Assembly: GCA_036874045.1 (NCBI GenBank)
Contig: CM072341.1
Span: 3,422,501-3,486,500 of the forward strand
Reading direction: 5' to 3'
Source of the DNA: Cymodocea nodosa
Lineage: Eukaryota > Streptophyta > Magnoliopsida > Alismatales > Cymodoceaceae
DNA length: 64,000 nt
The notes beneath the pieces were generated by a model that saw only the letters and a list, made by a program, of their open reading frames with translations, was not told the DNA's origin and made no database searches. Both the position numbers and the translations under genes were made by a program. Shown in pieces: positions 1 to 64,000 of this stretch. Positions within the stretch are counted from its first letter, which is position 1, and each line of letters starts with the position of its first letter.

Positions 1-1108
1 TATATTTCAAATTTTCTTTAATCATCAGTCCTAGATCTCTGAAAGATTTCCTGCAAAATAAACTTTCTCGTCCAAAAATTTTTCATCAGTGTAATAAGAA
101 GTCATTACTTTAATGTTAACTAAGCGAGTAACACAAGTATATATATATAACTTAATGTTTCTAACTTAACGAGTCCCTCATGTGCCATTCCACGTGACAA
201 GTACTGTAGTTAACTCAACGAACTAAGTCTGTGGTGTTATGCTAACTCAATGAACCAACTTAACCTTTCTTTCGGAAGGTTAAACAATAACTCACCGAAA
301 ACAGTTTAAGTTTCGGATAGTTACGAATGTAAGTCACCGAAAAACTCTTTATATTATAAAACTAGTGAGACACGTGTCAAGACCTGAAAACATGACTTAA
401 GTTACCTTTTAGATAGTTACGACTGTAAGTCTCCAAAAAAAAAAACTCTAACTCATTGATTCAATAATAAACAAATGTTTTTATAATAAGAATTTTACCA
501 CGTGCAAAAATAACAACTTAAGTTTATAACACTAACCTAATGTGTTGCCTTAGTGTTCAATATAGCAACTCAACGCGTTTAGTTATGTTAACTTAACGAG
601 TTAAACATGTGCACCTCATGTGATACAATACAACATTCGTAACTTATAATTTCACCACGTGTATAACACTAACTTAACGAGTTCGTCTCTTCTTTTACTC
701 ACTAACTTAACGAGTTATCACGTGCCTATTTTAATCTTTAAGCCTCTAACTTAACGAGTTCTCACATGACCTCTATACAAACAAAACTCTAACTTAATGA
801 GTTGTCTAAACATGCACTGTTCATGATACAGAAGATATAACTTTAAAGCATATTATGCTTTTCAATAAAAACACACGTTAACTTAACGTTTAGCTAAATG
901 AGAAATTAATGGAATGAAATGACTAGTTATTAACTTCAAATCCAATACAGACAAGTATTTATATGAGTAAGCTTTTTCTGTATTAATTGATGATTTTAAT
1001 TTCTTTTCACAAGCAATAGTAATTAAGTAAATATGATTATTTTCATTCAGCACACATCATCAAAACAAAAATACTCAACAATCTCCCCCTTTTTGATGAT
1101 GACAAAAT
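1..1108 (-). repeat. Copia-Y 3' LTR and polypurine tract, cut by window edge
   Basis: Positions 1-1080 are LTR-Y on the minus strand: read along the element it begins TGTTGAGTATTTTTG at 1080 and matches the complete LTR-Y copy at 21,159-22,986. Just inside it, 1081-1094 reads as CAAAAAGGGGGAGAT on the minus strand, the copia-type polypurine tract used to prime plus-strand DNA. The left end lies outside the window. About 25 bp of internal sequence remain before gypsy A begins at 1109. The LTR carries many TAACTTAACGAGTT-like palindromic motifs and CACGTG boxes. Family assignment is by sequence identity to the other Y copies. Confidence 0.85.
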
Positions 1109-2414
1109 GTTTGGTTTTCCCAACACTTCACTAGAAAAACTTAAATTTGTTACTTCTGTTTTTACTTAGTTAATTTATCTTTATGCCTATTCTTTCTTTT
1201 AGAAGTAAACAAACAACCTTTAATACAATTTAGATATTAATTCCAATTTGTACTTTAACTACAAGTACACAGTGTCTATTGTATCAGTGTGCAAGTATAG
1301 GTCGATCCCATAGGGAATTGCTGAAGAACTTGAGAACTGTTCGTTTGTTACAAATCAAATTTATATATTCAATAAGCTCTCCGTTGACTTACAGTTAACT
1401 CAACGGACTAAGTTCGTTGAGTTATGGCTAACTGAACGGACTATCCTCGTGGACTTAAGTTAACTCCACGAGCCTATCTCTTCTTTATAATACTGCTATT
1501 TATAGAGGAATTCGGCCAACCATTGGGCGATTCCACAGATTGTAAATAACATCAATTAAGCTCTTTAATGCTAGTTAACATTGGATTTATCATTAAGCAA
1601 TACTAACATTCAGATGATTCAAATAGTAACCATTAAAATCTTTAAGTCTTTTGTACGAACCAATTTCAGTAAACTATAAAATTAAAACTAACATAAAACA
1701 ATCACAAAACTGATACATATAACATTAATCACGATACAACACAAACAATACAACACTCAAATACAGCATACAAACAAAGATAAATTGTTTTTGGTATTTT
1801 TGTTTTGATGTGAATATGGAAATGAGCGAAAGGTGAAATGTAAAGTAATTTCACTTGACAGTAAATACTTCCGACACTACTTGCAACGCGATTACACCAC
1901 TGAAAATTAAACCACTTACAATTTTGTCTCCTCTCCTTATAGAATCACGAGTCCAGAATTGCAAGATGATCTCCTCTTCAGTATACAGGCATCAACCTGA
2001 AGCCAAGGCTAAAAGCTTTACGATCTCCTGAAATATGAGTCGGCGCTTGGTGAAAATGGCTTCCCTTCCCGCGACGCGATCACTCCTCACAGTGGTTGTT
2101 AGGCATTGTGTTTGGCTTGGAATCGACCCAACATCAGGCAAGTATCCTCACAGACCTCCGATGGTTGGTGATTATGGTGGTGATGGTGGTTGGTGCGGTA
2201 CTTCAGATAATTGCGACGCTCATCCTCCTCTACACACACTGTCCATCCATCGATCACTCATTGATCACACCTTCTTCTTTTTTATATTTCTTCAGTAGTA
2301 ACTGCTTTTACTTGAATGATCAGTTGGATTTCCTTCATTCATATCAACGGCGATGATTTCTTTTCATTGTGTGATTGAATTCCTACGTGATACGTGCAAA
2401 CGTGGTTTTTCCTT
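1109..2414 (-). repeat. LTR-Z, minus orientation, partial (gypsy A left end)
   Basis: The left edge TGTTTGGTTTTCCCAACAC is the reverse complement of the LTR-Z 3' edge (compare 45,650-45,681). Similarity runs to about 2414, after which the sequence switches to gypsy internal sequence matching 37,078 onward in copy B, but on the opposite strand to the LTR. It carries the antisense ORF starting at 2035 that is shared by the LTR-Z copies. About 1.3 kb of a roughly 2.1 kb LTR is present. Confidence 0.8.
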
Positions 2415-3457
2415 CAGATAAAAAATATTGGTTTTACCGAAACATAGTATCGGTTCAATCGAAAGAAAAAATAAAAAATAAATATTTAGGTCTGGCCGAA
2501 GCATAGTATTGGATAAACCTGTAAAAAAATAGAAAAATTATTCTCTATAATATTTTTATTATTATAATTACTTGTACGGGGGAGTCCGTTGAGTTACGCT
2601 TAACTCAACGAGGTTACTTTGTTGAGTCTTTATTTAGTCAACGAGCTTATTCCGTTGAGTTAACTGTAACTCAACGGAGTACTATAGCTAACACCTAAAA
2701 TTAGAAAAACACCAGAAGGAAGTAGATGAATTTTGGCATAGACATTAAATTGTATTGTTCATCTACTTGTGTAAAATTGTATGATGTACTTGTAATGTAA
2801 TTGATTCATATTAATGAATATAATTTTTCAGATGCAATTTTCATACGTTTTTGGATGTGAAATGAATGGAATTTATTGAATATTATGTAATTTGTGACCT
2901 TTATGAATATGTAACAGATTTACAATTTGCTGAATGACAGGATAATTGCTTAAAAATTTATGCATGTTATAAGGTAAAATGTAAATTCTGCATAACCTAA
3001 AATGACCTGCAAGTTAAATCTTTATATAATGTTCAGATTTAAATATATTTTAATCAAAATGAGGCATTAATGACATAGATTTAACTTTATTACAGTTAGT
3101 AGAATGACAAAGAAAAAAAATAGAATAGAAAACTTACGAGAGTGAAACTTAGATGTTGCCAAGTGTTAACTTAACGAAGTAAGTCTATTGAGTTAACCGT
3201 AACTCCACGAGGTCAGTAATATAATATAAGGTCACTCCGTTGAGTTATCTGTAACTCAATGAAGTTAGTCCGTGGAGTTAGCAAAAGTAACCGACTGTGT
3301 TCTGTTGAGTAATCTGTAACTCAACAAGGTTAGTTCGTGGATTAAGCTAAACGGTTATTCTTCTAACCACAAACGAAACTTCGTCGGTTTAGCGGTTACC
3401 AAAATTTGAAATTAGTAGTGGTACACGTACCCATATAAACAGGAACCACGATGCACG
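2415..3457 (+). other. Gypsy A internal spacer: ORF3 tail and palindrome array
   Basis: 2415-2690 matches the gap between integrase and ORF3 in copy B (37,078-37,340). From about 2700 the sequence matches the extreme 3' end of ORF3 and the gap before the gag/F-box block (39,655 onward in B). The segment holds a perfect hairpin at 2651-2678: arms TCCGTTGAGTTA and TAACTCAACGGA with a 4-nt loop. Further GAGTTA/TAACTC pairs lie at 3160-3360. No complete gene is present. Confidence 0.65.
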
Positions 3458-3649
3458 TTGCAAGCCACGTTCTTGCAACGAGATTTATTCACTTTGTGGA
3501 TGCGCAGTATATATATGAAACAGAATATTATTTACGAGTTACCAGCACTTTTAAAAGAAAGGAGAAAGCGTTGGAGGAACTGGAAGGAGAAACAGCTGAT
3601 TCAACTTCATCCAACAACAAATATTTATAGAATGGAAAGCTTCAGACTG
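3458..3649 (+). other. Leader exon upstream of gag intron (copy A)
   Basis: This short conserved block ends in ATGGAAAGCTTCAGACTG at 3649, immediately before a GTATGT donor. The same block is found in B (40,385-40,627) and C (55,110-55,304). It encodes a short basic stretch (LPALLKERRKRWRNWKEKQ) in one frame, and an ATG near its end opens into the six residues MESFRL. In copy B this ATG leads without interruption into the F-box. It looks like the 5' exon of the F-box transcript; whether the basic stretch is translated is unknown. Confidence 0.6.
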
Positions 3650-5201
3650 GTATGTAATTAATCTTATGCTATTTATTTATGAGCACATGGACTCGTTCTC
3701 TAAGTACTAAACGATTAGTAAGAACACCTACCTAGGAATTTTCATTGCAGAGGAGTACTGAAAAATTTTCTGAACTGAACTTTAACGAAATTCTTTGGGG
3801 TGTAGCTAACCTTTATTTAAAAGAGAACGTAGAGATGGCTGCTCCAGTAGAAAAACCATTAGGAGAGATTCTGTATCCTGAATTAATTGATGAATATTCA
3901 TGTATTCGATTGCCAAACTTTGAGGGAGATAGGTTTGAACTGAAATCTAATTATATTAGTCAATTGCCACATTTTCATGGATTAGAAAGAGAGGATGCCT
4001 ATTATTTCCTTAGAGAATTTAACGAAGTTTGTCAAATGATGAGAATGCCGAACATGAGTAAAGATGCTATTAAACTTAGATATATCCCTTTTGCTTTAAA
4101 AGATACAGCTAAGAGATGGTTATATACTCTGTCGCCTGATTCAATTTCTACATGGACTGAATTTTGCTCTGTTTTTCTAGAAAAATACTATCCAACACAT
4201 CAAACGATTAAAAAGAAGAAAGAAATATTAATGTGTAGCCAAAAACAGGGTGAATCATTCTGGAAATATTTTGAAAGATTTAAAGATTTACTGACTCAAT
4301 GTCCATATCATGCAATGAGTAAAGCACAATTAATAGGCATAATTTATGAAGGCATAGATGTTTCAACGAAATCTTTATTAGAATCTACTTGTCAAAATGG
4401 ATTTTTAAAATTATGTTGTGAAGAAGCATGGGCTTATTTAGAAAATTTTGCAAAAAGAACTGCATAGTGGGAAAATTCGGCTGAAGCTATTGCAGATAAA
4501 AGATTATTGCCAAGAGAAATGCATGAAATAGATTCCAATACTATGCTTGAGGTGAAATTAAATGAATTAACAAAGAAAATAGAATAGTTATCATTAAATC
4601 AAAAGCTAGCAGAAAAGAATCCAAACATAAATGACTTAGATATTATTTATGCTAGAAACCAGAGAGATAACTTGGGAAATTCTTATAATCCTAATTGGAG
4701 AAATCACCCGAATTTATCTTGGAGAAACAACAATTTCTAGGGAGGAGAAAATATAAATGAGAAGAACATAAGTTATGAAGTATTAATTGAACAAGGAGCT
4801 AGAATAAAGAAATTAGAAAAGATAATCCAACAAGTAAACAATTGTTTAGAATTTATATTTGAAAATGCTACAAATCAAAATCAGAAGAGAAATATATCAC
4901 TTAGACAGAAGGAACCAATGGAAGTTAGACCTACTAGAGGATTGCCAATATAAGCTATACTTAATCCTATCAATAGAACGGTTAATGAAATTGATACCTC
5001 TTCTGGAAGTTCAGCTGAATGAAGCAGCATATCTGAAGCAACTATCTGTATGTATATATGTTTTATTTTAAGTTAATAATATCATAGAGTTAATTTTTAA
5101 CTCAACAAACTTAGTTCGTTGAGTTATGCCTTAACTCCACGAGGGTGTGCAGTAGTTATGTTAATTTTTGTCTCTGCTAAATTTTTGTTTTTATTTTACA
5201 G
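3650..5201 (+). other. Candidate GT-AG intron containing gag (copy A)
   Basis: The segment starts GTATGT at 3650 and ends TTTTATTTTACAG at 5201, with a pyrimidine-rich run before the AG. It is 1,552 bp long. Copy C has the equivalent segment at 53,556-55,109 (1,554 bp). Copy B lacks it exactly: at 40,627/40,628 the two flanks abut with no extra or missing base. That pattern is what a retained versus spliced intron would give. The gag frame starts about 30 bp inside the donor, so an unspliced RNA would present gag and a spliced RNA would present the F-box protein. The intron also holds GAGTTA/TAACTC motifs near 5090-5145. Confidence 0.75.
3679..5071 (+). pseudogene. gag: Athila-like gag (copy A)
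   Basis: Retrotransposon gag, the structural protein that forms the virus-like particle. The frame opens at ATG 3679, just after the intron donor, by comparison with copy C (MSTWTRSPSTKR). It contains the plant Ty3 gag domain: 'LPHFHGLEREDAYYFLREF', 'AKRWLYTLSPDSISTWTEF' and 'QKQGESFWKYFERFKDLL' follow in the usual order. After that comes a helical region and the Athila-typical 'NWRNHPNLSW' motif near 4695-4723. No zinc knuckle is seen in this ORF; a CCHC motif occurs instead in the leader ORF of copy B. It is broken, with a handful of breaks. The unusual point is its position, downstream of pol and inside an intron. Confidence 0.8.
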
Positions 5202-5210
5202 AATCGACAA

Positions 5211-6350
5211 ATGGAATTAATGCAATTACCGTTGGATGCACTAAGGGAAATACTAAGTAACTTGTCAGCTAAAGATCTGTGCAGGCTATGTTGTGTATCA
5301 AAGGAAATTAAAGACTGTATTGAAGAAAAATAGTTTTAGAGATTACAAGCTGCAAAAATGACTAAGATTAGAGATGGATTCATATGGAGGTCATTTAATC
5401 GTAGTTCAAATACTCATGAATATCTGGCTATGGAAGAAACTACTGGAATTCCACCCAATGCATTAGAAGGAATGAGTCATATTATGGGGATAGATGAAGG
5501 ATTAATCATATACAAGACGAGACCAAGGTATGCAAGTTTATCATTACCTGATATTTTGATAAGAAATCCTATAACAGGAGAAGAATGTAATATAGGAAGA
5601 CCTAATATATTTGAAGCACCAACTGAAAATTGTGGGTCAGCTTTAATATTTTCTAATAAGAATTCTGCAATTCCTGAAAAATTATATTATTGGAGACCTA
5701 CAGGAAATTGGGGTGAAGATTTATGCTTAAGTGTGTATAATTTTCTAAACAGATCTTGGAATGAAAACATTATAATATATCTAGGACAGAAATCATTAAT
5801 TAACCAAACACATGTCATACTTGATGGTTATATCTATTTAGTCACGGAGATATCAATGGCGTATAGATCTGATTTATACATAGTGAGCATAGACAGTTAT
5901 GATGATTACATAGAAATTTTACCTGTACCGAGTGAAATAGCTAAACCACCATTTGCAGAATTTAATGAAATTCAAATAGGAATGTGGTATAATGAAGAAG
6001 ATGATCCTACTTTATGTCTGATAAGATGGTGGGATGAACTGATGAAATTTCAAATATAGATTATAGAAGACATGAATGAATGGAAGTGGGAAGAGGAGTA
6101 TATTGAAATAGATGTAGAAATAGAAACTGCTACATTACCCTTGAACCAAAAATGATCCCTTTCTGCATTACATATCATTAATGGTAATACACTCGTATTT
6201 GGAATTTATAAAATATTGCATGTTTACAAATTAAAAAGGAACAAGAAATGCATTAAAATAGAATTAATAGCAAGAAAAACTATGCCTAAAAAGTTTGCTT
6301 GGATTGATACATTTATTCCATTTGTTTCTACTTTTAAATCATGTTCTTAA
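5211..6350 (+). pseudogene. F-box protein carried by gypsy element (copy A)
   Basis: The N-terminus 'MELMQLPLDALREILSNLS' followed by 'AKDLCRLCCVSKEIKDCI' fits the F-box motif (LP-x-DLL-x-E-I/V-L-x-x-L, then a VSKxW-like end), which in plants docks to SKP1/ASK proteins in SCF ubiquitin ligases. The rest resembles an F-box-associated domain: 'DILIRNPITGEE' near the middle is the usual 'xNPxTGE' signature, and later parts include 'VSIDSYDDYIEILPVP' and 'LIRWWDELMKFQI'. It sits directly after the gag intron and before the 3' untranslated region. It is broken, with several breaks. Homologues at 40,610 and 52,408 show it is a fixed part of the family. The F-box call is confident; the substrate is unknown. 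Confidence 0.8.
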
Positions 6351-6386
6351 GCTGTGATTTTGTGTGTTTAACGTGTGTATTCTGCA

Positions 6387-6417
<31 letters not shown>

Positions 6418-8084
6418 CAAACAAAACAAAATATCAATCCAGTTTGTTGGTATCTGTTCTGGGAAACCAACTGACTTGCTTGTGAGCCACCAAAGGCATA
6501 GGAGCCTGGGTTCCACACAAGACACTGATTTATTAATATCTGTTAAATGTTATTTTGTTTTGTATTCTGTGTTTATCTAGGAATGAAAAGTTTTTCAGAA
6601 TCAAAAATCGGAATATGCAGAAAAAGATACAAATGGAACAAGGTATGTAACCAATTACTTATCCTGAATTTTAAATCAAACAAAACTTTATTCATGCCTA
6701 CTACAATTACTGTACTTATTGTCAAATCTTTTACATTGAAGACAATGCAAAATGTAGGTATAGGGGAGAGGTAATTAAAGTAACAACCATGTAAGTTTGT
6801 TAATTAAAGGAATTAAAATGGTACTGCAAAGTTTTGAGGAAATTGAAAATTTTTATGAACTTGCTGTAACTATCTGATAATTGAGACTGTAAAATTTTTA
6901 TAAACTGCTTGAATGTTATATTTAGAAGGCTATAGAAGATGCTATAGAATTTATTATTTATGTAAATCTAAACATAGTATCTTATGATTTTTCTGAATTT
7001 CATGAGTTTAACAGTTTCACGATTTTACAATGAAATCAGAATATTTAATGCTTAATCAGAAAATTATCTGAAGTCATGAAGGAGTTGAGATGTGAATTCT
7101 AGATTAAATGAAACACATATGATGAAAGATATATTTACTTTAACTGATTGAACTTGTAGAATGATTTATGTGTAGATCTTATTAAACTACAAATAAAGTA
7201 TGAGCTTATTGTTTTGGATTCATATTTTTAGTAAATGATAGAAGTAGGATTATATGAGATTGGTGTTTTACTACATCTGTATTAATGAAATACGTGCATA
7301 TACAGTATGTGATTAATGCTTTGTTTTGTGTGTGCATTTATTTTTAGAAAAAAAAAAGAAAAAAAAAACTTTGAGAGTTTATTGACTTGTTTGATCACGA
7401 GCCTTTTGTACTTGAGCAAATAGGTATGTAAGGATTGTTGACCTGAAAAAGGATTCTGAAAATCTGGCAACCTAAGATCCTGATCAGATCTGGGATTGTT
7501 GACTGAAAGCTCGTTACATGGGTACATTAGAAAGCTCTTGTATGATTCAAGCTTGTCAAATTAACTTTTAAAGTACACAAAAAAAAAGAAAAAAAAAAAA
7601 CATATACTGTTTTGAAAAGATACAAGTGTTTTGTGAAATACAAATATCTTATGAATCGAGTATATTTTCTGTTATCTAGAATTGCTAAAATATGAATCTG
7701 GAATTGACTTTTGAAGTTGTTTAATGGAAATACAATTCTTTATTCTACTTGTCTTAATCAGATTGAATTGGATTGTACTTTGATTCGTATGTTGTTGAAA
7801 TTTCTTCTAGAAAACTTATTGGAAAATTGAGGATTACAGATGATGAAAAGAAGAACAAACGATAATATAATTAACACCTATATGAAGATGATATACTTTG
7901 TATGTAATTTACATATATTCTAAATATCTTTGCAAGTTGATTACTGAAACATATAAAATATATGTTTATGCTAAACAGAAGAAAAAAAACAAAAGGGGAA
8001 GAATTAATTCTAGCACTTTTTGAAAGACCAATTAATTAGATCTTAGTTTGCTAAGGGACTAGCAAAATTTAGGTATGGGGGAAG
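6351..8084 (+). other. Gypsy A 3' untranslated region with two polypurine tracts
   Basis: This 1.7 kb segment carries no convincing gene. It is conserved in B (41,774-43,502) and C (50,422-52,407). It holds a poly-A run near 6391-6413, a first polypurine-like motif after a GACAATGCAAAATGTAGG context at 6741-6770, and the true 3' polypurine tract TATGGGGGAAG at 8074-8084, which directly abuts the LTR. Small ORFs on the opposite strand near 7282-7527 recur in the other copies but show no recognisable domain. Confidence 0.7.
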
Positions 8085-9957
8085 TGTTTAGAATGAAAAA
8101 GTGCATATTATTAACGGTTAAATGATGGTTAATTGCATAATATTTAGCTTATCATATGAGAATTAAGCCATTATGTTATAATTGCACTGTTATATGCTTT
8201 AATTGAAGAATCTGCTTAATTTTGGGGAATTAATGTTAGTTTAGTATATTTATGAATTGTCGGTAAGTTGCAGGCTGTGAAATTCTTAAGTATCCGAATT
8301 TTCTGATATTTCGGATAGTTATGTTTAAATTGCCGAACAATTATGTTTAGAGAGAATATTTTATTTCCAGATGTACATGTGTTGAGATCTAGTAGATATA
8401 CTTAAGTTATAACTCGTTAGGTTAACATAACTGTACGCGTTGAGTTGCTATATTGAACACTAAGGCAACGCGTTAGGTTAGTGTTATAAACTTAAGTTGT
8501 TAATTTTTGCATGTGTTTTATAGTTAAATCAACGAAGAAAGTCCGTTGAGTTATCTGTAACTCCACAGACTATATATTTTCTAAAATGCCATTGTAGCGG
8601 TTGCAGGAACAGACAATTGGAAGGAAAAACCACGTTTGCACATATCACGCAGGAATTCAATCGCGTAGGGAGAAAGAAATCATCGCTGTTGATCTGAAGG
8701 AAGGAAATCCAACCGACCATTCAAGCAGAAGCAGTTACTACTGAAGAAATATAAAAGAAAAGAAGAAAAAAAGAAGAAGTGTGTGTGATCGATGGACGGC
8801 CAGTGTATACAAAGGAGGAGCACCGAGCTTTCTGCAAACAGTATCGGCGATTCTCCGAAGTATTACACCAACCATCGTTATCACCACCATAATCACCAAT
8901 CATCGGAGGTCTATGAGGATACTTGCCTGATGTCGGGTCGATTCCGTGCCAAACAAAGTGCCTAACAACCACTGTTAGGAGTGATCGCGTCGTGGGAAGG
9001 GAAGACATTTTCACCAAGTGTTGACTCATATTTCAGGAGATTATAAAGCTTTTAGCCTTGGCTTCGGGTTGATGCCTGTATGCTGAAGAGGAGATCATCT
9101 TGCAATTCTGGACTCACGATTCTATAGGGAGAGGAGACAGAATTGTAAGTGGTTTAATTTTCAGTGGTGTAATCACATTGCAAGTAGTGTCAGAAGTATT
9201 TACTGTCAAGTGAGATTACTTTACATTTCACCTTTCGCCCATTTCCATGTTCACATCAAAACAAAAATACCAAAAACAATTTATCTTTGTTTGTATGTTG
9301 TATTTGAGTGTTGTATTGTTTGTGTTGTATCGTGATTAATGTTGTATGTATCAGTTTTATGATTGTTTTATGTTAGTTTTAATTTTACAGTTTACTAAAA
9401 TTGGTTCGTACAAAAAAACTTAAAGATTTTAATGGTTAATGTTTGAATAATCTGAATGTTAGTATTGCTTAATGATAAATCCAATGTTAACTAGCATTAA
9501 AAAGCTTAATTGATGTTATTTACAATCTGTGGAATCACCCAATGGTTGGCCAAATTCCTTTGTAAACAGCAGTATTATAAAGAAGAGACAGGCTCGTGGA
9601 GTTAAATTAAGTCCACGAGGATAGTCCGTTGAGTTAGCCATAACTCAACGAACTTAATCCGTTGAGTTAACTATAACTCAACGGAGTACTTATTGAATAC
9701 AAATTTGAATTGTTCACAATCAAACATTTCTTAAATTCGTCAGCAATTCCCTGTGAGATCGACCTGTACTTGTACACTAATACAATAGACACTATGCACT
9801 TGCAGTTAAAGTACAAATTGGAATTAATATCTAAATTGTATTAAAGGTTGTTTGTTTACTTCTAAAAGAAAGAATAGGCATAAAGATAAATTAACTAAGT
9901 AAAAATAGAAGTAACAAATCCAAGTTTTTCTAGTGTAGTGCTGGGAAAACCCAAACA
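8085..9957 (+). repeat. LTR-Z, plus orientation (gypsy A 3' LTR)
   Basis: Starts TGTTTAGAATGAAAAAGTGC right after the polypurine tract and ends CCCAAACA at 9957, giving 1,873 bp. It contains a perfect hairpin at 9658-9685 (arms TCCGTTGAGTTA and TAACTCAACGGA, loop ACTA). Around 8410-8510 it carries a block ('GTTGAGTTGCTATATTGAAC', 'CTAAGGCAACGCGTTAGG') that is otherwise typical of LTR-Y. An antisense ORF of 102 codons (8721-9029) is shared with other Z copies. Confidence 0.85.
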
Positions 9958-10338
9958 CATACCCTAAGACTATTCCTTGTTTAACCATGAAGTGACATTT
10001 TTCCCAATTTAAAATCAGATTTTTTTCCACACAGCGTTTTAATATTTGGTCTAAATTGCTTAATCACACTTCATATGAGTTGCCATATGCAGTAAAATCA
10101 TCCATAAATATTTCTAAAGAATCTTCAGTCATTCCAGTAAATATGCCCTGCACACACCTTTGAAAGGTAGTTGACGCATTGCATAATCTGAATAGCATTC
10201 TTTTAAAAGCATAAGTTCTATTAGGACAGGTGAAAGTTGTTTTCTCTTGATCCTCTAATGCTACTGGAATTTGATTATACCCTGAATACCCATCTAGGAA
10301 ACAAAAATATTCTTGCCCTGCTAATCTTTCCAGCATTT
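9958..10338 (-). pseudogene. Gypsy RT fragment (minus strand)
   Basis: The sequence matches the reverse transcriptase region of copy C (59,515-59,890) on the same strand, including 'FTCPNRTYAFKRM' and the catalytic-type 'LEIFMDDFTAYG'. It is a short fragment without LTR or other gypsy parts attached. Its upstream side runs straight into copia sequence at about 10,339, so one reading frame (10,064-10,519) crosses from copia into gypsy. It is a rearranged fossil. Confidence 0.75.
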
Positions 10339-11471
10339 TATATCCTTTATCTTGTAATTGATTTACACTAATAAAATTAAAACCCAAGTTATCAACTAAC
10401 AAAACATCTAAAATAATTATGAAGTTAGTAACTCTAACTTTGCCAACACCAAGAATTTTACTTTTCTCTAAATTTCCAAATGTAACAGTTCCTTGTTTAC
10501 ATTCTTCAATTATCTTCAAACAATTCTTTTCTACCTATCATATGACTTGAGGCTCTACTATCCATCACCCATTTCGACTTTATTACCTATAGAAAAGGTA
10601 AAATCACATTTCTTGGAACCTAGATCCATTTGGGTCTAGAAATGTTAGAAGAACTACAAACTGAAATAATAGTGCTACCCATAGGAACTCATTTTTGAAT
10701 AGTTTTAATTTTTTTCTTCCAAATTAATTTTGGTTCTAAGTTACTAAAACTATTTTTCCTTTTATAATGAGTCTTAAATATATTATTTATATTATTAGGG
10801 TTATTTAACTATTTCTTATAATTTTTATAATAACTAGAATAATTAAAACTTCTATTTTTAGACTTACCATAAGAACTAAACTTCTTGAAATTATAAAATT
10901 TCTTTTTAGATTTATAATTATTCATTTTAGCATTATTAGATTTAATAAATTTGGTCTTTGTTTTTTCAACAGTTTTAGTATGAGGATTAAAACCTAATCC
11001 AATTTTATTTTTAACAAGAAACTAGGTTCTTTCTAATTTATCTAGTGTTGTCTTACTAGTTACCCATTTTATTAGATTCTTATTAGCCTTAACTAAGTTT
11101 TCTTCAAGATTCTTATTTTTTGATTTCATATTTACAATTTCAGACATGGCTTCCTTATATAATCCAGAAATTAAATCTAACTTAGAAGAAAACTTTCTAA
11201 CATCTCTAGATAATTCAATAATAGAAATATTTAGATTTTTATTTTCAGAAACTTGTTTCTTTAATTCTAGATTTAAGTCATCAGATTGATCATGCAGAGA
11301 TTTATTTAATTCTTCTAACTTAGAGATTTGAGATTTATAAGATTTTTCTTGTAATTTTAACTTCTGAAACTTTGAAGCTAATATGTTATATTCATGAAGA
11401 AGCTTAGTATCAATATTATCATTAGAAAAATCTTCTTCATGTTCAGAAAAACTTACCTTAAACGTGGATGC
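10339..11471 (-). pseudogene. Copia gag C-terminus and protease fragment
   Basis: Read on the minus strand from 11,460 downward, this gives a long Lys/Glu/Leu-rich coiled-coil stretch (KLQEKSYKSQISKLEELNK and following), then a basic region, then an aspartic protease-like 'WVMDSRASSHMIG' followed by a pre-integrase-like 'NLGFNFISVNQLQDKGYK'. This order is that of a Sirevirus-like copia polyprotein. It is broken, with many breaks, and directly touches an LTR-Y end on its right without a primer-binding site, so it is a rearranged remnant, probably of copia-Y. Confidence 0.65.
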
Positions 11472-11595
11472 TATAGGATCATATGGTTACACAAGAGGGG
11501 GGTGAATTGTGTTTTTCAACATTTTCAATTATAATTGAAACTTCAAAATTAAAAACAAGTCGAGACACTGTTTTCATAAAATCATTTTATTCAAG
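11472..11595 (-). repeat. LTR-Y 3' edge fragment (minus strand)
   Basis: About 120 bp matching the terminal part of LTR-Y: on the minus strand it ends ...CTCTTGTGTAACCATATGATCC, compare 22,950-22,986. It stops at a short shared AAG, where the sequence switches to the ORF3 fragment. Confidence 0.75.
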
Positions 11596-11897
11596 CTCTC
11601 CACCTCTGCCATTTTGAGTTGATAAACTCTTTATCCTTCACTTCGAAGGCCCATTTTGCTAATGGCAGTTTTCTGTTCATCGATATACTGTTTAATATCA
11701 TCTAAAATAGTTGGGGGAAAATAATATTGGGAATACAAGGATTGTAATTCCCTGTTTGCATTTTCTATCATTGGTCCCCATTTCTTTCCATAATAAGTGA
11801 TAGACTGTACCGATGTCTCTGGTACATGTCTAAAACTTACAACTGCAGGGTTAGGTTGTAAATTTCTTTTCCATAAATGCAATGCAAAAAGTTCTGA
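11596..11897 (-). pseudogene. Copia ORF3 N-terminal fragment
   Basis: This is almost the same as 20,815-21,113 inside copia X. Both encode 'FALHLWKRNLQPNPAVVSF', 'SVQSITYYGKKWGPMIENAN' and 'LDDIKQYIDEQKTAI' on the minus strand. The fragment has no flanking ORF3 sequence and lies between an LTR-Y edge and unassigned DNA. It shows a second copia-X-type element once existed here, or that a piece was moved. No catalytic motif is recognisable. Confidence 0.7.
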
Positions 11898-12528
11898 AAT
11901 GGTCAGATGCCTTATGCAGTAATTCATTTCCAGCAACCTTCAATCATAATAAAGTCGAGATCTGCAATCAAAAGATATCTTGCCACAATGGTTAGTCAAT
12001 TAATAATAGTTGCTATAGTTTCTGTAAAAATAAAATCTTCAGAGGCCTTTAGGAAATCGGAGAATTAGAAAGATAACTTGCCGAAACTTAAAATCATTTC
12101 GGATAGATAGAACTAACATTTCGAAAGACCACTTAAGTCATGTATTAAAATTGAAACACGTGTCCTTCTGAAATAGCATTATAAAATATTAAAAATAAAC
12201 TATCCAATAGAGAAGACATGTTTTGGATACTTATAAAAGATAACTCTCCAATCCTTAAGTCATTTCGAATAGTTACACAGGTAACCTTCCGATAAGTCAC
12301 TTAAGTCAGAAATAATAGAAAACTCAATCATCCGAAGCTTAAAACTATTTTCGGATACTTATAGAAGGTAACTCTATGATTCTTAAGAGTTTTCGGATAG
12401 TTACATCATAACCTTCTGAAAGTCACTTAAGTCAAGCGATGAGAGACTGACACGTGTCCTTCAAAAGAAAGTAACCGAAAATACATTAAAATAGAGAAAT
12501 AGCTAACTATCCGAAATGAAAAACCTTA
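11898..12528. other. Unassigned palindrome-rich segment
   Basis: No gene seen. The stretch holds repeated TTTCGGATAGTTA / TAACTATCCGAA-type motifs, ACTTAAGTC and ACACGTGTCC boxes at about 12,060-12,520. It resembles in style the 23,570-24,000 spacer between pol and ORF3 of copia X, so it may be a decayed copy of that spacer, but I could not align the two in full by eye. Confidence 0.4.
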
Positions 12529-13582
12529 TGTAGGATCGTATGTATCACAAGAGGAGGGGTGAATTATGTCTTTAGTAATTAAAATACTAGCAGATAAAAC
12601 AAGAGCACAAAACACTCGTAAATGAAATTCTACTCTTTATTTAAAGACATAATTTACAATATCTTTTCAGCTTAATTCCCTTCTTAAAGGTTTTGATACA
12701 GTAGTGTTCAATATACAATTCAAATAGAAAAATGAAGTTCTTATTCAAAACTAATTTTGAATTGTATAAAACCTGATCTTTATGCATACAGCTTCTTTCT
12801 TTCTCTTTGCTCAGCTTCTATATCTCTTCTTCTCCAGTTGTCGAATTTCCAGACTTCTTACGTTTGCAGCTCCTTTTCTGAAATTGCTTGGAATTTCAAA
12901 CTTCTTCTAATGTTGGAGAATTTTTTAGAATATGAATATTCAAACTTAACTTTTCAGTTAGGGATCTAGATTGAATATTCAGACTTGGTTTTTGAGATTG
13001 GGATCCTCTATTGTAATGTAGCTCGTACTCTCTATTAGTAGTCAAATTATGTCTTCACGTTTAGCATGTTCATCCACTTAATCCATAATCCATAATCACG
13101 TACTAATTTTGTTCTTTAATCCAAATTAATATCTTTTTGAGTTTCCACTTTCTCCACTATCATTTTGAATTTCCATGATCTCCACTCGTAGATTCACTGA
13201 AACTTTATTTTCCTGGAGTCTTGTAGAATATTTTCTAAGTCTTCGATTTAGTCGAACACTTATCCTTTAAGTCTTGTAAAAACTCGAATACTTATATATA
13301 ACTCTTCGAGTTTTTGCACCTGCAAAACACGTGACTAAACATAGCAAACTTATCTGTTCGTTAGTCATTTTATAAAACTCGAAGACTTATCTATCAATGC
13401 GTATAAAAATGCGAACAGTTATCTACCTATTCAATTTTCATTACCGAACGCACATGGAAAACACATGACAACTTAAAACATTAAAAACACATGTACAGAT
13501 AACTTAACTATACGAGTTTTTTTAATATAAACTATTTAACAAAAATGAAACGTTAACTATCTGAAAGTTTAACTATTGAAAA
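12529..13582 (-). repeat. LTR-X, partial (minus strand)
   Basis: Starts TGTAGGATCGTATGTATCAC at 12,529 and matches the LTR-X copies at 17,205 and 45,957. It stops after about 1.05 kb, where an LTR-Y begins exactly with its terminal TGTTGAG at 13,583. It includes a hairpin with 11-bp arms (AAAAACTCGAA at 13,278-13,288 and TTCGAGTTTTT at 13,305-13,315). ORFs such as 12,757-12,969 recur in all LTR-X copies but have no recognisable domain and are treated as chance frames. Confidence 0.8.
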
Positions 13583-14222
13583 TGTTGAGTATTTTGTTTT
13601 GATGATGTGTGCTAAATGAAAATAATCATATTTGCTCAATTACTATTGCTTGTGAAAAGAAATTAAAATTATCAGTTAATACAGAAAAAGCTTACTGATA
13701 TAAATACTTGTCTGTATTGGATCGAAAGTTAATAACTAGTCGTTTCATTGCATTAATTTCTCATTTAACTAAACGTTAAGTTAACATGTGTTTTTATTGA
13801 AAAGCATGATATGTTTTAAAGTTATATCTTCTGTATCATGAATAATGCACGTTTTAGACAACTCGTTAAGTTAGTGTGTAAAAGAAGAGACGAACTCGTT
13901 AAGTTAGTGTTATACACGTGGTGAAATTATAAGTTACAAATGTTGTATTGTATCACGTGAGGTGCACATGTTTAACTCGTTAAGTTAGCATATCTAAATG
14001 CGTTGAGTTGCTATATTGAACACTAAGGCAACGCGTTAGGTTAGCGTTATAAACTTAAGTTGTTATTTTTACACGTGGTAAAATTCTTATTATAAAAACA
14101 TTTGTTTATTACTAAATCGGTGAGTTAAAGTTTTTTCGGAGACTTACAGTCGTAACTATCCGAAAGGTAACTTAAGTCATGTTTTCAGGTCTTGACACGT
14201 GTCTCATTAGTTTTATAGTAAC
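13583..14222 (+). repeat. LTR-Y 5' part (plus strand)
   Basis: Begins TGTTGAGTATTTTGTTTTGATG and follows LTR-Y (21,159 onward) for about 500 bp, then carries the variant block with TTTTCGGAGACTTACAG and ACACGTGTC also seen, inverted, at 290-370. At about 14,222 it turns directly into an LTR-Y on the other strand. Confidence 0.75.
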
Positions 14223-15758
14223 AAGTCGAGACACTGTTTTCATAAAATCATTTTATTCAAGGTTTCAATTACAATATACAATTCAATTCTCCTCAGAAAT
14301 TGTCGATGCAATTATATAACGATACCATGTTTCATCTATTCAATTTCATAACTACAAATAGAGAAAACTAATTTACGAAATTTAAAACATTTCTCCCTAT
14401 TTGAGATCTTTCTTCTTCTTCTTTTTCTTTTTTAGTGACGAATATTTGACTTTCTCTACTTCATTGAATTTGCTTTCTTTTGATACTTTAGATCTTTAGT
14501 GACATAAATCTGACCTTTTCTACTTCACTGAATTTTCTTCCATTTGAGAGCTTTTCCCCGAAGAGGTGTTTTTGATCCCTGAAAATATATTTCGTTTGGT
14601 GTATAGGGATAACTAATCAATGAGAATTCTATGCCTTTTATACTGTATCTTCATTTCATGCAAATTCTCCACATTTAATCACTACTAGTTTTCTACTTTT
14701 TCACATCTCTTTTTCCTTCATCGAAATACACACGTTCTGATCGACATTTACATTTTAAATTTTCTTTAATCATCAATCTTGGATCTTTGAAAAATTTCCT
14801 GCAAAATAAACTTTCTTGTCCAAAATTTTTCATCAAGTGTAATAAGAAGTCGTTACTTTAATGTTAACTAAACGAGTGAATTAAGTAGATATATAACTTA
14901 ACATTTCTAACTTAACAAGTTCCTCATGTGCCAACTCATGTGATAAGTATTATAGCTAACTCAACGAACTAAGTCCGTGGAGTTACGTATCTCAACGAAC
15001 TAAGTCCGTGGAGTTACGTATCTTAATGAACTAAGTCCGTGGAGTTATGCTAACTCAACGAACTAGCTTCGTGGTGTTACGATAACTCAACGAACCAACT
15101 TCGTTGTGTTATAGATAACTCAATGAACCAGTAATAAACAAATGTTTTTATAATAAGGTATTTACCACGTGCAATAATAATAGCTTAAGTTTATAACGCA
15201 AACCTAACACGTTGCCTTAGTGTTCAATATAGTAACTCAACGCATTCAGTTATGTTAACTTAACGAGTTAAACATGTGCAACTCACGTGATATAATATAA
15301 CATTCGTAACCTTTAATTTCACCACGTGTACAATACTAATTTAACAAGTTCGTCTACTCTTTTACTCACTAACTTAATGAGTTCTCACGTGACCTATTTT
15401 AACCTTTAAGCCTCTAACTCAACGAGTTCTCACGTGACCTCTATACAAATAACACTCTAACTCAATGAGTTGTCTAAACGTGTACTATTCATGATACAGA
15501 AAATATAACATTAAAACATATCATGCTTTTCAATAAAAACACACGTTAACTTAACGTTTAGTTAAATAAGAAATTAATGCAATGAAACGATTAGTTATTT
15601 AACTTAGTATAATTTTAAATCCAATACAGACAAGTATTTATATCAATAAACTTTTTTTGTATTAATTGATGTTCTTAATTTCCTTTCACAAGCAATAGTA
15701 ATTGAGCAAATATGATTACTTTCATTTAACATACATCATCAAAACAAAATACTCAACA
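14223..15758 (-). repeat. LTR-Y, nearly full (minus strand)
   Basis: Minus-strand LTR-Y ending (its 5' edge) with ACTCAACA at 15,751-15,758; the outermost 80 bp or so of its other edge are absent. A TATA-like TATAAAA lies at 14,642-14,636 on the minus strand, in the same context (ATACAGTATAAAAGGCATAG) as in the copy at 22,160. It holds about two units of the GTCACTGAAGATTTGAAGTA repeat that is expanded at 22,316. With 13,583-14,222 it forms a large fold-back. Confidence 0.8.
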
Positions 15759-16016
15759 GATGCCATAAAAGCTACATTAGCAAGATTTGCTAATTCTATA
15801 TCTAAGTCTGAGTTTGAGCTTGAGTTAGAAGAATTTGATATTTCATCACCGTCTCATCATTAAATGTTGCTTGCAAAGCCTTCTTCTTAAATCCTTTCTT
15901 TGCATATTTAAACTTAGACTTAGATTTACTCTTCTTTTCCTTAAACTTCTTATTAGATTTCTTTTCCACCTTTGACCTTAGGAGATAGTTAAATCTAAAG
16001 TGTCCTTGTTTGTTAC
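15759..16016 (-). pseudogene. Copia gag fragment
   Basis: On the minus strand it encodes a Lys/Ser-rich tract (KSKSKFKYAKKGFKKKALQA) followed by an acidic Asn/Ser-rich stretch, and upstream a degenerate zinc-knuckle-like 'NKQGHFRFN'. This is the order seen around the gag zinc knuckle of plant copia elements. It is cut by an LTR-Y on the left and an LTR-Z fragment on the right and is only a short remnant. Confidence 0.6.
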
Positions 16017-16200
16017 TATTTAGAATGAAAAAGTGCATAATATTAATGGGTAATTGCATTATATTTAGCTTATCATATGAGAATTAAGCTATTATGTGAT
16101 AATTATATGATTACATACCTTAATTATAGAATGTGCATAATTTCAAGGAATTAACGTTAATTAAATATCATTTTTGAAAGATTGAAAACTTGATTTAAGT
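16017..16200 (+). repeat. LTR-Z 5' edge fragment
   Basis: About 180 bp matching the first part of LTR-Z (TTTAGAATGAAAAAGTGCAT, then TTTAGCTTATCATATGAG). Similarity fades near 16,200. From there to 16,328 the DNA is not clearly assignable; it holds one AACTCGTTGAGTTAG motif. Confidence 0.65.
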
Positions 16201-16328
16201 GTGATTTTATAGTATTAAGCATGATATGTTTTATTTGCATATATTTATATCATGTATAGTGTATAGTAACAACTCGTTGAGTTAGTATTCTTTTTGTAAA
16301 AAGATCATGTGCATTAATTTCTCGTTGA

Positions 16329-17204
16329 GCTTGTGAAAGGAAATTAAGAACATCAATTAATACAAAAAAAGTTTACTAGTATAAATATTTCTCTATATTG
16401 GATCTGAAATTATACTAAGTTAAATAACTAGTCGTTTCCTTGCATTAATTTCTCATTTAACTAAATGTTAAGTTAACGTGTGTTTTTATTGAAAAGCATG
16501 ATATGTTTTAAAGTTATATTTTCTATATCATGAACAGCGCACGTTTAGATAACTCGTTAAGTTAGAGGTTTAAAGGTTAAAATAGGTCACGTGAGAACTT
16601 GTTAAGTTAGTTCGTAAAAGAAGAGACGAACTCGTTAAGTTAGTGTTATACATGTGGTGAAATTAAAGGATATGAATGTTATATTGTATCACGTGAGTTG
16701 CACATGTTTAACTCGTTAAGTTAACATAACTGCATGCGCTGAGTTGCTATATTAAACACTAAGGCAATACGTTAGGTTAGCATTATAAACTTAAGTTGTT
16801 ATTATTGCACGTGGTAAAATTCTTATTATAAAAACATTTGTTTATTACTGGTTCGTTGAGTTATCTGTAACACAACGGAGTTGGTTCGTTGAGTTATCGT
16901 AACACCACGAAGTCGGTTCGTTGAGTTAGTGTAACACCATGGACTTAGTTCGTTGACTTAGCTATTGTACTTGTCACGTGAGTTGGCACATGAGGAACTC
17001 ATTAATTTAAAAAACGTTAAGTTATATATCTACTTATTTAGTTAACATTAAAATAACGACTTCTTATTACACTTGACGAAAAATTTTGGACGAGAAAGTT
17101 TATTTTGTAGGAAATTTTTCAGAGATCCAGGATTGATGATTAAAGAAAATTCAAAATGTAAACATAGGTTAGAACGTGTGTTTTTCGATGAAGGAAAAAG
17201 AGAA
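16329..17204 (+). repeat. Copia-Y2 5' LTR, left part (split by copia X)
   Basis: Plus-strand LTR-Y from its position of about 70 onward, compare 21,228. It ends with GAGAA at 17,200-17,204, which is the target-site duplication repeated at 47,171-47,175 on the far side of copia X. The remaining part of this LTR is 47,171-47,761. Confidence 0.85.
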
Positions 17205-18418
17205 TGTAGTATCGTCTGTATCACAAGAGAGGGGGTGAATTGTGTCTTTAGTAATTAAATACTAGCAGATAAAACAAGAGCACAAAATACTTGTAAATGA
17301 AATTCTATTCTTTTATTTCAAGACAGAATTTACAATATCTTTTCAACTCAATTCTCTTCTTGACGGTTTTGATACAGTAATTTTTGATATACAATTTAAA
17401 TAGGAAAACAAAGCTCTTTTACAAAACTAATTTTGAATTGTATAAAACTTGATCTTTATGCACACAGCTCTTTTCTTTCTCTTTGTTCAACTTCTGTATC
17501 TCTTCTTCTCCAGTTGTCGAATTTCCAGACTTATTGCGTTTGCAGCTCCTTTTCTAAAATTGCTTGGAATTTCGAACTTCTTCTGATGTTGGAGAACTTT
17601 TCAGAATATGAATATTCAAACTTAACTTTTCAGTTAGGGATTTAGATTGAATATTCAGACTTGGTTTTTGAGATTGGGATCCTCTATTGTAATGTCGCTC
17701 GTACTCTTTATTAGTAGTCGAACTCTATTGTCTTTCACGTTCAGCATGTTCATCCACTTGATCCACAATCTATAATCCATAATCCATAATCCACGTACTA
17801 ATTTTCTCTTTAATCCAAATTACTTTCTATTTAAATTTCCACTTACTTTACTAACATTTTGAGTTTCCATGATCTCCACTCGTAGATACTTCAAAACTTT
17901 ATCTTCCTGGAGTCTTGTAGAATATCTTCTAAGTCTTCAATTTAGTCGAACATTTATCCTTTAACTTCTGTAAAATTCGAACACTTATCCTTTAACTCTT
18001 TGAGTTTTTGCACCTGCAAAACACGTGACTAAACAAAGAAACTTTTCTGTTCGTTAGTCCTTTTATAAAACTTGAACAGTTATCTATCCATGCGTATAAA
18101 AACTCGAACAGTTATCTAACTATTCGATTTTTCATTACCGAACGCACATGGAAAACACGTGACAACTTAAAACATTAAAAACACACATGTAGATAACTTA
18201 ACTATACGAGATTTTAACATAAAGTATTCGACAAAAACGAAACGTTAACTATCCAAAAGTTTAACTATTGCAAATCTAGCTCTTCAGAAATCTTTAATTT
18301 ATCCGACATAAAAATGAAACTTTCTGATATTCTGTTAACTATTATACTTAGAGAATATTATGTAGACTTATTTAAATACGTTAATAAAGCATATATCATC
18401 AAAATTAAATACCTAACA
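17205..18418 (-). repeat. Copia X 3' LTR (LTR-X)
   Basis: 1,214 bp, the same length as its partner at 45,957-47,170. Plus-strand edges are TGTAGTATCG and ACCTAACA, so read along the element it starts TGTTAGGTATTTAATTTTGATG. It contains repeated ACTCGAA / TTCGAGT palindromes (around 17,960-18,260) and several CACGTG boxes. Confidence 0.9.
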
Positions 18419-18520
18419 ATCTCCCCCTTTTTGATGATGTCAAAACCTAATAAGTCACATAATTTATATCTCCCCTTTTTGGCATTATAAAAAAGTAAAC
18501 AAACTATTTTCTCCCCCTTT
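18419..18520 (-). promoter_or_regulatory. Triple polypurine tract of copia X
   Basis: Three purine runs occur on the minus strand within 100 bp: CAAAAAGGGGGAGAT touching the LTR (18,419-18,433), CAAAAAGGGGAGAT (18,468-18,481) and CCTAAAGGGGGAG (18,511-18,523). The one next to the LTR should prime plus-strand synthesis. Multiple tracts upstream of the 3' LTR are a known hallmark of Sireviruses, which supports the family call. Confidence 0.8.
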
Positions 18521-18523
18521 AGG

Positions 18524-19116
18524 AAGTTAAGTTTTATAAATGTAAGGAAGGATATCTTACTAAGTATATATTAATTAAAACGATAGTTTCAAACATACAT
18601 AGGATTTATGGATTAAGCAGAAACTATTTAATATCATAAACTGTGAAAAATAATCACGTAACATTAAAATCAGTGAACAGTTTACATAATAATTTTGGTT
18701 ACAAATTACAAAAAAGTAAATCATGTAATACATAATTTGTATAATCACAAGCCTCGTTGTCTTTGAAAAATAGCAATCAGAGTATCTGAAATTTTCTTTG
18801 CAATATCTTTACTAACTCTGTTTATCTGATCAAGTAATGCTTGATCTAAATCATTTTGAGAAACTTGTGATGGTTGTTGTAAAAATTCAGTATGTATGTC
18901 TGTATCTATACCTGTATGTATTTCTCTATGTATACCTTGTTGTATATCTGTAAGTATATCTTGTTGTATATTTGTATGTTGCTGTGTTTTTGTAAATTAT
19001 GTGAATTGTTGCTGTGTTTGCCGATCCTGTTGTTGTTGTTGTCTGAGGACAAGTGTATCTGCCACTTGGTATTTTTGGAGTTCCTTTGCAGAGAAAGATC
19101 TTGACTTTAATCTTTT
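18524..19116. other. Copia X gap between ORF3 and polypurine tracts
   Basis: No independent gene seen. The part from about 18,880 to 19,116 reads on the minus strand as a continuation of ORF3 with low-complexity Tyr/Thr- and Gln-rich repeats (the plus strand shows TGTATATCTGTAAGTATATC-like repetition). The remainder, to 18,524, is AT-rich and featureless. Confidence 0.5.
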
Positions 19117-22100
19117 CTATGGCCAAGGTGTAATATCTATTTGACTTGCCACAATTCTCAAAATTATATCACCATAAAATAAGTTACTTTGCAAATGTAA
19201 GATATGAGAAACAAAAATATCATACCAGTTCACCTGTATATGGTTTATTAATGCATATGTAGCATAAAGACAACATCTGCCAACTTCTGCCCTATGACCA
19301 AATCTCTGAAACAATGTAGCATGCAATATTTTTGCAATAAAACATGCTTGGCCATTTAAGTCATTTAGTAATGTCAATGGTTTGTTGGCAGTTGGATCTT
19401 TGGCTAAACTTGTAATGTCCCATCCCAATTGATAAACTTGTTTTCTTTCTGATAATTTAACTCCATTTTTCAGACCAAGTACCTGATGAAGTAAATCTGG
19501 AGTTAAATATATGTCATTTTCTTGTATATTAGAAACAGGAATACCTTCTTCCACTGTTAAGTTTGAGTAAAAACAATTGAGAAGTTCGAGTATAGCAAGA
19601 TGACCTGGCTGTTGTGGAAGTAGAGTCAACAAGCCTTGAAATTCAAATAGTTCACGTATGTGTGCCATCCCTTCAAACTTAGCTAGTCTTGAATATAAAA
19701 TTGTAAAAGTTTTATATGTCTGAAATTTGTCATAACATGAATTATTTCTGAACTATAATAGTGTATTTTCATCTAAACTCTGTTCAGGATTAGGTATTTT
19801 CCTATCATGATGTTCTGATCTAGGACTTGTTTCAATATTATCAACAGCATCTATATTGTCAGATCTTTTAGAATTGGTGGAATTTCTATCAAAACTAGTA
19901 TAAATGTTTGAAATATCTGTTATTGTCGTATCAATAATCTGTTGAATTTCTTCTGTTTGTTCTTTTGGAAATATTTCAGTAGCAACAGTCTCTATAACAA
20001 TCTGTATATCAGCAACATGTATATCTATATGGGATCTATACAACTGTCTCTGTATGAAAGAATGTTCTAAATCTGTTTGTGGAATAGAATCATCTTGTAT
20101 TTTTGAAATTTGTATATGTGAGACATTGGTAGTATCATATTCTATTTGTAACTATGTATGTTGTTGATTATATACATTTATCAACAAGTATACGATATAT
20201 TGTAACAGACATAACCATACATATAAAGTGTAGTATAAGCAACTGTACCAAAATTCAAAAGTCTCTATACGAGATATAGTAAGAAGAAGAATATCTGTAC
20301 ATTCCTCTTTAGATGAAATATCTTCAAAATTCATAGACTTAGTGTTTATGTCATCAATAATATCATCAAATTTGATATCATCTGTATATATATCATCAAA
20401 ATTTCCTACATTCTCACTTTCCATAGGAAAAGAATGTGTGAAAAACTGTCCATTGTATTAAAAGATACATTATGCACTAATGTGACACAATACCTTAGAG
20501 TATATGCTTGTAAGCCAATATTTGTCACATCTGTTGGGATTCTTGACAAAAATGTGTGTCTAGCTTTTGCAATGGAGCATAGTTTTCCATTTTTCACTGA
20601 TTCTTCTTTTTGCTGCAATATTCCTTGTACACCTGCAGTTAGTCCAAAATATTCAATTGTCTTTTCTTTGTCCGACTATATGTCTGCAGTGTTTTAGGAT
20701 GTTCAGGAGGTTCTAAAATTGTCTTAATTTCTCTTATTAAAGGCACCTGTTGTCTTGATGGTCCTTCACCATGATGCCTAGGTGGTAATAATGGAATATA
20801 GAGTTTTAAGCTCTCCACCTCTGCCATTTTGAGTTGATAAACTCTTTATCCTTCACTTCGAAGGCCCATTTTGCTAATGGCAGTTTTCTGTTCATCGATA
20901 TACTGTTTAATATCATCTAAAACAGTTGGGGGAAAATAATGTTGGGAATACAAGGATTGTAAGTCCCTATTTGCATTTTCTATCATTGGTCCCCATTTCT
21001 TTCCATAATAAGTGATAGACTGTACCGATGTCTCTGGTACATGTCCAAAACTTACAACTGCAGGGTTAGGTTGTAAATTTCTTTTCCATAAATGCAATGC
21101 GAAAAGTTCTGTCTATTTTAGTCTAAACAGTGTTTCAGCATAATTCTGAATAAATTTTTGTTGAGTATTTTTGTTTTGATGATGTGTGCTGAATGAAAAT
21201 AATCATATTTGCTCAATTACTATTGCTTGTGAAAAGAAATTAAAATCGTCAATTAATACAGAAAAAGCTTACTGATATAAATACTTGTCTGTATTGGATC
21301 TAAAGTTAATAACTAGTCGTTTCGTTGCATTAATTTCTCATTTAGCTAAACGTTAAGTTAACGTGTGTTTTTATTGAAAAGCATGATATGTTTTAATGTT
21401 ATATCTTCTGTATCATGAACAGTGCACATTTAGACAACTCGTTAAGTTAGAGTCTTGTTTGTATAGAGGTCACGTGAGAACTCGTTAAGTTAGTGAGTAA
21501 AAGAAGAGACAAACTCGTTAAGTTAGTGTTATATACGTGGTGAAATTATAAGTTACGAATGTTGTATTGTATCACGTGAGGTGCACATGTTTAACTCGTT
21601 AAGTTAACATAACTAAACGCGTTGAGTTGCTATATTGAACACTAAGGCAACGCGTTAGGTTAGCGTTATAAACTTAAGTTGTTATTTTTGCACGTGGTAA
21701 AATTCTTATTATAAAAACATTTGTTTATTACTGGTTCGTTGAGTTATCATAAAACAACGGAGATGGTTCGTTGAGTTATCATAACATAACAGAGATGGTT
21801 CATTGAATTAGCATAACACCACAGACTTAGTTCTTTGAGTTAGCTACAATACTTGTCACGTGAAATGGCACATGAGGAACTCATTAAGTTAGAAACGTTA
21901 AGTTATATATATACTTGTGTTACTCGTTTAGTTAACATTAAAGTAACAACTTCTTATTACACTGATGAAAAACTTTTGGACGAGAAAGTTTATTTTGCAG
22001 GAAATTTTTCAGAGATCTAGGACTGATGATTAAAGAAAATTCGAAATATAAATGTGGGTTAGAATGTGTGTGTTTCGATGAAGGAAAAAGAAAAGACGTG

Positions 22101-22159
22101 GAGAAGTGGAAAACTGGTGGTGGTTAAACGTGAAGGATATGCATGAAATGAAGATACAG

Positions 22160-22166
22160 TATAAAA
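22160..22166 (+). promoter_or_regulatory. TATA box of LTR-Y
   Basis: TATAAAA in the context ATACAGTATAAAAGGCATAG. The same motif is kept at 47,241-47,247 and at 14,642-14,636 on the minus strand. Its position, about 1 kb into the LTR and upstream of the terminal region, fits a U3/R promoter. Confidence 0.6.
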
Positions 22167-22315
22167 GGCATAGAATTCTCGTTGATCAATCCATCCTTGC
22201 ACACAAAAAGAAAAATCTTTTCAAGGATCAAACCATCCCTGCACACCAAAAGAAAAATCTTTTTCAAGGATCAAAAACACCTTCTCGGGGAAAATCTCTC
22301 AAGTGGAAGAAACTT

Positions 22316-22682
22316 CAGTGAAGCATAAAAAGGTAAGATTTTCATCACTGAAGATTTGAAGTATCAGAAGAAAGCAAATTCAGTGAAGCATAAAAAGGTA
22401 AGATTTTCGTCACTGAAGATTTGAAGTATCAGAAGAAAGCAAATTCAGTGAAGCATAAAAAGGTAAGATTTTCGTCACTAAAGATTTGAAGTATCAGAAG
22501 AAAGCAAATTCAGTGAAGCATAAAAAGGTAAGATTTTCGTCACTGAAGATTTGAAGTATCAGAAGAAAGCAAATTCAGTGAAGCATAAAAAGGTAAGATT
22601 TTCGTCACTGAAGATTTGAAGTATCAGAAGAAAGTAAATTCGGTGAAGCATGAAAAGACAAGATATTCGTCACTGAAGAATT
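22316..22682 (+). repeat. 65-bp tandem repeat in LTR-Y, about 5.5 units
   Basis: Units beginning AAGCATAAAAAGGTAAGATT start at 22,321, 22,386, 22,451, 22,516, 22,581 and 22,646, an exact 65-bp period with very few differences between units. Other LTR-Y copies (14,400-14,560 and 47,340-47,460) have only about two degenerate units, so this array expanded recently in this copy. Confidence 0.9.
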
Positions 22683-23161
22683 GCTGAAGAAGAAAAAGAA
22701 GAAGAAGAAAGATCTCAAACAGGGAGAAAAGTTTTAAATTCTGCAAATTAGTTTTCTCTGTTTGTAGTTATGAAATTGTTTAGATGATACATGGTATCGA
22801 AATATAATTGCATCTACAATTTCTGAGGAGAATTGAATTGTATATTGTAATTGAAACCTTGAATAAAAATGATTTTATGAAAACAATGTCTCGACTTGTT
22901 TTTGAGTTTTAAAGTTTCAATTATATTTCAGAAAATATTAAAAATACACAATTCACTCCCCTCTTGTGTAGCCATACGATCCTACAATTTCCAACAGAAA
23001 TTTTTCTCATCTTGAATAACTTTTCTTATTTCATGTAGTATTTCATTTGAAAAAGTGTACCTTGAATAGATGTCGTTGACTTCATTCTGCATTTTCTAAA
23101 GTTCCAACTCTCTTTTCTGCACTTTGGTCATTCTACCACGTCCTCTCCCACGTCCTGACAT

Positions 23162-25171
23162 TGTTGATTAATCTTCGCTTTGCACTGTAGACCTTAGTGG
23201 AAGGAAAGATTGTGAAGCTAGGGTTTTACCAAGGGAGAAACATGAAAGGTTGTTAGTAAAACATTCATAACTCTTCGAGTTTATAAATTGATAAACGGAT
23301 TCAATCATTGAAATCATAAATAGAAGATCTATTACCGATAAATAACTCGAGTGCTTGCAATAACTGTATAAGTTTTACAACCAACAATTGCAGAATACTT
23401 AGCGTAACTGTTCATATAAAGAAAATAACTTCAGGCTAAGTGAAAAAGTGAGAAAACTCAAAGACTTATGATAACTGTTCGAGTTTCTCGAAGGAATAGG
23501 TGTGAAAAATCGAAGAGTTAAACATAACTGTTTGAGTTTCAACTGAGACATTATAAAGCAGTGAAATTCAACACGTGCACAATTTGAACTTAAGGTGTTC
23601 AGAAAGTTTCGAAGACTTATAAACCTAACTATCCGATGCTCAGGTGCATTTCAGAGAGTTACAGATAACCTTCTGAAAGATAACTTAAGTCAATCGTCTA
23701 GATCACGACACGTGTACTTAAGCAGTTTTATAATAAAGAGATGTTTTGGACAGTTAAAAATCTAACTTTATGATACCTAGACACATTTCGGAGAGTTACA
23801 GATAACTTACCGAAATTCCACTTAAGTCATGCATTATGATTTCGACATGTGTACTTCAGGAAATAATAAAATAGTCTATTGAATGTTTTAAAACACAACT
23901 GTCCGATACTTGTAATATAACTTGCCGAAACAATAGAAAATTCGGATACTTAAGAATTAAAATACTTGTAAGTCACCAATAGTTTAGAAATGTACTTAAT
24001 TAAAGCGTATTTCCTGAAATTATGCAGATTCTTTCATGAAAACATATAATAGTTCATAAGATATGAATTATTATACGAGAAATTGCTCCCCCTACATAAA
24101 TGTAGTGTAAAGAATCTATGACGTATTTAATCTAGGTTGCCAAGCCCTTAGTAGATTTGACTTTAAAAGGTCAAATAGGTTACTTAAAGAGGATGCTAAG
24201 CCTTAAATAGATTTGAGTCTCTCCCTTTTTTTTTTTTAATTTGAATGAAATACAGAAATAAGTAGTAGAGTTAACAATTTAGACTTTCTAGCTTTTATCT
24301 TATTCAGTTTACAAAAGATAATTAATAGAGATATACCTTCAAAAACTTAAAAGAATTCAATAATGAGTACACAACTTAAGACAATAAATATCATACATTA
24401 TGTGTAAAGAGTAGATGATAACAAAAAAAGTAACAAGGATTATATGCACAGATTATGGTAGGATTGTTATAACACCTTGAAAGATAAATTAAGCTTGAGT
24501 ACGTTGCCTCCCTTTTTTTTTTTTTTATATACATATATATATTTTATGTATTACCTCCTACAATATCATCTTTTTACTTGATCACAATCCCTTGCTTAGG
24601 GGAAAGATAACCAGTTACTTAATGATAAGTGAGAACAGGTAAATTTTTTTATTTTAAATATAATCTGAATTACTTGCAAAATGAGTTTTTAGTCAACACA
24701 TCCCAAACTAGTTGGTTTAAGTGACTACGGTTTAAGATCCCCCAACGGACTTAATTACTCAAGTAATTATAGACAAAAAATAAACAAAAATAAAATAAGA
24801 CAGTAAATTAAATTAGAGTCAACTACAAAACTTAATTTTTCTAACAGAATGTTAATAACTTTCCTTTAATAAAAAGTACATACTTTCTATGTATTTTCCT
24901 GTTAAAATCTCTATAATAGCATATATATAAGTAACAAAAATATAGTTGACACTCACATTGAATCAATTTAACTTTTCCATAAGTAATCTTTTCTAAATTT
25001 TTCTTAAATAAATTGATTTCAATAAAAATCAGAATTTCATAAATTCTTAACTACTAGAAAACTGTAATTCGAAAATAGATATTTTGGTTTGTTTTATTTT
25101 TTTTAATAATAATAAAGACATTAAATTCTAAAACTACCTTATAACAAACCAAAATACAATGAACATGACCA
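23162..25171. other. Copia X spacer between pol and ORF3
   Basis: Two kilobases without a recognisable gene. On the minus strand it lies between RNase H and ORF3. It contains palindromic TAACTATCCGATGCTC and ACTTAAGTC / ACACGTGTAC motifs (23,570-23,980), a polypurine-like GTAGGGGGAGC on the minus strand near 24,085, and poly-T runs at 24,221 and 24,513. It may hold the promoter or leader of a separate ORF3 transcript, but nothing proves this. Confidence 0.5.
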
Positions 25172-26640
25172 TTAAATATCAGATAACCTACAGATACCAA
25201 GTTCTAATTGTAATTTTGAGAATGTATTTTCATCTAAGGGTTTTGTAAATAGATCTGCTAATTGTTTTATGGTAGGAACAAAATTTAATACTATTTTTCC
25301 TTTTATAACATTATCCCTTAGAAAATGATGTCGAACTTCTATATGGTTTGCTCGTGAATGTAAGACAGGATTTTTAGATAAACTTATTGCAGAATTACTA
25401 TCACAGAAAATCTTAGTTGGTTCATAGTCTAAATTAAAATCTTTTAAGGTTTGTTTGATCACAGGATTTGAGCACAGCAAAGTGCAGCAGCTATATATTC
25501 AGCTTTAGTTGTAGATAATGCTACACAATTTTGCTTTTTGCTAAACCTTGACACTAAAGAATTACCTAACAATTGACAAGTGCCACTAGTGTTTTTTCTT
25601 TTAGACTTACATCCTGCGAAATCAGCATCACTATAACCTACTAAGTTTAAAGAACCGTGTTTAAAGTAAAATAGTCCAAAATTGATGGTTCCTAATAGAT
25701 ATTTAAAAATTCGTTTAACAGCAAGTAGGTGTGATTCCTTAGGATTTGATTGATATCTAGCACAAGTACACACACTAAACATAATATCTGGTCGGCTAGC
25801 TGTTAAATAGAGTAATGAACCAATCATACTTCTATATTGTTTTACATCTACAATTTTTCTAGAGTCATCTTTATCCAACTTGGTGATAGTACTCATTGGT
25901 GTATTCTTTGTTTTAGTGTTGTCTAAACCAAACCTCTTTAATAAATCTTGAGTATATTTTTCTTGTGAAATAAAAGTACCCTGATCTAATTGCTTAATTT
26001 GTAAGCCTAGGAAGAATGACAGTTCACCCATCATACTCATTTCAAATTGATTAGTCATGTCTTTCGAAAAGGACTCAACTAATTTATCATTTGTTGCTCC
26101 AAATATGATGTCATCTATATAGATTTGAACTACTAATATATCTTTTTCGATCTTCTTGATAAAAAGAGTGTGATCTGCCTTTCCCATAGAATACCCTTTT
26201 TCCATAAGAAATTTAGATAATCTTTCATACCAAGACCTAGGAGCTTGTTTAAGGCCATATAGTGCCTTCTTAAGCTTGTAAACATACTCAGGATGTTTTG
26301 AATCTTCAAAACTTGGAGGTTGTTTTACATACACTTCTTCTTTTGTATATCCATTTAAAAAAGTAGTCTTAACATCCATTTGATATAATTTGAAATCTAT
26401 ATATCAAGCATAAGCTAACAAAATTCGTATTGATTCTAGTCTAGCAACAGGAGCAAATGTTTCATCATAGAGAATTCCTTCCTCTTGCTTGTAACCTTGA
26501 GCAACTAATCTAGCTTTATTTTTAACTATATGTCCATCTTGATCTACTTTGTTTCTAAATACCCACATTATTCCTATTATGGACTGATTTTCAGGTGGTG
26601 GAACTAGATCTCATACCTCATTTCTTATAAATTGATTTAG
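25172..26640 (-). pseudogene. pol: Copia X reverse transcriptase and RNase H
   Basis: Converts element RNA to DNA. The 306-codon frame at 25,459-26,379 opens with '[18 protein letters not shown]', has '[14 protein letters not shown]' at residues 38-51 and the catalytic 'YIDDIIFG' at 87-94 (the copia YVDD box), then '[12 protein letters not shown]', and RNase H motifs '[19 protein letters not shown]' and '[10 protein letters not shown]'. The last part (25,172-25,480) continues RNase H: 'KIFCDSNSAISLSKNP' and 'HIEVRHHFLRDNV'. The sequence is clear copia with Sirevirus-type wording. It is broken, with a few breaks. Confidence 0.9.
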
Positions 26641-27422
26641 CTCATCTTGCATAGCTAAATACCAAAATTCATCTTCTAAGGCATCTTCAATTTTCTTAGG
26701 TTCTAGTAAAGAAACAAATGAATAAGCACCACAAATGTTGACTACTGATGACCTAGTCCTAACTCCTTGATTAGGATCGCCTATTATCTGATCAATAGGA
26801 TGAGATGAAGCATAACACCAATTTCTATGTTGTTCCACATTTTCTATAGGTATGACATTATTTTCTTCTAAATTTTCATCATTCAAACTTAGATTTCTTA
26901 TTCTGTCAGATAATCTATCAATTTCTCTATCAACATCATTTGGTACTATTTCTAGGAGAATTTCTGAATCAAAGTTTTCAACATGTCTTAAATCTAAATG
27001 AGAATTTTCATGAAATTTCACATGCAGGGTTTCCTCAATGGTTTTTGTTGATTTATTATAAACTCTATATGCTTTACTTCTAATGGAATAACCAACAAAA
27101 ATCCCTTCATCTGATTTGGCTTTAAATTTGTCTCTTCGTTCCTTAGTATTTAAAATAAAACACTTACAGCCAAAGGGTTTTAAATAACTTATTTTGGGAA
27201 CCCTGTTATACCATATCTCATAAGGAGTTTTATCTAAAATTGGTCTTAGATGTACTCTATTTATAACATAGCATGCTGTATGAACTGCTTCTGCCTAAAG
27301 AAAAAGGGGTAACTTATTCTCATTTAACATGGTTCTGGACATTTCCTGAAGTGATTTGTTTTTACGTTCTACTATCCCATTTTGTGAAGGAGCTCTTGGA
27401 AATGAGTACTTATGATCTATGC
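26641..27422 (-). pseudogene. pol: Copia X integrase C-terminus and RT linker
   Basis: Links the integrase core to RT. It includes 'VRTRSSVVNICGAYSFVSLL' followed by 'EPKKIEDALEDEFWYLAMQ', the usual entry into the copia RT, and an acidic, Asn-rich hinge before it. Read further upstream it has integrase C-terminal wording such as CFILNTKERRDKFKAKSDE. It is broken in several places. Confidence 0.7.
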
Positions 27423-28079
27423 CTAATTGTTCACAAAGGTGTCCATTTGATCATTATCAAATTCTGTACCATGATCACTCCTAAGTTTTTGAATTTTAAC
27501 ATTTTGCTCATTCTGAACTTTATTACAAAATATCTTAAATATTTCAAAAACTTCAGTTTTATTAGCTAGAAAATAGACCCAAGTAAATCTAGAATAGTCA
27601 TCAACTAGTACAAAAGCATAATGTTTACCTCCTAAACTGGTTGTTCTAGTAGGTCCAAATAAATCCATATGCACTAGTTCTAATACTCTTTTGCTTGTTA
27701 TTTCATTTAAGCTTTTAAAGGATGTTTTATGTAATTTACCTAGTTGACACGCATCACACATAAACTCTTTCAAGTACTTAATACTAGGTAAACCTCTAAC
27801 TAGATTCTTTTTAGACAGCTTTTGTAATAATTTTAAGTTTGAGTCTCCTAGCCTTCTATGCCATAAAATGACTTCATCTGATTTTGCAATTAAGTAAGCA
27901 TTGTCTTTAATAATATCAGAAGTCAAATTTAGAATACAAACAGATCCTTTCTTGTATGCAATGAATAAAATTTCGTTTGTAGACATGTCCATAATTTTAT
28001 AGGAATCTTTTTCAAAAATTACTCTGTAAATCTTCATTAAAATAGGACCACTTAATAAATTAAAACCTAAGTTTTCCAC
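27423..28079 (-). pseudogene. pol: Copia X integrase core
   Basis: Joins element DNA into the host chromosome. The 218-codon frame has the zinc-binding H..H..C..C (WHRRLGDSNLKLLQ, then CDACQLGK), the first catalytic Asp in 'ELVHMDLFGPTRT', the usual 'YAFVLVDDYSRFTWVYFL' and the second Asp in 'LRSDHGTEF'. The end of the catalytic domain lies downstream in the adjoining remnant. Typical copia integrase, placed before RT as expected for Ty1/copia. Confidence 0.88.
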
Positions 28080-28597
28080 TAATAATACATCATTTATAAA
28101 ACATTTCTCAGTTACCTGAACCTTGCCAGACCCAAGGATATTTGTTTTGCTTTTATTTCCAAAGGTAACTTGTCTGTTCTTGGTCTTTGTTATTTTTGTA
28201 AGTAATCATATATCTCCAATCATGTGGTTGGATGCTCCACTGCCCATTATTCATTTTGATTTGTGTACCTACAAAACAGTCAAAAAGAGATTTTATCTCT
28301 TGAAACCCATTTTTGAGCGGGTCCAAGAATTTTAGAGAGAGTCATATCAAAATAATCCATATTTTTAGACTTCAACTTATCTATTTTCTGATAATTATTT
28401 TTGCATTTCTTTCTCTTAGTGTTATAATCATTAGAACATTTATCTCTATGTAAACTAGAGTTGAAATTTTCATTTCTAACATTATTTGATTTCCAATATC
28501 CGATATTCTTTAAATATGAAGAAAATTGATCAAGAATATTAAAATTCTCAAATGTCTTAGCTTGATTCTTCTGAAGATTTCTTTTGAAATTTTTGCA
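28080..28597 (-). pseudogene. Copia X protease region
   Basis: Degenerate sequence between the coiled-coil gag region and integrase, where the aspartic protease belongs. Pieces of a protease-like chain are readable on the minus strand ('ITYKNNKDQEQTSYLW' and similar), but no clean DSGA-type motif is seen by eye. The call rests mostly on position. Confidence 0.45.
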
Positions 28598-29236
28598 TCA
28601 TGTGCTATCATTTATATGCTGCATTTCATCAACTAGCACATATTTTTCTTCCTTTTTGATTACACATGGAATAGTTTTTCTCTTACTATTCTTAGTACTG
28701 GAAATAAATACATTATTTTTAGTAGTACCATCATGCAATATATAATTTTTAAAAGATGCATCGTGTAAACCAATACCATGTTTTTCTACATTTGATATTT
28801 TACTACTGAGTTCATTTGTTAAAGTTTGACTATTATTCCATTTACTTAATATAACCTTTTGATCGCAGACTTTAATCTTTAACACATCAATTTCTGAATT
28901 TAAATCAGTAATAGTCAGTTCCTGTTTTTCAATTTCACAAATCATTTTCTTCTTATCAGCAATTAAATTTTCACAATTAGCATGCAATTTTCTTTCTATA
29001 GCAGTGAAGTTTAAAATTTCCTATGCATGCCTTTGATTTTCTTCTTTAAATTTATTCAACGTAGAGTTCAGAAAATCAATTTTATTTTCAGATTCATCTA
29101 GCATTTTCCTAGTGTCATTTCTTTCTATTTTGACTTTCTTATATTTTCTGGCCAGTCTATTGTATTCAACAAGTAATCTATCACAACTATCAAAATTAGC
29201 ATTTTGATCAGAGGATACCTCACTGGATTTTACCAT
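28598..29236 (-). pseudogene. gag: Copia X gag coiled-coil region
   Basis: Two adjoining frames rich in Glu, Lys, Asn and Leu with heptad-like spacing ('LLVEYNRLARKYKKVKIERN', 'CEIEKQELTITDLNSEIDVL'). Sirevirus gag proteins are known for a coiled-coil part after the zinc knuckle, which fits the order here. Similar sequence is at 11,150-11,460 in the copia-Y remnant. Confidence 0.65.
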
Positions 29237-29329
29237 AAAGCATACATTTGCCAGATTTTCTTCTGAATCTGATGATGATGAGGATTCATTGTTTGATGTT
29301 GAACCCTTTGTTTCTTCACTTTGTGAAGC

Positions 29330-29635
29330 TTAAGAGTCATCCCATGTCACTTTAAGCGCCATTCTCTTTCTGAATTTCTTATTCCTGAAATTCCTCCTCG
29401 AATTCTTCTTATCTTTGTTGAGAGGACAATTAGTTTGAAAGTGACCCGGCCTGTTGCACTTGTAGCATATACTTTTGTCTTTCATGAATGACTTCTTCTC
29501 CATATCTCTAGATGTCTTTGCTGACCTGAAGCTCCTACGTTTCTTCAATAGATTTCTAAATTTTCTGGTCAACAACAATAAATCATTGTTAGAATCACTA
29601 GTGACTTCTGAGACTTTATCAGCCTCAAAAGCCAA
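29330..29635 (-). pseudogene. gag: Copia X gag zinc knuckle
   Basis: Nucleocapsid part of gag, which binds the element's RNA. The frame includes a clean CX2CX4HX4C knuckle, 'CYKCNRPGHFQTNC', followed by a basic tail rich in Lys and Arg. It precedes the coiled coil and follows the capsid part in the element's order. Confidence 0.85.
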
Positions 29636-30126
29636 ATCTCTTCTAGGATTTTTCCCTTTTGGATCTAAATGTTGTACTTCATAGGCTGTAGATTTCCTAC
29701 GAGATCATCAAGAGTATATGTATTTAAGTCTTTGGACTCTTTAATAGATGTTGTCTTTTGAGCCTAAATTTAAGCTAAAGATCTAAGGATCTTTCTTACC
29801 AAGTCTTTTTCCTCAAATTTTTTGCCTAAAGATTTTAATGAATTTACAATCTCAAGAAAACGGGAAAACATGTCAGAGATACATTCATTTTCATGCATTT
29901 TAAAAAGCTCATATTTATGTACTAACATATTGATCTTAGACTCCTTGACCTGATTAGTACATTCGTTGGTAAACTTCTAATGCATGCCATATCTCATATG
30001 CAGTTTGATATGTAGAAACTTTATTAAATTGATCATGAGATAAAGCACAAAACAAGATGTTTAAACCTTTAGCATTCAATGTCATTAGCTCCTTTTCATC
30101 AAAAGTCCAAGTATCATATGGAGTCG
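29636..30126 (-). pseudogene. gag: Copia X gag capsid part, interrupted by gypsy B
   Basis: The minus strand reads 'TPYDTWTFDEKELMTLNAKG' and 'LNILFCALSHDQFNKVST' then 'AYEIWHALEV', the standard copia gag (UBN2-type) capsid domain. Gypsy B is inserted immediately upstream; the N-terminal piece lies on the other side at 45,687-45,852. Broken elsewhere too. Confidence 0.85.
30122..30126. repeat. Target-site duplication AGTCG, left copy (gypsy B)
   Basis: AGTCG just before the 5' LTR of gypsy B. The partner AGTCG is at 45,682-45,686. Five bases is the expected length for Ty3/gypsy integration. Confidence 0.9.
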
Positions 30127-32182
30127 TGTTTAGAATGAAAAAGTACATATTATTAATGGTTAAATGATGGTTAATTGCATAATATTTAGCTTATCATATG
30201 AGAATTAAGCCATTATGTTATAATTGCACTGTTATATGCTTTAATTAAAGAATCTGCTTAAATTGGGGGAATTAATATCAATTTAGTACATTTCTGAACT
30301 ATCGGTAAGTTGCAGGCTGTGAAATTCTTAAGTATCCGAATTTTCTGATATTTCAGATAGTTATGTTTAACATACCGAACATGTATCAGATAGTTATGTT
30401 TAAACTGTCGAACAGTTATGTTTTAAAAGAATATTTTATTATTTCCTGAAGTACATGTGTCGAAACCATAATGCATGACTTAAGTGAACTTTCGGTGAGT
30501 TATCTATAACTATCCGAAATTGCAGCTGGGCATCGGACAGTTATATGTGTAACTCTTTGAAATCTCTTTTTATTTATAAAATAGCTGTTGACACGTGTCA
30601 TGTTCTGGGAAAGTGACTTAAGTAGATTTTCGGTGAGTTATTTGTAACTATCCGAAATGCATCTAAGCATCAGATAGTTAAGTTTATAAGTATCTGAAAT
30701 GCATCTGAGCATCGGATAGTTAAATTTATGCACGTGTTTTATAGTTAAAACAACGAAGAAAGTCCGCTGAGTTATCTGTAACTCCACAGACTATTTATTT
30801 TCTAATATGCCATTGTAGCGGTTGCAGGAACAAACAGTTGGAAGAAAAAAACCACGATCGCACGTATCATGCAGGAATTCACTCGTTGAAGGGAGAAGAA
30901 ATCATCGTCGTTGATATGAATGAAGGAAATCCAACCGACCATTCAAGTAGAATCGGTTACCATTGAAGAAATATAAAAGAAAAGAAGAAAAAGAAGTAAA
31001 GTATGTGTGATCGATGGGTGGCCAGTCTGTACAAAGGAGGAGCACCGAGCTTTCTGTAGACAGTGTTGGCAATTCTCTGAAGTACCACACCAACCATCAT
31101 TACCACCACCATAACCACCATAATCACCAACCATCGGAGGTCTGTGAGAATACTTTCTTGATGTCGGGTCGATTCCAAGCCAAACACGGTGCCTAACACC
31201 CACTATGAGGAGTGATCGCGTCGCGGGAAGGGAAGCCATTTTCACCAAGTGCCGACTCATTTCAAGAGATTGTAAAGCTTTTAGCCTTGGCTTCGGGTTG
31301 ATGCTTATATGTTGAAGAGGAGATCATCTTACAATTCTGGACTCGTGATTCTATAGGGAGAGGAGATAGAATTGTAAGTGGTTTAATTTTCAGTGGTGTA
31401 ATCGTGTCGTATGTAGTGATAGAAGTATTTACTATCGATTGAGATTACTTTACATTTCACATTTCACTCAATTTCATGTTCATATTAAAACAAAAATACC
31501 AAAAACAATTTATCTATGTTTGTATGTTGTATTTGAGTGTTGTATTGTTTGTGTTGTATCGTGATTAATGTTATCTTTATCAGTGTTGTGATTGTTTTAT
31601 GTTAGTTTTAGTTTTACAGTTTACTGAAATTGGTTCAATCAAAAGCCTTAAAAATTTTAATGGTTACTGTTTGAATTATCTAAATGTTAGTTTGCTTAAT
31701 GATAAATCCAATGTTACTAACATTAAAGAGCTTAATTGATGTTATTTACAATTTGTGGAATCGCCCAATGGTTGGCCAAAATCCTCTGTAAATAGCAGTA
31801 TTTGAAAAGAAAAGACATGCTCGTGGAGTTAACTTAAGTCCACGAGGTTAGTCCGTTGAGTTAGTTATAACTCAACAAACTTTGTCCGTTGAGTTAATTG
31901 TAATTCAACGGAGAGCTTATTGAATATATAAATTTGATTGTTAACAAACGGACAGTTCTAAATTCTTAAGCAATTCCCTATGGGATCGACCTGTACTTGC
32001 ACACTAATACAATAGACACTGTGCACTTGCAGTTAAAGTAGAAATTGGAATTAATATCTAAATTGTATTAAATGTTGTTTGTTTACTTCTAAAAAAGAAA
32101 AGGCATAAAGATAAATTAACTAAGTAAAAATAGAAGTAACAAATCCAAGTTTTTCTAGTGTCATGCTGAGAAAATCCAAACA
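30127..32182 (+). repeat. Gypsy B 5' LTR (LTR-Z)
   Basis: 2,056 bp, TGTTTAG...CAAACA. It holds paired TAACTATCCGAA / TCGGATAGTTA motifs (30,500-30,725), a 12-bp palindrome TGACACGTGTCA at 30,589-30,600, and a GAGTTA/TAACTC palindrome block at 31,820-31,912. It is shorter than the 3' LTR because one block between two near-identical palindromes is represented once here and twice there. Confidence 0.92.
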
Positions 32183-32189
32183 AGTTTTA

Positions 32190-32207
32190 TGGTGTCGTTG
32201 TCGGGGA
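32190..32207 (+). promoter_or_regulatory. Primer-binding site of gypsy B (tRNA-Asp type)
   Basis: TGGTGTCGTTGTCGGGGA, seven bases after the LTR. It matches, apart from two positions, TGGCGCCGTTGCCGGGGA, the complement of the plant tRNA-Asp 3' end used by Athila-like elements. Minus-strand DNA synthesis starts here. Confidence 0.88.
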
Positions 32208-32267
32208 ATTGAATTGAATTAATATAAGCAACTGTTAGAGCTGTTTTGTTTTAATAGCTAGAGTTGT

Positions 32268-32531
32268 GTGTTTTCTTTTGTAATTGAGAATATGGCATAT
32301 GCTTATGCTCAAAGATTTTTGAAACCTGTAGTTAACATATGTGAATTCTGCAATTCTGAAGGACACGACATTTCTGATTGTTTGAAACTGAGATGTTTGC
32401 AGATGGTTAGATCCCATGAACAACAAATGAATTATCCTCAGTATAATAGAGCCGAGTATGAGAATCCTATTGTTTACCCAACTGATGGTCAGTATAGTAT
32501 GTGTAATATGTTGAGAGACATTGAAGTTTGA
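32268..32531 (+). CDS. Gypsy B leader ORF with CCHC zinc knuckle
   Basis: A small 87-codon frame 60 bp after the primer site. It contains 'CEFCNSEGHDISDC', a CX2CX4HX4C zinc knuckle of the nucleocapsid type, at residues 22-35. The rest shows no further domain. In ordinary Athila elements a capsid domain precedes such a knuckle; here no room exists for it between the primer site and this ORF. The knuckle has therefore been separated from the capsid gag, which in A and C lies near the 3' end. Copy C keeps only the part after this ORF (61,620-61,860). Confidence 0.65.
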   Translation: MFSFVIENMAYAYAQRFLKPVVNICEFCNSEGHDISDCLKLRCLQMVRSHEQQMNYPQYNRAEYENPIVYPTDGQYSMCNMLRDIEV

Positions 32532-33283
32532 GATAGGTATGACAGACTGGAGCGTAGTATAGAGCAAAACCTAGACAAACTAGAATACTTTATTTGTCAG
32601 CAACAAGAAGTCAACCAATTAAATTATAAGGAAGCATATTTAGAACCTAAAAAGGATATAATTTACGAAACTGAAAAAACCATAATGAAAATTGATCAAA
32701 AATTGAATGCAATGAGATTAGATGATCTAGGAAGAAAATTAAAAGCATTGGGCGAATATACAATGAAAATACAAGTTATGCAACAGGACAATGAAAATTA
32801 TAATGTTATAAACCTTCATAATTTGCAAAATATACAGCAAACAGAAATACTAATGTAAGAGAATTTAAAGAATGCACTTTAAAACTAAAAACAATTGAAG
32901 ATCATAATCACGAAAATGATATACAGAAACATCATGAAAGTAACGAAAATTTGGAAGATGTATGTGTAACATTAAGATCTGGAACTGATATACCACCAAG
33001 AACTCAGAATGAAAATGATATGAAGGTGGATAAGAGTAAAAATCAAAATGATAATGAAAATGTAATAGTTGAAAATCTAGAAATCACTGAAGAACAATCT
33101 GAATCTGCGATTGAAGCTAAAAATGATCAAACAAATCAACTGAAAGAAAAAGAGTCTTTGAAATCAAAATCTTTAGCACCCTATCCTGAAAGATTACAAC
33201 AAACAATACCTGAAAGACAAGAGAAAATCAGAGAAATTTTTGAAAAAGTACAAGTTAAAATTCCTTTGTTAGATCTATTGTAG
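32532..33283 (+). pseudogene. pol: Gypsy B linker before protease
   Basis: Charged, low-complexity sequence rich in Lys, Glu and Asn. The clear frame at 32,951-33,283 includes 'VCVTLRSGTDIPPRTQNEND' and 'SLAPYPERLQQTIPERQEKI'. In Athila elements 'TLRSG' and 'PYPERL' motifs come just before the protease, which fits. Matches 61,147-61,860 of copy C. Broken in a few places. Confidence 0.75.
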
Positions 33284-33286
33284 AAA

Positions 33287-34249
33287 ATGCCACCTTATGC
33301 TAAATTTCTTAAGGATTGGTGTACTAAGAAAAGAGAGCAAAAAGTTCTTAGAAATGTCTTTTTAGCTGAGCAAAGTAGTTCCTTATTTCTGCCACAAATT
33401 CCAAAAAAGTTATCTAATCCTAGAATCCTTGTTATATCATGTACCATAGGAAATACCTTTCTAGAAAGAACCTTAATAGACTTAGGTGCAGGTATAAATG
33501 TTATGTCAAGTGATATATTTGCATCCTTAGGATTAGAAGGCTTAACTCGTACTAGTACGGTTATTCAATTAGCTGATAGAAGTATAAGATACCCTAGAGG
33601 AAAAATAGAGGATGTTTTAATTAAAATAAAATTTTTTATATATCCTATTGATATTGTAATTTTGGATTCCCAACAAATTAAACATAAAAATAGTGATACA
33701 TCTTTAATTTTGGGAAGGCCATTTTTAGCAACATCAGTGGCTATTATAAATTGTAAGACTAGAGTAATGAAGTTAGCATATGGTATTAAGGATACTCAAT
33801 TAGATATTTTCAAACCAGAAAGGTTTGAGGAGTTAGAAATGTCCTTACATACCATAGACTTTTTAGAGGATGAAGGAGATATGTTAGATGATGTGATTCA
33901 AGAAGAATTAAATAGGCAAATCAATTCTGAAACTTTAGAGGAAAGTGAAAGTATAAACATAGAAGGAGATCTAGAAGAAATTAATTTAGAAAATGATGAT
34001 GTTCAATTAGGAGCTCTAGCTTCTGATGGGCAACATTTAGAATTAAAACTTTTACCTCCTGAATTAACCTATATATTTCTGGAAGATAAACGAACTTGTC
34101 TAATCATTATTGCTTCAGATTTAAAAGAGGATCAAATTGCTAAATTAAAAGATGTAGTAAAAAGTTATAAAGAAGCAATAAGATGGACTATGACTGATAT
34201 AAAAGGGTTAAGTTCAACTTTATGCTGTCACCACATATATTTAGAATAG
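33287..34249 (+). pseudogene. pol: Gypsy B aspartic protease and RT entry
   Basis: Cuts the polyprotein. The 320-codon frame carries the Athila-type core 'TLIDLGAGINVMSS' at residues 61-74, with the catalytic Asp in DLGA, and 'SLILGRPFLATS' (the second protease motif) further on. After an acidic hinge rich in Glu and Asn it runs into the entry of RT ('IIASDLKEDQIAKLKDVVKS', 'AIRWTMTDIKGLS'). Matches 60,250-61,143 of copy C. Confidence 0.9.
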
Positions 34250-35613
34250 AATGCTAAACCTATTAGAATTCCTGAGAGGAGATTAAATCCAAACCTTAAA
34301 GAAGTAGTCAGGAAGGAAATAGTGAAATGGTTAGATAATGACATAATTTATCCGATTTCTGATAGCTCGTGGGTTAATCCAATCCATGTAGTTCCCAAGA
34401 AATCAAAATTAACAGTTATTAGGAATGAAAGTCAAGACATGATACCTACTAGAATTCAATCAGGCTGGAGAGTATGTATAGACTATAGAAAACTGAATGC
34501 TGTGACTAGGAAAGATCATTTTCCCTTACCTTTTATAGATCAAATGCTGGAAAGATTAGCAGGCAAGAATATTTTTGTTTCCTAGACGGGTATTCAGGTT
34601 ATAATCAAATTTTAGTAGCATTAGAGGATCAAGAGAAAACAACTTTCACCTGTCCTAATGGAACTTATGCTTTTAAGAAAATGCCATTCGGATTATGCAA
34701 CACACCAGCTACCTTTCAAAGGTGTATGCAGGGCATATTTACTAGAATGATTGAAGATTTCTTAGAAATATTTATAGATGATTTTACTGTATATGGAAAC
34801 TCATATAAAGTCTGTTTAAAAAATTTAGACTTAATATTAAAACGTTGTGTGGAAAAAAATATGGTTTTAAATAGGGAAAAATGTCACTTCATGGTTAAAC
34901 AAGGAATAGTCTTAGGGCATGTTGTTTCTAAGAAAGGGTTGGAAGTAGATAAAGCTAAAATAGAAGTAATTTCTAATCTACCCGAACCTAAATCAGTAAA
35001 AGATATTAGATCATTTCTAGGACATGTTGGTTTTTATCGAAGATTTATTAAAGACTTTAGCAAGATAGCTAGACCTTTAACTAATCTATCAAAAGATGTT
35101 CCATTTAACTTTGATAAAAATTGCAAGGAAGTATTTCTTAGACTTAAGACTAGCTTAATTTCAACTCCTATAATTCAAGCACTTGATTAGAGACATCCAT
35201 TTGAATTAATGCGCGATGCTTCAGATTTTGCTGTAGGAGCAGTGTTGGGACAGAAGATAGAAAAATCTCCTAGAGTGATTCATTATGCAAGCAAAACCTT
35301 AAATGATGCTCAAGTTAATTACACAACTACTGAAAAAGAATTATTAGCTGTTGTGTTTGCTATAGAAAAGTTTAGATCATATCTGATTAGAGCTAAAGTA
35401 ATAGTATACATGGATCATTCAGCTCTAAAACATCTAATAAAGAAAAAAGAAACTAAACTTAGATTGATCCGATGGATATTATTATTACAAGAATTTGATC
35501 TAGAAATTAAAGATAAAAAAGGTTGTTAGAATGTAGTAGTAGATCATTTATCAAGATTACAAATAGAAAAATCAAATATTGAAATTAAGGATAATTTTCC
35601 TAATGAACAATTA
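34250..35613 (+). pseudogene. pol: Gypsy B reverse transcriptase and RNase H
   Basis: Copies element RNA into DNA and removes the RNA strand. RT motifs in order: 'GWRVCIDYRKLNAVTRKDHF', 'MPFGLCNTPATFQRC', catalytic 'FIDDFTVYG', 'RSFLGHVGFYRRFIKDFS'. RNase H follows: '[16 protein letters not shown]', '[20 protein letters not shown]', 'MDHSALKHL' and '[15 protein letters not shown]'. All are standard Ty3/gypsy. Several breaks. It is followed without a gap by integrase. Confidence 0.92.
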
Positions 35614-36936
35614 ATGACCATCAACACAATACCTTGGTATGCATACATAGTTAATTACTTAGTTACTGGTCTAACACCTAAGGATTGGAATAGACATGAT
35701 AAGAAATTATTTTTCTCGAGAGTAAAATATTACTATTGGGAAGACCCATACTTATTTAAGAAATGTCCTGATTTGGTTTTAAGGAGGTGTGTTCTTGAAA
35801 CTGAATATCTGAGCATATTGTCTTTTTATCATGACCAAGCTTGTGGAGGGCATTTTGGTTCAGGGAAAACTGTTACAAAAATTCTGCAATGTAGGTTTTA
35901 TTGGCCAACACTATTCAAAGATGCTCATAAATATTGCTTAAGTTGTTTAAGATGTCAACAAATAGGAAGAATATCAAAGAGGAATATGATGCCTCTTAAT
36001 TCTATTGTTGAGGTTGAAATCTTTGATGTGTGGGGAATAAATTTTATGGGTCCATTTCCTATGTCTAATCAATTTAATTACATATTGTTGGGGGTGGATT
36101 ATGTATCTAAATGGATAGAAGCTATTCCTACAAAAACTAATGACAACAAAGTGGTAATACAATTTATAAGAACCAATATATTTGCCAGATTTGGAATACC
36201 TAAAGCTATTATCAGTGATAGAGGAACTCATTTCTGTAATAGATATTTTGAAGCCTTAATGAAGAAATATGGAGTAAACCACAAAATTGCAGCATCATAT
36301 CATCCGCAAACAAGTGGACAAGTAGAAAGTGCAAACAAACAAATTAAATTAATCTTAGAAAAAGTAGTAAATCCTACTAGAACAGATTGGGCTAATAGAT
36401 TGATAGATGCACTTTGGGCTTATAGAATTGCTTATAAAACGAGCTTAGGTATATCACCTTTTAGGTTAGTATATGGAAAAAGTTATCATTTACCAGCTGA
36501 AATAGAACGTAAAGCTTATTGGGCATTAAAAACTCTGAATACTAATTTAAATCAAGCTACTGAAAATAGAAAAATGCAATTAATTGAATTAGAAGAATTT
36601 AGAAATGAAGCTTATTCGAAGACTGTAAGAGAAAAAGAGAAAATGAAATTCTGGCATGATAGGAAAATTATTCTAAAAGGCTTTGAAATAGGACAAGAAG
36701 TATATCTTTATATGGTTAGACTCCATAACCATCTAGGAAAATTAAGATCTAGATGGGCAGGACCTTACATAGTTCGAAATATTTATCCTTATGGAGCTAT
36801 TGAAATTGAAAATCCTAAAAATCAGAATATATTTAAAGTAAATGGACAAAGACTTAGACGTATTCTGAAAACACCAAAAAACTCCTTTGGAATTATAGAA
36901 GAAGTTAGAGTAGAGGACTACTCGAGCTTTACTTAG
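35614..36936 (+). CDS. pol: Gypsy B integrase
   Basis: Open for 440 codons. The zinc-binding H73, H80, C111 and C114 (YHDQACGGH...CLRC) precede the catalytic triad D138 (FDVWGINFMGPF), D202 (SDRGTHF) and E238 (TSGQVESAN), with the 35-residue D-E spacing of retroviral integrases. The Athila-type 'SYHLPAEIERKAYWALKTLN' follows, then a C-terminal part with 'RWAGPYIVRNIYPYGAIEI'. No chromodomain is seen, as expected for the non-chromovirus Athila/Tat branch. It is the longest open frame in the window and lies at the end of pol, followed by a palindrome-rich gap and ORF3. Confidence 0.93.
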   Translation: MTINTIPWYAYIVNYLVTGLTPKDWNRHDKKLFFSRVKYYYWEDPYLFKKCPDLVLRRCVLETEYLSILSFYHDQACGGHFGSGKTVTKILQCRFYWPTLFKDAHKYCLSCLRCQQIGRISKRNMMPLNSIVEVEIFDVWGINFMGPFPMSNQFNYILLGVDYVSKWIEAIPTKTNDNKVVIQFIRTNIFARFGIPKAIISDRGTHFCNRYFEALMKKYGVNHKIAASYHPQTSGQVESANKQIKLILEKVVNPTRTDWANRLIDALWAYRIAYKTSLGISPFRLVYGKSYHLPAEIERKAYWALKTLNTNLNQATENRKMQLIELEEFRNEAYSKTVREKEKMKFWHDRKIILKGFEIGQEVYLYMVRLHNHLGKLRSRWAGPYIVRNIYPYGAIEIENPKNQNIFKVNGQRLRRILKTPKNSFGIIEEVRVEDYSSFT

Positions 36937-37507
36937 TAAGAAATTAGTTTTTATGTTTATATATATAAAAAAAAAATATTAAATATATATATATATATAT
37001 AATATAAAAATCGTTGTGGTTCAACCAACTGGATCCATTGGTATGACCGAGAACATAAAAAAATATGTATATTAATTTTCAGAAAAAAATGTTGGTTTTA
37101 CCGAAACATAGTATCGGTTCAACTGGAAAAAATTAGGTCTGACCGAAACATAGTATCGGTTAAATCGGTAAAAAAATAGAAAAACTATTATCTTAAATAT
37201 TTTTATTATTATATCTGCTTGTACGGTAAGTCCGTTGAGTTACGCTTAACTCAACGAGCTTACTCCGTTGAGTCTTGAGTTAGTCAACGAGCTTATTCTG
37301 TTGAGTTAACTGTAACTCAGCGGAGTACTGTAGCTAAGACCACAGACGAGAGAGCAATAGTTGGTTCGGGAAATGACCCGATTACCCACCTAAACTTAGG
37401 GCTTATTTAAACTAAAACCTAGGGTTTTGGGGGCATTATCCGACAAATCATTTAGAATCTAGAATAGTAGAAATCAGAGCGATTCCGTGCTGTTGTGTAA
37501 CTCCACG
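36937..37507 (+). other. Gap between integrase and ORF3 in gypsy B
   Basis: No gene. It holds an (AT)n run at about 36,978-37,003, two TTTTACCGAAACATAGTATCGG-like motifs (37,095 and 37,141), and GAGTTA/TAACTC palindromes at 37,228-37,325. The same arrangement is at 2415-2690 in copy A and, in part, at 58,390-58,450 in copy C. Confidence 0.65.
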
Positions 37508-39706
37508 ATGAGGAAGATGACACCTGAGTTCTGGGAAGATGTAGTTGACACAACATAGTTTCTGAAGGAATCAGAAGAATGGTACACGCGGTAAAAGATT
37601 CGGAATACGACAAGAGAAAAAGAGTTACAAAAGGTAGAATCTGAACTTTTTAGATTAAGAAAAATATTAGTAGATTGTGGTATACAAATACCCCAAATAA
37701 TGGAGACACGAATCAGAGTAGCAACAGAAATTGTAGTTAGTAAAGAAAGAAAAATTCGGCTAAACAACGAAGTAGCCCTAGAGCTAATTCAGCGCAAGGC
37801 CAGATTGTGGTTTAAAAGGCGCATTGCTGGTCGTGGAAGTTGGGAAATATGGCAACAGCAACAAGCAGGAGAATAGGAAGAACCGACTACTGAAAGACCT
37901 GTTCCTGAGGAACAGCAGTTAGGACCTCCTGTTCAGCCAACAGAGCCATTGCCACAAGTAGCATTTGCTTGGCCGAGAACTAATGAAGAAGAGAAAGAGT
38001 TTACTAGCTTGGTCAAAATAGCAAGAGACCAAGGTGATAACGAAGAAATAGCTACAGCTAAGGCACATATTTTATATGATGCCATTAAGAAAAAAAGGGT
38101 CGAAGAAAAGTTGAGGGCCCAATACAGAATAAAGGTTGAACAACATCAGGTAGCAACTAAATCAAGTGCTGCAAGAGAAGCTGAGGCTGGTCCTTCAAGA
38201 ATAGTAATTATAGAGAGAATTAAATAGGAAGAGCCAGTACCTGTGGCTCGAAAGCCTGTAGAGCCTACTTTTGTAGATTTAATCTCAAAAGAAGAAGAGG
38301 AAGAATAGGCACAATTAATCAGAAAAAGGAAAGGAAAAGAGAAAATGCCTGACTATCAAAAAGAGATTAAATTTGAGGTACCAATTTTAACAGGGCATGT
38401 GGAGCAAATTTTAAAAACCTACTATCCGATTCTGAGGAGGAGCAGGAGCTGTAGCAGTAGGAGCAAAGACAAGAAGAAAAATAGACTGAAATTAATCTGC
38501 AGCTTGTACAAGAAGAAAGAACAGAAATTAGGGTAGAAACTGAATTGCCCATGACTCCATCCCAATCTATTACAGAATCAGAAAGAACAGTGACAGAACA
38601 GATTGGTAGTCAGGAGGAAGAAGAAAGAGTAGAAAATGAAGAGGTTGAAAGAAGCCATTTGGACAAAAATAACTTTACAGATTCCACTGAAGAGCAAGAA
38701 ACTCTTCAGCAATTTATGGAAAGAATTCAAGACAGAGTGGAGAGTTCTGCTGGCTCAACCATAGATAGAAGTAGAAGCAAAAATTTAGGAATTTGTAGAG
38801 AATGTTCAAATGCAGCCTATAGTAGAGGAAGATCAAAAACAAACCTCTCTGGAACAACAAAGTCACATTCCTGACCCAACTGAAACAACAGTTCTGAATG
38901 AGGTACATTTTTGGAGTTAGGAAGCTTATATTAAATATCAAGAAAATAGGGGTTACGATATTATTTATAGTAGACCAGTAAATTGGGATGAATGCAAGAA
39001 ATCAAAGAATTATTTGAATTCCAAGGTCTACTGAATTTTATTTCTCAAGAAAGAGGGCATGCAGTTTTTGAGATTTTAGTACCCTGTTTCTATGCAAATT
39101 TAAGAGAAGGTGACGGAGGATTAATTTCCAACATGGAGGAAGCTGATGTACAGATAACACCAGAGCTTCTCCACAACATTTTTGGATTAAAGAATGAAAG
39201 ACTAAAAATTTTGGAAGACAATTGCAATTGAGTGGACAAAACAGGAAATCAAAGATAGTTTAGCTATCAATCTTGGTGTGCCTTTATTAAACAGATTGAA
39301 GCATTTAAATGGTAAAACATACATGGTAGCCAACATTTTGATTAAGAATGTTTATCAACGACAAGGCCATGACATAGAATTAAGTCAATTTGTCAAATGG
39401 GCCACGTTTGCAGTTGTAAATAGGATTCAAATAAATTGGTCTGCAGTTTTTATCTCCAAGTTGAGAACAATAAAGAAGAAATTGTTTTATGGAGATTTGA
39501 TTCCACTACTGATGGTGGATTGTATTGATTTCACAAAATGGGCAACAAAAAGGATTAGATCTAGAATCATTTCAGTGAAAGAGTATAGAAATTTTGTAGC
39601 TGCAGAAATAGCTGTACCTTTAGGAGCTATAGAAAGAATTAATCAATTAGAGCTACAATTAGAAAAACTCCAGAAGGAAGTAGATGAACTTAGGAATAGA
39701 GATTAA
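37508..39706 (+). pseudogene. Gypsy B ORF3 (plant transposon-associated domain)
   Basis: A third gene after pol. From ATG 37,508 it begins 'MRKMTPEFWEDVVDTT', with a helical, charged N-terminal part ('NNEVALELIQRKARLWFKRR', 'KAHILYDAIKKKRVEEK'), a Glu-rich low-complexity middle, and a globular C-terminal domain at 38,992-39,706: 'EIKELFEFQGLLNFISQ', 'ITPELLHNIFGLKN', 'VKWATFAVVNRIQINWSAVF', 'KLFYGDLIPLLMVDCIDF', ending in a short coiled coil. The C-terminal domain resembles the Athila-associated domain (Pfam PF20167 type, from memory). No signal peptide or clear membrane span, so an envelope function is not supported. Broken in several places. Homologous to copy C 55,990-58,215 and, in its domain, to copia X ORF3. 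Confidence 0.8.
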
Positions 39707-40384
39707 ATTGTATTGTTCGTCTACTTGTATAGAATTGTATGAAAATTGTATGATGTACTTGTAATGTAAATTGATTCATATTAATGAATATAAATTTTTC
39801 AAATGTACTTTTCATACGTGTTTTGAATGTGAAATGAATGGAATGTATTGAATGTTATATATAATTTGTGGAACATTATGAATGAATGCTTAACAGATTT
39901 ACAATTTACTGAATGATAGGATAGATGCTTGAAAATTTTTGCATGTTGCAAGGTAAAATGTAAATTCTGCATAACATAAAATGACCTACAAGTTAAATAT
40001 TTATATAATGTTCAGATTTAAATGAATTTTTGATTAGAATGATGCATTAATGATATAGATTTAACTTTATTTCAGTTAGCAGAATGAAAAAGAAAAAAAA
40101 GCAGAGAGGAACTTACGAGAGTAAAACTTAGAGGTTGCTAAGTGTTAACTCAATGAAGTAAGTTCATTGAGTTAAACGTAACTCCACGAGGTCAGTAATA
40201 TAATATAAGGTCACTCCGTTGAGTTATTTGTAACTCAACGAAGTTAGTCTGTGGAGTTAGCAATAGTAACCGACTTTGTTCCATTGAATTATCTGTAACT
40301 CAACGAGGTTAGTTTGTGGATTAAGTAGAACAGTTATTCTTTTAACCACGAACGAAACTTTGTCGGTTTAGTGGTTACCAAAAT
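39707..40384 (+). other. Gap between ORF3 and F-box block in gypsy B
   Basis: No gene seen. The sequence matches 2748-3450 in copy A and 55,305-55,989 in copy C. GAGTTA/TAACTC palindromes cluster at 40,140-40,330, for example CTCCGTTGAGTTATTTGTAA at 40,215. The placement just before a gene block that is spliced in the family would suit an internal promoter or leader; this is an inference. Confidence 0.6.
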
Positions 40385-40627
40385 TTGAAATTAGTAGTGG
40401 TACACGTACCCATAAAAATAGGAACCACGATGCCCGTTGTAAGACATGTTCTTGCAACGAGATTTATTCATTTTATGGATGTGCATTATATATATAAACA
40501 GAATGTTATTTATGAGTTACCAGCACTTTTAAAAGAAAGGAGAATGCGTTGGAGGAACTGGAAGGAGAAGCAGCTGATTCGACTTCATCCGACAACAAAT
40601 ATTTATTGAATGGAAAGCTTCAGACTG
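40385..40627 (+). other. Leader exon of the F-box gene in gypsy B
   Basis: Equivalent to 3458-3649 in copy A and 55,110-55,304 in copy C. It includes the basic stretch 'LPALLKERRMRWRNWKEKQ' and ends at 40,627 with CTTCAGACTG. In A and C this same base is followed by GTATGT. In B it is followed directly by AATCGACAAATGG, the first bases after the intron end in A. Confidence 0.65.
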
Positions 40628-41773
40628 AATCGACAAATGGAATTGATGCAATTACCGTTGGATGCACTAAGGGAAGTACTAAGTAATTTGTCAGCTAAAG
40701 ATCTATGTAGGCTGTGTTGTGTATCAAAGGAAATTAAAGACTGTATTGAAGAAAAATATTTTCAAGGACTACAAGCTACAAAAATGACTAAGATTAGAGA
40801 TGGATTCAAATGGAGGTCATTTAATCGTAGTTAAATTAACCATGAATATCTGGCTATGGAAGAAACTATTGGAATTCCACCCAATACATTAGAAGGAATA
40901 GATCATATTATGGGGATAAATGAAGGATTAATCATATACAGGATGAGACCAAGGTATGCAAGTTTATTACCTGATATTTTGATAAGAAATCCTATAACAA
41001 GAGAAGAATGGTATTTTGGAAGACCTAATAGATATGAAGTACCAACTATAAATTGTGGGTCAGCTTTAATATTTTCTGATAAAAATTCTACAATTCCTGA
41101 AAAATTATATTATTGGAGACCTACAGGAAATTGGGGTGAAGATTTACGCTTAAGTGTGTATAATTTTCTAAATAGATCTTGGAATGAAAATATTATGATA
41201 TATCTAGGACAGAAATCATAAATTAACCAAACACATGTCATACTTGATGGATATATATATCTAGTCACAGATATATCAATAGCATTTGGATCTGATTTAT
41301 ACATAGTGAGCATAGACAGTTATGATGAAAATATAGAAATTTTACCTATACCGAGAGAAATAGCTAAACCACCATCTACAGAATTTAATAAAATTCAAAT
41401 AGGAATGTGGTATAATGAAGAAGATGATCCTACTTTATGTCTGATAAGATGGTGGGATGAACTGATGAAATTTCAAATATGGATTATGGAAGACATAAAT
41501 GAATGGAAGTGGGAAGAGGAATATATTGAAATAGATGTAGAAATAGAAACTGCGACATTACCTTGGAACCAAAAAGGATCCCTTTCTGTATTTCATATCA
41601 TTAATGGTAATACACTTGTATTTGGAATTTATAATATATTACATGTTTACAAATTAAGAAGGAACAAGAACTACATTAAAACAGAATTAATAGCAAGAAG
41701 AACTATGCCTAAAAAGTTTGCTTGGACTGACATGTTTATTCCATTTATTTCTACTTTTCAATCATGTTCTTAA
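40610..41773 (+). pseudogene. F-box protein carried by gypsy B
   Basis: An F-box protein gene, predicted to plug a target-binding C-terminal part into an SCF ubiquitin ligase in the host nucleus or cytoplasm. It opens at 40,610 with MESFRL and reads directly into the F-box: 'MELMQLPLDALREVLSNLS', 'AKDLCRLCCVSKEIKDCIEE'. The C-terminal part shows F-box-associated wording: 'GLIIYRMRPRYASLLPDILI', 'RNPITREEWYFGRP', 'VWxMEDINEW'-type 'IWIMEDINEWKWEEEYIEID' and 'NGNTLVFGIYNILHVYKL'. Size is about 385 residues, usual for plant F-box/FBA proteins. It sits between ORF3 and the 3' untranslated region on the element's coding strand. A few breaks. No RT-like or gag-like sequence is in it. Confidence 0.85.
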
Positions 41774-43492
41774 GCTGCGATTTTGTGTGTTTAATGTTGT
41801 GTGTATTTTGCATTTATTTTTTGAAAAAAAAACAAAATATCAATCCAGTTTGTTGGTATCTGTTCTGGGAAACCAACTGGCTTGCTTGTGAGCCACCAAA
41901 GGCATAGGAGCTTGGGTTCCACACAAGACACTGATTTATTAATATCCGTTAAATGTTATTTTGTTTATATTCTACTTTTATCTATGAATGAAAGGTTTTT
42001 CAGAATAAAAAATCGGAATATGCAGAAGGAGATACAAACGAAACAAGGTATGTAACTGATTACTTATCCTGAATTTTAAATCAAAGAAATTGTATTCATG
42101 CCTGCTACAATTACTGTGTTTATTGTCAAATCTTTTACATTGAGGACAATGCAAAATGTAGGTATGGGGGGGAGGTAATTAAAGTAACAGCCATGTAAGT
42201 TTGTTAATTAAAGGAATTAAAATGGTACTGCAAAGTTTTGTGGAAATTGAAAATTTTTATGAACTTGTTGTAACTATCCGATAATTGAGACTGCAAAATT
42301 TATATAAACTGTAACTGCTTGAATGTTATATTTAGAAGGCTATATAAGATGCTATAGAATTTACTATTTATGCAAATCTAGATATAGTATCTTATGTTTT
42401 TTCTGAATTTCATGAGTTTAACAGTTTCACAATTTTAAAATGAAATCAGAATGCTTAATGAAAAATCAGTAAATTATCTGAAGTCCTAAAGGAGGTGAGA
42501 TGTGAATTCTAGATTAAATGAAACACATATGATTAAAGATACATTTAATTTGACTGATTGAACTTGTAGAATGATTTATGTGTAGATCTTATTAAACTAC
42601 AGAAAAAGTATGAGCTTATTGTTATGGATTCATATTTTCAGTAAATGATAGAAGTAGGACTATATTAGATTGGTGATTACTGCATCTGTATTAATGAAAT
42701 ATGTACATATACAGTATGTGATTAATGCTTTGTTTTGTGTGTATTTTGATTGAAAGAAAAAAAGAAAAAAGAAAAAAGAAATAGAAAAAAATTTGAGAGT
42801 TTATTGACTTGTTTGATCACGAGCCTTTTGTACTTGAGTAGATAAGTATGTAAAGATTGTTGACCTAAAAAAGGACTCTTGAAATCTAGCAACCTAAGAT
42901 CCTGATCAGATATGGGATTGTTGACTGAGAGCTCGTTACATGGGTACATTAGAAAGCTCTTGTATGATTCAAGCTTGTCAAATTACCTTTTAAAGTACAA
43001 AAAAATAAAAAGAAAAAAAAAATGTACTGTTCTAAAAGATACAAGTGTTTTGTGAAATACAGATATCTTATGAATCAAGTATATTTTATGTTATCTAGAA
43101 TTGGTGTAAAATGAATCTAGAATTGACTTTTGAAGTTGTTTAATGGAGATACAATTCTTTATTCTACTTGTCTTAATCATATTGAATTGGATTGTACTTT
43201 GATTCGTATGTTGTTGAAATTTCTTCTAGAAATCTTATTGGAAATTTCAGGATGACAGATGATGAAAAGAAGAACAAATGATAATACAATTAACACCTAT
43301 GTGATGATGATATACTTTGTATGTAATTTACATATATTCTAAGTATATTTGCAGGTTGATTACTGAAACATACAGAATATATATTTTTATGCTAAATAGA
43401 AGAAAAAAGAAAGAGGAAGAATTAATTATAGCACTTTTAGAAAGACCAATTAATTAGAACTTAGTTTACTAAGAGACTAGCAAAATTTAGGT
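41774..43492 (+). other. Gypsy B 3' untranslated region with internal polypurine motif
   Basis: Conserved with copies A and C but no gene recognised. It includes a TTGTTGGTATCTGTTCTGGG block (41,850), an internal purine tract TATGGGGGGGAGG at 42,163-42,175 preceded by TTGAGGACAATGCAAAATG, and poly-A runs near 42,755 and 43,000. A GACAATG...GGGGG motif at the end of the coding part is a known feature of Athila-like elements. Confidence 0.7.
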
Positions 43493-43502
43493 ATGGGGGA
43501 AG
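43493..43502 (+). promoter_or_regulatory. 3' polypurine tract of gypsy B
   Basis: ATGGGGGAAG touching the 3' LTR, within GCAAAATTTAGGTATGGGGG. It primes plus-strand DNA. The same wording stands before the LTR in A (8074-8084) and, as reverse complement, in C (50,422-50,432). Confidence 0.88.
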
Positions 43503-45681
43503 TGTTTAGAATGAAAAAGTGCATATTATTAACGGTTAAATGATGGTTAATTGCATAATATTTAGCTTATCATATGAGAATTAAGCCATTATGTTATAAT
43601 TACACTGTTATATGCTTTAATTAAAGAATTTGCTTAAATTAGGGGAATTAATGTCAATTTAGTACATTTTTGAACTGTTGGTAAGTTGCAGGCTGTGAAA
43701 TTCTTAAGTATCCGAATTTTCTGATATTTCAGACAGTTATGTTTAACATACCGAACATGTATCAGATAGTTATGTTTAAACTACCGAATAGTTATGTTTT
43801 AAAAGAATATTTTATTATTTCCTGAAGTACACGTGTCAAAACCATAATGCATGACTTAAGTGAACTTTCGATGAGTTATCTATAACTATCCGAAATTGCA
43901 GTTGGGCATCAGATAGTTATATTTGTAACTCTCCGAAATCTCTTTTTATTTATAAAATAACTGTGGACACGTGTCATGTTCTAGGAAAGTGACTTAAGTA
44001 GATTTTCGGTGAGTTATCTATAACTATCCGAAATGCATCTGAGAATCGGATAGTTAGACCTTTAACTCTCCGAAATGTTTCTTTTATTATTAAACTACTG
44101 TTGACATGTGTCGAGATTTGGTAGATTTACTTAAGTTATATATCGGTGAGTTATTTGTAACTATCCGAAATGCATCTAAGCATCAGATAGTTAAGTTTAT
44201 AAGTATCTGAAATGCATCTAAGCATCGGATAGTTAAATTTATGCACGTGTTTTATAGTTAAATCAACGAAGAAAGTTCGTTGAGTTATCTGTAACTCTAC
44301 AGACTATTTATTTTCTAATATGCCACTGTAGCGGTTGCAGGAACAGATAGTTGGAAGAAAAAAACCACGATCGCACGTATCATGCAGGAATTCACTCATC
44401 GAAGGGAGAAGAAATCATCATCGTTGATATGAATGAAGGAAATCCAACCGACCATTCAAGCAGAAGTAGTTACCACTGAAGAAATATAAAAGAAAAGAAG
44501 AAAAAGAAGTAAAGTGTATGTGATCGATGGGCAGCTAGTGTGTACAGAGGAGGAGCACCAAGCTTTCTGCAGACAGTGTCGGCAATTCTTTGTAGTACCA
44601 CACCAACCATCATTACCACCACCATAAACACCATAATCACCAACCATCAGAGGTCTGTGAGAATACTTTCTTGATGTCGGGTCGATTCCAAGCCAAACAC
44701 GGTGCCTGACACCCACTGTGAGGAGTGATCACGTTGCGGGAAGGGAAGCCATTTTCACCAAGCGCCAACTCATATTTCAGGAGATCGTAAAGCTTCTAGC
44801 CTTGGCTTCGGGTTGATGCTTGCATGTTGAAGAGGAGATCATCTTGGAATTCTGGACTCGCGATTCTATAGGGAGAGGAGATAGAATTGTAAGTGGTTTA
44901 ATTTTCAGTGGTGTAATCGCATCGTATGTAGTGACGGAAGTATTTACTGTTGATTGAGATTACTTTACATTTCACCTTTCACCCATTTCCATGTTCATAT
45001 TAAAGCAAAAATACCAAAAACAATTTATCTATGTTTGTATGTTGTATTTGAGTGTTGTATCGTGATTAATGTTATCTTTATCAGTGTTGTGATTGTTTTA
45101 TGTTAGTTTTAGCTTTACAGTTTACTGAAATTGGTTCTATCAAAAGCCTTAAAAATTTTAATGGTTACTGTTTGAATTATCTGAATGTTAGTTTGCTTAA
45201 TGATAAATCCAATGTTACTAACATTAAAGAGCTTAATTGATGTTATTTACAATCTGTGGAATCGCCCAATGGTTGGCCAAAATCCTCTGTAAATAGGAGT
45301 ATTTAAAAAGAAAAGACATGCTCGTGGAGTTAACTTAAGTCCACGAGGATAGTCCGTTGAGTTAGCTATAACTCAATGAACTTTGTCTGTTGAGTTAACT
45401 GTAATTCAACGGAGAGCTTATTGAATATATAAATTTGATTGTTAACAAAAGGACAGTTCTAAATTCTTAAGCAATTCCCTATGGGATCGACTTGTACTTG
45501 CACACTGATACAATAGACACTATGCACTTACAATTAAAGTAGAAATTAGAATTAATATCTAAATTGTATTAAAGGTTGTTTGTTTACTTTTTTTAAAAAA
45601 AAGACAAAGATAAATTAACTAAGTAAAAACAAAAGTAACAAATCCAAGTTTTTCTGGTGTCGTGCTGGGAAAATCCAAACA
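43503..45681 (+). repeat. Gypsy B 3' LTR (LTR-Z)
   Basis: 2,179 bp, TGTTTAG...CAAACA, followed by AGTCG. It contains one extra palindrome block of about 120 bp (about 44,040-44,165) compared with the 5' LTR, bounded by near-identical GTGAGTTAT...AACTATCCGAAATGC copies, so the difference probably arose by slippage or recombination between them. Confidence 0.92.
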
Positions 45682-45686
45682 AGTCG

Positions 45687-45852
45687 TAACTAACACTATA
45701 GGATTGCTAATTATATGCTATAATTTGAAATCGATTGACTGAAAGAATACTTTCATCTTATATTTCCAGTAGCCATAATTGCTACCTTCGAACATAGGAG
45801 GATGATTAGTGGTATGTCCTTCAGTCATAACTAAGATTTCAGAATTATCCAT
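45687..45852 (-). pseudogene. gag: Copia X gag N-terminus
   Basis: From ATG 45,852 on the minus strand: 'MDNSEILVMTEGHTTNHPPM' then 'FEGSNYGYWKYKMKVFFQSI'. The 'PPxFxGxNYxxWKxKM' wording is the standard start of copia gag. Gypsy B interrupts the gene immediately downstream; it resumes at 30,126. Confidence 0.88.
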
Positions 45853-45942
45853 TTTAAACAGATGATCCGAAGTAAATGACAGGAAAAACCGATTCCTAAG
45901 TAGAGAAATGAAGGTTTTTCAGATGTTTTAAATAGTTTAACT

Positions 45943-45954
45943 GCTCTGGTACCA
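45943..45954 (-). promoter_or_regulatory. Primer-binding site of copia X (Met-tRNA type)
   Basis: The minus strand reads TGGTACCAGAGC two bases after the LTR edge. It differs at one position from TGGTATCAGAGC, the complement of the initiator Met-tRNA 3' end used by most plant copia elements. Confidence 0.88.
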
Positions 45955-45956
45955 GT

Positions 45957-47170
45957 TGTAGGATCGTCTGTATCACAAGAGGGGGGGTGAATTGTGTCTT
46001 TAGTAATTAAATACTAGTGGATAAAACAAGAGCACAAAACACTTGTAAATGAAATTCTATTCTTTTATTTCAAGACAGAATTTACAATATCTTTTCAGCT
46101 TAATTCCCTTCTTGACAGTTTTGATACAGTAATTTTTGATATACAATTCAAATAGGAAAACAAAGCTCTTTTTCAAAACTAATTTTGAATTGTATAAAAC
46201 CTGATCTTTATGCACACAGCTCTTTTCTTTCTCTTTGCTCAGCTTCTAGATATCTTCTTCTCCAATTGTCGAATTTCCAGACTTCTTGCGTTTGCCGCTC
46301 ATTTTCTAAAATTGCTTGGAATTTTGAACTTCTTTTGATGTTGGAGAACTTTTCAGAATATGAATATTCAAACTTAACTTTTCAGTTAGGGATCCAGATT
46401 GAATATTCAGACTTGGTTTTTGAGATTGGGATCCTCTATTATAATGTAGCTTGTACTCTCTATTAGTAGTCGAACTCTATTGTCTTTCACGTTCAGCATG
46501 TTCATCCACTTGATCCATAATCTATAATCCACGTACTAATTTTCTCTTTAATCCAAATTACTTTCTATTTAAATTTCCACTTACTTTACTAACATTTTGA
46601 GTTTCCACGATCTCCACTCGTAGATACATCGAAACTTTGTCTTCCTGGAGTCTTGTAGATTATCTTCTAAGTCTTCAATTTAGTCGAACATTTATCCTTT
46701 AACTCTTGTAAAACTCGAACACTTATCCTTTAACTCTTCGAGTTTTTGCACCTACAAAACACGTGACTAAACAAAAAAACTTTTTTGTTCGTTAGTCCTT
46801 TTATAAAACTCAAACAATTATCTATCCATGCGTATAAAAACTCAAACAGTTATCTAACTATTCGATTTTTCATTACCGAACGCATATGGAAAACACGTGA
46901 CAACTTAAAACATTAAAAACACACATGCAGATAACTTAACTATACGAGATTTTAACATAAAGTATTCGACAAAAACAAAACGTTAACTATCCGAAAGTTT
47001 AACTATTGCAAATCTAGCTCTTCGGAAATCTTTAATTTATCTAACATAAAAATGAAACTTTTCGATAATCTGTTAACTATTATACTTAGAGAAATATACT
47101 TAGAGAATATTATGTAGACTTATTTAAATACGTTAATAAAGCATATATCATCAAAATTAAATACCTAATA
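45957..47170 (-). repeat. Copia X 5' LTR (LTR-X)
   Basis: 1,214 bp, plus-strand edges TGTAGGATCGTCTG and CCTAATA, followed by the GAGAA duplication at 47,171-47,175. Same palindromic ACTCGAA / TTCGAGT and CACGTG content as the partner LTR. Confidence 0.9.
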
Positions 47171-47775
47171 GAGAATATGTGAAGAAGTGGAAAACTAGTA
47201 GTGATTAAACGTAGATGATATGCATGAAATGAAGATACAATATAAAAGGCATATAATTCTCGTTGATCAGTTATCCCTGCACACCAAATGAAATATATTT
47301 TCAGGGATCAAAAACACCTTTCGGGGAAAAGCTCTCAGATGGAAGAAAATTCAATGAAGTAGAAAAGGTCAGATTTATGTCACTAAAGATCTGAAGTATT
47401 AGAAGAAAGCAAATTCAGTGAAGCAGAGAAAGCCAGATATTCGTCACTGAAGAATTATTGAAGAAGAAAAAGAAGAAGAAGAAGAAGAAAGTTCTCAAAC
47501 AAGGAGAAATGTTTTAAATTCCGTAAATTAGTTTTCTCTATTTGTAGTTATGAAATTAAATAGATGAAACATGGTATCGTTATATAATTGCATCTACAAT
47601 TTCTGAGGAGAATTGAATTGTATATTGTAATTGAAACATTGAATAAAATGATTTTACGAAAACAGTGTCTCGACTTGTTTTTAATTTTGAAGTTTCAATT
47701 ATAATCGAAAATGTTGAAAAACACAATTCACCCCCCTCTTGTGTAGCCATACGATCCTACAAGTGGTATCAAAGC
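47171..47775 (+). repeat. Copia-Y2 5' LTR, right part, and primer-binding site
   Basis: Continues the LTR-Y broken at 17,204. It has the TATA box (TATAAAA, 47,241-47,247), about two units of the repeat that is expanded at 22,316, and ends ACGATCCTACA at 47,761. TGGTATCAAAGC at 47,764-47,775 is a Met-tRNA type primer site, so this was the 5' LTR of a real element and not a solo LTR. Confidence 0.88.
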
Positions 47776-48312
47776 GAGGTTAATAATCTTTGATATAAAA
47801 TTGATACCAACTTATTTAATATCATTGCTTATTCTGCACGTGTACAATATAACATTCGTAACTTATAATTTCACCACGTGTACAATACTAACTTAACGAG
47901 TTCTTCTCTTCTTTTACTCACTAACTTAACGAGTTCTCACGCGACCTATTTTAACCTTTAAGCCTTTAACTTAATGAGTTCTCACGTGACCTCTATACAA
48001 ACAAAACTCTAACTTAATGAGTTGTCTAAACGTGCACTGTTCATGATACATAAAATAGAACTTTAAAACATATCATGCTTTTCAATAAAAACACATGTTA
48101 TAACCATATCATGCTTTTCTTTATAGATAGTCATCGATCTTAAATATAACCATATAAATATCATCTCCCTTTATAATATATGCAATTAAAATCATAATCA
48201 TCTTTTTCTCCCCCTTTTTGTCATTAATCAAAAAGATAATTACACAGAATATATATATTAAGAGATATATTTACAACAACGCTTTTTGTAAACAATAATA
48301 AGAACTGTAAAC
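47776..48312. other. Copia-Y remnants
   Basis: 47,776-47,840 looks like copia-Y leader. From about 47,841 to 48,105 the sequence is an LTR-Y fragment on the minus strand with AACTTAACGAGTT motifs. 48,106-48,312 is copia internal sequence; TTCTCCCCCTTTTTG at 48,206-48,220 reads as a polypurine tract on the minus strand. No gene is recognised. Confidence 0.55.
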
Positions 48313-50421
48313 TATTTGGATCTCCAGCACGACACTAGAAAACTTGATTGGTTACCCAGCAACGTGCTAGAAAAACTTGGATTTGTTAACTTTTGTTTTT
48401 ACTTAGTTAATTTATCTTTATGCCTATATCATTAAATTCCTTTTTAGAATTAAACAAACAACCTTTCACACAAATTAGATATTAATTCCAATTTGTATTT
48501 TAACTGCAAGTGCACAATGTCTATTGTATTAGTGTGCAAGTACAGGTCGATCTCATAGGGAATTGCTTAAGAATTGCGAGCTATTCCGTTTTTAACAATC
48601 AAATTTATATATTCAATAAGCTCTCTATTGAGTTACAGTTAACTCAACGGACTAACCTCGTGGACTTAAGTTAACTCCACGAGCTTGTCTTTCCTATTTA
48701 ATATTGCTATTTACAAAGGAATTCGGCCAACCATTGGGCAGTTCCACAGATTGTAAATAACATCAATTAAGCTCTTTAATGTTAGTAAAAACTGGATTTA
48801 TCATTAGGCAATACTAACATTCAGATAATTCAAAGAGTAACCATTAAAATCTTTAAGTCTATTGAACGAACCAATTTAAGTAAACTGTAAAACTAAAACA
48901 AACATAAAACAATCACAACACTGATAAAGATAACATTAATCACGATACAAAACAAACAATACAATACCCAAATACAAAATACAAACACAGATAAGTTGTT
49001 TTTGGTATTTTTGTTTTGATATGAGCATGAAAATGGGCGAAAGGTGAAATGTAAAGCAATCTCAATCAACAGTAAATACTTCTGTCACTACATGCGACGC
49101 GATTACACCACTGAAAATTAAACCACTTACAATTCTGTCTCTTCTCCCTATAGAATCATGAGTCTAGAATTGCAAGATGATCTCCTCTTCAGTATACAGG
49201 CATCAACCCGAAGCCAAGGCTAGAAGCTTTACGATCTCCTGAGATATGAGTCAACGCTTGGTGAAAATGGCTTCCCTTCCCGCGAGGTGATCACTCGTCA
49301 CAGTGGTTGTCAGGCATTGTGTTTGACTTGGAATCGACCTGACATTAGGAAAGTATCCTCATAGACCTCCGATGGTTGGTGATTATGGTGGTGGTGGTGA
49401 TGGTTGGTGTGGTACTTCAAAGAATTGTCGATGCTACCTGTAGAAAGCTTGGTGATCCTCCTCTACACACACTGGCCACACCCATCGGCCACCACCTTCT
49501 ACTTTTTTCTTCTTTTCTTTTATATTTCTTCAGTGGTAACTGCTTCTACTAAAATGATCGGTTGGATTTCCTTCATTCATATCAACGATGATGATTTCTT
49601 CTTCCTTCGACGAGTGAATTCCTGCGTGATACGTGCGATCATGGTTTTTTCTTCCAACTATTCTGTTCCTGCAACCGCTATAGTGGCATATTAGAAAATA
49701 AATGGTTCGTGGAGTTACAGATAACTCAACGGACTTGCTTCGTTGATTTAACTATAAAACACGTGCATAAATTTAACTATTTGATGCTTAGGTGCATTTC
49801 AGATACTTACAAACTTAACTATCTGATGCTTAGATACATTTCAGATAGTTATAGACTTAACTATCTGATGCTCAGATGCATTTCAGATAGTTAGAGATAA
49901 CTCACCGAAAATCCACTTAAGTCATTCTTCCAGAACATGACACGTGTCATCAGCAGTTTTATAATAAAAGGAGATTTCAGAGAGTTACACATATAACTAT
50001 CCGATGCCTAGCTGCAATTTCGGATAGTTAGAGATAACTCACCGAAAGTCCACTTAAGTCATGCATTATGGTTTCGGCACCCGTACTTCAGGAAATAATA
50101 AAACATTCTTTTAAAACATAACTGTTTGGTAATTTAAACATAACTCTTCGGTACATTAAGCATAACTGTTCGGTATGTTAAACATAACTGTCTGAAATAA
50201 CAGAAAATTTGGATACTTAAGAATTTCACAGCCTGTAATTTACTAACAGTTCAGAAATGTACTAAATTAACATTAATTCCCTGAAATTAAGTAGATTCTT
50301 TCATTAACGCATATAACAGTGCAATTATAACAAAATGGCTTAATTCTCATATGATAAGCTAAATATTATGCAATTAACCATCATTTAACCGTTAATATTA
50401 TGCACTTTTTCATTCTAAACA
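48313..50421 (-). repeat. Gypsy C 3' LTR (LTR-Z)
   Basis: About 2.1 kb on the minus strand, running from TGTTTAGAATGAAAAAGTGC at 50,421 to an edge near 48,313. At the outer edge the terminal 35 bp or so appear twice in imperfect form (TATTTGGATCTCCAGCACG, then TTGGTTACCCAGCAACGTG). It carries TAACTATCTGATGC / TTTCAGATAGTTA palindromes (49,775-49,910). Confidence 0.85.
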
Positions 50422-50677
50422 CTCCCCCCATACCTAAATTTTGCTAATCCCATAGCAAACTAAGATCTAATTAATTGGTCTTTCTAAAAGTGCTAGAATT
50501 AATTCTTCCTTTTTTCTTCTGTTCAGCATAAGAACTTGTATTATTATATAGATATTCTATATGTTTCAGTAATCTGTTTTAACATTGTTTTCTCCTCTTC
50601 AACCTACAAATATACTTAGAATATATGAAAATTACATAAATAATATGCACTTTTTCATTCTAAACACTTCCCCCATA
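50422..50677 (-). repeat. Duplicated polypurine tract and LTR edge in gypsy C
   Basis: The polypurine tract adjoining the LTR (50,422-50,432, CTCCCCCCATA on the plus strand) is followed by about 210 bp of 3' untranslated sequence, then by 23 bp of LTR-Z edge (50,644-50,666) and a second polypurine tract (50,667-50,677). The stretch beyond repeats the first one (GCAAACTAAGATCTAATTAA and TACTTAGAATATATG occur in both). A and B have a single tract here. Confidence 0.8.
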
Positions 50678-52407
50678 CCTAAATTTTGCTAATCCCTTAG
50701 CAAACTAAGATCTAATTAATTGGTTTTTAAAAGTGCTAGAATTAATTCTTCCCCTTTTGTTTAGCATAAAAATATATTCTATATGTTTCAGTAATCAACC
50801 TACAAAGATACTTAGAATATATGTAAATTACATACAAAGTATATCATCATCATATAGGTGTTAATTATATTATCGTTTGTTCTTCTTTTCATCATCTGTA
50901 ATCTTGAATTTTCCAATAAGATTTCTAGAAGAAATTTCAACAACATACGAATCAAAGTACAATCCAATTCAATTTGATTAAGACAAGTAGAATAAAGAAT
51001 TATATCTCCATTAAACAATTTCAAAAATCAATTCCAGATTCATATTTCAGCAATTCTAGATAACAAAAAATATACTCGATTCATAAGATATCTGTATTTC
51101 ACAAAACACTAGTATCTTTTCAGAATAGTATATGCTTTTTTTTATTTTTCTTCTTTTTTTTTCTTTAAGAGTTAATTTGACAAGCTTGAATCATACAAGA
51201 GCTTTCTAATGTACCTATGTAACGAGCTTTTAGTCAACAATCCCAGATCTGATTAGGATCTTAGGTTGCCAGATTTCAAGAGTCCTTTTTTAGGTCAACA
51301 ATCCTTACATACCTATCTACTCAAGTACAAAAGGCTCGTGATCAAACAAGTCAATAAACTCTCAAAATTTTCCTCTTTTTTTTTCTTTCAATCGAAACTA
51401 CAAACACAAAACAAAACATTAATCACTTACTATATATGTACGTATTTCATTAATACAGATGCAGTAAAACACTAATCTCATATAGTTCTGCTTCTATCAT
51501 TTACTGAAAATATGCATCCATCTCAATAAGCTCATACTTTTTCTATAGTTTAATAAGATCTACACATAAATCATTCTACAAGTTCAATCAGTCAAATTAA
51601 ATGTATCTTTAATCATATGTGTTTTATTTAATCTAGAATTCACATCTCAGCTCCTTCAGGACTTAAGATAAATTTCTGATTAAGCATTAAATATTCTGAT
51701 TTCATTTTAAAATTGTGAAACTGTTAAAATCATGAACTTCAGAAAAAACATAAGATACTATATCTAGATTTACATAAATAATAAATTCTATAGCATCTTC
51801 TATAGCCTTCTAAATATAACATTCAAGTAGTTTATAAAAATTTTACAATCTCAATTATCGGATAGTTACAGCAAGTTCATAAAAAATTTTCAATTTCCTC
51901 AAAACTTTGCAGTACCATTTTAATTCCTTTAATTAACAAACTTACATGGATGTTACTTTAATTACCTCCCCCCTATACCTACATTTTGCATTGTCTTCAA
52001 TGTAAAAGATTTGACAATAAATAAAGATTTTATAAAGTTTTGTTTGATTTAAAATTTAGGATAAGTAATTGGTTACATACCTTGTTCCATTTGTATCTCC
52101 TTCTGCATATTCCGATTTTTGATTCTGAAAAACTTTTCATTCCTAGATAAACACAAAATATATAACAAATAACATTTAATAGATATTGATAATTCAGTAT
52201 CTTGTGTGGAACCCAGGCTCCTATGCCTTTGGTGGCTCACAAGCAAGCCAGTTGGTTTCCTAGAACAGATACCAACAAACTGGATTGATATTTTGTTTTG
52301 TTTGTTGTTTTTTTTTTTATAAAATGAACATGAAAACTTCAAAATTCCCTTTTTTTTTTCTAAAAATAAATGCAGAATTCACAACGTTAAACACACAAAA
52401 TCATAAC
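50678..52407 (-). other. Gypsy C 3' untranslated region
   Basis: Matches 6351-8074 in A and 41,774-43,492 in B on the opposite strand. The internal purine tract is at 51,965-51,976 (CCTCCCCCCTAT on the plus strand), within the conserved TACATTTTGCATTGTC context. No gene recognised. Confidence 0.7.
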
Positions 52408-53546
52408 TTAAGAACATGATTGAAAAGTAGAAACAAATGGAATAAATGTATCAGTCCAAGCAAACTTTTTAGGCATAGTTTTCTTGCTATTAATTCTGTT
52501 TTAATGCAGTTCTTGTTCCTTCTTAATTTGTAAACATGCAATATATTATAAATTCCAAATACGAGTGTATTACCATTAATGATATGTAAAGCAGAAAGGG
52601 ATCCTTTTTGGTTCTAGGGTAATGTAGCAGTTTCTATTTCTACATTTATTTCAATATACTCCTCTTCCCACTTCCATTCATTTATGTCTTCCATAATCCA
52701 TATTTGAAATTTCATCAGTTCATCCCACCATCTTATCAAACATAAAGTAGGATCATCTTCTTCATTATACCACATTCCTATTTGAATTTCATTAAATTCT
52801 GCAGATGGTGGTTTAGCTATTTTACTCGGTATAGGTAAAATTTTCATATAATCTTCATAACTGTCTATGCTCACTATGTATAAATCAGATCTATATGCTA
52901 TTAATATCTCTATGACTAAATAGTTATATCCATCAAGTATGACATGTGTTTGGTTAATTAATGATTTCTGTCCTAGATATATTATAATGTTTTCATTCCA
53001 AGATCTGTTCAGAAAATTATACACATTTAAGCGTAAATCTTCACCCCAATTTCCTGTAGGTCTCCAATAATATAATTTTTCAGGAATTGCAAAATTTTTA
53101 TCAGAAAATATTAAAGCTGACCCACAATTTACAGTTGGTGCTTCAAATCTATTAAGTCTTCCTATATTCCATTCTTCTCCTGTTATAGGATTTCTTATCA
53201 AAATATCAGGTAATAATAAATTTGCATCCCTTGGTCTCGTCTTGTATATGATTAATCCTTCATCTATCCCCATAATATGATTTATTCCTTCTAATGCATT
53301 GGGTGGAATTCCAGTAGTTTCTTCCATAGCTAGATATTCATGGGTATTTGAACTACGATTAAATGACCTCCATATGAATCCATCTCTAATCTTAGTCATT
53401 TTTGCACCTTGTAGTCCCTGAAAATATTTTTCTTCAATATAGTCTTTAATTTCCTTTGATACACAACACAGCCTGCACAGATCTTTAGCTAACAAGTTAC
53501 TGAGTACTTCCCTTAGTGCATCCAACGGTAATTGCATCAATTCCAT
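52408..53546 (-). pseudogene. F-box protein carried by gypsy C
   Basis: The best preserved of the three F-box copies: one frame of 310 codons runs from 53,546. Residues 2-42 form the F-box ('MELMQLPLDALREVLSNLL', 'AKDLCRLCCVSKEIKDYIEE'). The remainder is F-box-associated-like: 'GLIIYKTRPRDANLLLPDIL', 'IRNPITGEEWNIGR', 'IPEKLYYWRPTGNWGEDL', 'FLNRSWNENIIIYLGQKS', 'DPTLCLIRWWDELMKFQI' and 'WIMEDINEWKWEEEYIEI'. The full gene extends to about 52,408 by comparison with B. Few breaks. It lies just after the gag intron on the element's coding strand. Amino-acid agreement with A and B over the whole length, with far fewer breaks than expected for junk, suggests it was under selection while the family was active. 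Confidence 0.85.
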
Positions 53547-53555
53547 TTGTTGATT

Positions 53556-55109
53556 TTGTATAACACAAACAAAAATTTAGTAGAGACAAAAATTAACATA
53601 ACTACTGCACACCCTTGTGGAGTTAGGGCATAACTTAACGGACTAAGTTCATTGAGTTAGAAATTAACTCTACGATACTATTAACTAAAAATAAAAAACA
53701 TATATACATACAGATAGTTGCTTTAGATATGCTGCTTCATTCAGCTGCCCTCCTAGAAGAGGTATCAATTTCATTAACTGTTCTATTGACAGGATTAGGT
53801 ATAGCTTGTATTGGCAATCCTCTAGTAGGTCTAACTTCCATTGGTTCCTTCTGTCTAAGTGATATATCTCTATTCTAATTTTGAATTGCAGCATTTCCAA
53901 ATATAAATTCTAAACAATTGTTTACTTGTTGGATTATCTTTTCTAATTTCTCTATTCTAGCTCCTTGTTCAATTAATACTTCATAACTTATGTTCTACCC
54001 ATTTATATTTTCTCCTCCTTGGAAATTGTTGTTTCTCTAAGATAAATTCGGGTGATTTCTCCAATTAGGATGATAAGCATTTCCCAAGTTATCTCTCTGG
54101 TTTCTAGCATAAATAATATCTAAGTCATTTATGTTTGCATTCTTTTCTGCTAGCTTTTGATTTAATGATAACTCTTCTATTTTCTTTGTTAATTCATTTA
54201 ATTTCACCTCAAACATAGTACTTGAGTCTATTTCATGCATTCCTCTTGGCAATATTCTTTTATCTGCAATAGCTTCAACCGAATTTTCCCACTGTGCAGT
54301 TCTTTTTGCAAAATTTTCTAAATATGCCCATGCTTCTTCACTACATAATTTTAAAATCCATTTTGACAAGTAGATTCTAATAAAGATTTCGTTGAAACAT
54401 CAATGCCTTCATAAATTATACCTATTAATTGTACTTTACTCATTGCATGATGTGGACATTGAATCAGTAAATCTTTAAATCTTTCAAAATATTTCCAGAA
54501 TGATTCACCCTGTTTTTGGCTACACATTAATATTTCTTTCTTCTTTTTAATCGTTTGATGTGTTGGATAAAATTTTTCCCGAAAAACAGAGCAAAATTCA
54601 GTCCATGTAGAAATTGAATCAGGCGATAGAGTATATAACCATCTCTTAGTTGTGTCTTTTAAAGAAAAAGGGATATATCTAAGTTTAATAGCATCTATAC
54701 TCATGTTAGGCATTTTCATCATTTGACAAACTTCGTTAAATTCTCTAAGGAAATAATAGACATCCTCTCTTTTTAATCCATGAAAATGTGGCAATTGACT
54801 AATATAATTAGATTTCAATTCAAACCTATCTCCCTCAAAGTTTGGCAATTGAATACATGAAGGTTCATCAATTAATTCAAGATCCAAAATCTCTCCTAAT
54901 GGTTTTTCTACTAGAGCAGCCATCTCTACGTTCTCTTTTAAAGAAAGGTTAGATACACCCCAAAGAATTTCGTTAAAGTTCAGTTCATAAAATTTTCCAA
55001 TATGCCTCAATGTTGAATATTCTTGGGTAGGTGTTTTTACTAATCGTTTAGTGCTAGGAGAACGGGTCCATGTGCTCATAAATAAATAATAGAAGATTAA
55101 TTACATACC
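53556..55109 (-). other. Gag-bearing intron segment (copy C)
   Basis: Begins on the minus strand with GTATGTAATTAATC at 55,109, right after CTTCAGACTG, as in copy A, and ends just before AATCAACAAATGG at 53,555. Length 1,554 bp against 1,552 bp in A. The F-box ATG follows nine bases later. Copy B lacks precisely this stretch. Confidence 0.72.
53685..55079 (-). pseudogene. gag: Athila-like gag (copy C)
   Basis: Capsid-type gag starting at ATG 55,079, 30 bp inside the intron. The first frame is open for 242 codons: 'MSTWTRSPSTKRLVKTPTQE', 'LPHFHGLKREDVYYFLREFN', 'KRWLYTLSPDSISTWTEFCS', 'QKQGESFWKYFERFKDLLIQ', 'LLESTCQNGF'. The following parts give 'EEAWAYLENFAKRTAQW', a helical stretch with 'KLNELTKKIEELSLNQKL', the Athila-type 'NWRNHPNLSW', and 'EPMEVRP'-like wording near the end. 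No zinc knuckle. Few breaks. Its place is after integrase and ORF3 and before the F-box gene, opposite to the usual gag-first order. Confidence 0.85.
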
Positions 55110-55989
55110 AGTCTGAAGCTTTCCATTCAATAAATATTTGTTGTCGGATGAAGTTGAATCAACTGGTTCTCCTTCTAGGTCCTCCAATGCCTTCTCCTTT
55201 CTTTTAAAAGTGTTGGTAACTTGTAAATAATATTCTATTTCATATATATACTGTGCATCCATAAAGTGCATCGTGGTTCCTGTTTTTATGGGTACGTGTA
55301 TCACTACTCATTTCAAATTTTGGTAACCGCTAAACCGACGAAGTTTCGTTCATGGTTAAAAGAATAACTGTTCTACTTAATCCACGAACTAACCTCGTTG
55401 AGTTATAGATAACTCAATAGAATACAGTCGGTTACTGTTGCTAACTCCACGGACTATCTTCGTTGAATTACAAATAACTCAACGGAGTGACCTTATATTA
55501 TATTACTAACCTCGTGGAGTTACGTTTAACTCAACGGACTTACTTCATTGAGTTAACACTTTGCAACTTCTAAGTTTTACTCTCGTAAGTTCCTCTCTGT
55601 TCTTTTTTTTCTTTTTCATTCTGCTAATTGTAATAAAGTTAAATCTATGTCATTAATGCATCATTTTGATTAAAATACATTTAAATCTGAACATTATATA
55701 AAGATTTAACTTGCAGGTCATTTTATGTTATATAGAATTTACATTTTACCTTATAATATGTAGAAATTTTTAAGCAATTATCCTGTCATTCAGCAAATTG
55801 TAAATTTGTTACATATTCATTCATAACATTCCACAATAACATAATATTCAATATATTCCATTCATTTCACATCCAAACACGTATGAAAATTGCATCTGAA
55901 AGATTATATTCATTAATATGAATCAATTACATTACAAGTACATCATACAATTTCATACAATTTCACACAAGTAGACGAACCAATACAAT
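55110..55989 (-). other. Leader exon and gap before gag block (copy C)
   Basis: 55,110-55,304 is the leader exon (ending CTTCAGACTG on the minus strand). 55,305-55,989 is the palindrome-bearing gap between ORF3 and the gag/F-box block, with GAGTTA/TAACTC pairs at 55,370-55,560. Matches A (2748-3649) and B (39,707-40,627). Confidence 0.6.
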
Positions 55990-58215
55990 TTAATCTCTAT
56001 GCCTAAGTTCATGTACTTCCTTCTAGAGTTTTTCTAATTGCTGCTCTAATTGATTTATCCTTTCTACTGCTCCCAAAATTCCTCCAGAAGGTATAGCTAG
56101 TTCTGCCGCTACAAAATTCCTGTATTCTTTCACTGAAATGGTTCTAGATCTGATCCTTTTTGATGTCCATTTCGTGAAATCAATACAGTCCACCATCAGC
56201 AGTGGAATCAAATCTCCATAAAATAATTTCTTCTTCACTGTTTTCAGCTTGGAGATAAAAACTACAGACCAATTTATTCGGATCTTATTTACAACTGCAT
56301 ACGTGGCCCATTTGACAAATTGACTTAGTTCTATGTCATGGCCTTGTCGTTGATAGACATTCTTAATCAGAATGTTAGCTACCATGTGTGCTTTACCATT
56401 TAAATGCTTCAATCTGTTTAATAATGGCACACTAGGATTGATAGCTAAACAATCCTTAATTTGCTGCTCAGTCCATTCAACTGCAGTTGTATCTTCCAAA
56501 ATTATTGTTCCTTCATTCTTTAAACCAAAAATGTTGTGGAGAAGCTCTAGTGTTATCTGTACATCAGCTTCCTCTACGTTTGAAATTAATCCTCCTTCTC
56601 CTTCTCTCAAATTAGCATAAAAATAGGGCACTAAATTTTCATATATTGCATGCCCTCTTTCTTGAGATATAAATTGCAGTAGACCTTGGAATTCAAATAG
56701 ATCTTTGATTTCTTGCATTCCATCCCAATTTACTGGTCTACTGTAAATAATATCGTAACCCCTTATTTCTTGATATTTAGTATAAGCTTCCTGACTACTA
56801 AAATGTACTTCATTCAAAATTGTTGTTTCAGTCAGGTCAGGAAGGTGACTTTGTTGTTCCAAAGGGGTTTGTACTTGATTTTCCTCTAGCATAGGCTGCA
56901 TTTGAACATTCTCTTCAGATTCCTGAATTTTTGCTTTTGCTTCTATCTATGGTGGTGAGCCGGCAGAACTCTCCACTCTGTCTTGAATTCTTTCCATAAA
57001 TTCCTAAAGAGTTTCTTGCTCTTCAGTGGAATCTGTGAAATTATTTTTGTCCAAATGGCTTCTTTCAGCCAATTCATTTTCTACTCTTTCTTCTTCCTCC
57101 TAACTACCAATCTGTTCTATTACTGTTCTTTCTGATTCTGTAATAGATTGGGATGGAGTCACGGGCAATTCAGTTTCTACCCTAATTTCTGTTTCTTCTT
57201 GTACAAGCTGTAGACTAATTTCAGCTTGATTTTCTTCTTGTCTTTGCTCCTACTGCTACAGCTCTTGCTCCTCCTCAGAATCGGATAGTAGGTTAATAAA
57301 AGTCTACTCCACAGGCCTTGTAAAAATTGGTACTTCAGATTTAATTTCCTCATATTCAGGCACTTTTTCTTTTCCTTTCCTTTTTCTGAGTAGTTGTGCC
57401 TGTTCTTCCTCTTCATCTTCTGAAATTAAATCCACAAAAATAGGCTCTATCGGCCTTCGAGCCACAGGTACTGGCTCTTCCTGTTTAATTCTTCCAATAA
57501 TTGCTGGTCTTGAAGGACCAGCCTCTCTTGCAACACTTGATTTAGTTGTTGCCTGATACTGTTCAACTTTTATTTTGTATTGGGCCCTTATCCTTTCTTC
57601 GACCCTTTTTCTCTTAATGGAATCATATAAAATATGTGCCTTAGCCGTAGCTATTTCTTGAGTATCACCTTGGTCTCTTGTTGTCTTGACCAGGCTAGTA
57701 AATTCTTTCTCTTCTTTTTCAGTTCTCGGCCAAGCAAATGCAACTCGTGGCAATGGTTCTGTTGGCTGAACTTGAGGTACTGACTGTTGTTCCTAAGGAA
57801 CAGGTCTTTCAGTAGTTGGTTCCTCCTGTTCTTTAGTTGCCTCTTCTTCATTTTCTTTCCTTTCTTGCTCCCAGATCACCCATTTAGCTTGTCTACAGAT
57901 TCGTCTTTTGAACCAAAGCCAGGCCTTACGTTGGATTAATTCTAGGGCTACTTCATTGTTTGGCCGTATCTTTCTTTCTTTACTTATTGCTATTTCAGTT
58001 GCCACTCTAATTTGTGTCTCCATTATCTGTGGTATCTGTATACCCAAATCTACTAAATCTCTTCTGAAATTGAAAAGTTCTGATTCTACCTTCTGTAACT
58101 GTTTCTCTCTTGTCGTATTTCTGATCTTCTGCCGCGTGTGCCATTCTACAAATTCCTTCAGAAACTGTGCGGTGTCCACTGCCTCTTCCCAGAATTCAAG
58201 CGTCATCTTCCTCAT
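55990..58215 (-). pseudogene. Gypsy C ORF3 (plant transposon-associated domain)
   Basis: Starts at ATG 58,215 ('MRKMTLEFWEEAVDTAQFLK'). Helical charged N-terminal part to about 57,800, then 'PRVAFAWPRTEKEEKEFTSL' and 'KAHILYDSIKRKRVEERIRA', a Glu-rich middle (57,180-57,450), and a 292-codon frame (56,023-56,901) with the globular domain: 'EIKDLFEFQGLLQFISQERG', 'ITLELLHNIFGLKNEG', 'VKWATYAVVNKIRINWSVVF', 'KLFYGDLIPLLMVDCIDFTK'. It ends in a short coiled coil. No signal peptide or membrane span. A few breaks. The clearest copy of this ORF in the window. Confidence 0.82.
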
Positions 58216-58539
58216 CGTGGAGTTACACAATAGCACGGAATCGCTCTGATTTCTACTATTCTAGATTCTAAATGATTTGCCAGATAATGCCCCTAAAACC
58301 CTAGGTTTTAGTTTAAATAAGCCCTAAGTTTTAGACGGGTAATCGGGTCATTTCCCGAACCTACTATTACTCTTTTATCTACAGTCTTAGCTACAGTACT
58401 CCGTTAAGTTACAGTTAATTCAACGGAATAAGCTTGTTGACTAACTCAAGACACAATGGAGCCCTATTTGTTGACATCTTAAACAACTTAAGCAATATTT
58501 ATGAGCATCTTTGAATAGTGTTGGCCAATAAAACCCACA
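58216..58539 (-). other. Gap between pol and ORF3 in gypsy C
   Basis: Short spacer holding GAGTTA/TAACTC palindrome remains at 58,395-58,450. From about 58,484 rightward the sequence is integrase N-terminal coding. No separate gene. Confidence 0.6.
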
Positions 58540-60549
58540 TTACAGAATTTTTGCAGTAGTTTTCCTTGAACCAAAATGCCCTCCACAAGCTTGGTCATGA
58601 TAGAAAGACAATATGCTCGGATATTCAATTTCTGGAACACACCTCCTTAAAACCATATTAGGACATTTCTTAAATAAGTATGGGTCTTCCCAATAGTAAT
58701 ATTTTACTCTTGAGAAAAACAATTTCTTATCCTGTCTATTCCAATCCTTAGGTGTTAAACCAGTAACTAAGTAATTAACTATGTCTACATACCAAGGTAT
58801 TGTGTTGATGGTCATTAATTGTTCATCAGGAAAATTATCCTTAATTTCAATATTTGATTTTTCTATTTGTAATCTTGATAAATGATCTGCTACTACATTC
58901 TCACAACCTTTTTTATCTTTAATTTCTAGATCGAATTCTTGTAATAATAATATCCATCGGATCAATCTAGGTTTAGTTTCTTTTTTCTTTTGTAGATGTT
59001 TTAGAGCTGAATGATCCGTGTATACTATTACTTTAGTTCCAATCAGATATGATCTAAACTTTTCTAAAGCAAACACAACAGCTAATAATTCTTTTTCAGT
59101 AGTTGTGTAATTAACTTGAGCATCATTTAAGGTTTTGCTTGCATAATGAATCACTCTAGGAGATTTTTCTATCTTTTGTTCTAACACTGCTCCTACAACA
59201 AAATCAGAAGCATTGCACATTAATTAAAATGGATGGTTCCAATCAAGTGCTTGAATTATAGGAGTTGAAATTAAACTAGTTTTAAGTCTGAAAAATGCCT
59301 CTTTACAATTTTTATCAAAGTTAAATGAGACATCTTTTAATAGATTAGTTAAAGGCCTAGCTATCTTGCTAAAGTCTTTAATAAATCTTCTATAAAAACC
59401 AGCATGTCTTAGAAATGATGTAATATCTTTTACTGATTTAGGTTCTGGTAGATTAGAAATTACTTTTATTTTAGCTTTATCTACTTCCAACCCTTTCTTA
59501 GAAACAACATGTCCTAAGACTATTCCTTGTTTAACCATGAAGTGACATTTTTCCCAATTTAAAACCAAATTTTTTTCCACACAGCATTTTAATATTTGGT
59601 CTAAATTGCTTAAACACACTTCATATGAGTTGCCATACACAGTAAAATTATCCATAAATATTTCTAAAAAATCTTCAGTCATTCTAGTAAATATGCCCTG
59701 CACACACCTTTGAAAGGTAGCTAGTGCATTGCATAATCCGAATGGCATTCTTTTAAAAGTATAAGTTTCATTAGGACAGGTGAAAGTTGTTTTCTCTTGA
59801 TCCTCTAATGCTACTGGAATTTCATTATACCTTGAATTTCCGTCTAGGAAACAAAAATATTCTTGCCCTGCTAATCTTTCCAGCATTTGATCTATAAAAG
59901 GTAAGGGAAAATGATCTTTCCTAGTCACAACATTCAACTTTCTATAGTCTATACATACTCTCCAGCCTGATTGAATTCTAGTAGGTATCAAGTCTTGACT
60001 TTCATTCCTAATAACTGTTAATCCTGATTTCTTGGGAACTACATGGATTGGACTTACCCACGAGCTATCAGAAATTGGATAAATTATATCATTATCTAAC
60101 CATTTAACTATTTCTTTCCTGACTACTTCTTTAAGGTTTGGATTTAATCTCCTCTCAGAAATTCTAAGAGGTTTAGCATACTCTTCTAAATATATGTGGT
60201 GACAACATAAAGTTGAACTTAACCCTTTTATATCAGTCATAGTCCATCCTATTGCTTCTTTATAACTTTTAACTACATCTTTTAATTTAGCTATTTGATC
60301 CTCTTTTAAATCTGAAGCAATAGTGATTGGACAGGTCCGTTTATCTTCTAGAAATATATAGGTTAATTCAGGAGGTAAATGTTTTAATTCTAAATGTTGC
60401 CCATCAGAAGCTAGAGCTCCTAACTGAACATCATCATTTTTTAAATTAATTTCTTCCATATCTCCTTCTATATTTATGCTTTCACTTTCTTCTAAAATTT
60501 TAGAATTGATTTGCCTATTTAATTCTTCTTGAATCACATCATCTAACAT
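58540..60549 (-). pseudogene. pol: Gypsy C RT, RNase H and start of integrase
   Basis: The 441-codon frame at 59,224-60,549 has the RT entry, 'GWRVCIDYRKLNVVTRKDHF', 'MPFGLCNALATFQRC', the catalytic-type box 'LEIFMDNFTVYG' and 'KPKSVKDITSFL'-like wording. RNase H continues at 58,540-59,220 ('[20 protein letters not shown]', '[20 protein letters not shown]', '[12 protein letters not shown]') and runs into the zinc-binding beginning of integrase ('[13 protein letters not shown]'). Close to copy B throughout. Few breaks in this part; the integrase is only partly represented. Confidence 0.9.
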
Positions 60550-60552
60550 ATC

Positions 60553-61143
60553 TCATTCATCCTCTAAAAAGTCTATGGTGTGTAAGGACATTTCTAACTC
60601 TTCAAACCATTCTGGTTTGAAAATATTTAATTGAGTATCCTCATTACCATATGCTAACTTCATTACTCCAATTTTACAATTTATAACAGCCCCTGATGTT
60701 GCTAAAAATGGCCTTCCCAAAATTAAAGATGTATCACTATTTTTATGCTTAATTTGTTGGGAATCCAAAATTACAATATCAATAGGATATATAAAATTCT
60801 TGATTTTAATTAAGACATCCTCTATTTTTCCTCTAGGGTATCTTATACTTCTATCAGCTAATTGAATAACCGTACTAGTAGGAGTTAAGCCTTCTAATCC
60901 TAAGGATGCAAATATATCACTTGACATAACATTTATACCTGCACCTAAGTCTATTAAGGTTCTTTCTAGAAAGGTATTTCCTATGGTGCATGATATAACA
61001 GGGATTCTAGGATCAGATAACTTTTTTGGAATTTGTGGCAGAAATAAGGAACTACTTTGCTCAGCTAAAAAGACATTTCTAAGAACTTTTTGCTCTCTTT
61101 TCTTAGTACACCAATCCTTAAGAAATTTAGCACAATGTGGCAT
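60553..61143 (-). pseudogene. pol: Gypsy C aspartic protease
   Basis: 196-codon frame with 'MPHCAKFLKDWCTKKREQKV', the core 'TLIDLGAGINVMSSDIFASL' and 'SLILGRPFLATSGAVINC', as in copy B. It cleaves the polyprotein. It joins the linker upstream and RT downstream in the usual order. Confidence 0.88.
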
Positions 61144-61146
61144 TTT

Positions 61147-61860
61147 CTACAATAGATCTAACAAAGGAATGTTAACTTGTACTTTTTCAAAAATTTCTCT
61201 GATTTTCTCTTGTCTTTCAGGATAGGGTGCTAAAGATTTTGATTTCAAAGACTCTTTTTCTTTCAGTTGATTTGTTTGATCATTTTTAGCTTCAATCGCA
61301 GATTCAGATTGTTCTTCAGTGATTTCTAGATTTTCAACTATTACATTTTCATTATCATTTTGATTTTTACTCTTATCCACCTTCATATCATTTTCATTTT
61401 GAGTTCTTAGTGGTATATCAGTTCCAGATCTTAATGTTACACATACATCTTCCAGATTTTCGTTACTTTCATGATGTTTCTGTATATCATTTTCGTGATT
61501 ATGATCTTCAATTATTTTTAGTTTCAAAGTGCATTCTTTAAATTCTCTTACATTAGTATTTCTGTTTGCTGTATATTTTGCAAATTATGAAGGTTTATAA
61601 CATTATAATTTTCATTGTCCTATTGCATAACTTGTATTTTCATTGCATTTTTGTCTAATGCTTTTAATTTTGTTTCCAGATCATTTAATTTCATTGCATT
61701 CAATTTTTGATCAATTTTCTTTATGGTTTTTTCAGTTTCGTAAATTATATCCTTTTTAGGTTCTAAATATGATTCCTTATAATTTAATTGGTTAACTTCT
61801 TGTTGCTGACACATAAAGTATTTCAGTTTGTCAAGATTTTGCTCTATACTATGCTCAATT
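61147..61860 (-). pseudogene. pol: Gypsy C linker before protease
   Basis: Charged low-complexity sequence: 'VCVTLRSGTDIPLRTQNEND' and 'SLAPYPERQEKIREIFEKVQ' (61,147-61,527), and a Lys/Asp-rich frame at 61,620-61,814. Matches 32,560-33,283 in copy B. Similarity to the element stops near 61,860. Confidence 0.75.
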
Positions 61861-62050
61861 ATGATTCCTTATAATTTAACTCGTTAAGTTAGTGAGTAAA
61901 AGAAGAGACGAACTTGTTAAGTTAGTGTTATACACGTGGTGAAATTATAAGTTACGAATGTTGTATTGTATCACGTGAGGTGCACATATTTAACTCGTTA
62001 AGTTAACATAACTAAACACGTTGAGTTGCTATATTGAACACTAAGGCAAC
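61861..62050 (+). repeat. LTR-Y fragment
   Basis: Matches the central part of LTR-Y (AACTCGTTAAGTTAGTGAGT, then 'GTGGTGAAATTATAAGTTAC' and 'CTATATTGAACACTAAGGCA'). It ends at CTAAGGCAAC, where LTR-Z starts. Confidence 0.78.
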
Positions 62051-64000
62051 TGTTTAGAATGAAAAAGTGCATATTATTAACGGTTAAATGATGGTTAATT
62101 GCATAATATTTATCTTATCATATAAGAATTAAGCCATTATGTTATAATTACACTGTTATATGCTTTAATTGAAGAATCTGCTTAATTTTGGGGAATTAAT
62201 GTTAATTTAGTGCATTTCTAAACTGTCGGTAAGTTGCAGGCTGTGAAATTCTTAAGTATCCAAATTTTCTAATAATTTAGATAGTTAAGTTTAACAGACC
62301 GATCATGTCAGATAGTTATGTTTAAATTGCTGAGCAGTTATGTTTTGAAAGTTTCCTGAAGTTAACAACTAGTCGTTTCGTTGCATTAATTTCTCATTTA
62401 GCTAAACGTTAAGTTAACGTGTGTTTTTATTAAAAAGAATGATATGTTTTAAAGTTATATCTTCTATATCATGAACATTGCACGTCTTGATAACTCGTTA
62501 AGTTAGTGAGTAAAAGAAGAGACGAACTCGTTAAGTTAACATAACTAAACGCGTTGAGTTGCTATATTGAACACTAAAGCAATGCGTTAGGTTAGCGTTA
62601 TAAACTTAAGTTGTTATTTTTGCACATGGTAAAATTCTTATTATAAAAATATTTGTTTATTACTGAATCGATGAGTTATCTATAACTATCTGAAATTGGA
62701 GCTGAGCATCGGATAGTTAGACCTGTAACTCTCCGAAATCTCTTTTTATTTATAAAATAGCTGAGGACACGTTTCATGTTCTAGTAAAGTGACTTAAGTG
62801 GATTTTCGGTGAGTTAGCTGTAAGTATCCGAAATGCATCTGAGCATCGGATAGTTAGACCTATAACTCTCTGAAATGTTATTTTATGATTAAACTGCTGT
62901 TGACACGTGTCGAGATCTGGTAGATTTACTTAAGTTATATATCTGTGAGTTATTTGTAACTATCCGAAATGCATCTGAGCATCGGATAGTTAAGTTTATA
63001 AGTATCTGAAATGCACTTGAGCATCGGATAGTTAAATTTATGCACGTGTTGAATTTAAATGCTTTAGTATATCACGTGAGATGCACATGTTTAACTCGTT
63101 AAGTTAGCATAACTGTACGCGTTGAGTTACATGAATACACACTAAGGCAACACATTATGTTAGTTGCTTATTTCTTTTTATTTTCTAATATGCCACTGTA
63201 GTAGTTGCAAAAATAGGACAGTTGGAAGAAAAACCACGACTGCACGTATCGCGTAGGGAAAGAAATCATCGCCGTTGATACGAATGAAGGAAATCCAACC
63301 GACCATTCAAGCAGAAGCAGTTACTACTGAAGAAATATAATAGAAAAGAAGAAAAAAAAGAGGTGGGTGTGTGATCGATGGACGGCCAGTGTATATAGAG
63401 GAGAAGCACCGATCTTTCTACAGACAGTATCGGCGATTCTCCGAAGTATCACACCAACCATCGTTACCATCACCACAATCACCAACCATCGGAGGTCTGT
63501 GAGAATACTTTCTTGATGTCGGGTCGATTTCGAGCCAAACATAGTGCCTGACAACCACTGTGAGGAGTGATCGCGTCGTAGGAAGGGAAGCCATTTTCAC
63601 AAAGCGCCGACTCATATTTCAGGAGATTGTAAAGCTTTTAGCCTTGGCTTCAGGTTGATGCCTATATGCTGAAGAGAAGATTATCTTGCAATTCTGGATT
63701 CACGATTCTATAGGGAGAGAAGACAGAATTGTAAGTGGTTTAATTTTCAGTGGTGTAATCACGTTGCAAGTAGTGTCGGAAGTATTTACTGTCAAGTGAG
63801 ATTTCTTTACATTTCACCTTTCGCCCATTTCCATGTTCATATTAAAACAAAAATACCAAAAACAATTTATCTATGTTTGTATGTTGTATTTGAGTGTTGT
63901 ATTGTTTGTGTTGTATCGTGATTAATGTTATCTTTGTCAGTGCTGTGATTGTTTTATGTTGTTTTAGTTTTACAGTTTATTGAAATTGGTTCGTTCAAAA
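62051..64000 (+). repeat. LTR-Z mosaic with LTR-Y blocks, cut by window edge
   Basis: Starts TGTTTAGAATGAAAAAGTGC and follows LTR-Z to about 62,355. A block of LTR-Y (about 62,356-62,670: ACTAGTCGTTTCGTTGCATT to GTTTATTACTGAATC) then replaces Z sequence, and a second LTR-Y-like block lies at 63,047-63,170. The rest is LTR-Z, ending outside the window. It has the perfect-arm hairpin at 62,957-62,992 (TAACTATCCGA / TCGGATAGTTA) and the shared antisense ORF (63,418-63,615). Confidence 0.82.

What the first reader, a model, noticed from the sequence alone, without database searches (positions are those of the whole stretch)
3650..5201. Gag lies inside an intron that copy B lacks exactly at GT...AG borders
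In copies A and C the leader ends CTTCAGACTG followed by GTATGT, then about 1.55 kb holding gag, then AATC(G/A)ACAAATGG. In copy A the stretch ends TTTTACAG. Copy B joins CTTCAGACTG to AATCGACAAATGG with no base gained or lost (40,627/40,628). A random deletion would hardly hit both splice borders. The simplest reading is that B descends from a spliced RNA that was packaged and reverse-transcribed. The family would then make gag from unspliced and the F-box protein from spliced RNA, like env splicing in retroviruses but with gag as the intron.
Basis: partly seen in the sequence, partly recalled or inferred. Interest (0 to 1): 0.92.

Follow-up and report, generated by a model that had tools for sequence, protein, structure and literature searches.

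The report
Capsid gene inside a spliced intron
A very abundant plant LTR retrotransposon keeps its capsid gene behind its polymerase genes, inside an alternatively spliced intron in front of an F-box gene, and about two hundred genomic sites with the intron cleanly missing look like spliced RNA that was copied back into DNA.

Summary
In the window's own genome (374.6 Mb; up to 3 mismatches) the unspliced donor occurs 2,697 times and the exact spliced junction 202 times; two off-site joins occur 0 times. Sampled intronless copies are scattered over the family tree (at least 6 state changes forced by well-supported branches on either flank; one clade rejected), so reverse transcription of spliced RNA looks recurrent. 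A second join, predicted first, from a donor behind gag (5048) to the same acceptor, occurs 13 times: gag is better called an alternative exon. The larger surprise is that this family's gag is split: the capsid half sits in the 3' unit, the zinc-knuckle half remains 5', leading into pol, without capsid; pieces of one genomic element are collinear across both halves. Best reading: an Athila-like element that makes capsid and F-box protein by alternative splicing of one 3' unit. There were no RNA data, and all gag copies I read carry stops.

The parts
3508..3515 (+). TATATATA, possible TATA box of the 3' unit in copy A; 141 nt before the end of exon 1
   Evidence: equivalent in B at 40487. Promoter function is inferred
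3632..3649 (+). coding end of exon 1 in copy A, ATG...CTG (MESFRL); in unspliced RNA it opens a 9-codon ORF that stops before the gag ATG
3650..5201 (+). long intron of copy A (distal donor GTATGT, acceptor TTTTACAG), holding gag
   Evidence: 202 genomic sites with the two borders joined
3679..5022 (+). gag ORF of copy A, capsid half without zinc knuckle; decayed, in-frame stops present
   Evidence: PF03732 9.7e-20 on 3736-4464; canonical gag N-terminus; no knuckle
5049..5201 (+). intron 2 of copy A (proximal donor GTATGT behind gag, same acceptor), T-rich
   Evidence: 13 genomic joins of the 5048 and 5202 borders, 5 read; 46% T against 29% in gag
5202..6350 (+). exon 3 of copy A, F-box protein gene (decayed)
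   Evidence: the F-box domain call is on copy C
30122..30126 (+). target-site duplication AGTCG, left of element B (right copy 45682-45686)
   Evidence: read
30127..32182 (+). 5' LTR of element B
   Evidence: LTR-LTR identity 1931/2042 (94.6%) with bounds set 1-4 nt wider
32190..32207 (+). primer-binding site TGGTGTCGTTGTCGGGGA, tRNA-Asp-like
   Evidence: 467 sites with this surrounding in the genome; tRNA identity recalled, compare PMC1142308 passages
32292..32528 (+). start of the 5' ORF of B, with zinc knuckle CEFCNSEGHDISDC at 32340-32381 and no capsid domain; decayed (stop after 79 codons)
   Evidence: no Pfam match
33284..36936 (+). protease, reverse transcriptase and integrase region of B (broken into several frames)
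   Evidence: the protease matches (PF13650 3.1e-4) are below the curated cutoff
37508..39710 (+). post-pol ORF 'X' of B (decayed); the C copy has a PF20167 match below the curated cutoff
40487..40494 (+). TATATATA of the 3' unit in copy B
40610..40627 (+). exon 1 coding end in B, joined without intron to exon 3
40628..41773 (+). exon 3 of B (F-box protein gene, decayed), in frame with exon 1
   Evidence: FBA_1 0.0022 on 41222-41770, below the curated cutoff
43503..45681 (+). 3' LTR of element B
53556..55108 (-). long intron of copy C, donor intact, acceptor decayed to AA; gag ORF starts at 55079
52406..53555 (-). exon 3 of copy C, F-box protein gene
   Evidence: PF00646 3.1e-08 on 52617-53576

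Best explanation
This is a high-copy Athila-like (OTA) Ty3/gypsy LTR retrotransposon whose gag has been split. The 5' ORF starts with the zinc knuckle and leads into protease and pol. The capsid half sits behind pol, in a separate 3' unit with its own TATA-like box. That unit has one short first exon, two alternative donors and one acceptor. The distal donor (3649) joins exon 1 to the F-box ORF and skips the capsid gene. The proximal donor (5048) removes only a 153-nt intron and keeps the capsid gene. Unspliced RNA is the template that keeps everything. Now and then LTR-to-LTR RNA, already spliced at one of these sites, is packaged and reverse-transcribed, leaving intronless copies such as B. 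Shown: the anatomy, the 202 and 13 exact junctions, the scattered distribution of the sampled intronless copies, and the split of gag in the copies read. Inferred: that splicing, not DNA deletion, made the junctions; internal promoter use; which RNA feeds which protein; that the two gag halves meet again in one particle.
For: Exact borders and chance estimate. Genome counts, up to 3 mismatches: unspliced donor 2,697, spliced junction 202 (65 perfect), backwards-read controls 0; two off-site joins 0 and 0. None of the 30 intronless loci fetched has a capsid match within 1.5 kb, against 34 of the 36 donor-bearing or leader loci L001-L036 (the leader-found ones were chosen by similarity to A). 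B is a complete insertion with LTRs and a 5-bp target duplication. Trees: 25 intronless against 19 intron-bearing rows need 14 changes on exon 3 (shuffled mean 14.5; 6 forced by starred branches; AU test of one clade p 5e-50); the leader side needs 8 changes, 6 forced. Intronless copies occur in both structural types: 16 X-type, 11 A-type, 3 unclassified of 30. The proximal-donor junction was predicted from reading and then found 13 times; 4 of 5 read keep a full-length gag stretch. Intron 2 is T-rich. Split gag: capsid profile matches above noise lie only in the 3' units of A and C, and the only knuckle outside a copia element is in B's 5' ORF; the canonical polyprotein P0016 maps to two separate places; 6 of 8 primer-binding-site loci repeat B's 5' end with no capsid match within 1.5 kb, the knuckle intact in 4, one residue short in 1, not recognisable in 1; four pieces read from one genomic element are collinear with both halves.
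Against: No RNA evidence of any kind. All gag copies in which I looked (A, C and 17 genomic copies) carry in-frame stops, and 4 of 19 acceptors read AA instead of AG. Selection tests are weak: gag A/C omega 0.65 (0.41-1.21), no lower than the other frames; shared against singleton variants give p 0.02 for gag, nothing for the F-box frame, and spurious signals in the other two F-box frames. The leader-side tree shows clustering of intronless copies (5 of 500 shuffles as low), so some may have amplified after losing the intron. Recombination between copies could spread the state. The trees use 30 of 202 and about 20 of 2,697 sites, not drawn at random. Of 23 relatives with long tails, 6 lack a recognisable knuckle, among them P0015 with capsid and protease, so knuckle loss beside capsid is not unique. 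The search for a canonical-order element in the same genome did not complete.
Confidence: 0.85

Rival explanations
1. The gag stretch was lost from B and the other intronless copies by DNA deletion (illegitimate recombination) that happens to fall on the splice borders.
For: Such deletions do occur in the family: A lacks B 37341-39652 with non-splice borders, and 2 of 17 intron-bearing copies have shortened introns of 768 and 1316 nt. One base of microhomology exists at the junction.
Against: 202 exact junctions against 0 for two off-site joins; strict splice-type borders at one site among 3,837 offsets; scattered occurrence on the trees.
Confidence: 0.02
2. One or a few splicing-and-reverse-transcription events happened long ago; recombination (template switching, gene conversion) and transposition of intronless elements then spread the state.
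For: Clustering in the leader tree and a supported intronless sister pair, L051/L054. Template switching is expected in LTR elements (general knowledge).
Against: Exon-3 labels are distributed like shuffled labels (14 against 14.5), and both flanks force 6 changes. Intronless copies occur in both A-type and X-type elements.
Confidence: 0.2
3. One reading: gag from unspliced RNA, F-box protein from spliced RNA, with no meaningful second donor; the 13 proximal joins are cryptic splicing.
For: The gag ATG (3679) lies about 30 nt inside the intron, just after the 9-codon exon-1 ORF ends in unspliced RNA. Distal joins outnumber proximal joins 202 to 13, though the proximal pattern lies in less conserved sequence. 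A single genomic site also joins exon 1 to an internal acceptor at 3751, so rare other splicing may occur.
Against: Intron 2 has T-rich, plant-intron-like composition and gag does not; the proximal GTATGT is kept in 12 of 18 readable copies; the gag stop lies 26 nt before the proximal donor (read).
Confidence: 0.3
4. The 3' capsid gene is a captured passenger: particles are built with capsid from canonical elements in trans, and the 5' capsid was simply deleted in the copies seen.
For: Such parasitism is reported for the gag-less BARE2 (PMC3735527, passages seen). The copies examined are decayed.
Against: The same capsid-less 5' end recurs in 6 of 8 fetched loci, with an in-frame ATG before the knuckle in 3. 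B's 5' ORF lacks the W-NHPN-W block that A's 3' capsid gene keeps, i.e. complementary losses. The capsid ORF stays close to canonical gags (54% identity to P0001 over 88% of the query).
Confidence: 0.15

Closest known systems
Athila / OTA lineage Ty3/gypsy elements (Diaspora, Calypso, Athila)
   Same: tRNA-Asp-type primer-binding site a few nt behind the LTR, RT and integrase type, capsid family PF03732, long post-pol region
   Different: Canonical members (e.g. Diaspora, passages of PMC1142308) have gag core, zinc finger, protease and pol in one 5' order; here capsid is behind pol and the 5' ORF starts at the knuckle
Loss of env by 'anomalous splicing' proposed for Diaspora (PMC1142308)
   Same: Proposes that a spliced genomic RNA can be reverse-transcribed and lose a 3' gene in one step
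   Different: There a hypothesis; here 202 exact junctions, and the gene lost is capsid
BARE and EVD/copia spliced Gag RNAs (PMC3735527 for BARE and copia; EVD recalled)
   Same: Alternative splicing sets the capsid output of an LTR element
   Different: [quoted passage not shown] here splicing skips capsid and junction-bearing DNA copies are plentiful
Ogre intron between gag-pro and RT (described in PMC6317226)
   Same: Facultative intron in an OTA element
   Different: Different place; it joins two ORFs instead of choosing between capsid and another protein
Foamy viruses (PMC7828637)
   Same: Works like: Pol is made without capsid and must be packaged by another route
   Different: There Pol comes from a spliced RNA; not related by membership
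TR-GAG elements (PMC8704663)
   Same: A-type copies (L069, L073) have the primer-binding site followed by the capsid unit without pol
   Different: They also carry the F-box gene and the alternative donors

Membership tests
Ty3/gypsy, OTA (Athila/Tat) | Ty3-type reverse transcriptase and integrase | tested here: met
   PF00078 9.6e-27 (C) and 1.2e-23 (B), PF00665 and PF17921 in B; Pfam does not separate Ty3 lineages and no lineage tree was built; domain order RT before integrase read
Ty3/gypsy, OTA (Athila/Tat) | tRNA-Asp-type primer-binding site | tested here: met
   32190-32207; genome variants; tRNA identity recalled, compare PMC1142308 passages
Ty3/gypsy, OTA (Athila/Tat) | capsid, knuckle, protease and pol in one 5' gag-pol order | tested here: not met
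Athila rather than Tat | RT phylogeny, absence of the additional RNase H | not tested
   no reference set was used
BARE-type spliced Gag RNA | splicing yields a Gag-only RNA | tested here: not met
   judged from DNA junctions only: the commonest of the joins searched skips the capsid ORF
Ogre-type intron | intron between gag-pro and RT | tested here: not met
   the intron lies behind pol and X
env-like plant retroelements (Bagy2) | post-pol ORF expressed from a spliced RNA | not testable with these tools
   no RNA reads
TR-GAG | LTRs with gag only, no pol | tested here: inconclusive
   L069 and L073 lack pol between primer-binding site and gag; their 3' LTRs were not traced and they also carry F-box sequence
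F-box proteins | F-box domain above the Pfam cutoff | tested here: met
   PF00646 33.6 bits, cutoff 20.5, in C
Retrocopy of spliced LTR RNA | intron absent exactly, inside a complete element with LTRs and target duplication | tested here: met
   B; only B was checked for both LTRs

The most novel reading that the evidence does not exclude
The family replicates with capsid and nucleocapsid-Pol as two separate proteins, as foamy viruses separate Pol from Gag, and uses donor choice in one 3' unit as a switch between a capsid phase and an F-box phase. The F-box protein would redirect host protein turnover, for instance of silencing factors as recalled for polerovirus P0. Because genomic RNA is spliced at an appreciable rate, the family keeps shedding capsid-less daughters that depend on capsid-bearing siblings.
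Probability: 0.3. Interest if true: 0.92.

Novelty: new variant of a known kind. Interest (0 to 1): 0.84.

Why it matters
It gives a direct, countable record of spliced genomic RNA re-entering the genome, something proposed for Diaspora (PMC1142308) and reported as not amplifiable for BARE (PMC3735527). It also shows an LTR element in which capsid and nucleocapsid-pol are no longer encoded together, so it raises a testable question of how polymerase and RNA enter the particle without a Gag-Pol fusion. About two hundred junctions in one genome make splice choice readable from DNA alone.

Tried and rejected
Idea that gag is translated from an exon 1 to 3751 splice (internal acceptor TTGCAG): only one genomic site shows that join, the AG is absent in some copies, and a canonical gag start lies upstream at 3679, so I dropped it as the main route. 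Idea that A carries long terminal inverted repeats of a DNA transposon: the inverted arms are an oppositely oriented LTR. Relatives of the F-box protein: none at E <= 0.001; its AlphaFold model is unusable, mean pLDDT 37.7. Subtracting pattern counts to bound gag-less copies with other borders failed, because the leader pattern finds fewer sites (2,114) than the donor pattern (2,697). A search of the own genome with the canonical polyprotein P0016 was asked 12 times and never answered. I first read L069 as possibly a canonical element with a 5' capsid; its sequence showed a pol-less A-type copy instead.

Full report
What is there. The three copies in the window belong to one Ty3/gypsy LTR retrotransposon family in a plant-like genome that is not named to me. 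Copy B is a complete insertion: 5' LTR from 30127, primer-binding site 32190-32207, a short 5' ORF, protease, RT and integrase to 36936, a post-pol ORF 'X', then a TATA-like box, exon 1, the F-box ORF and the 3' LTR to 45681, flanked by AGTCG. Its LTRs are 1931/2042 identical. A is truncated and has an oppositely oriented LTR upstream; C is on the minus strand and its upstream LTR stretch is rearranged.

The observation. It is exact: A 3650-5201, C 55108-53556, B junction 40627/40628. C's acceptor has decayed to AA. Only 13 of 3,837 possible 1552-nt deletions in A have GT..AG borders, and only this site passes the stricter splice-type test. Among the gaps of 40 nt or more listed, no other one has both borders.

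Genome survey. The window lies in G000 (374.6 Mb, 28 contigs). Patterns with up to 3 mismatches gave: exon 1 followed by the donor, 2,697 sites; exon 1 joined exactly to exon 3, 202 sites, 65 of them perfect and spread over 19 contigs, including B itself. The backwards-read controls gave 0. Two similar joins at neighbouring, non-splice positions gave 0 and 0. None of the 30 intronless loci fetched has a capsid match within 1.5 kb. The ratio 202 to 2,697 is a rough census by two different patterns, not a splicing rate.

Independent origins. I compared exon 3 from 30 of the 202 intronless sites (the first 30 perfect ones listed) plus B with 17 of 20 fetched intron-bearing sites (3 had no exon 3 in the stretch) plus A and C: 16 changes, 7 forced, one clade rejected with AU p 0.00016. 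After dropping 6 intronless rows that match A over less than 1,300 nt, 25 intronless and 19 intron-bearing rows need 14 changes; shuffled labels need 14.5; starred branches alone force 6; one clade is rejected (AU p 5e-50). On the leader side, 27 against 14 rows (7 rows dropped: 3 intron-bearing, 4 intronless) need 8 changes, 6 forced, one clade rejected; there the intronless rows do cluster more than chance (5 of 500 shuffles as low), but 7 of the 14 intron-bearing rows of that tree had been chosen for closeness to A. Counts of changes do not tell gain from loss; that the changes are losses is inferred from the exact splice borders. Intronless copies occur in elements that keep X (16 of 30) and in the A-type that lacks it (11 of 30; 3 unclassified).

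A second splice form. Behind the gag stop, A and C carry another GTATGT (5049 in A). I predicted a join of 5048 to 5202 and found 13, 5 of them perfect. Of 5 read, 4 keep a full-length gag stretch (1396-1398 nt from exon 1 to the junction) and 1 has an internal deletion. This 153-nt intron has 46% T, against 29% in gag, so gag looks like exon sequence. A third possible join, exon 1 to 3751, has a single genomic example. Gag is thus best seen as an alternative exon governed by two donors and one acceptor. In unspliced RNA the exon-1 ATG opens a 9-codon ORF that ends before the gag ATG (3679); in distal-spliced RNA the same ATG opens the F-box frame. Which RNA feeds which protein is inference.

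Split gag. The gag in the intron is a capsid protein (PF03732 9.7e-20) that keeps the canonical N-terminus and the W-NHPN-W block but has no zinc knuckle. The 5' ORF of B starts 85 nt behind the primer-binding site and reaches a CX2CX4HX4C knuckle after 16 codons, with no room for capsid. B's own 5' ORF is broken before protease; in L067 and L074 the frame that holds the knuckle stays open for 309 and 326 codons before its first stop. A canonical polyprotein from another source, P0016, with capsid, knuckle and protease in one chain, maps in the window to two places: its front part to the 3' units of A and C, its protease part to the 5' regions of B and C. Eight further primer-binding-site loci were fetched out of 467 sites. 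Six repeat B's 5' end with no capsid match within 1.5 kb (L067, L068, L070, L071, L072, L074; L070 has an internal deletion); the knuckle is intact in four, lacks one residue in L072 and is not recognisable in L068. Two (L069, L073) lack pol and lead into the A-type 3' unit. Four pieces read from one stretch of contig C2 (17646780-17661340) are collinear from knuckle ORF through RT and X to gag intron, F-box and LTR sequence; what lies between the pieces was not read. Of 23 relatives with long tails, 17 have a knuckle behind capsid by pattern and 6 do not, P0015 (capsid and protease) among them.

What is weak. There is no RNA. All gag copies in which I looked carry stops (A and C; 17 genomic copies). 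dN/dS between A and C for gag is 0.65 (0.41-1.21), no lower than the other frames, while X gives 0.28 (0.21-0.37) between B and C. Shared variants in gag are less often amino-acid changing than singletons (p 0.02), but the F-box frame shows nothing and its other frames show spurious signals, so that test is not reliable. The F-box protein has no relatives in the search, and its structure could not be modelled. The search for canonical elements in the same genome did not complete (12 tries, last).

Compared with what is known. I read passages of PMC3735527, PMC1142308, PMC6317226, PMC7828637, PMC11963269 and PMC8704663, and part 1 of 3 of PMC7264820. [quoted passage not shown] Diaspora's authors proposed that anomalous splicing of genomic RNA could remove a gene in one step. 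Ogre's intron lies between gag-pro and RT. Foamy viruses make Pol apart from Gag and package it by way of the genome. My searches for an F-box ORF in LTR elements, for gag behind pol and for spliced LTR copies either returned no paper or listings in which I saw no title or opening of an abstract that describes this arrangement (31, 87); they cover only the open part of the literature, by exact words.

Noticed in passing
window 37508-39710 (B) and 58215-55986 (C): The X region differs far more between B and C (dS 0.32) than gag, F-box or pol between copies (dS 0.06-0.13), which suggests recombination between subfamilies.
   Followed up: no
L069, L073 and copy A: A pol-less, X-less subfamily: primer-binding site joined to post-pol sequence, then exon 1, gag and F-box; resembles TR-GAG elements.
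   Followed up: partly
window 22242-22761: Tandem array with a 65-bp period.
   Followed up: no
window 25459-29704: Copia-type element (GAG-pre-integrase, integrase and RT-like ORFs) on the minus strand just upstream of B.
   Followed up: no
window 2568-2692, 3160-3350, 5095-5145, 9575-9699 and LTRs: A short imperfect palindrome-like motif (...ccgttgagttaactgtaactcaacggag...) recurs between modules, inside the intron and in LTRs (seen).
   Followed up: no
window 58215-58330 (minus strand): In front of the X ORF there is a TTATTTAAA box and an AAACCTAGGGTTTT telo-box-like stretch, perhaps another internal promoter (motif name recalled).
   Followed up: no
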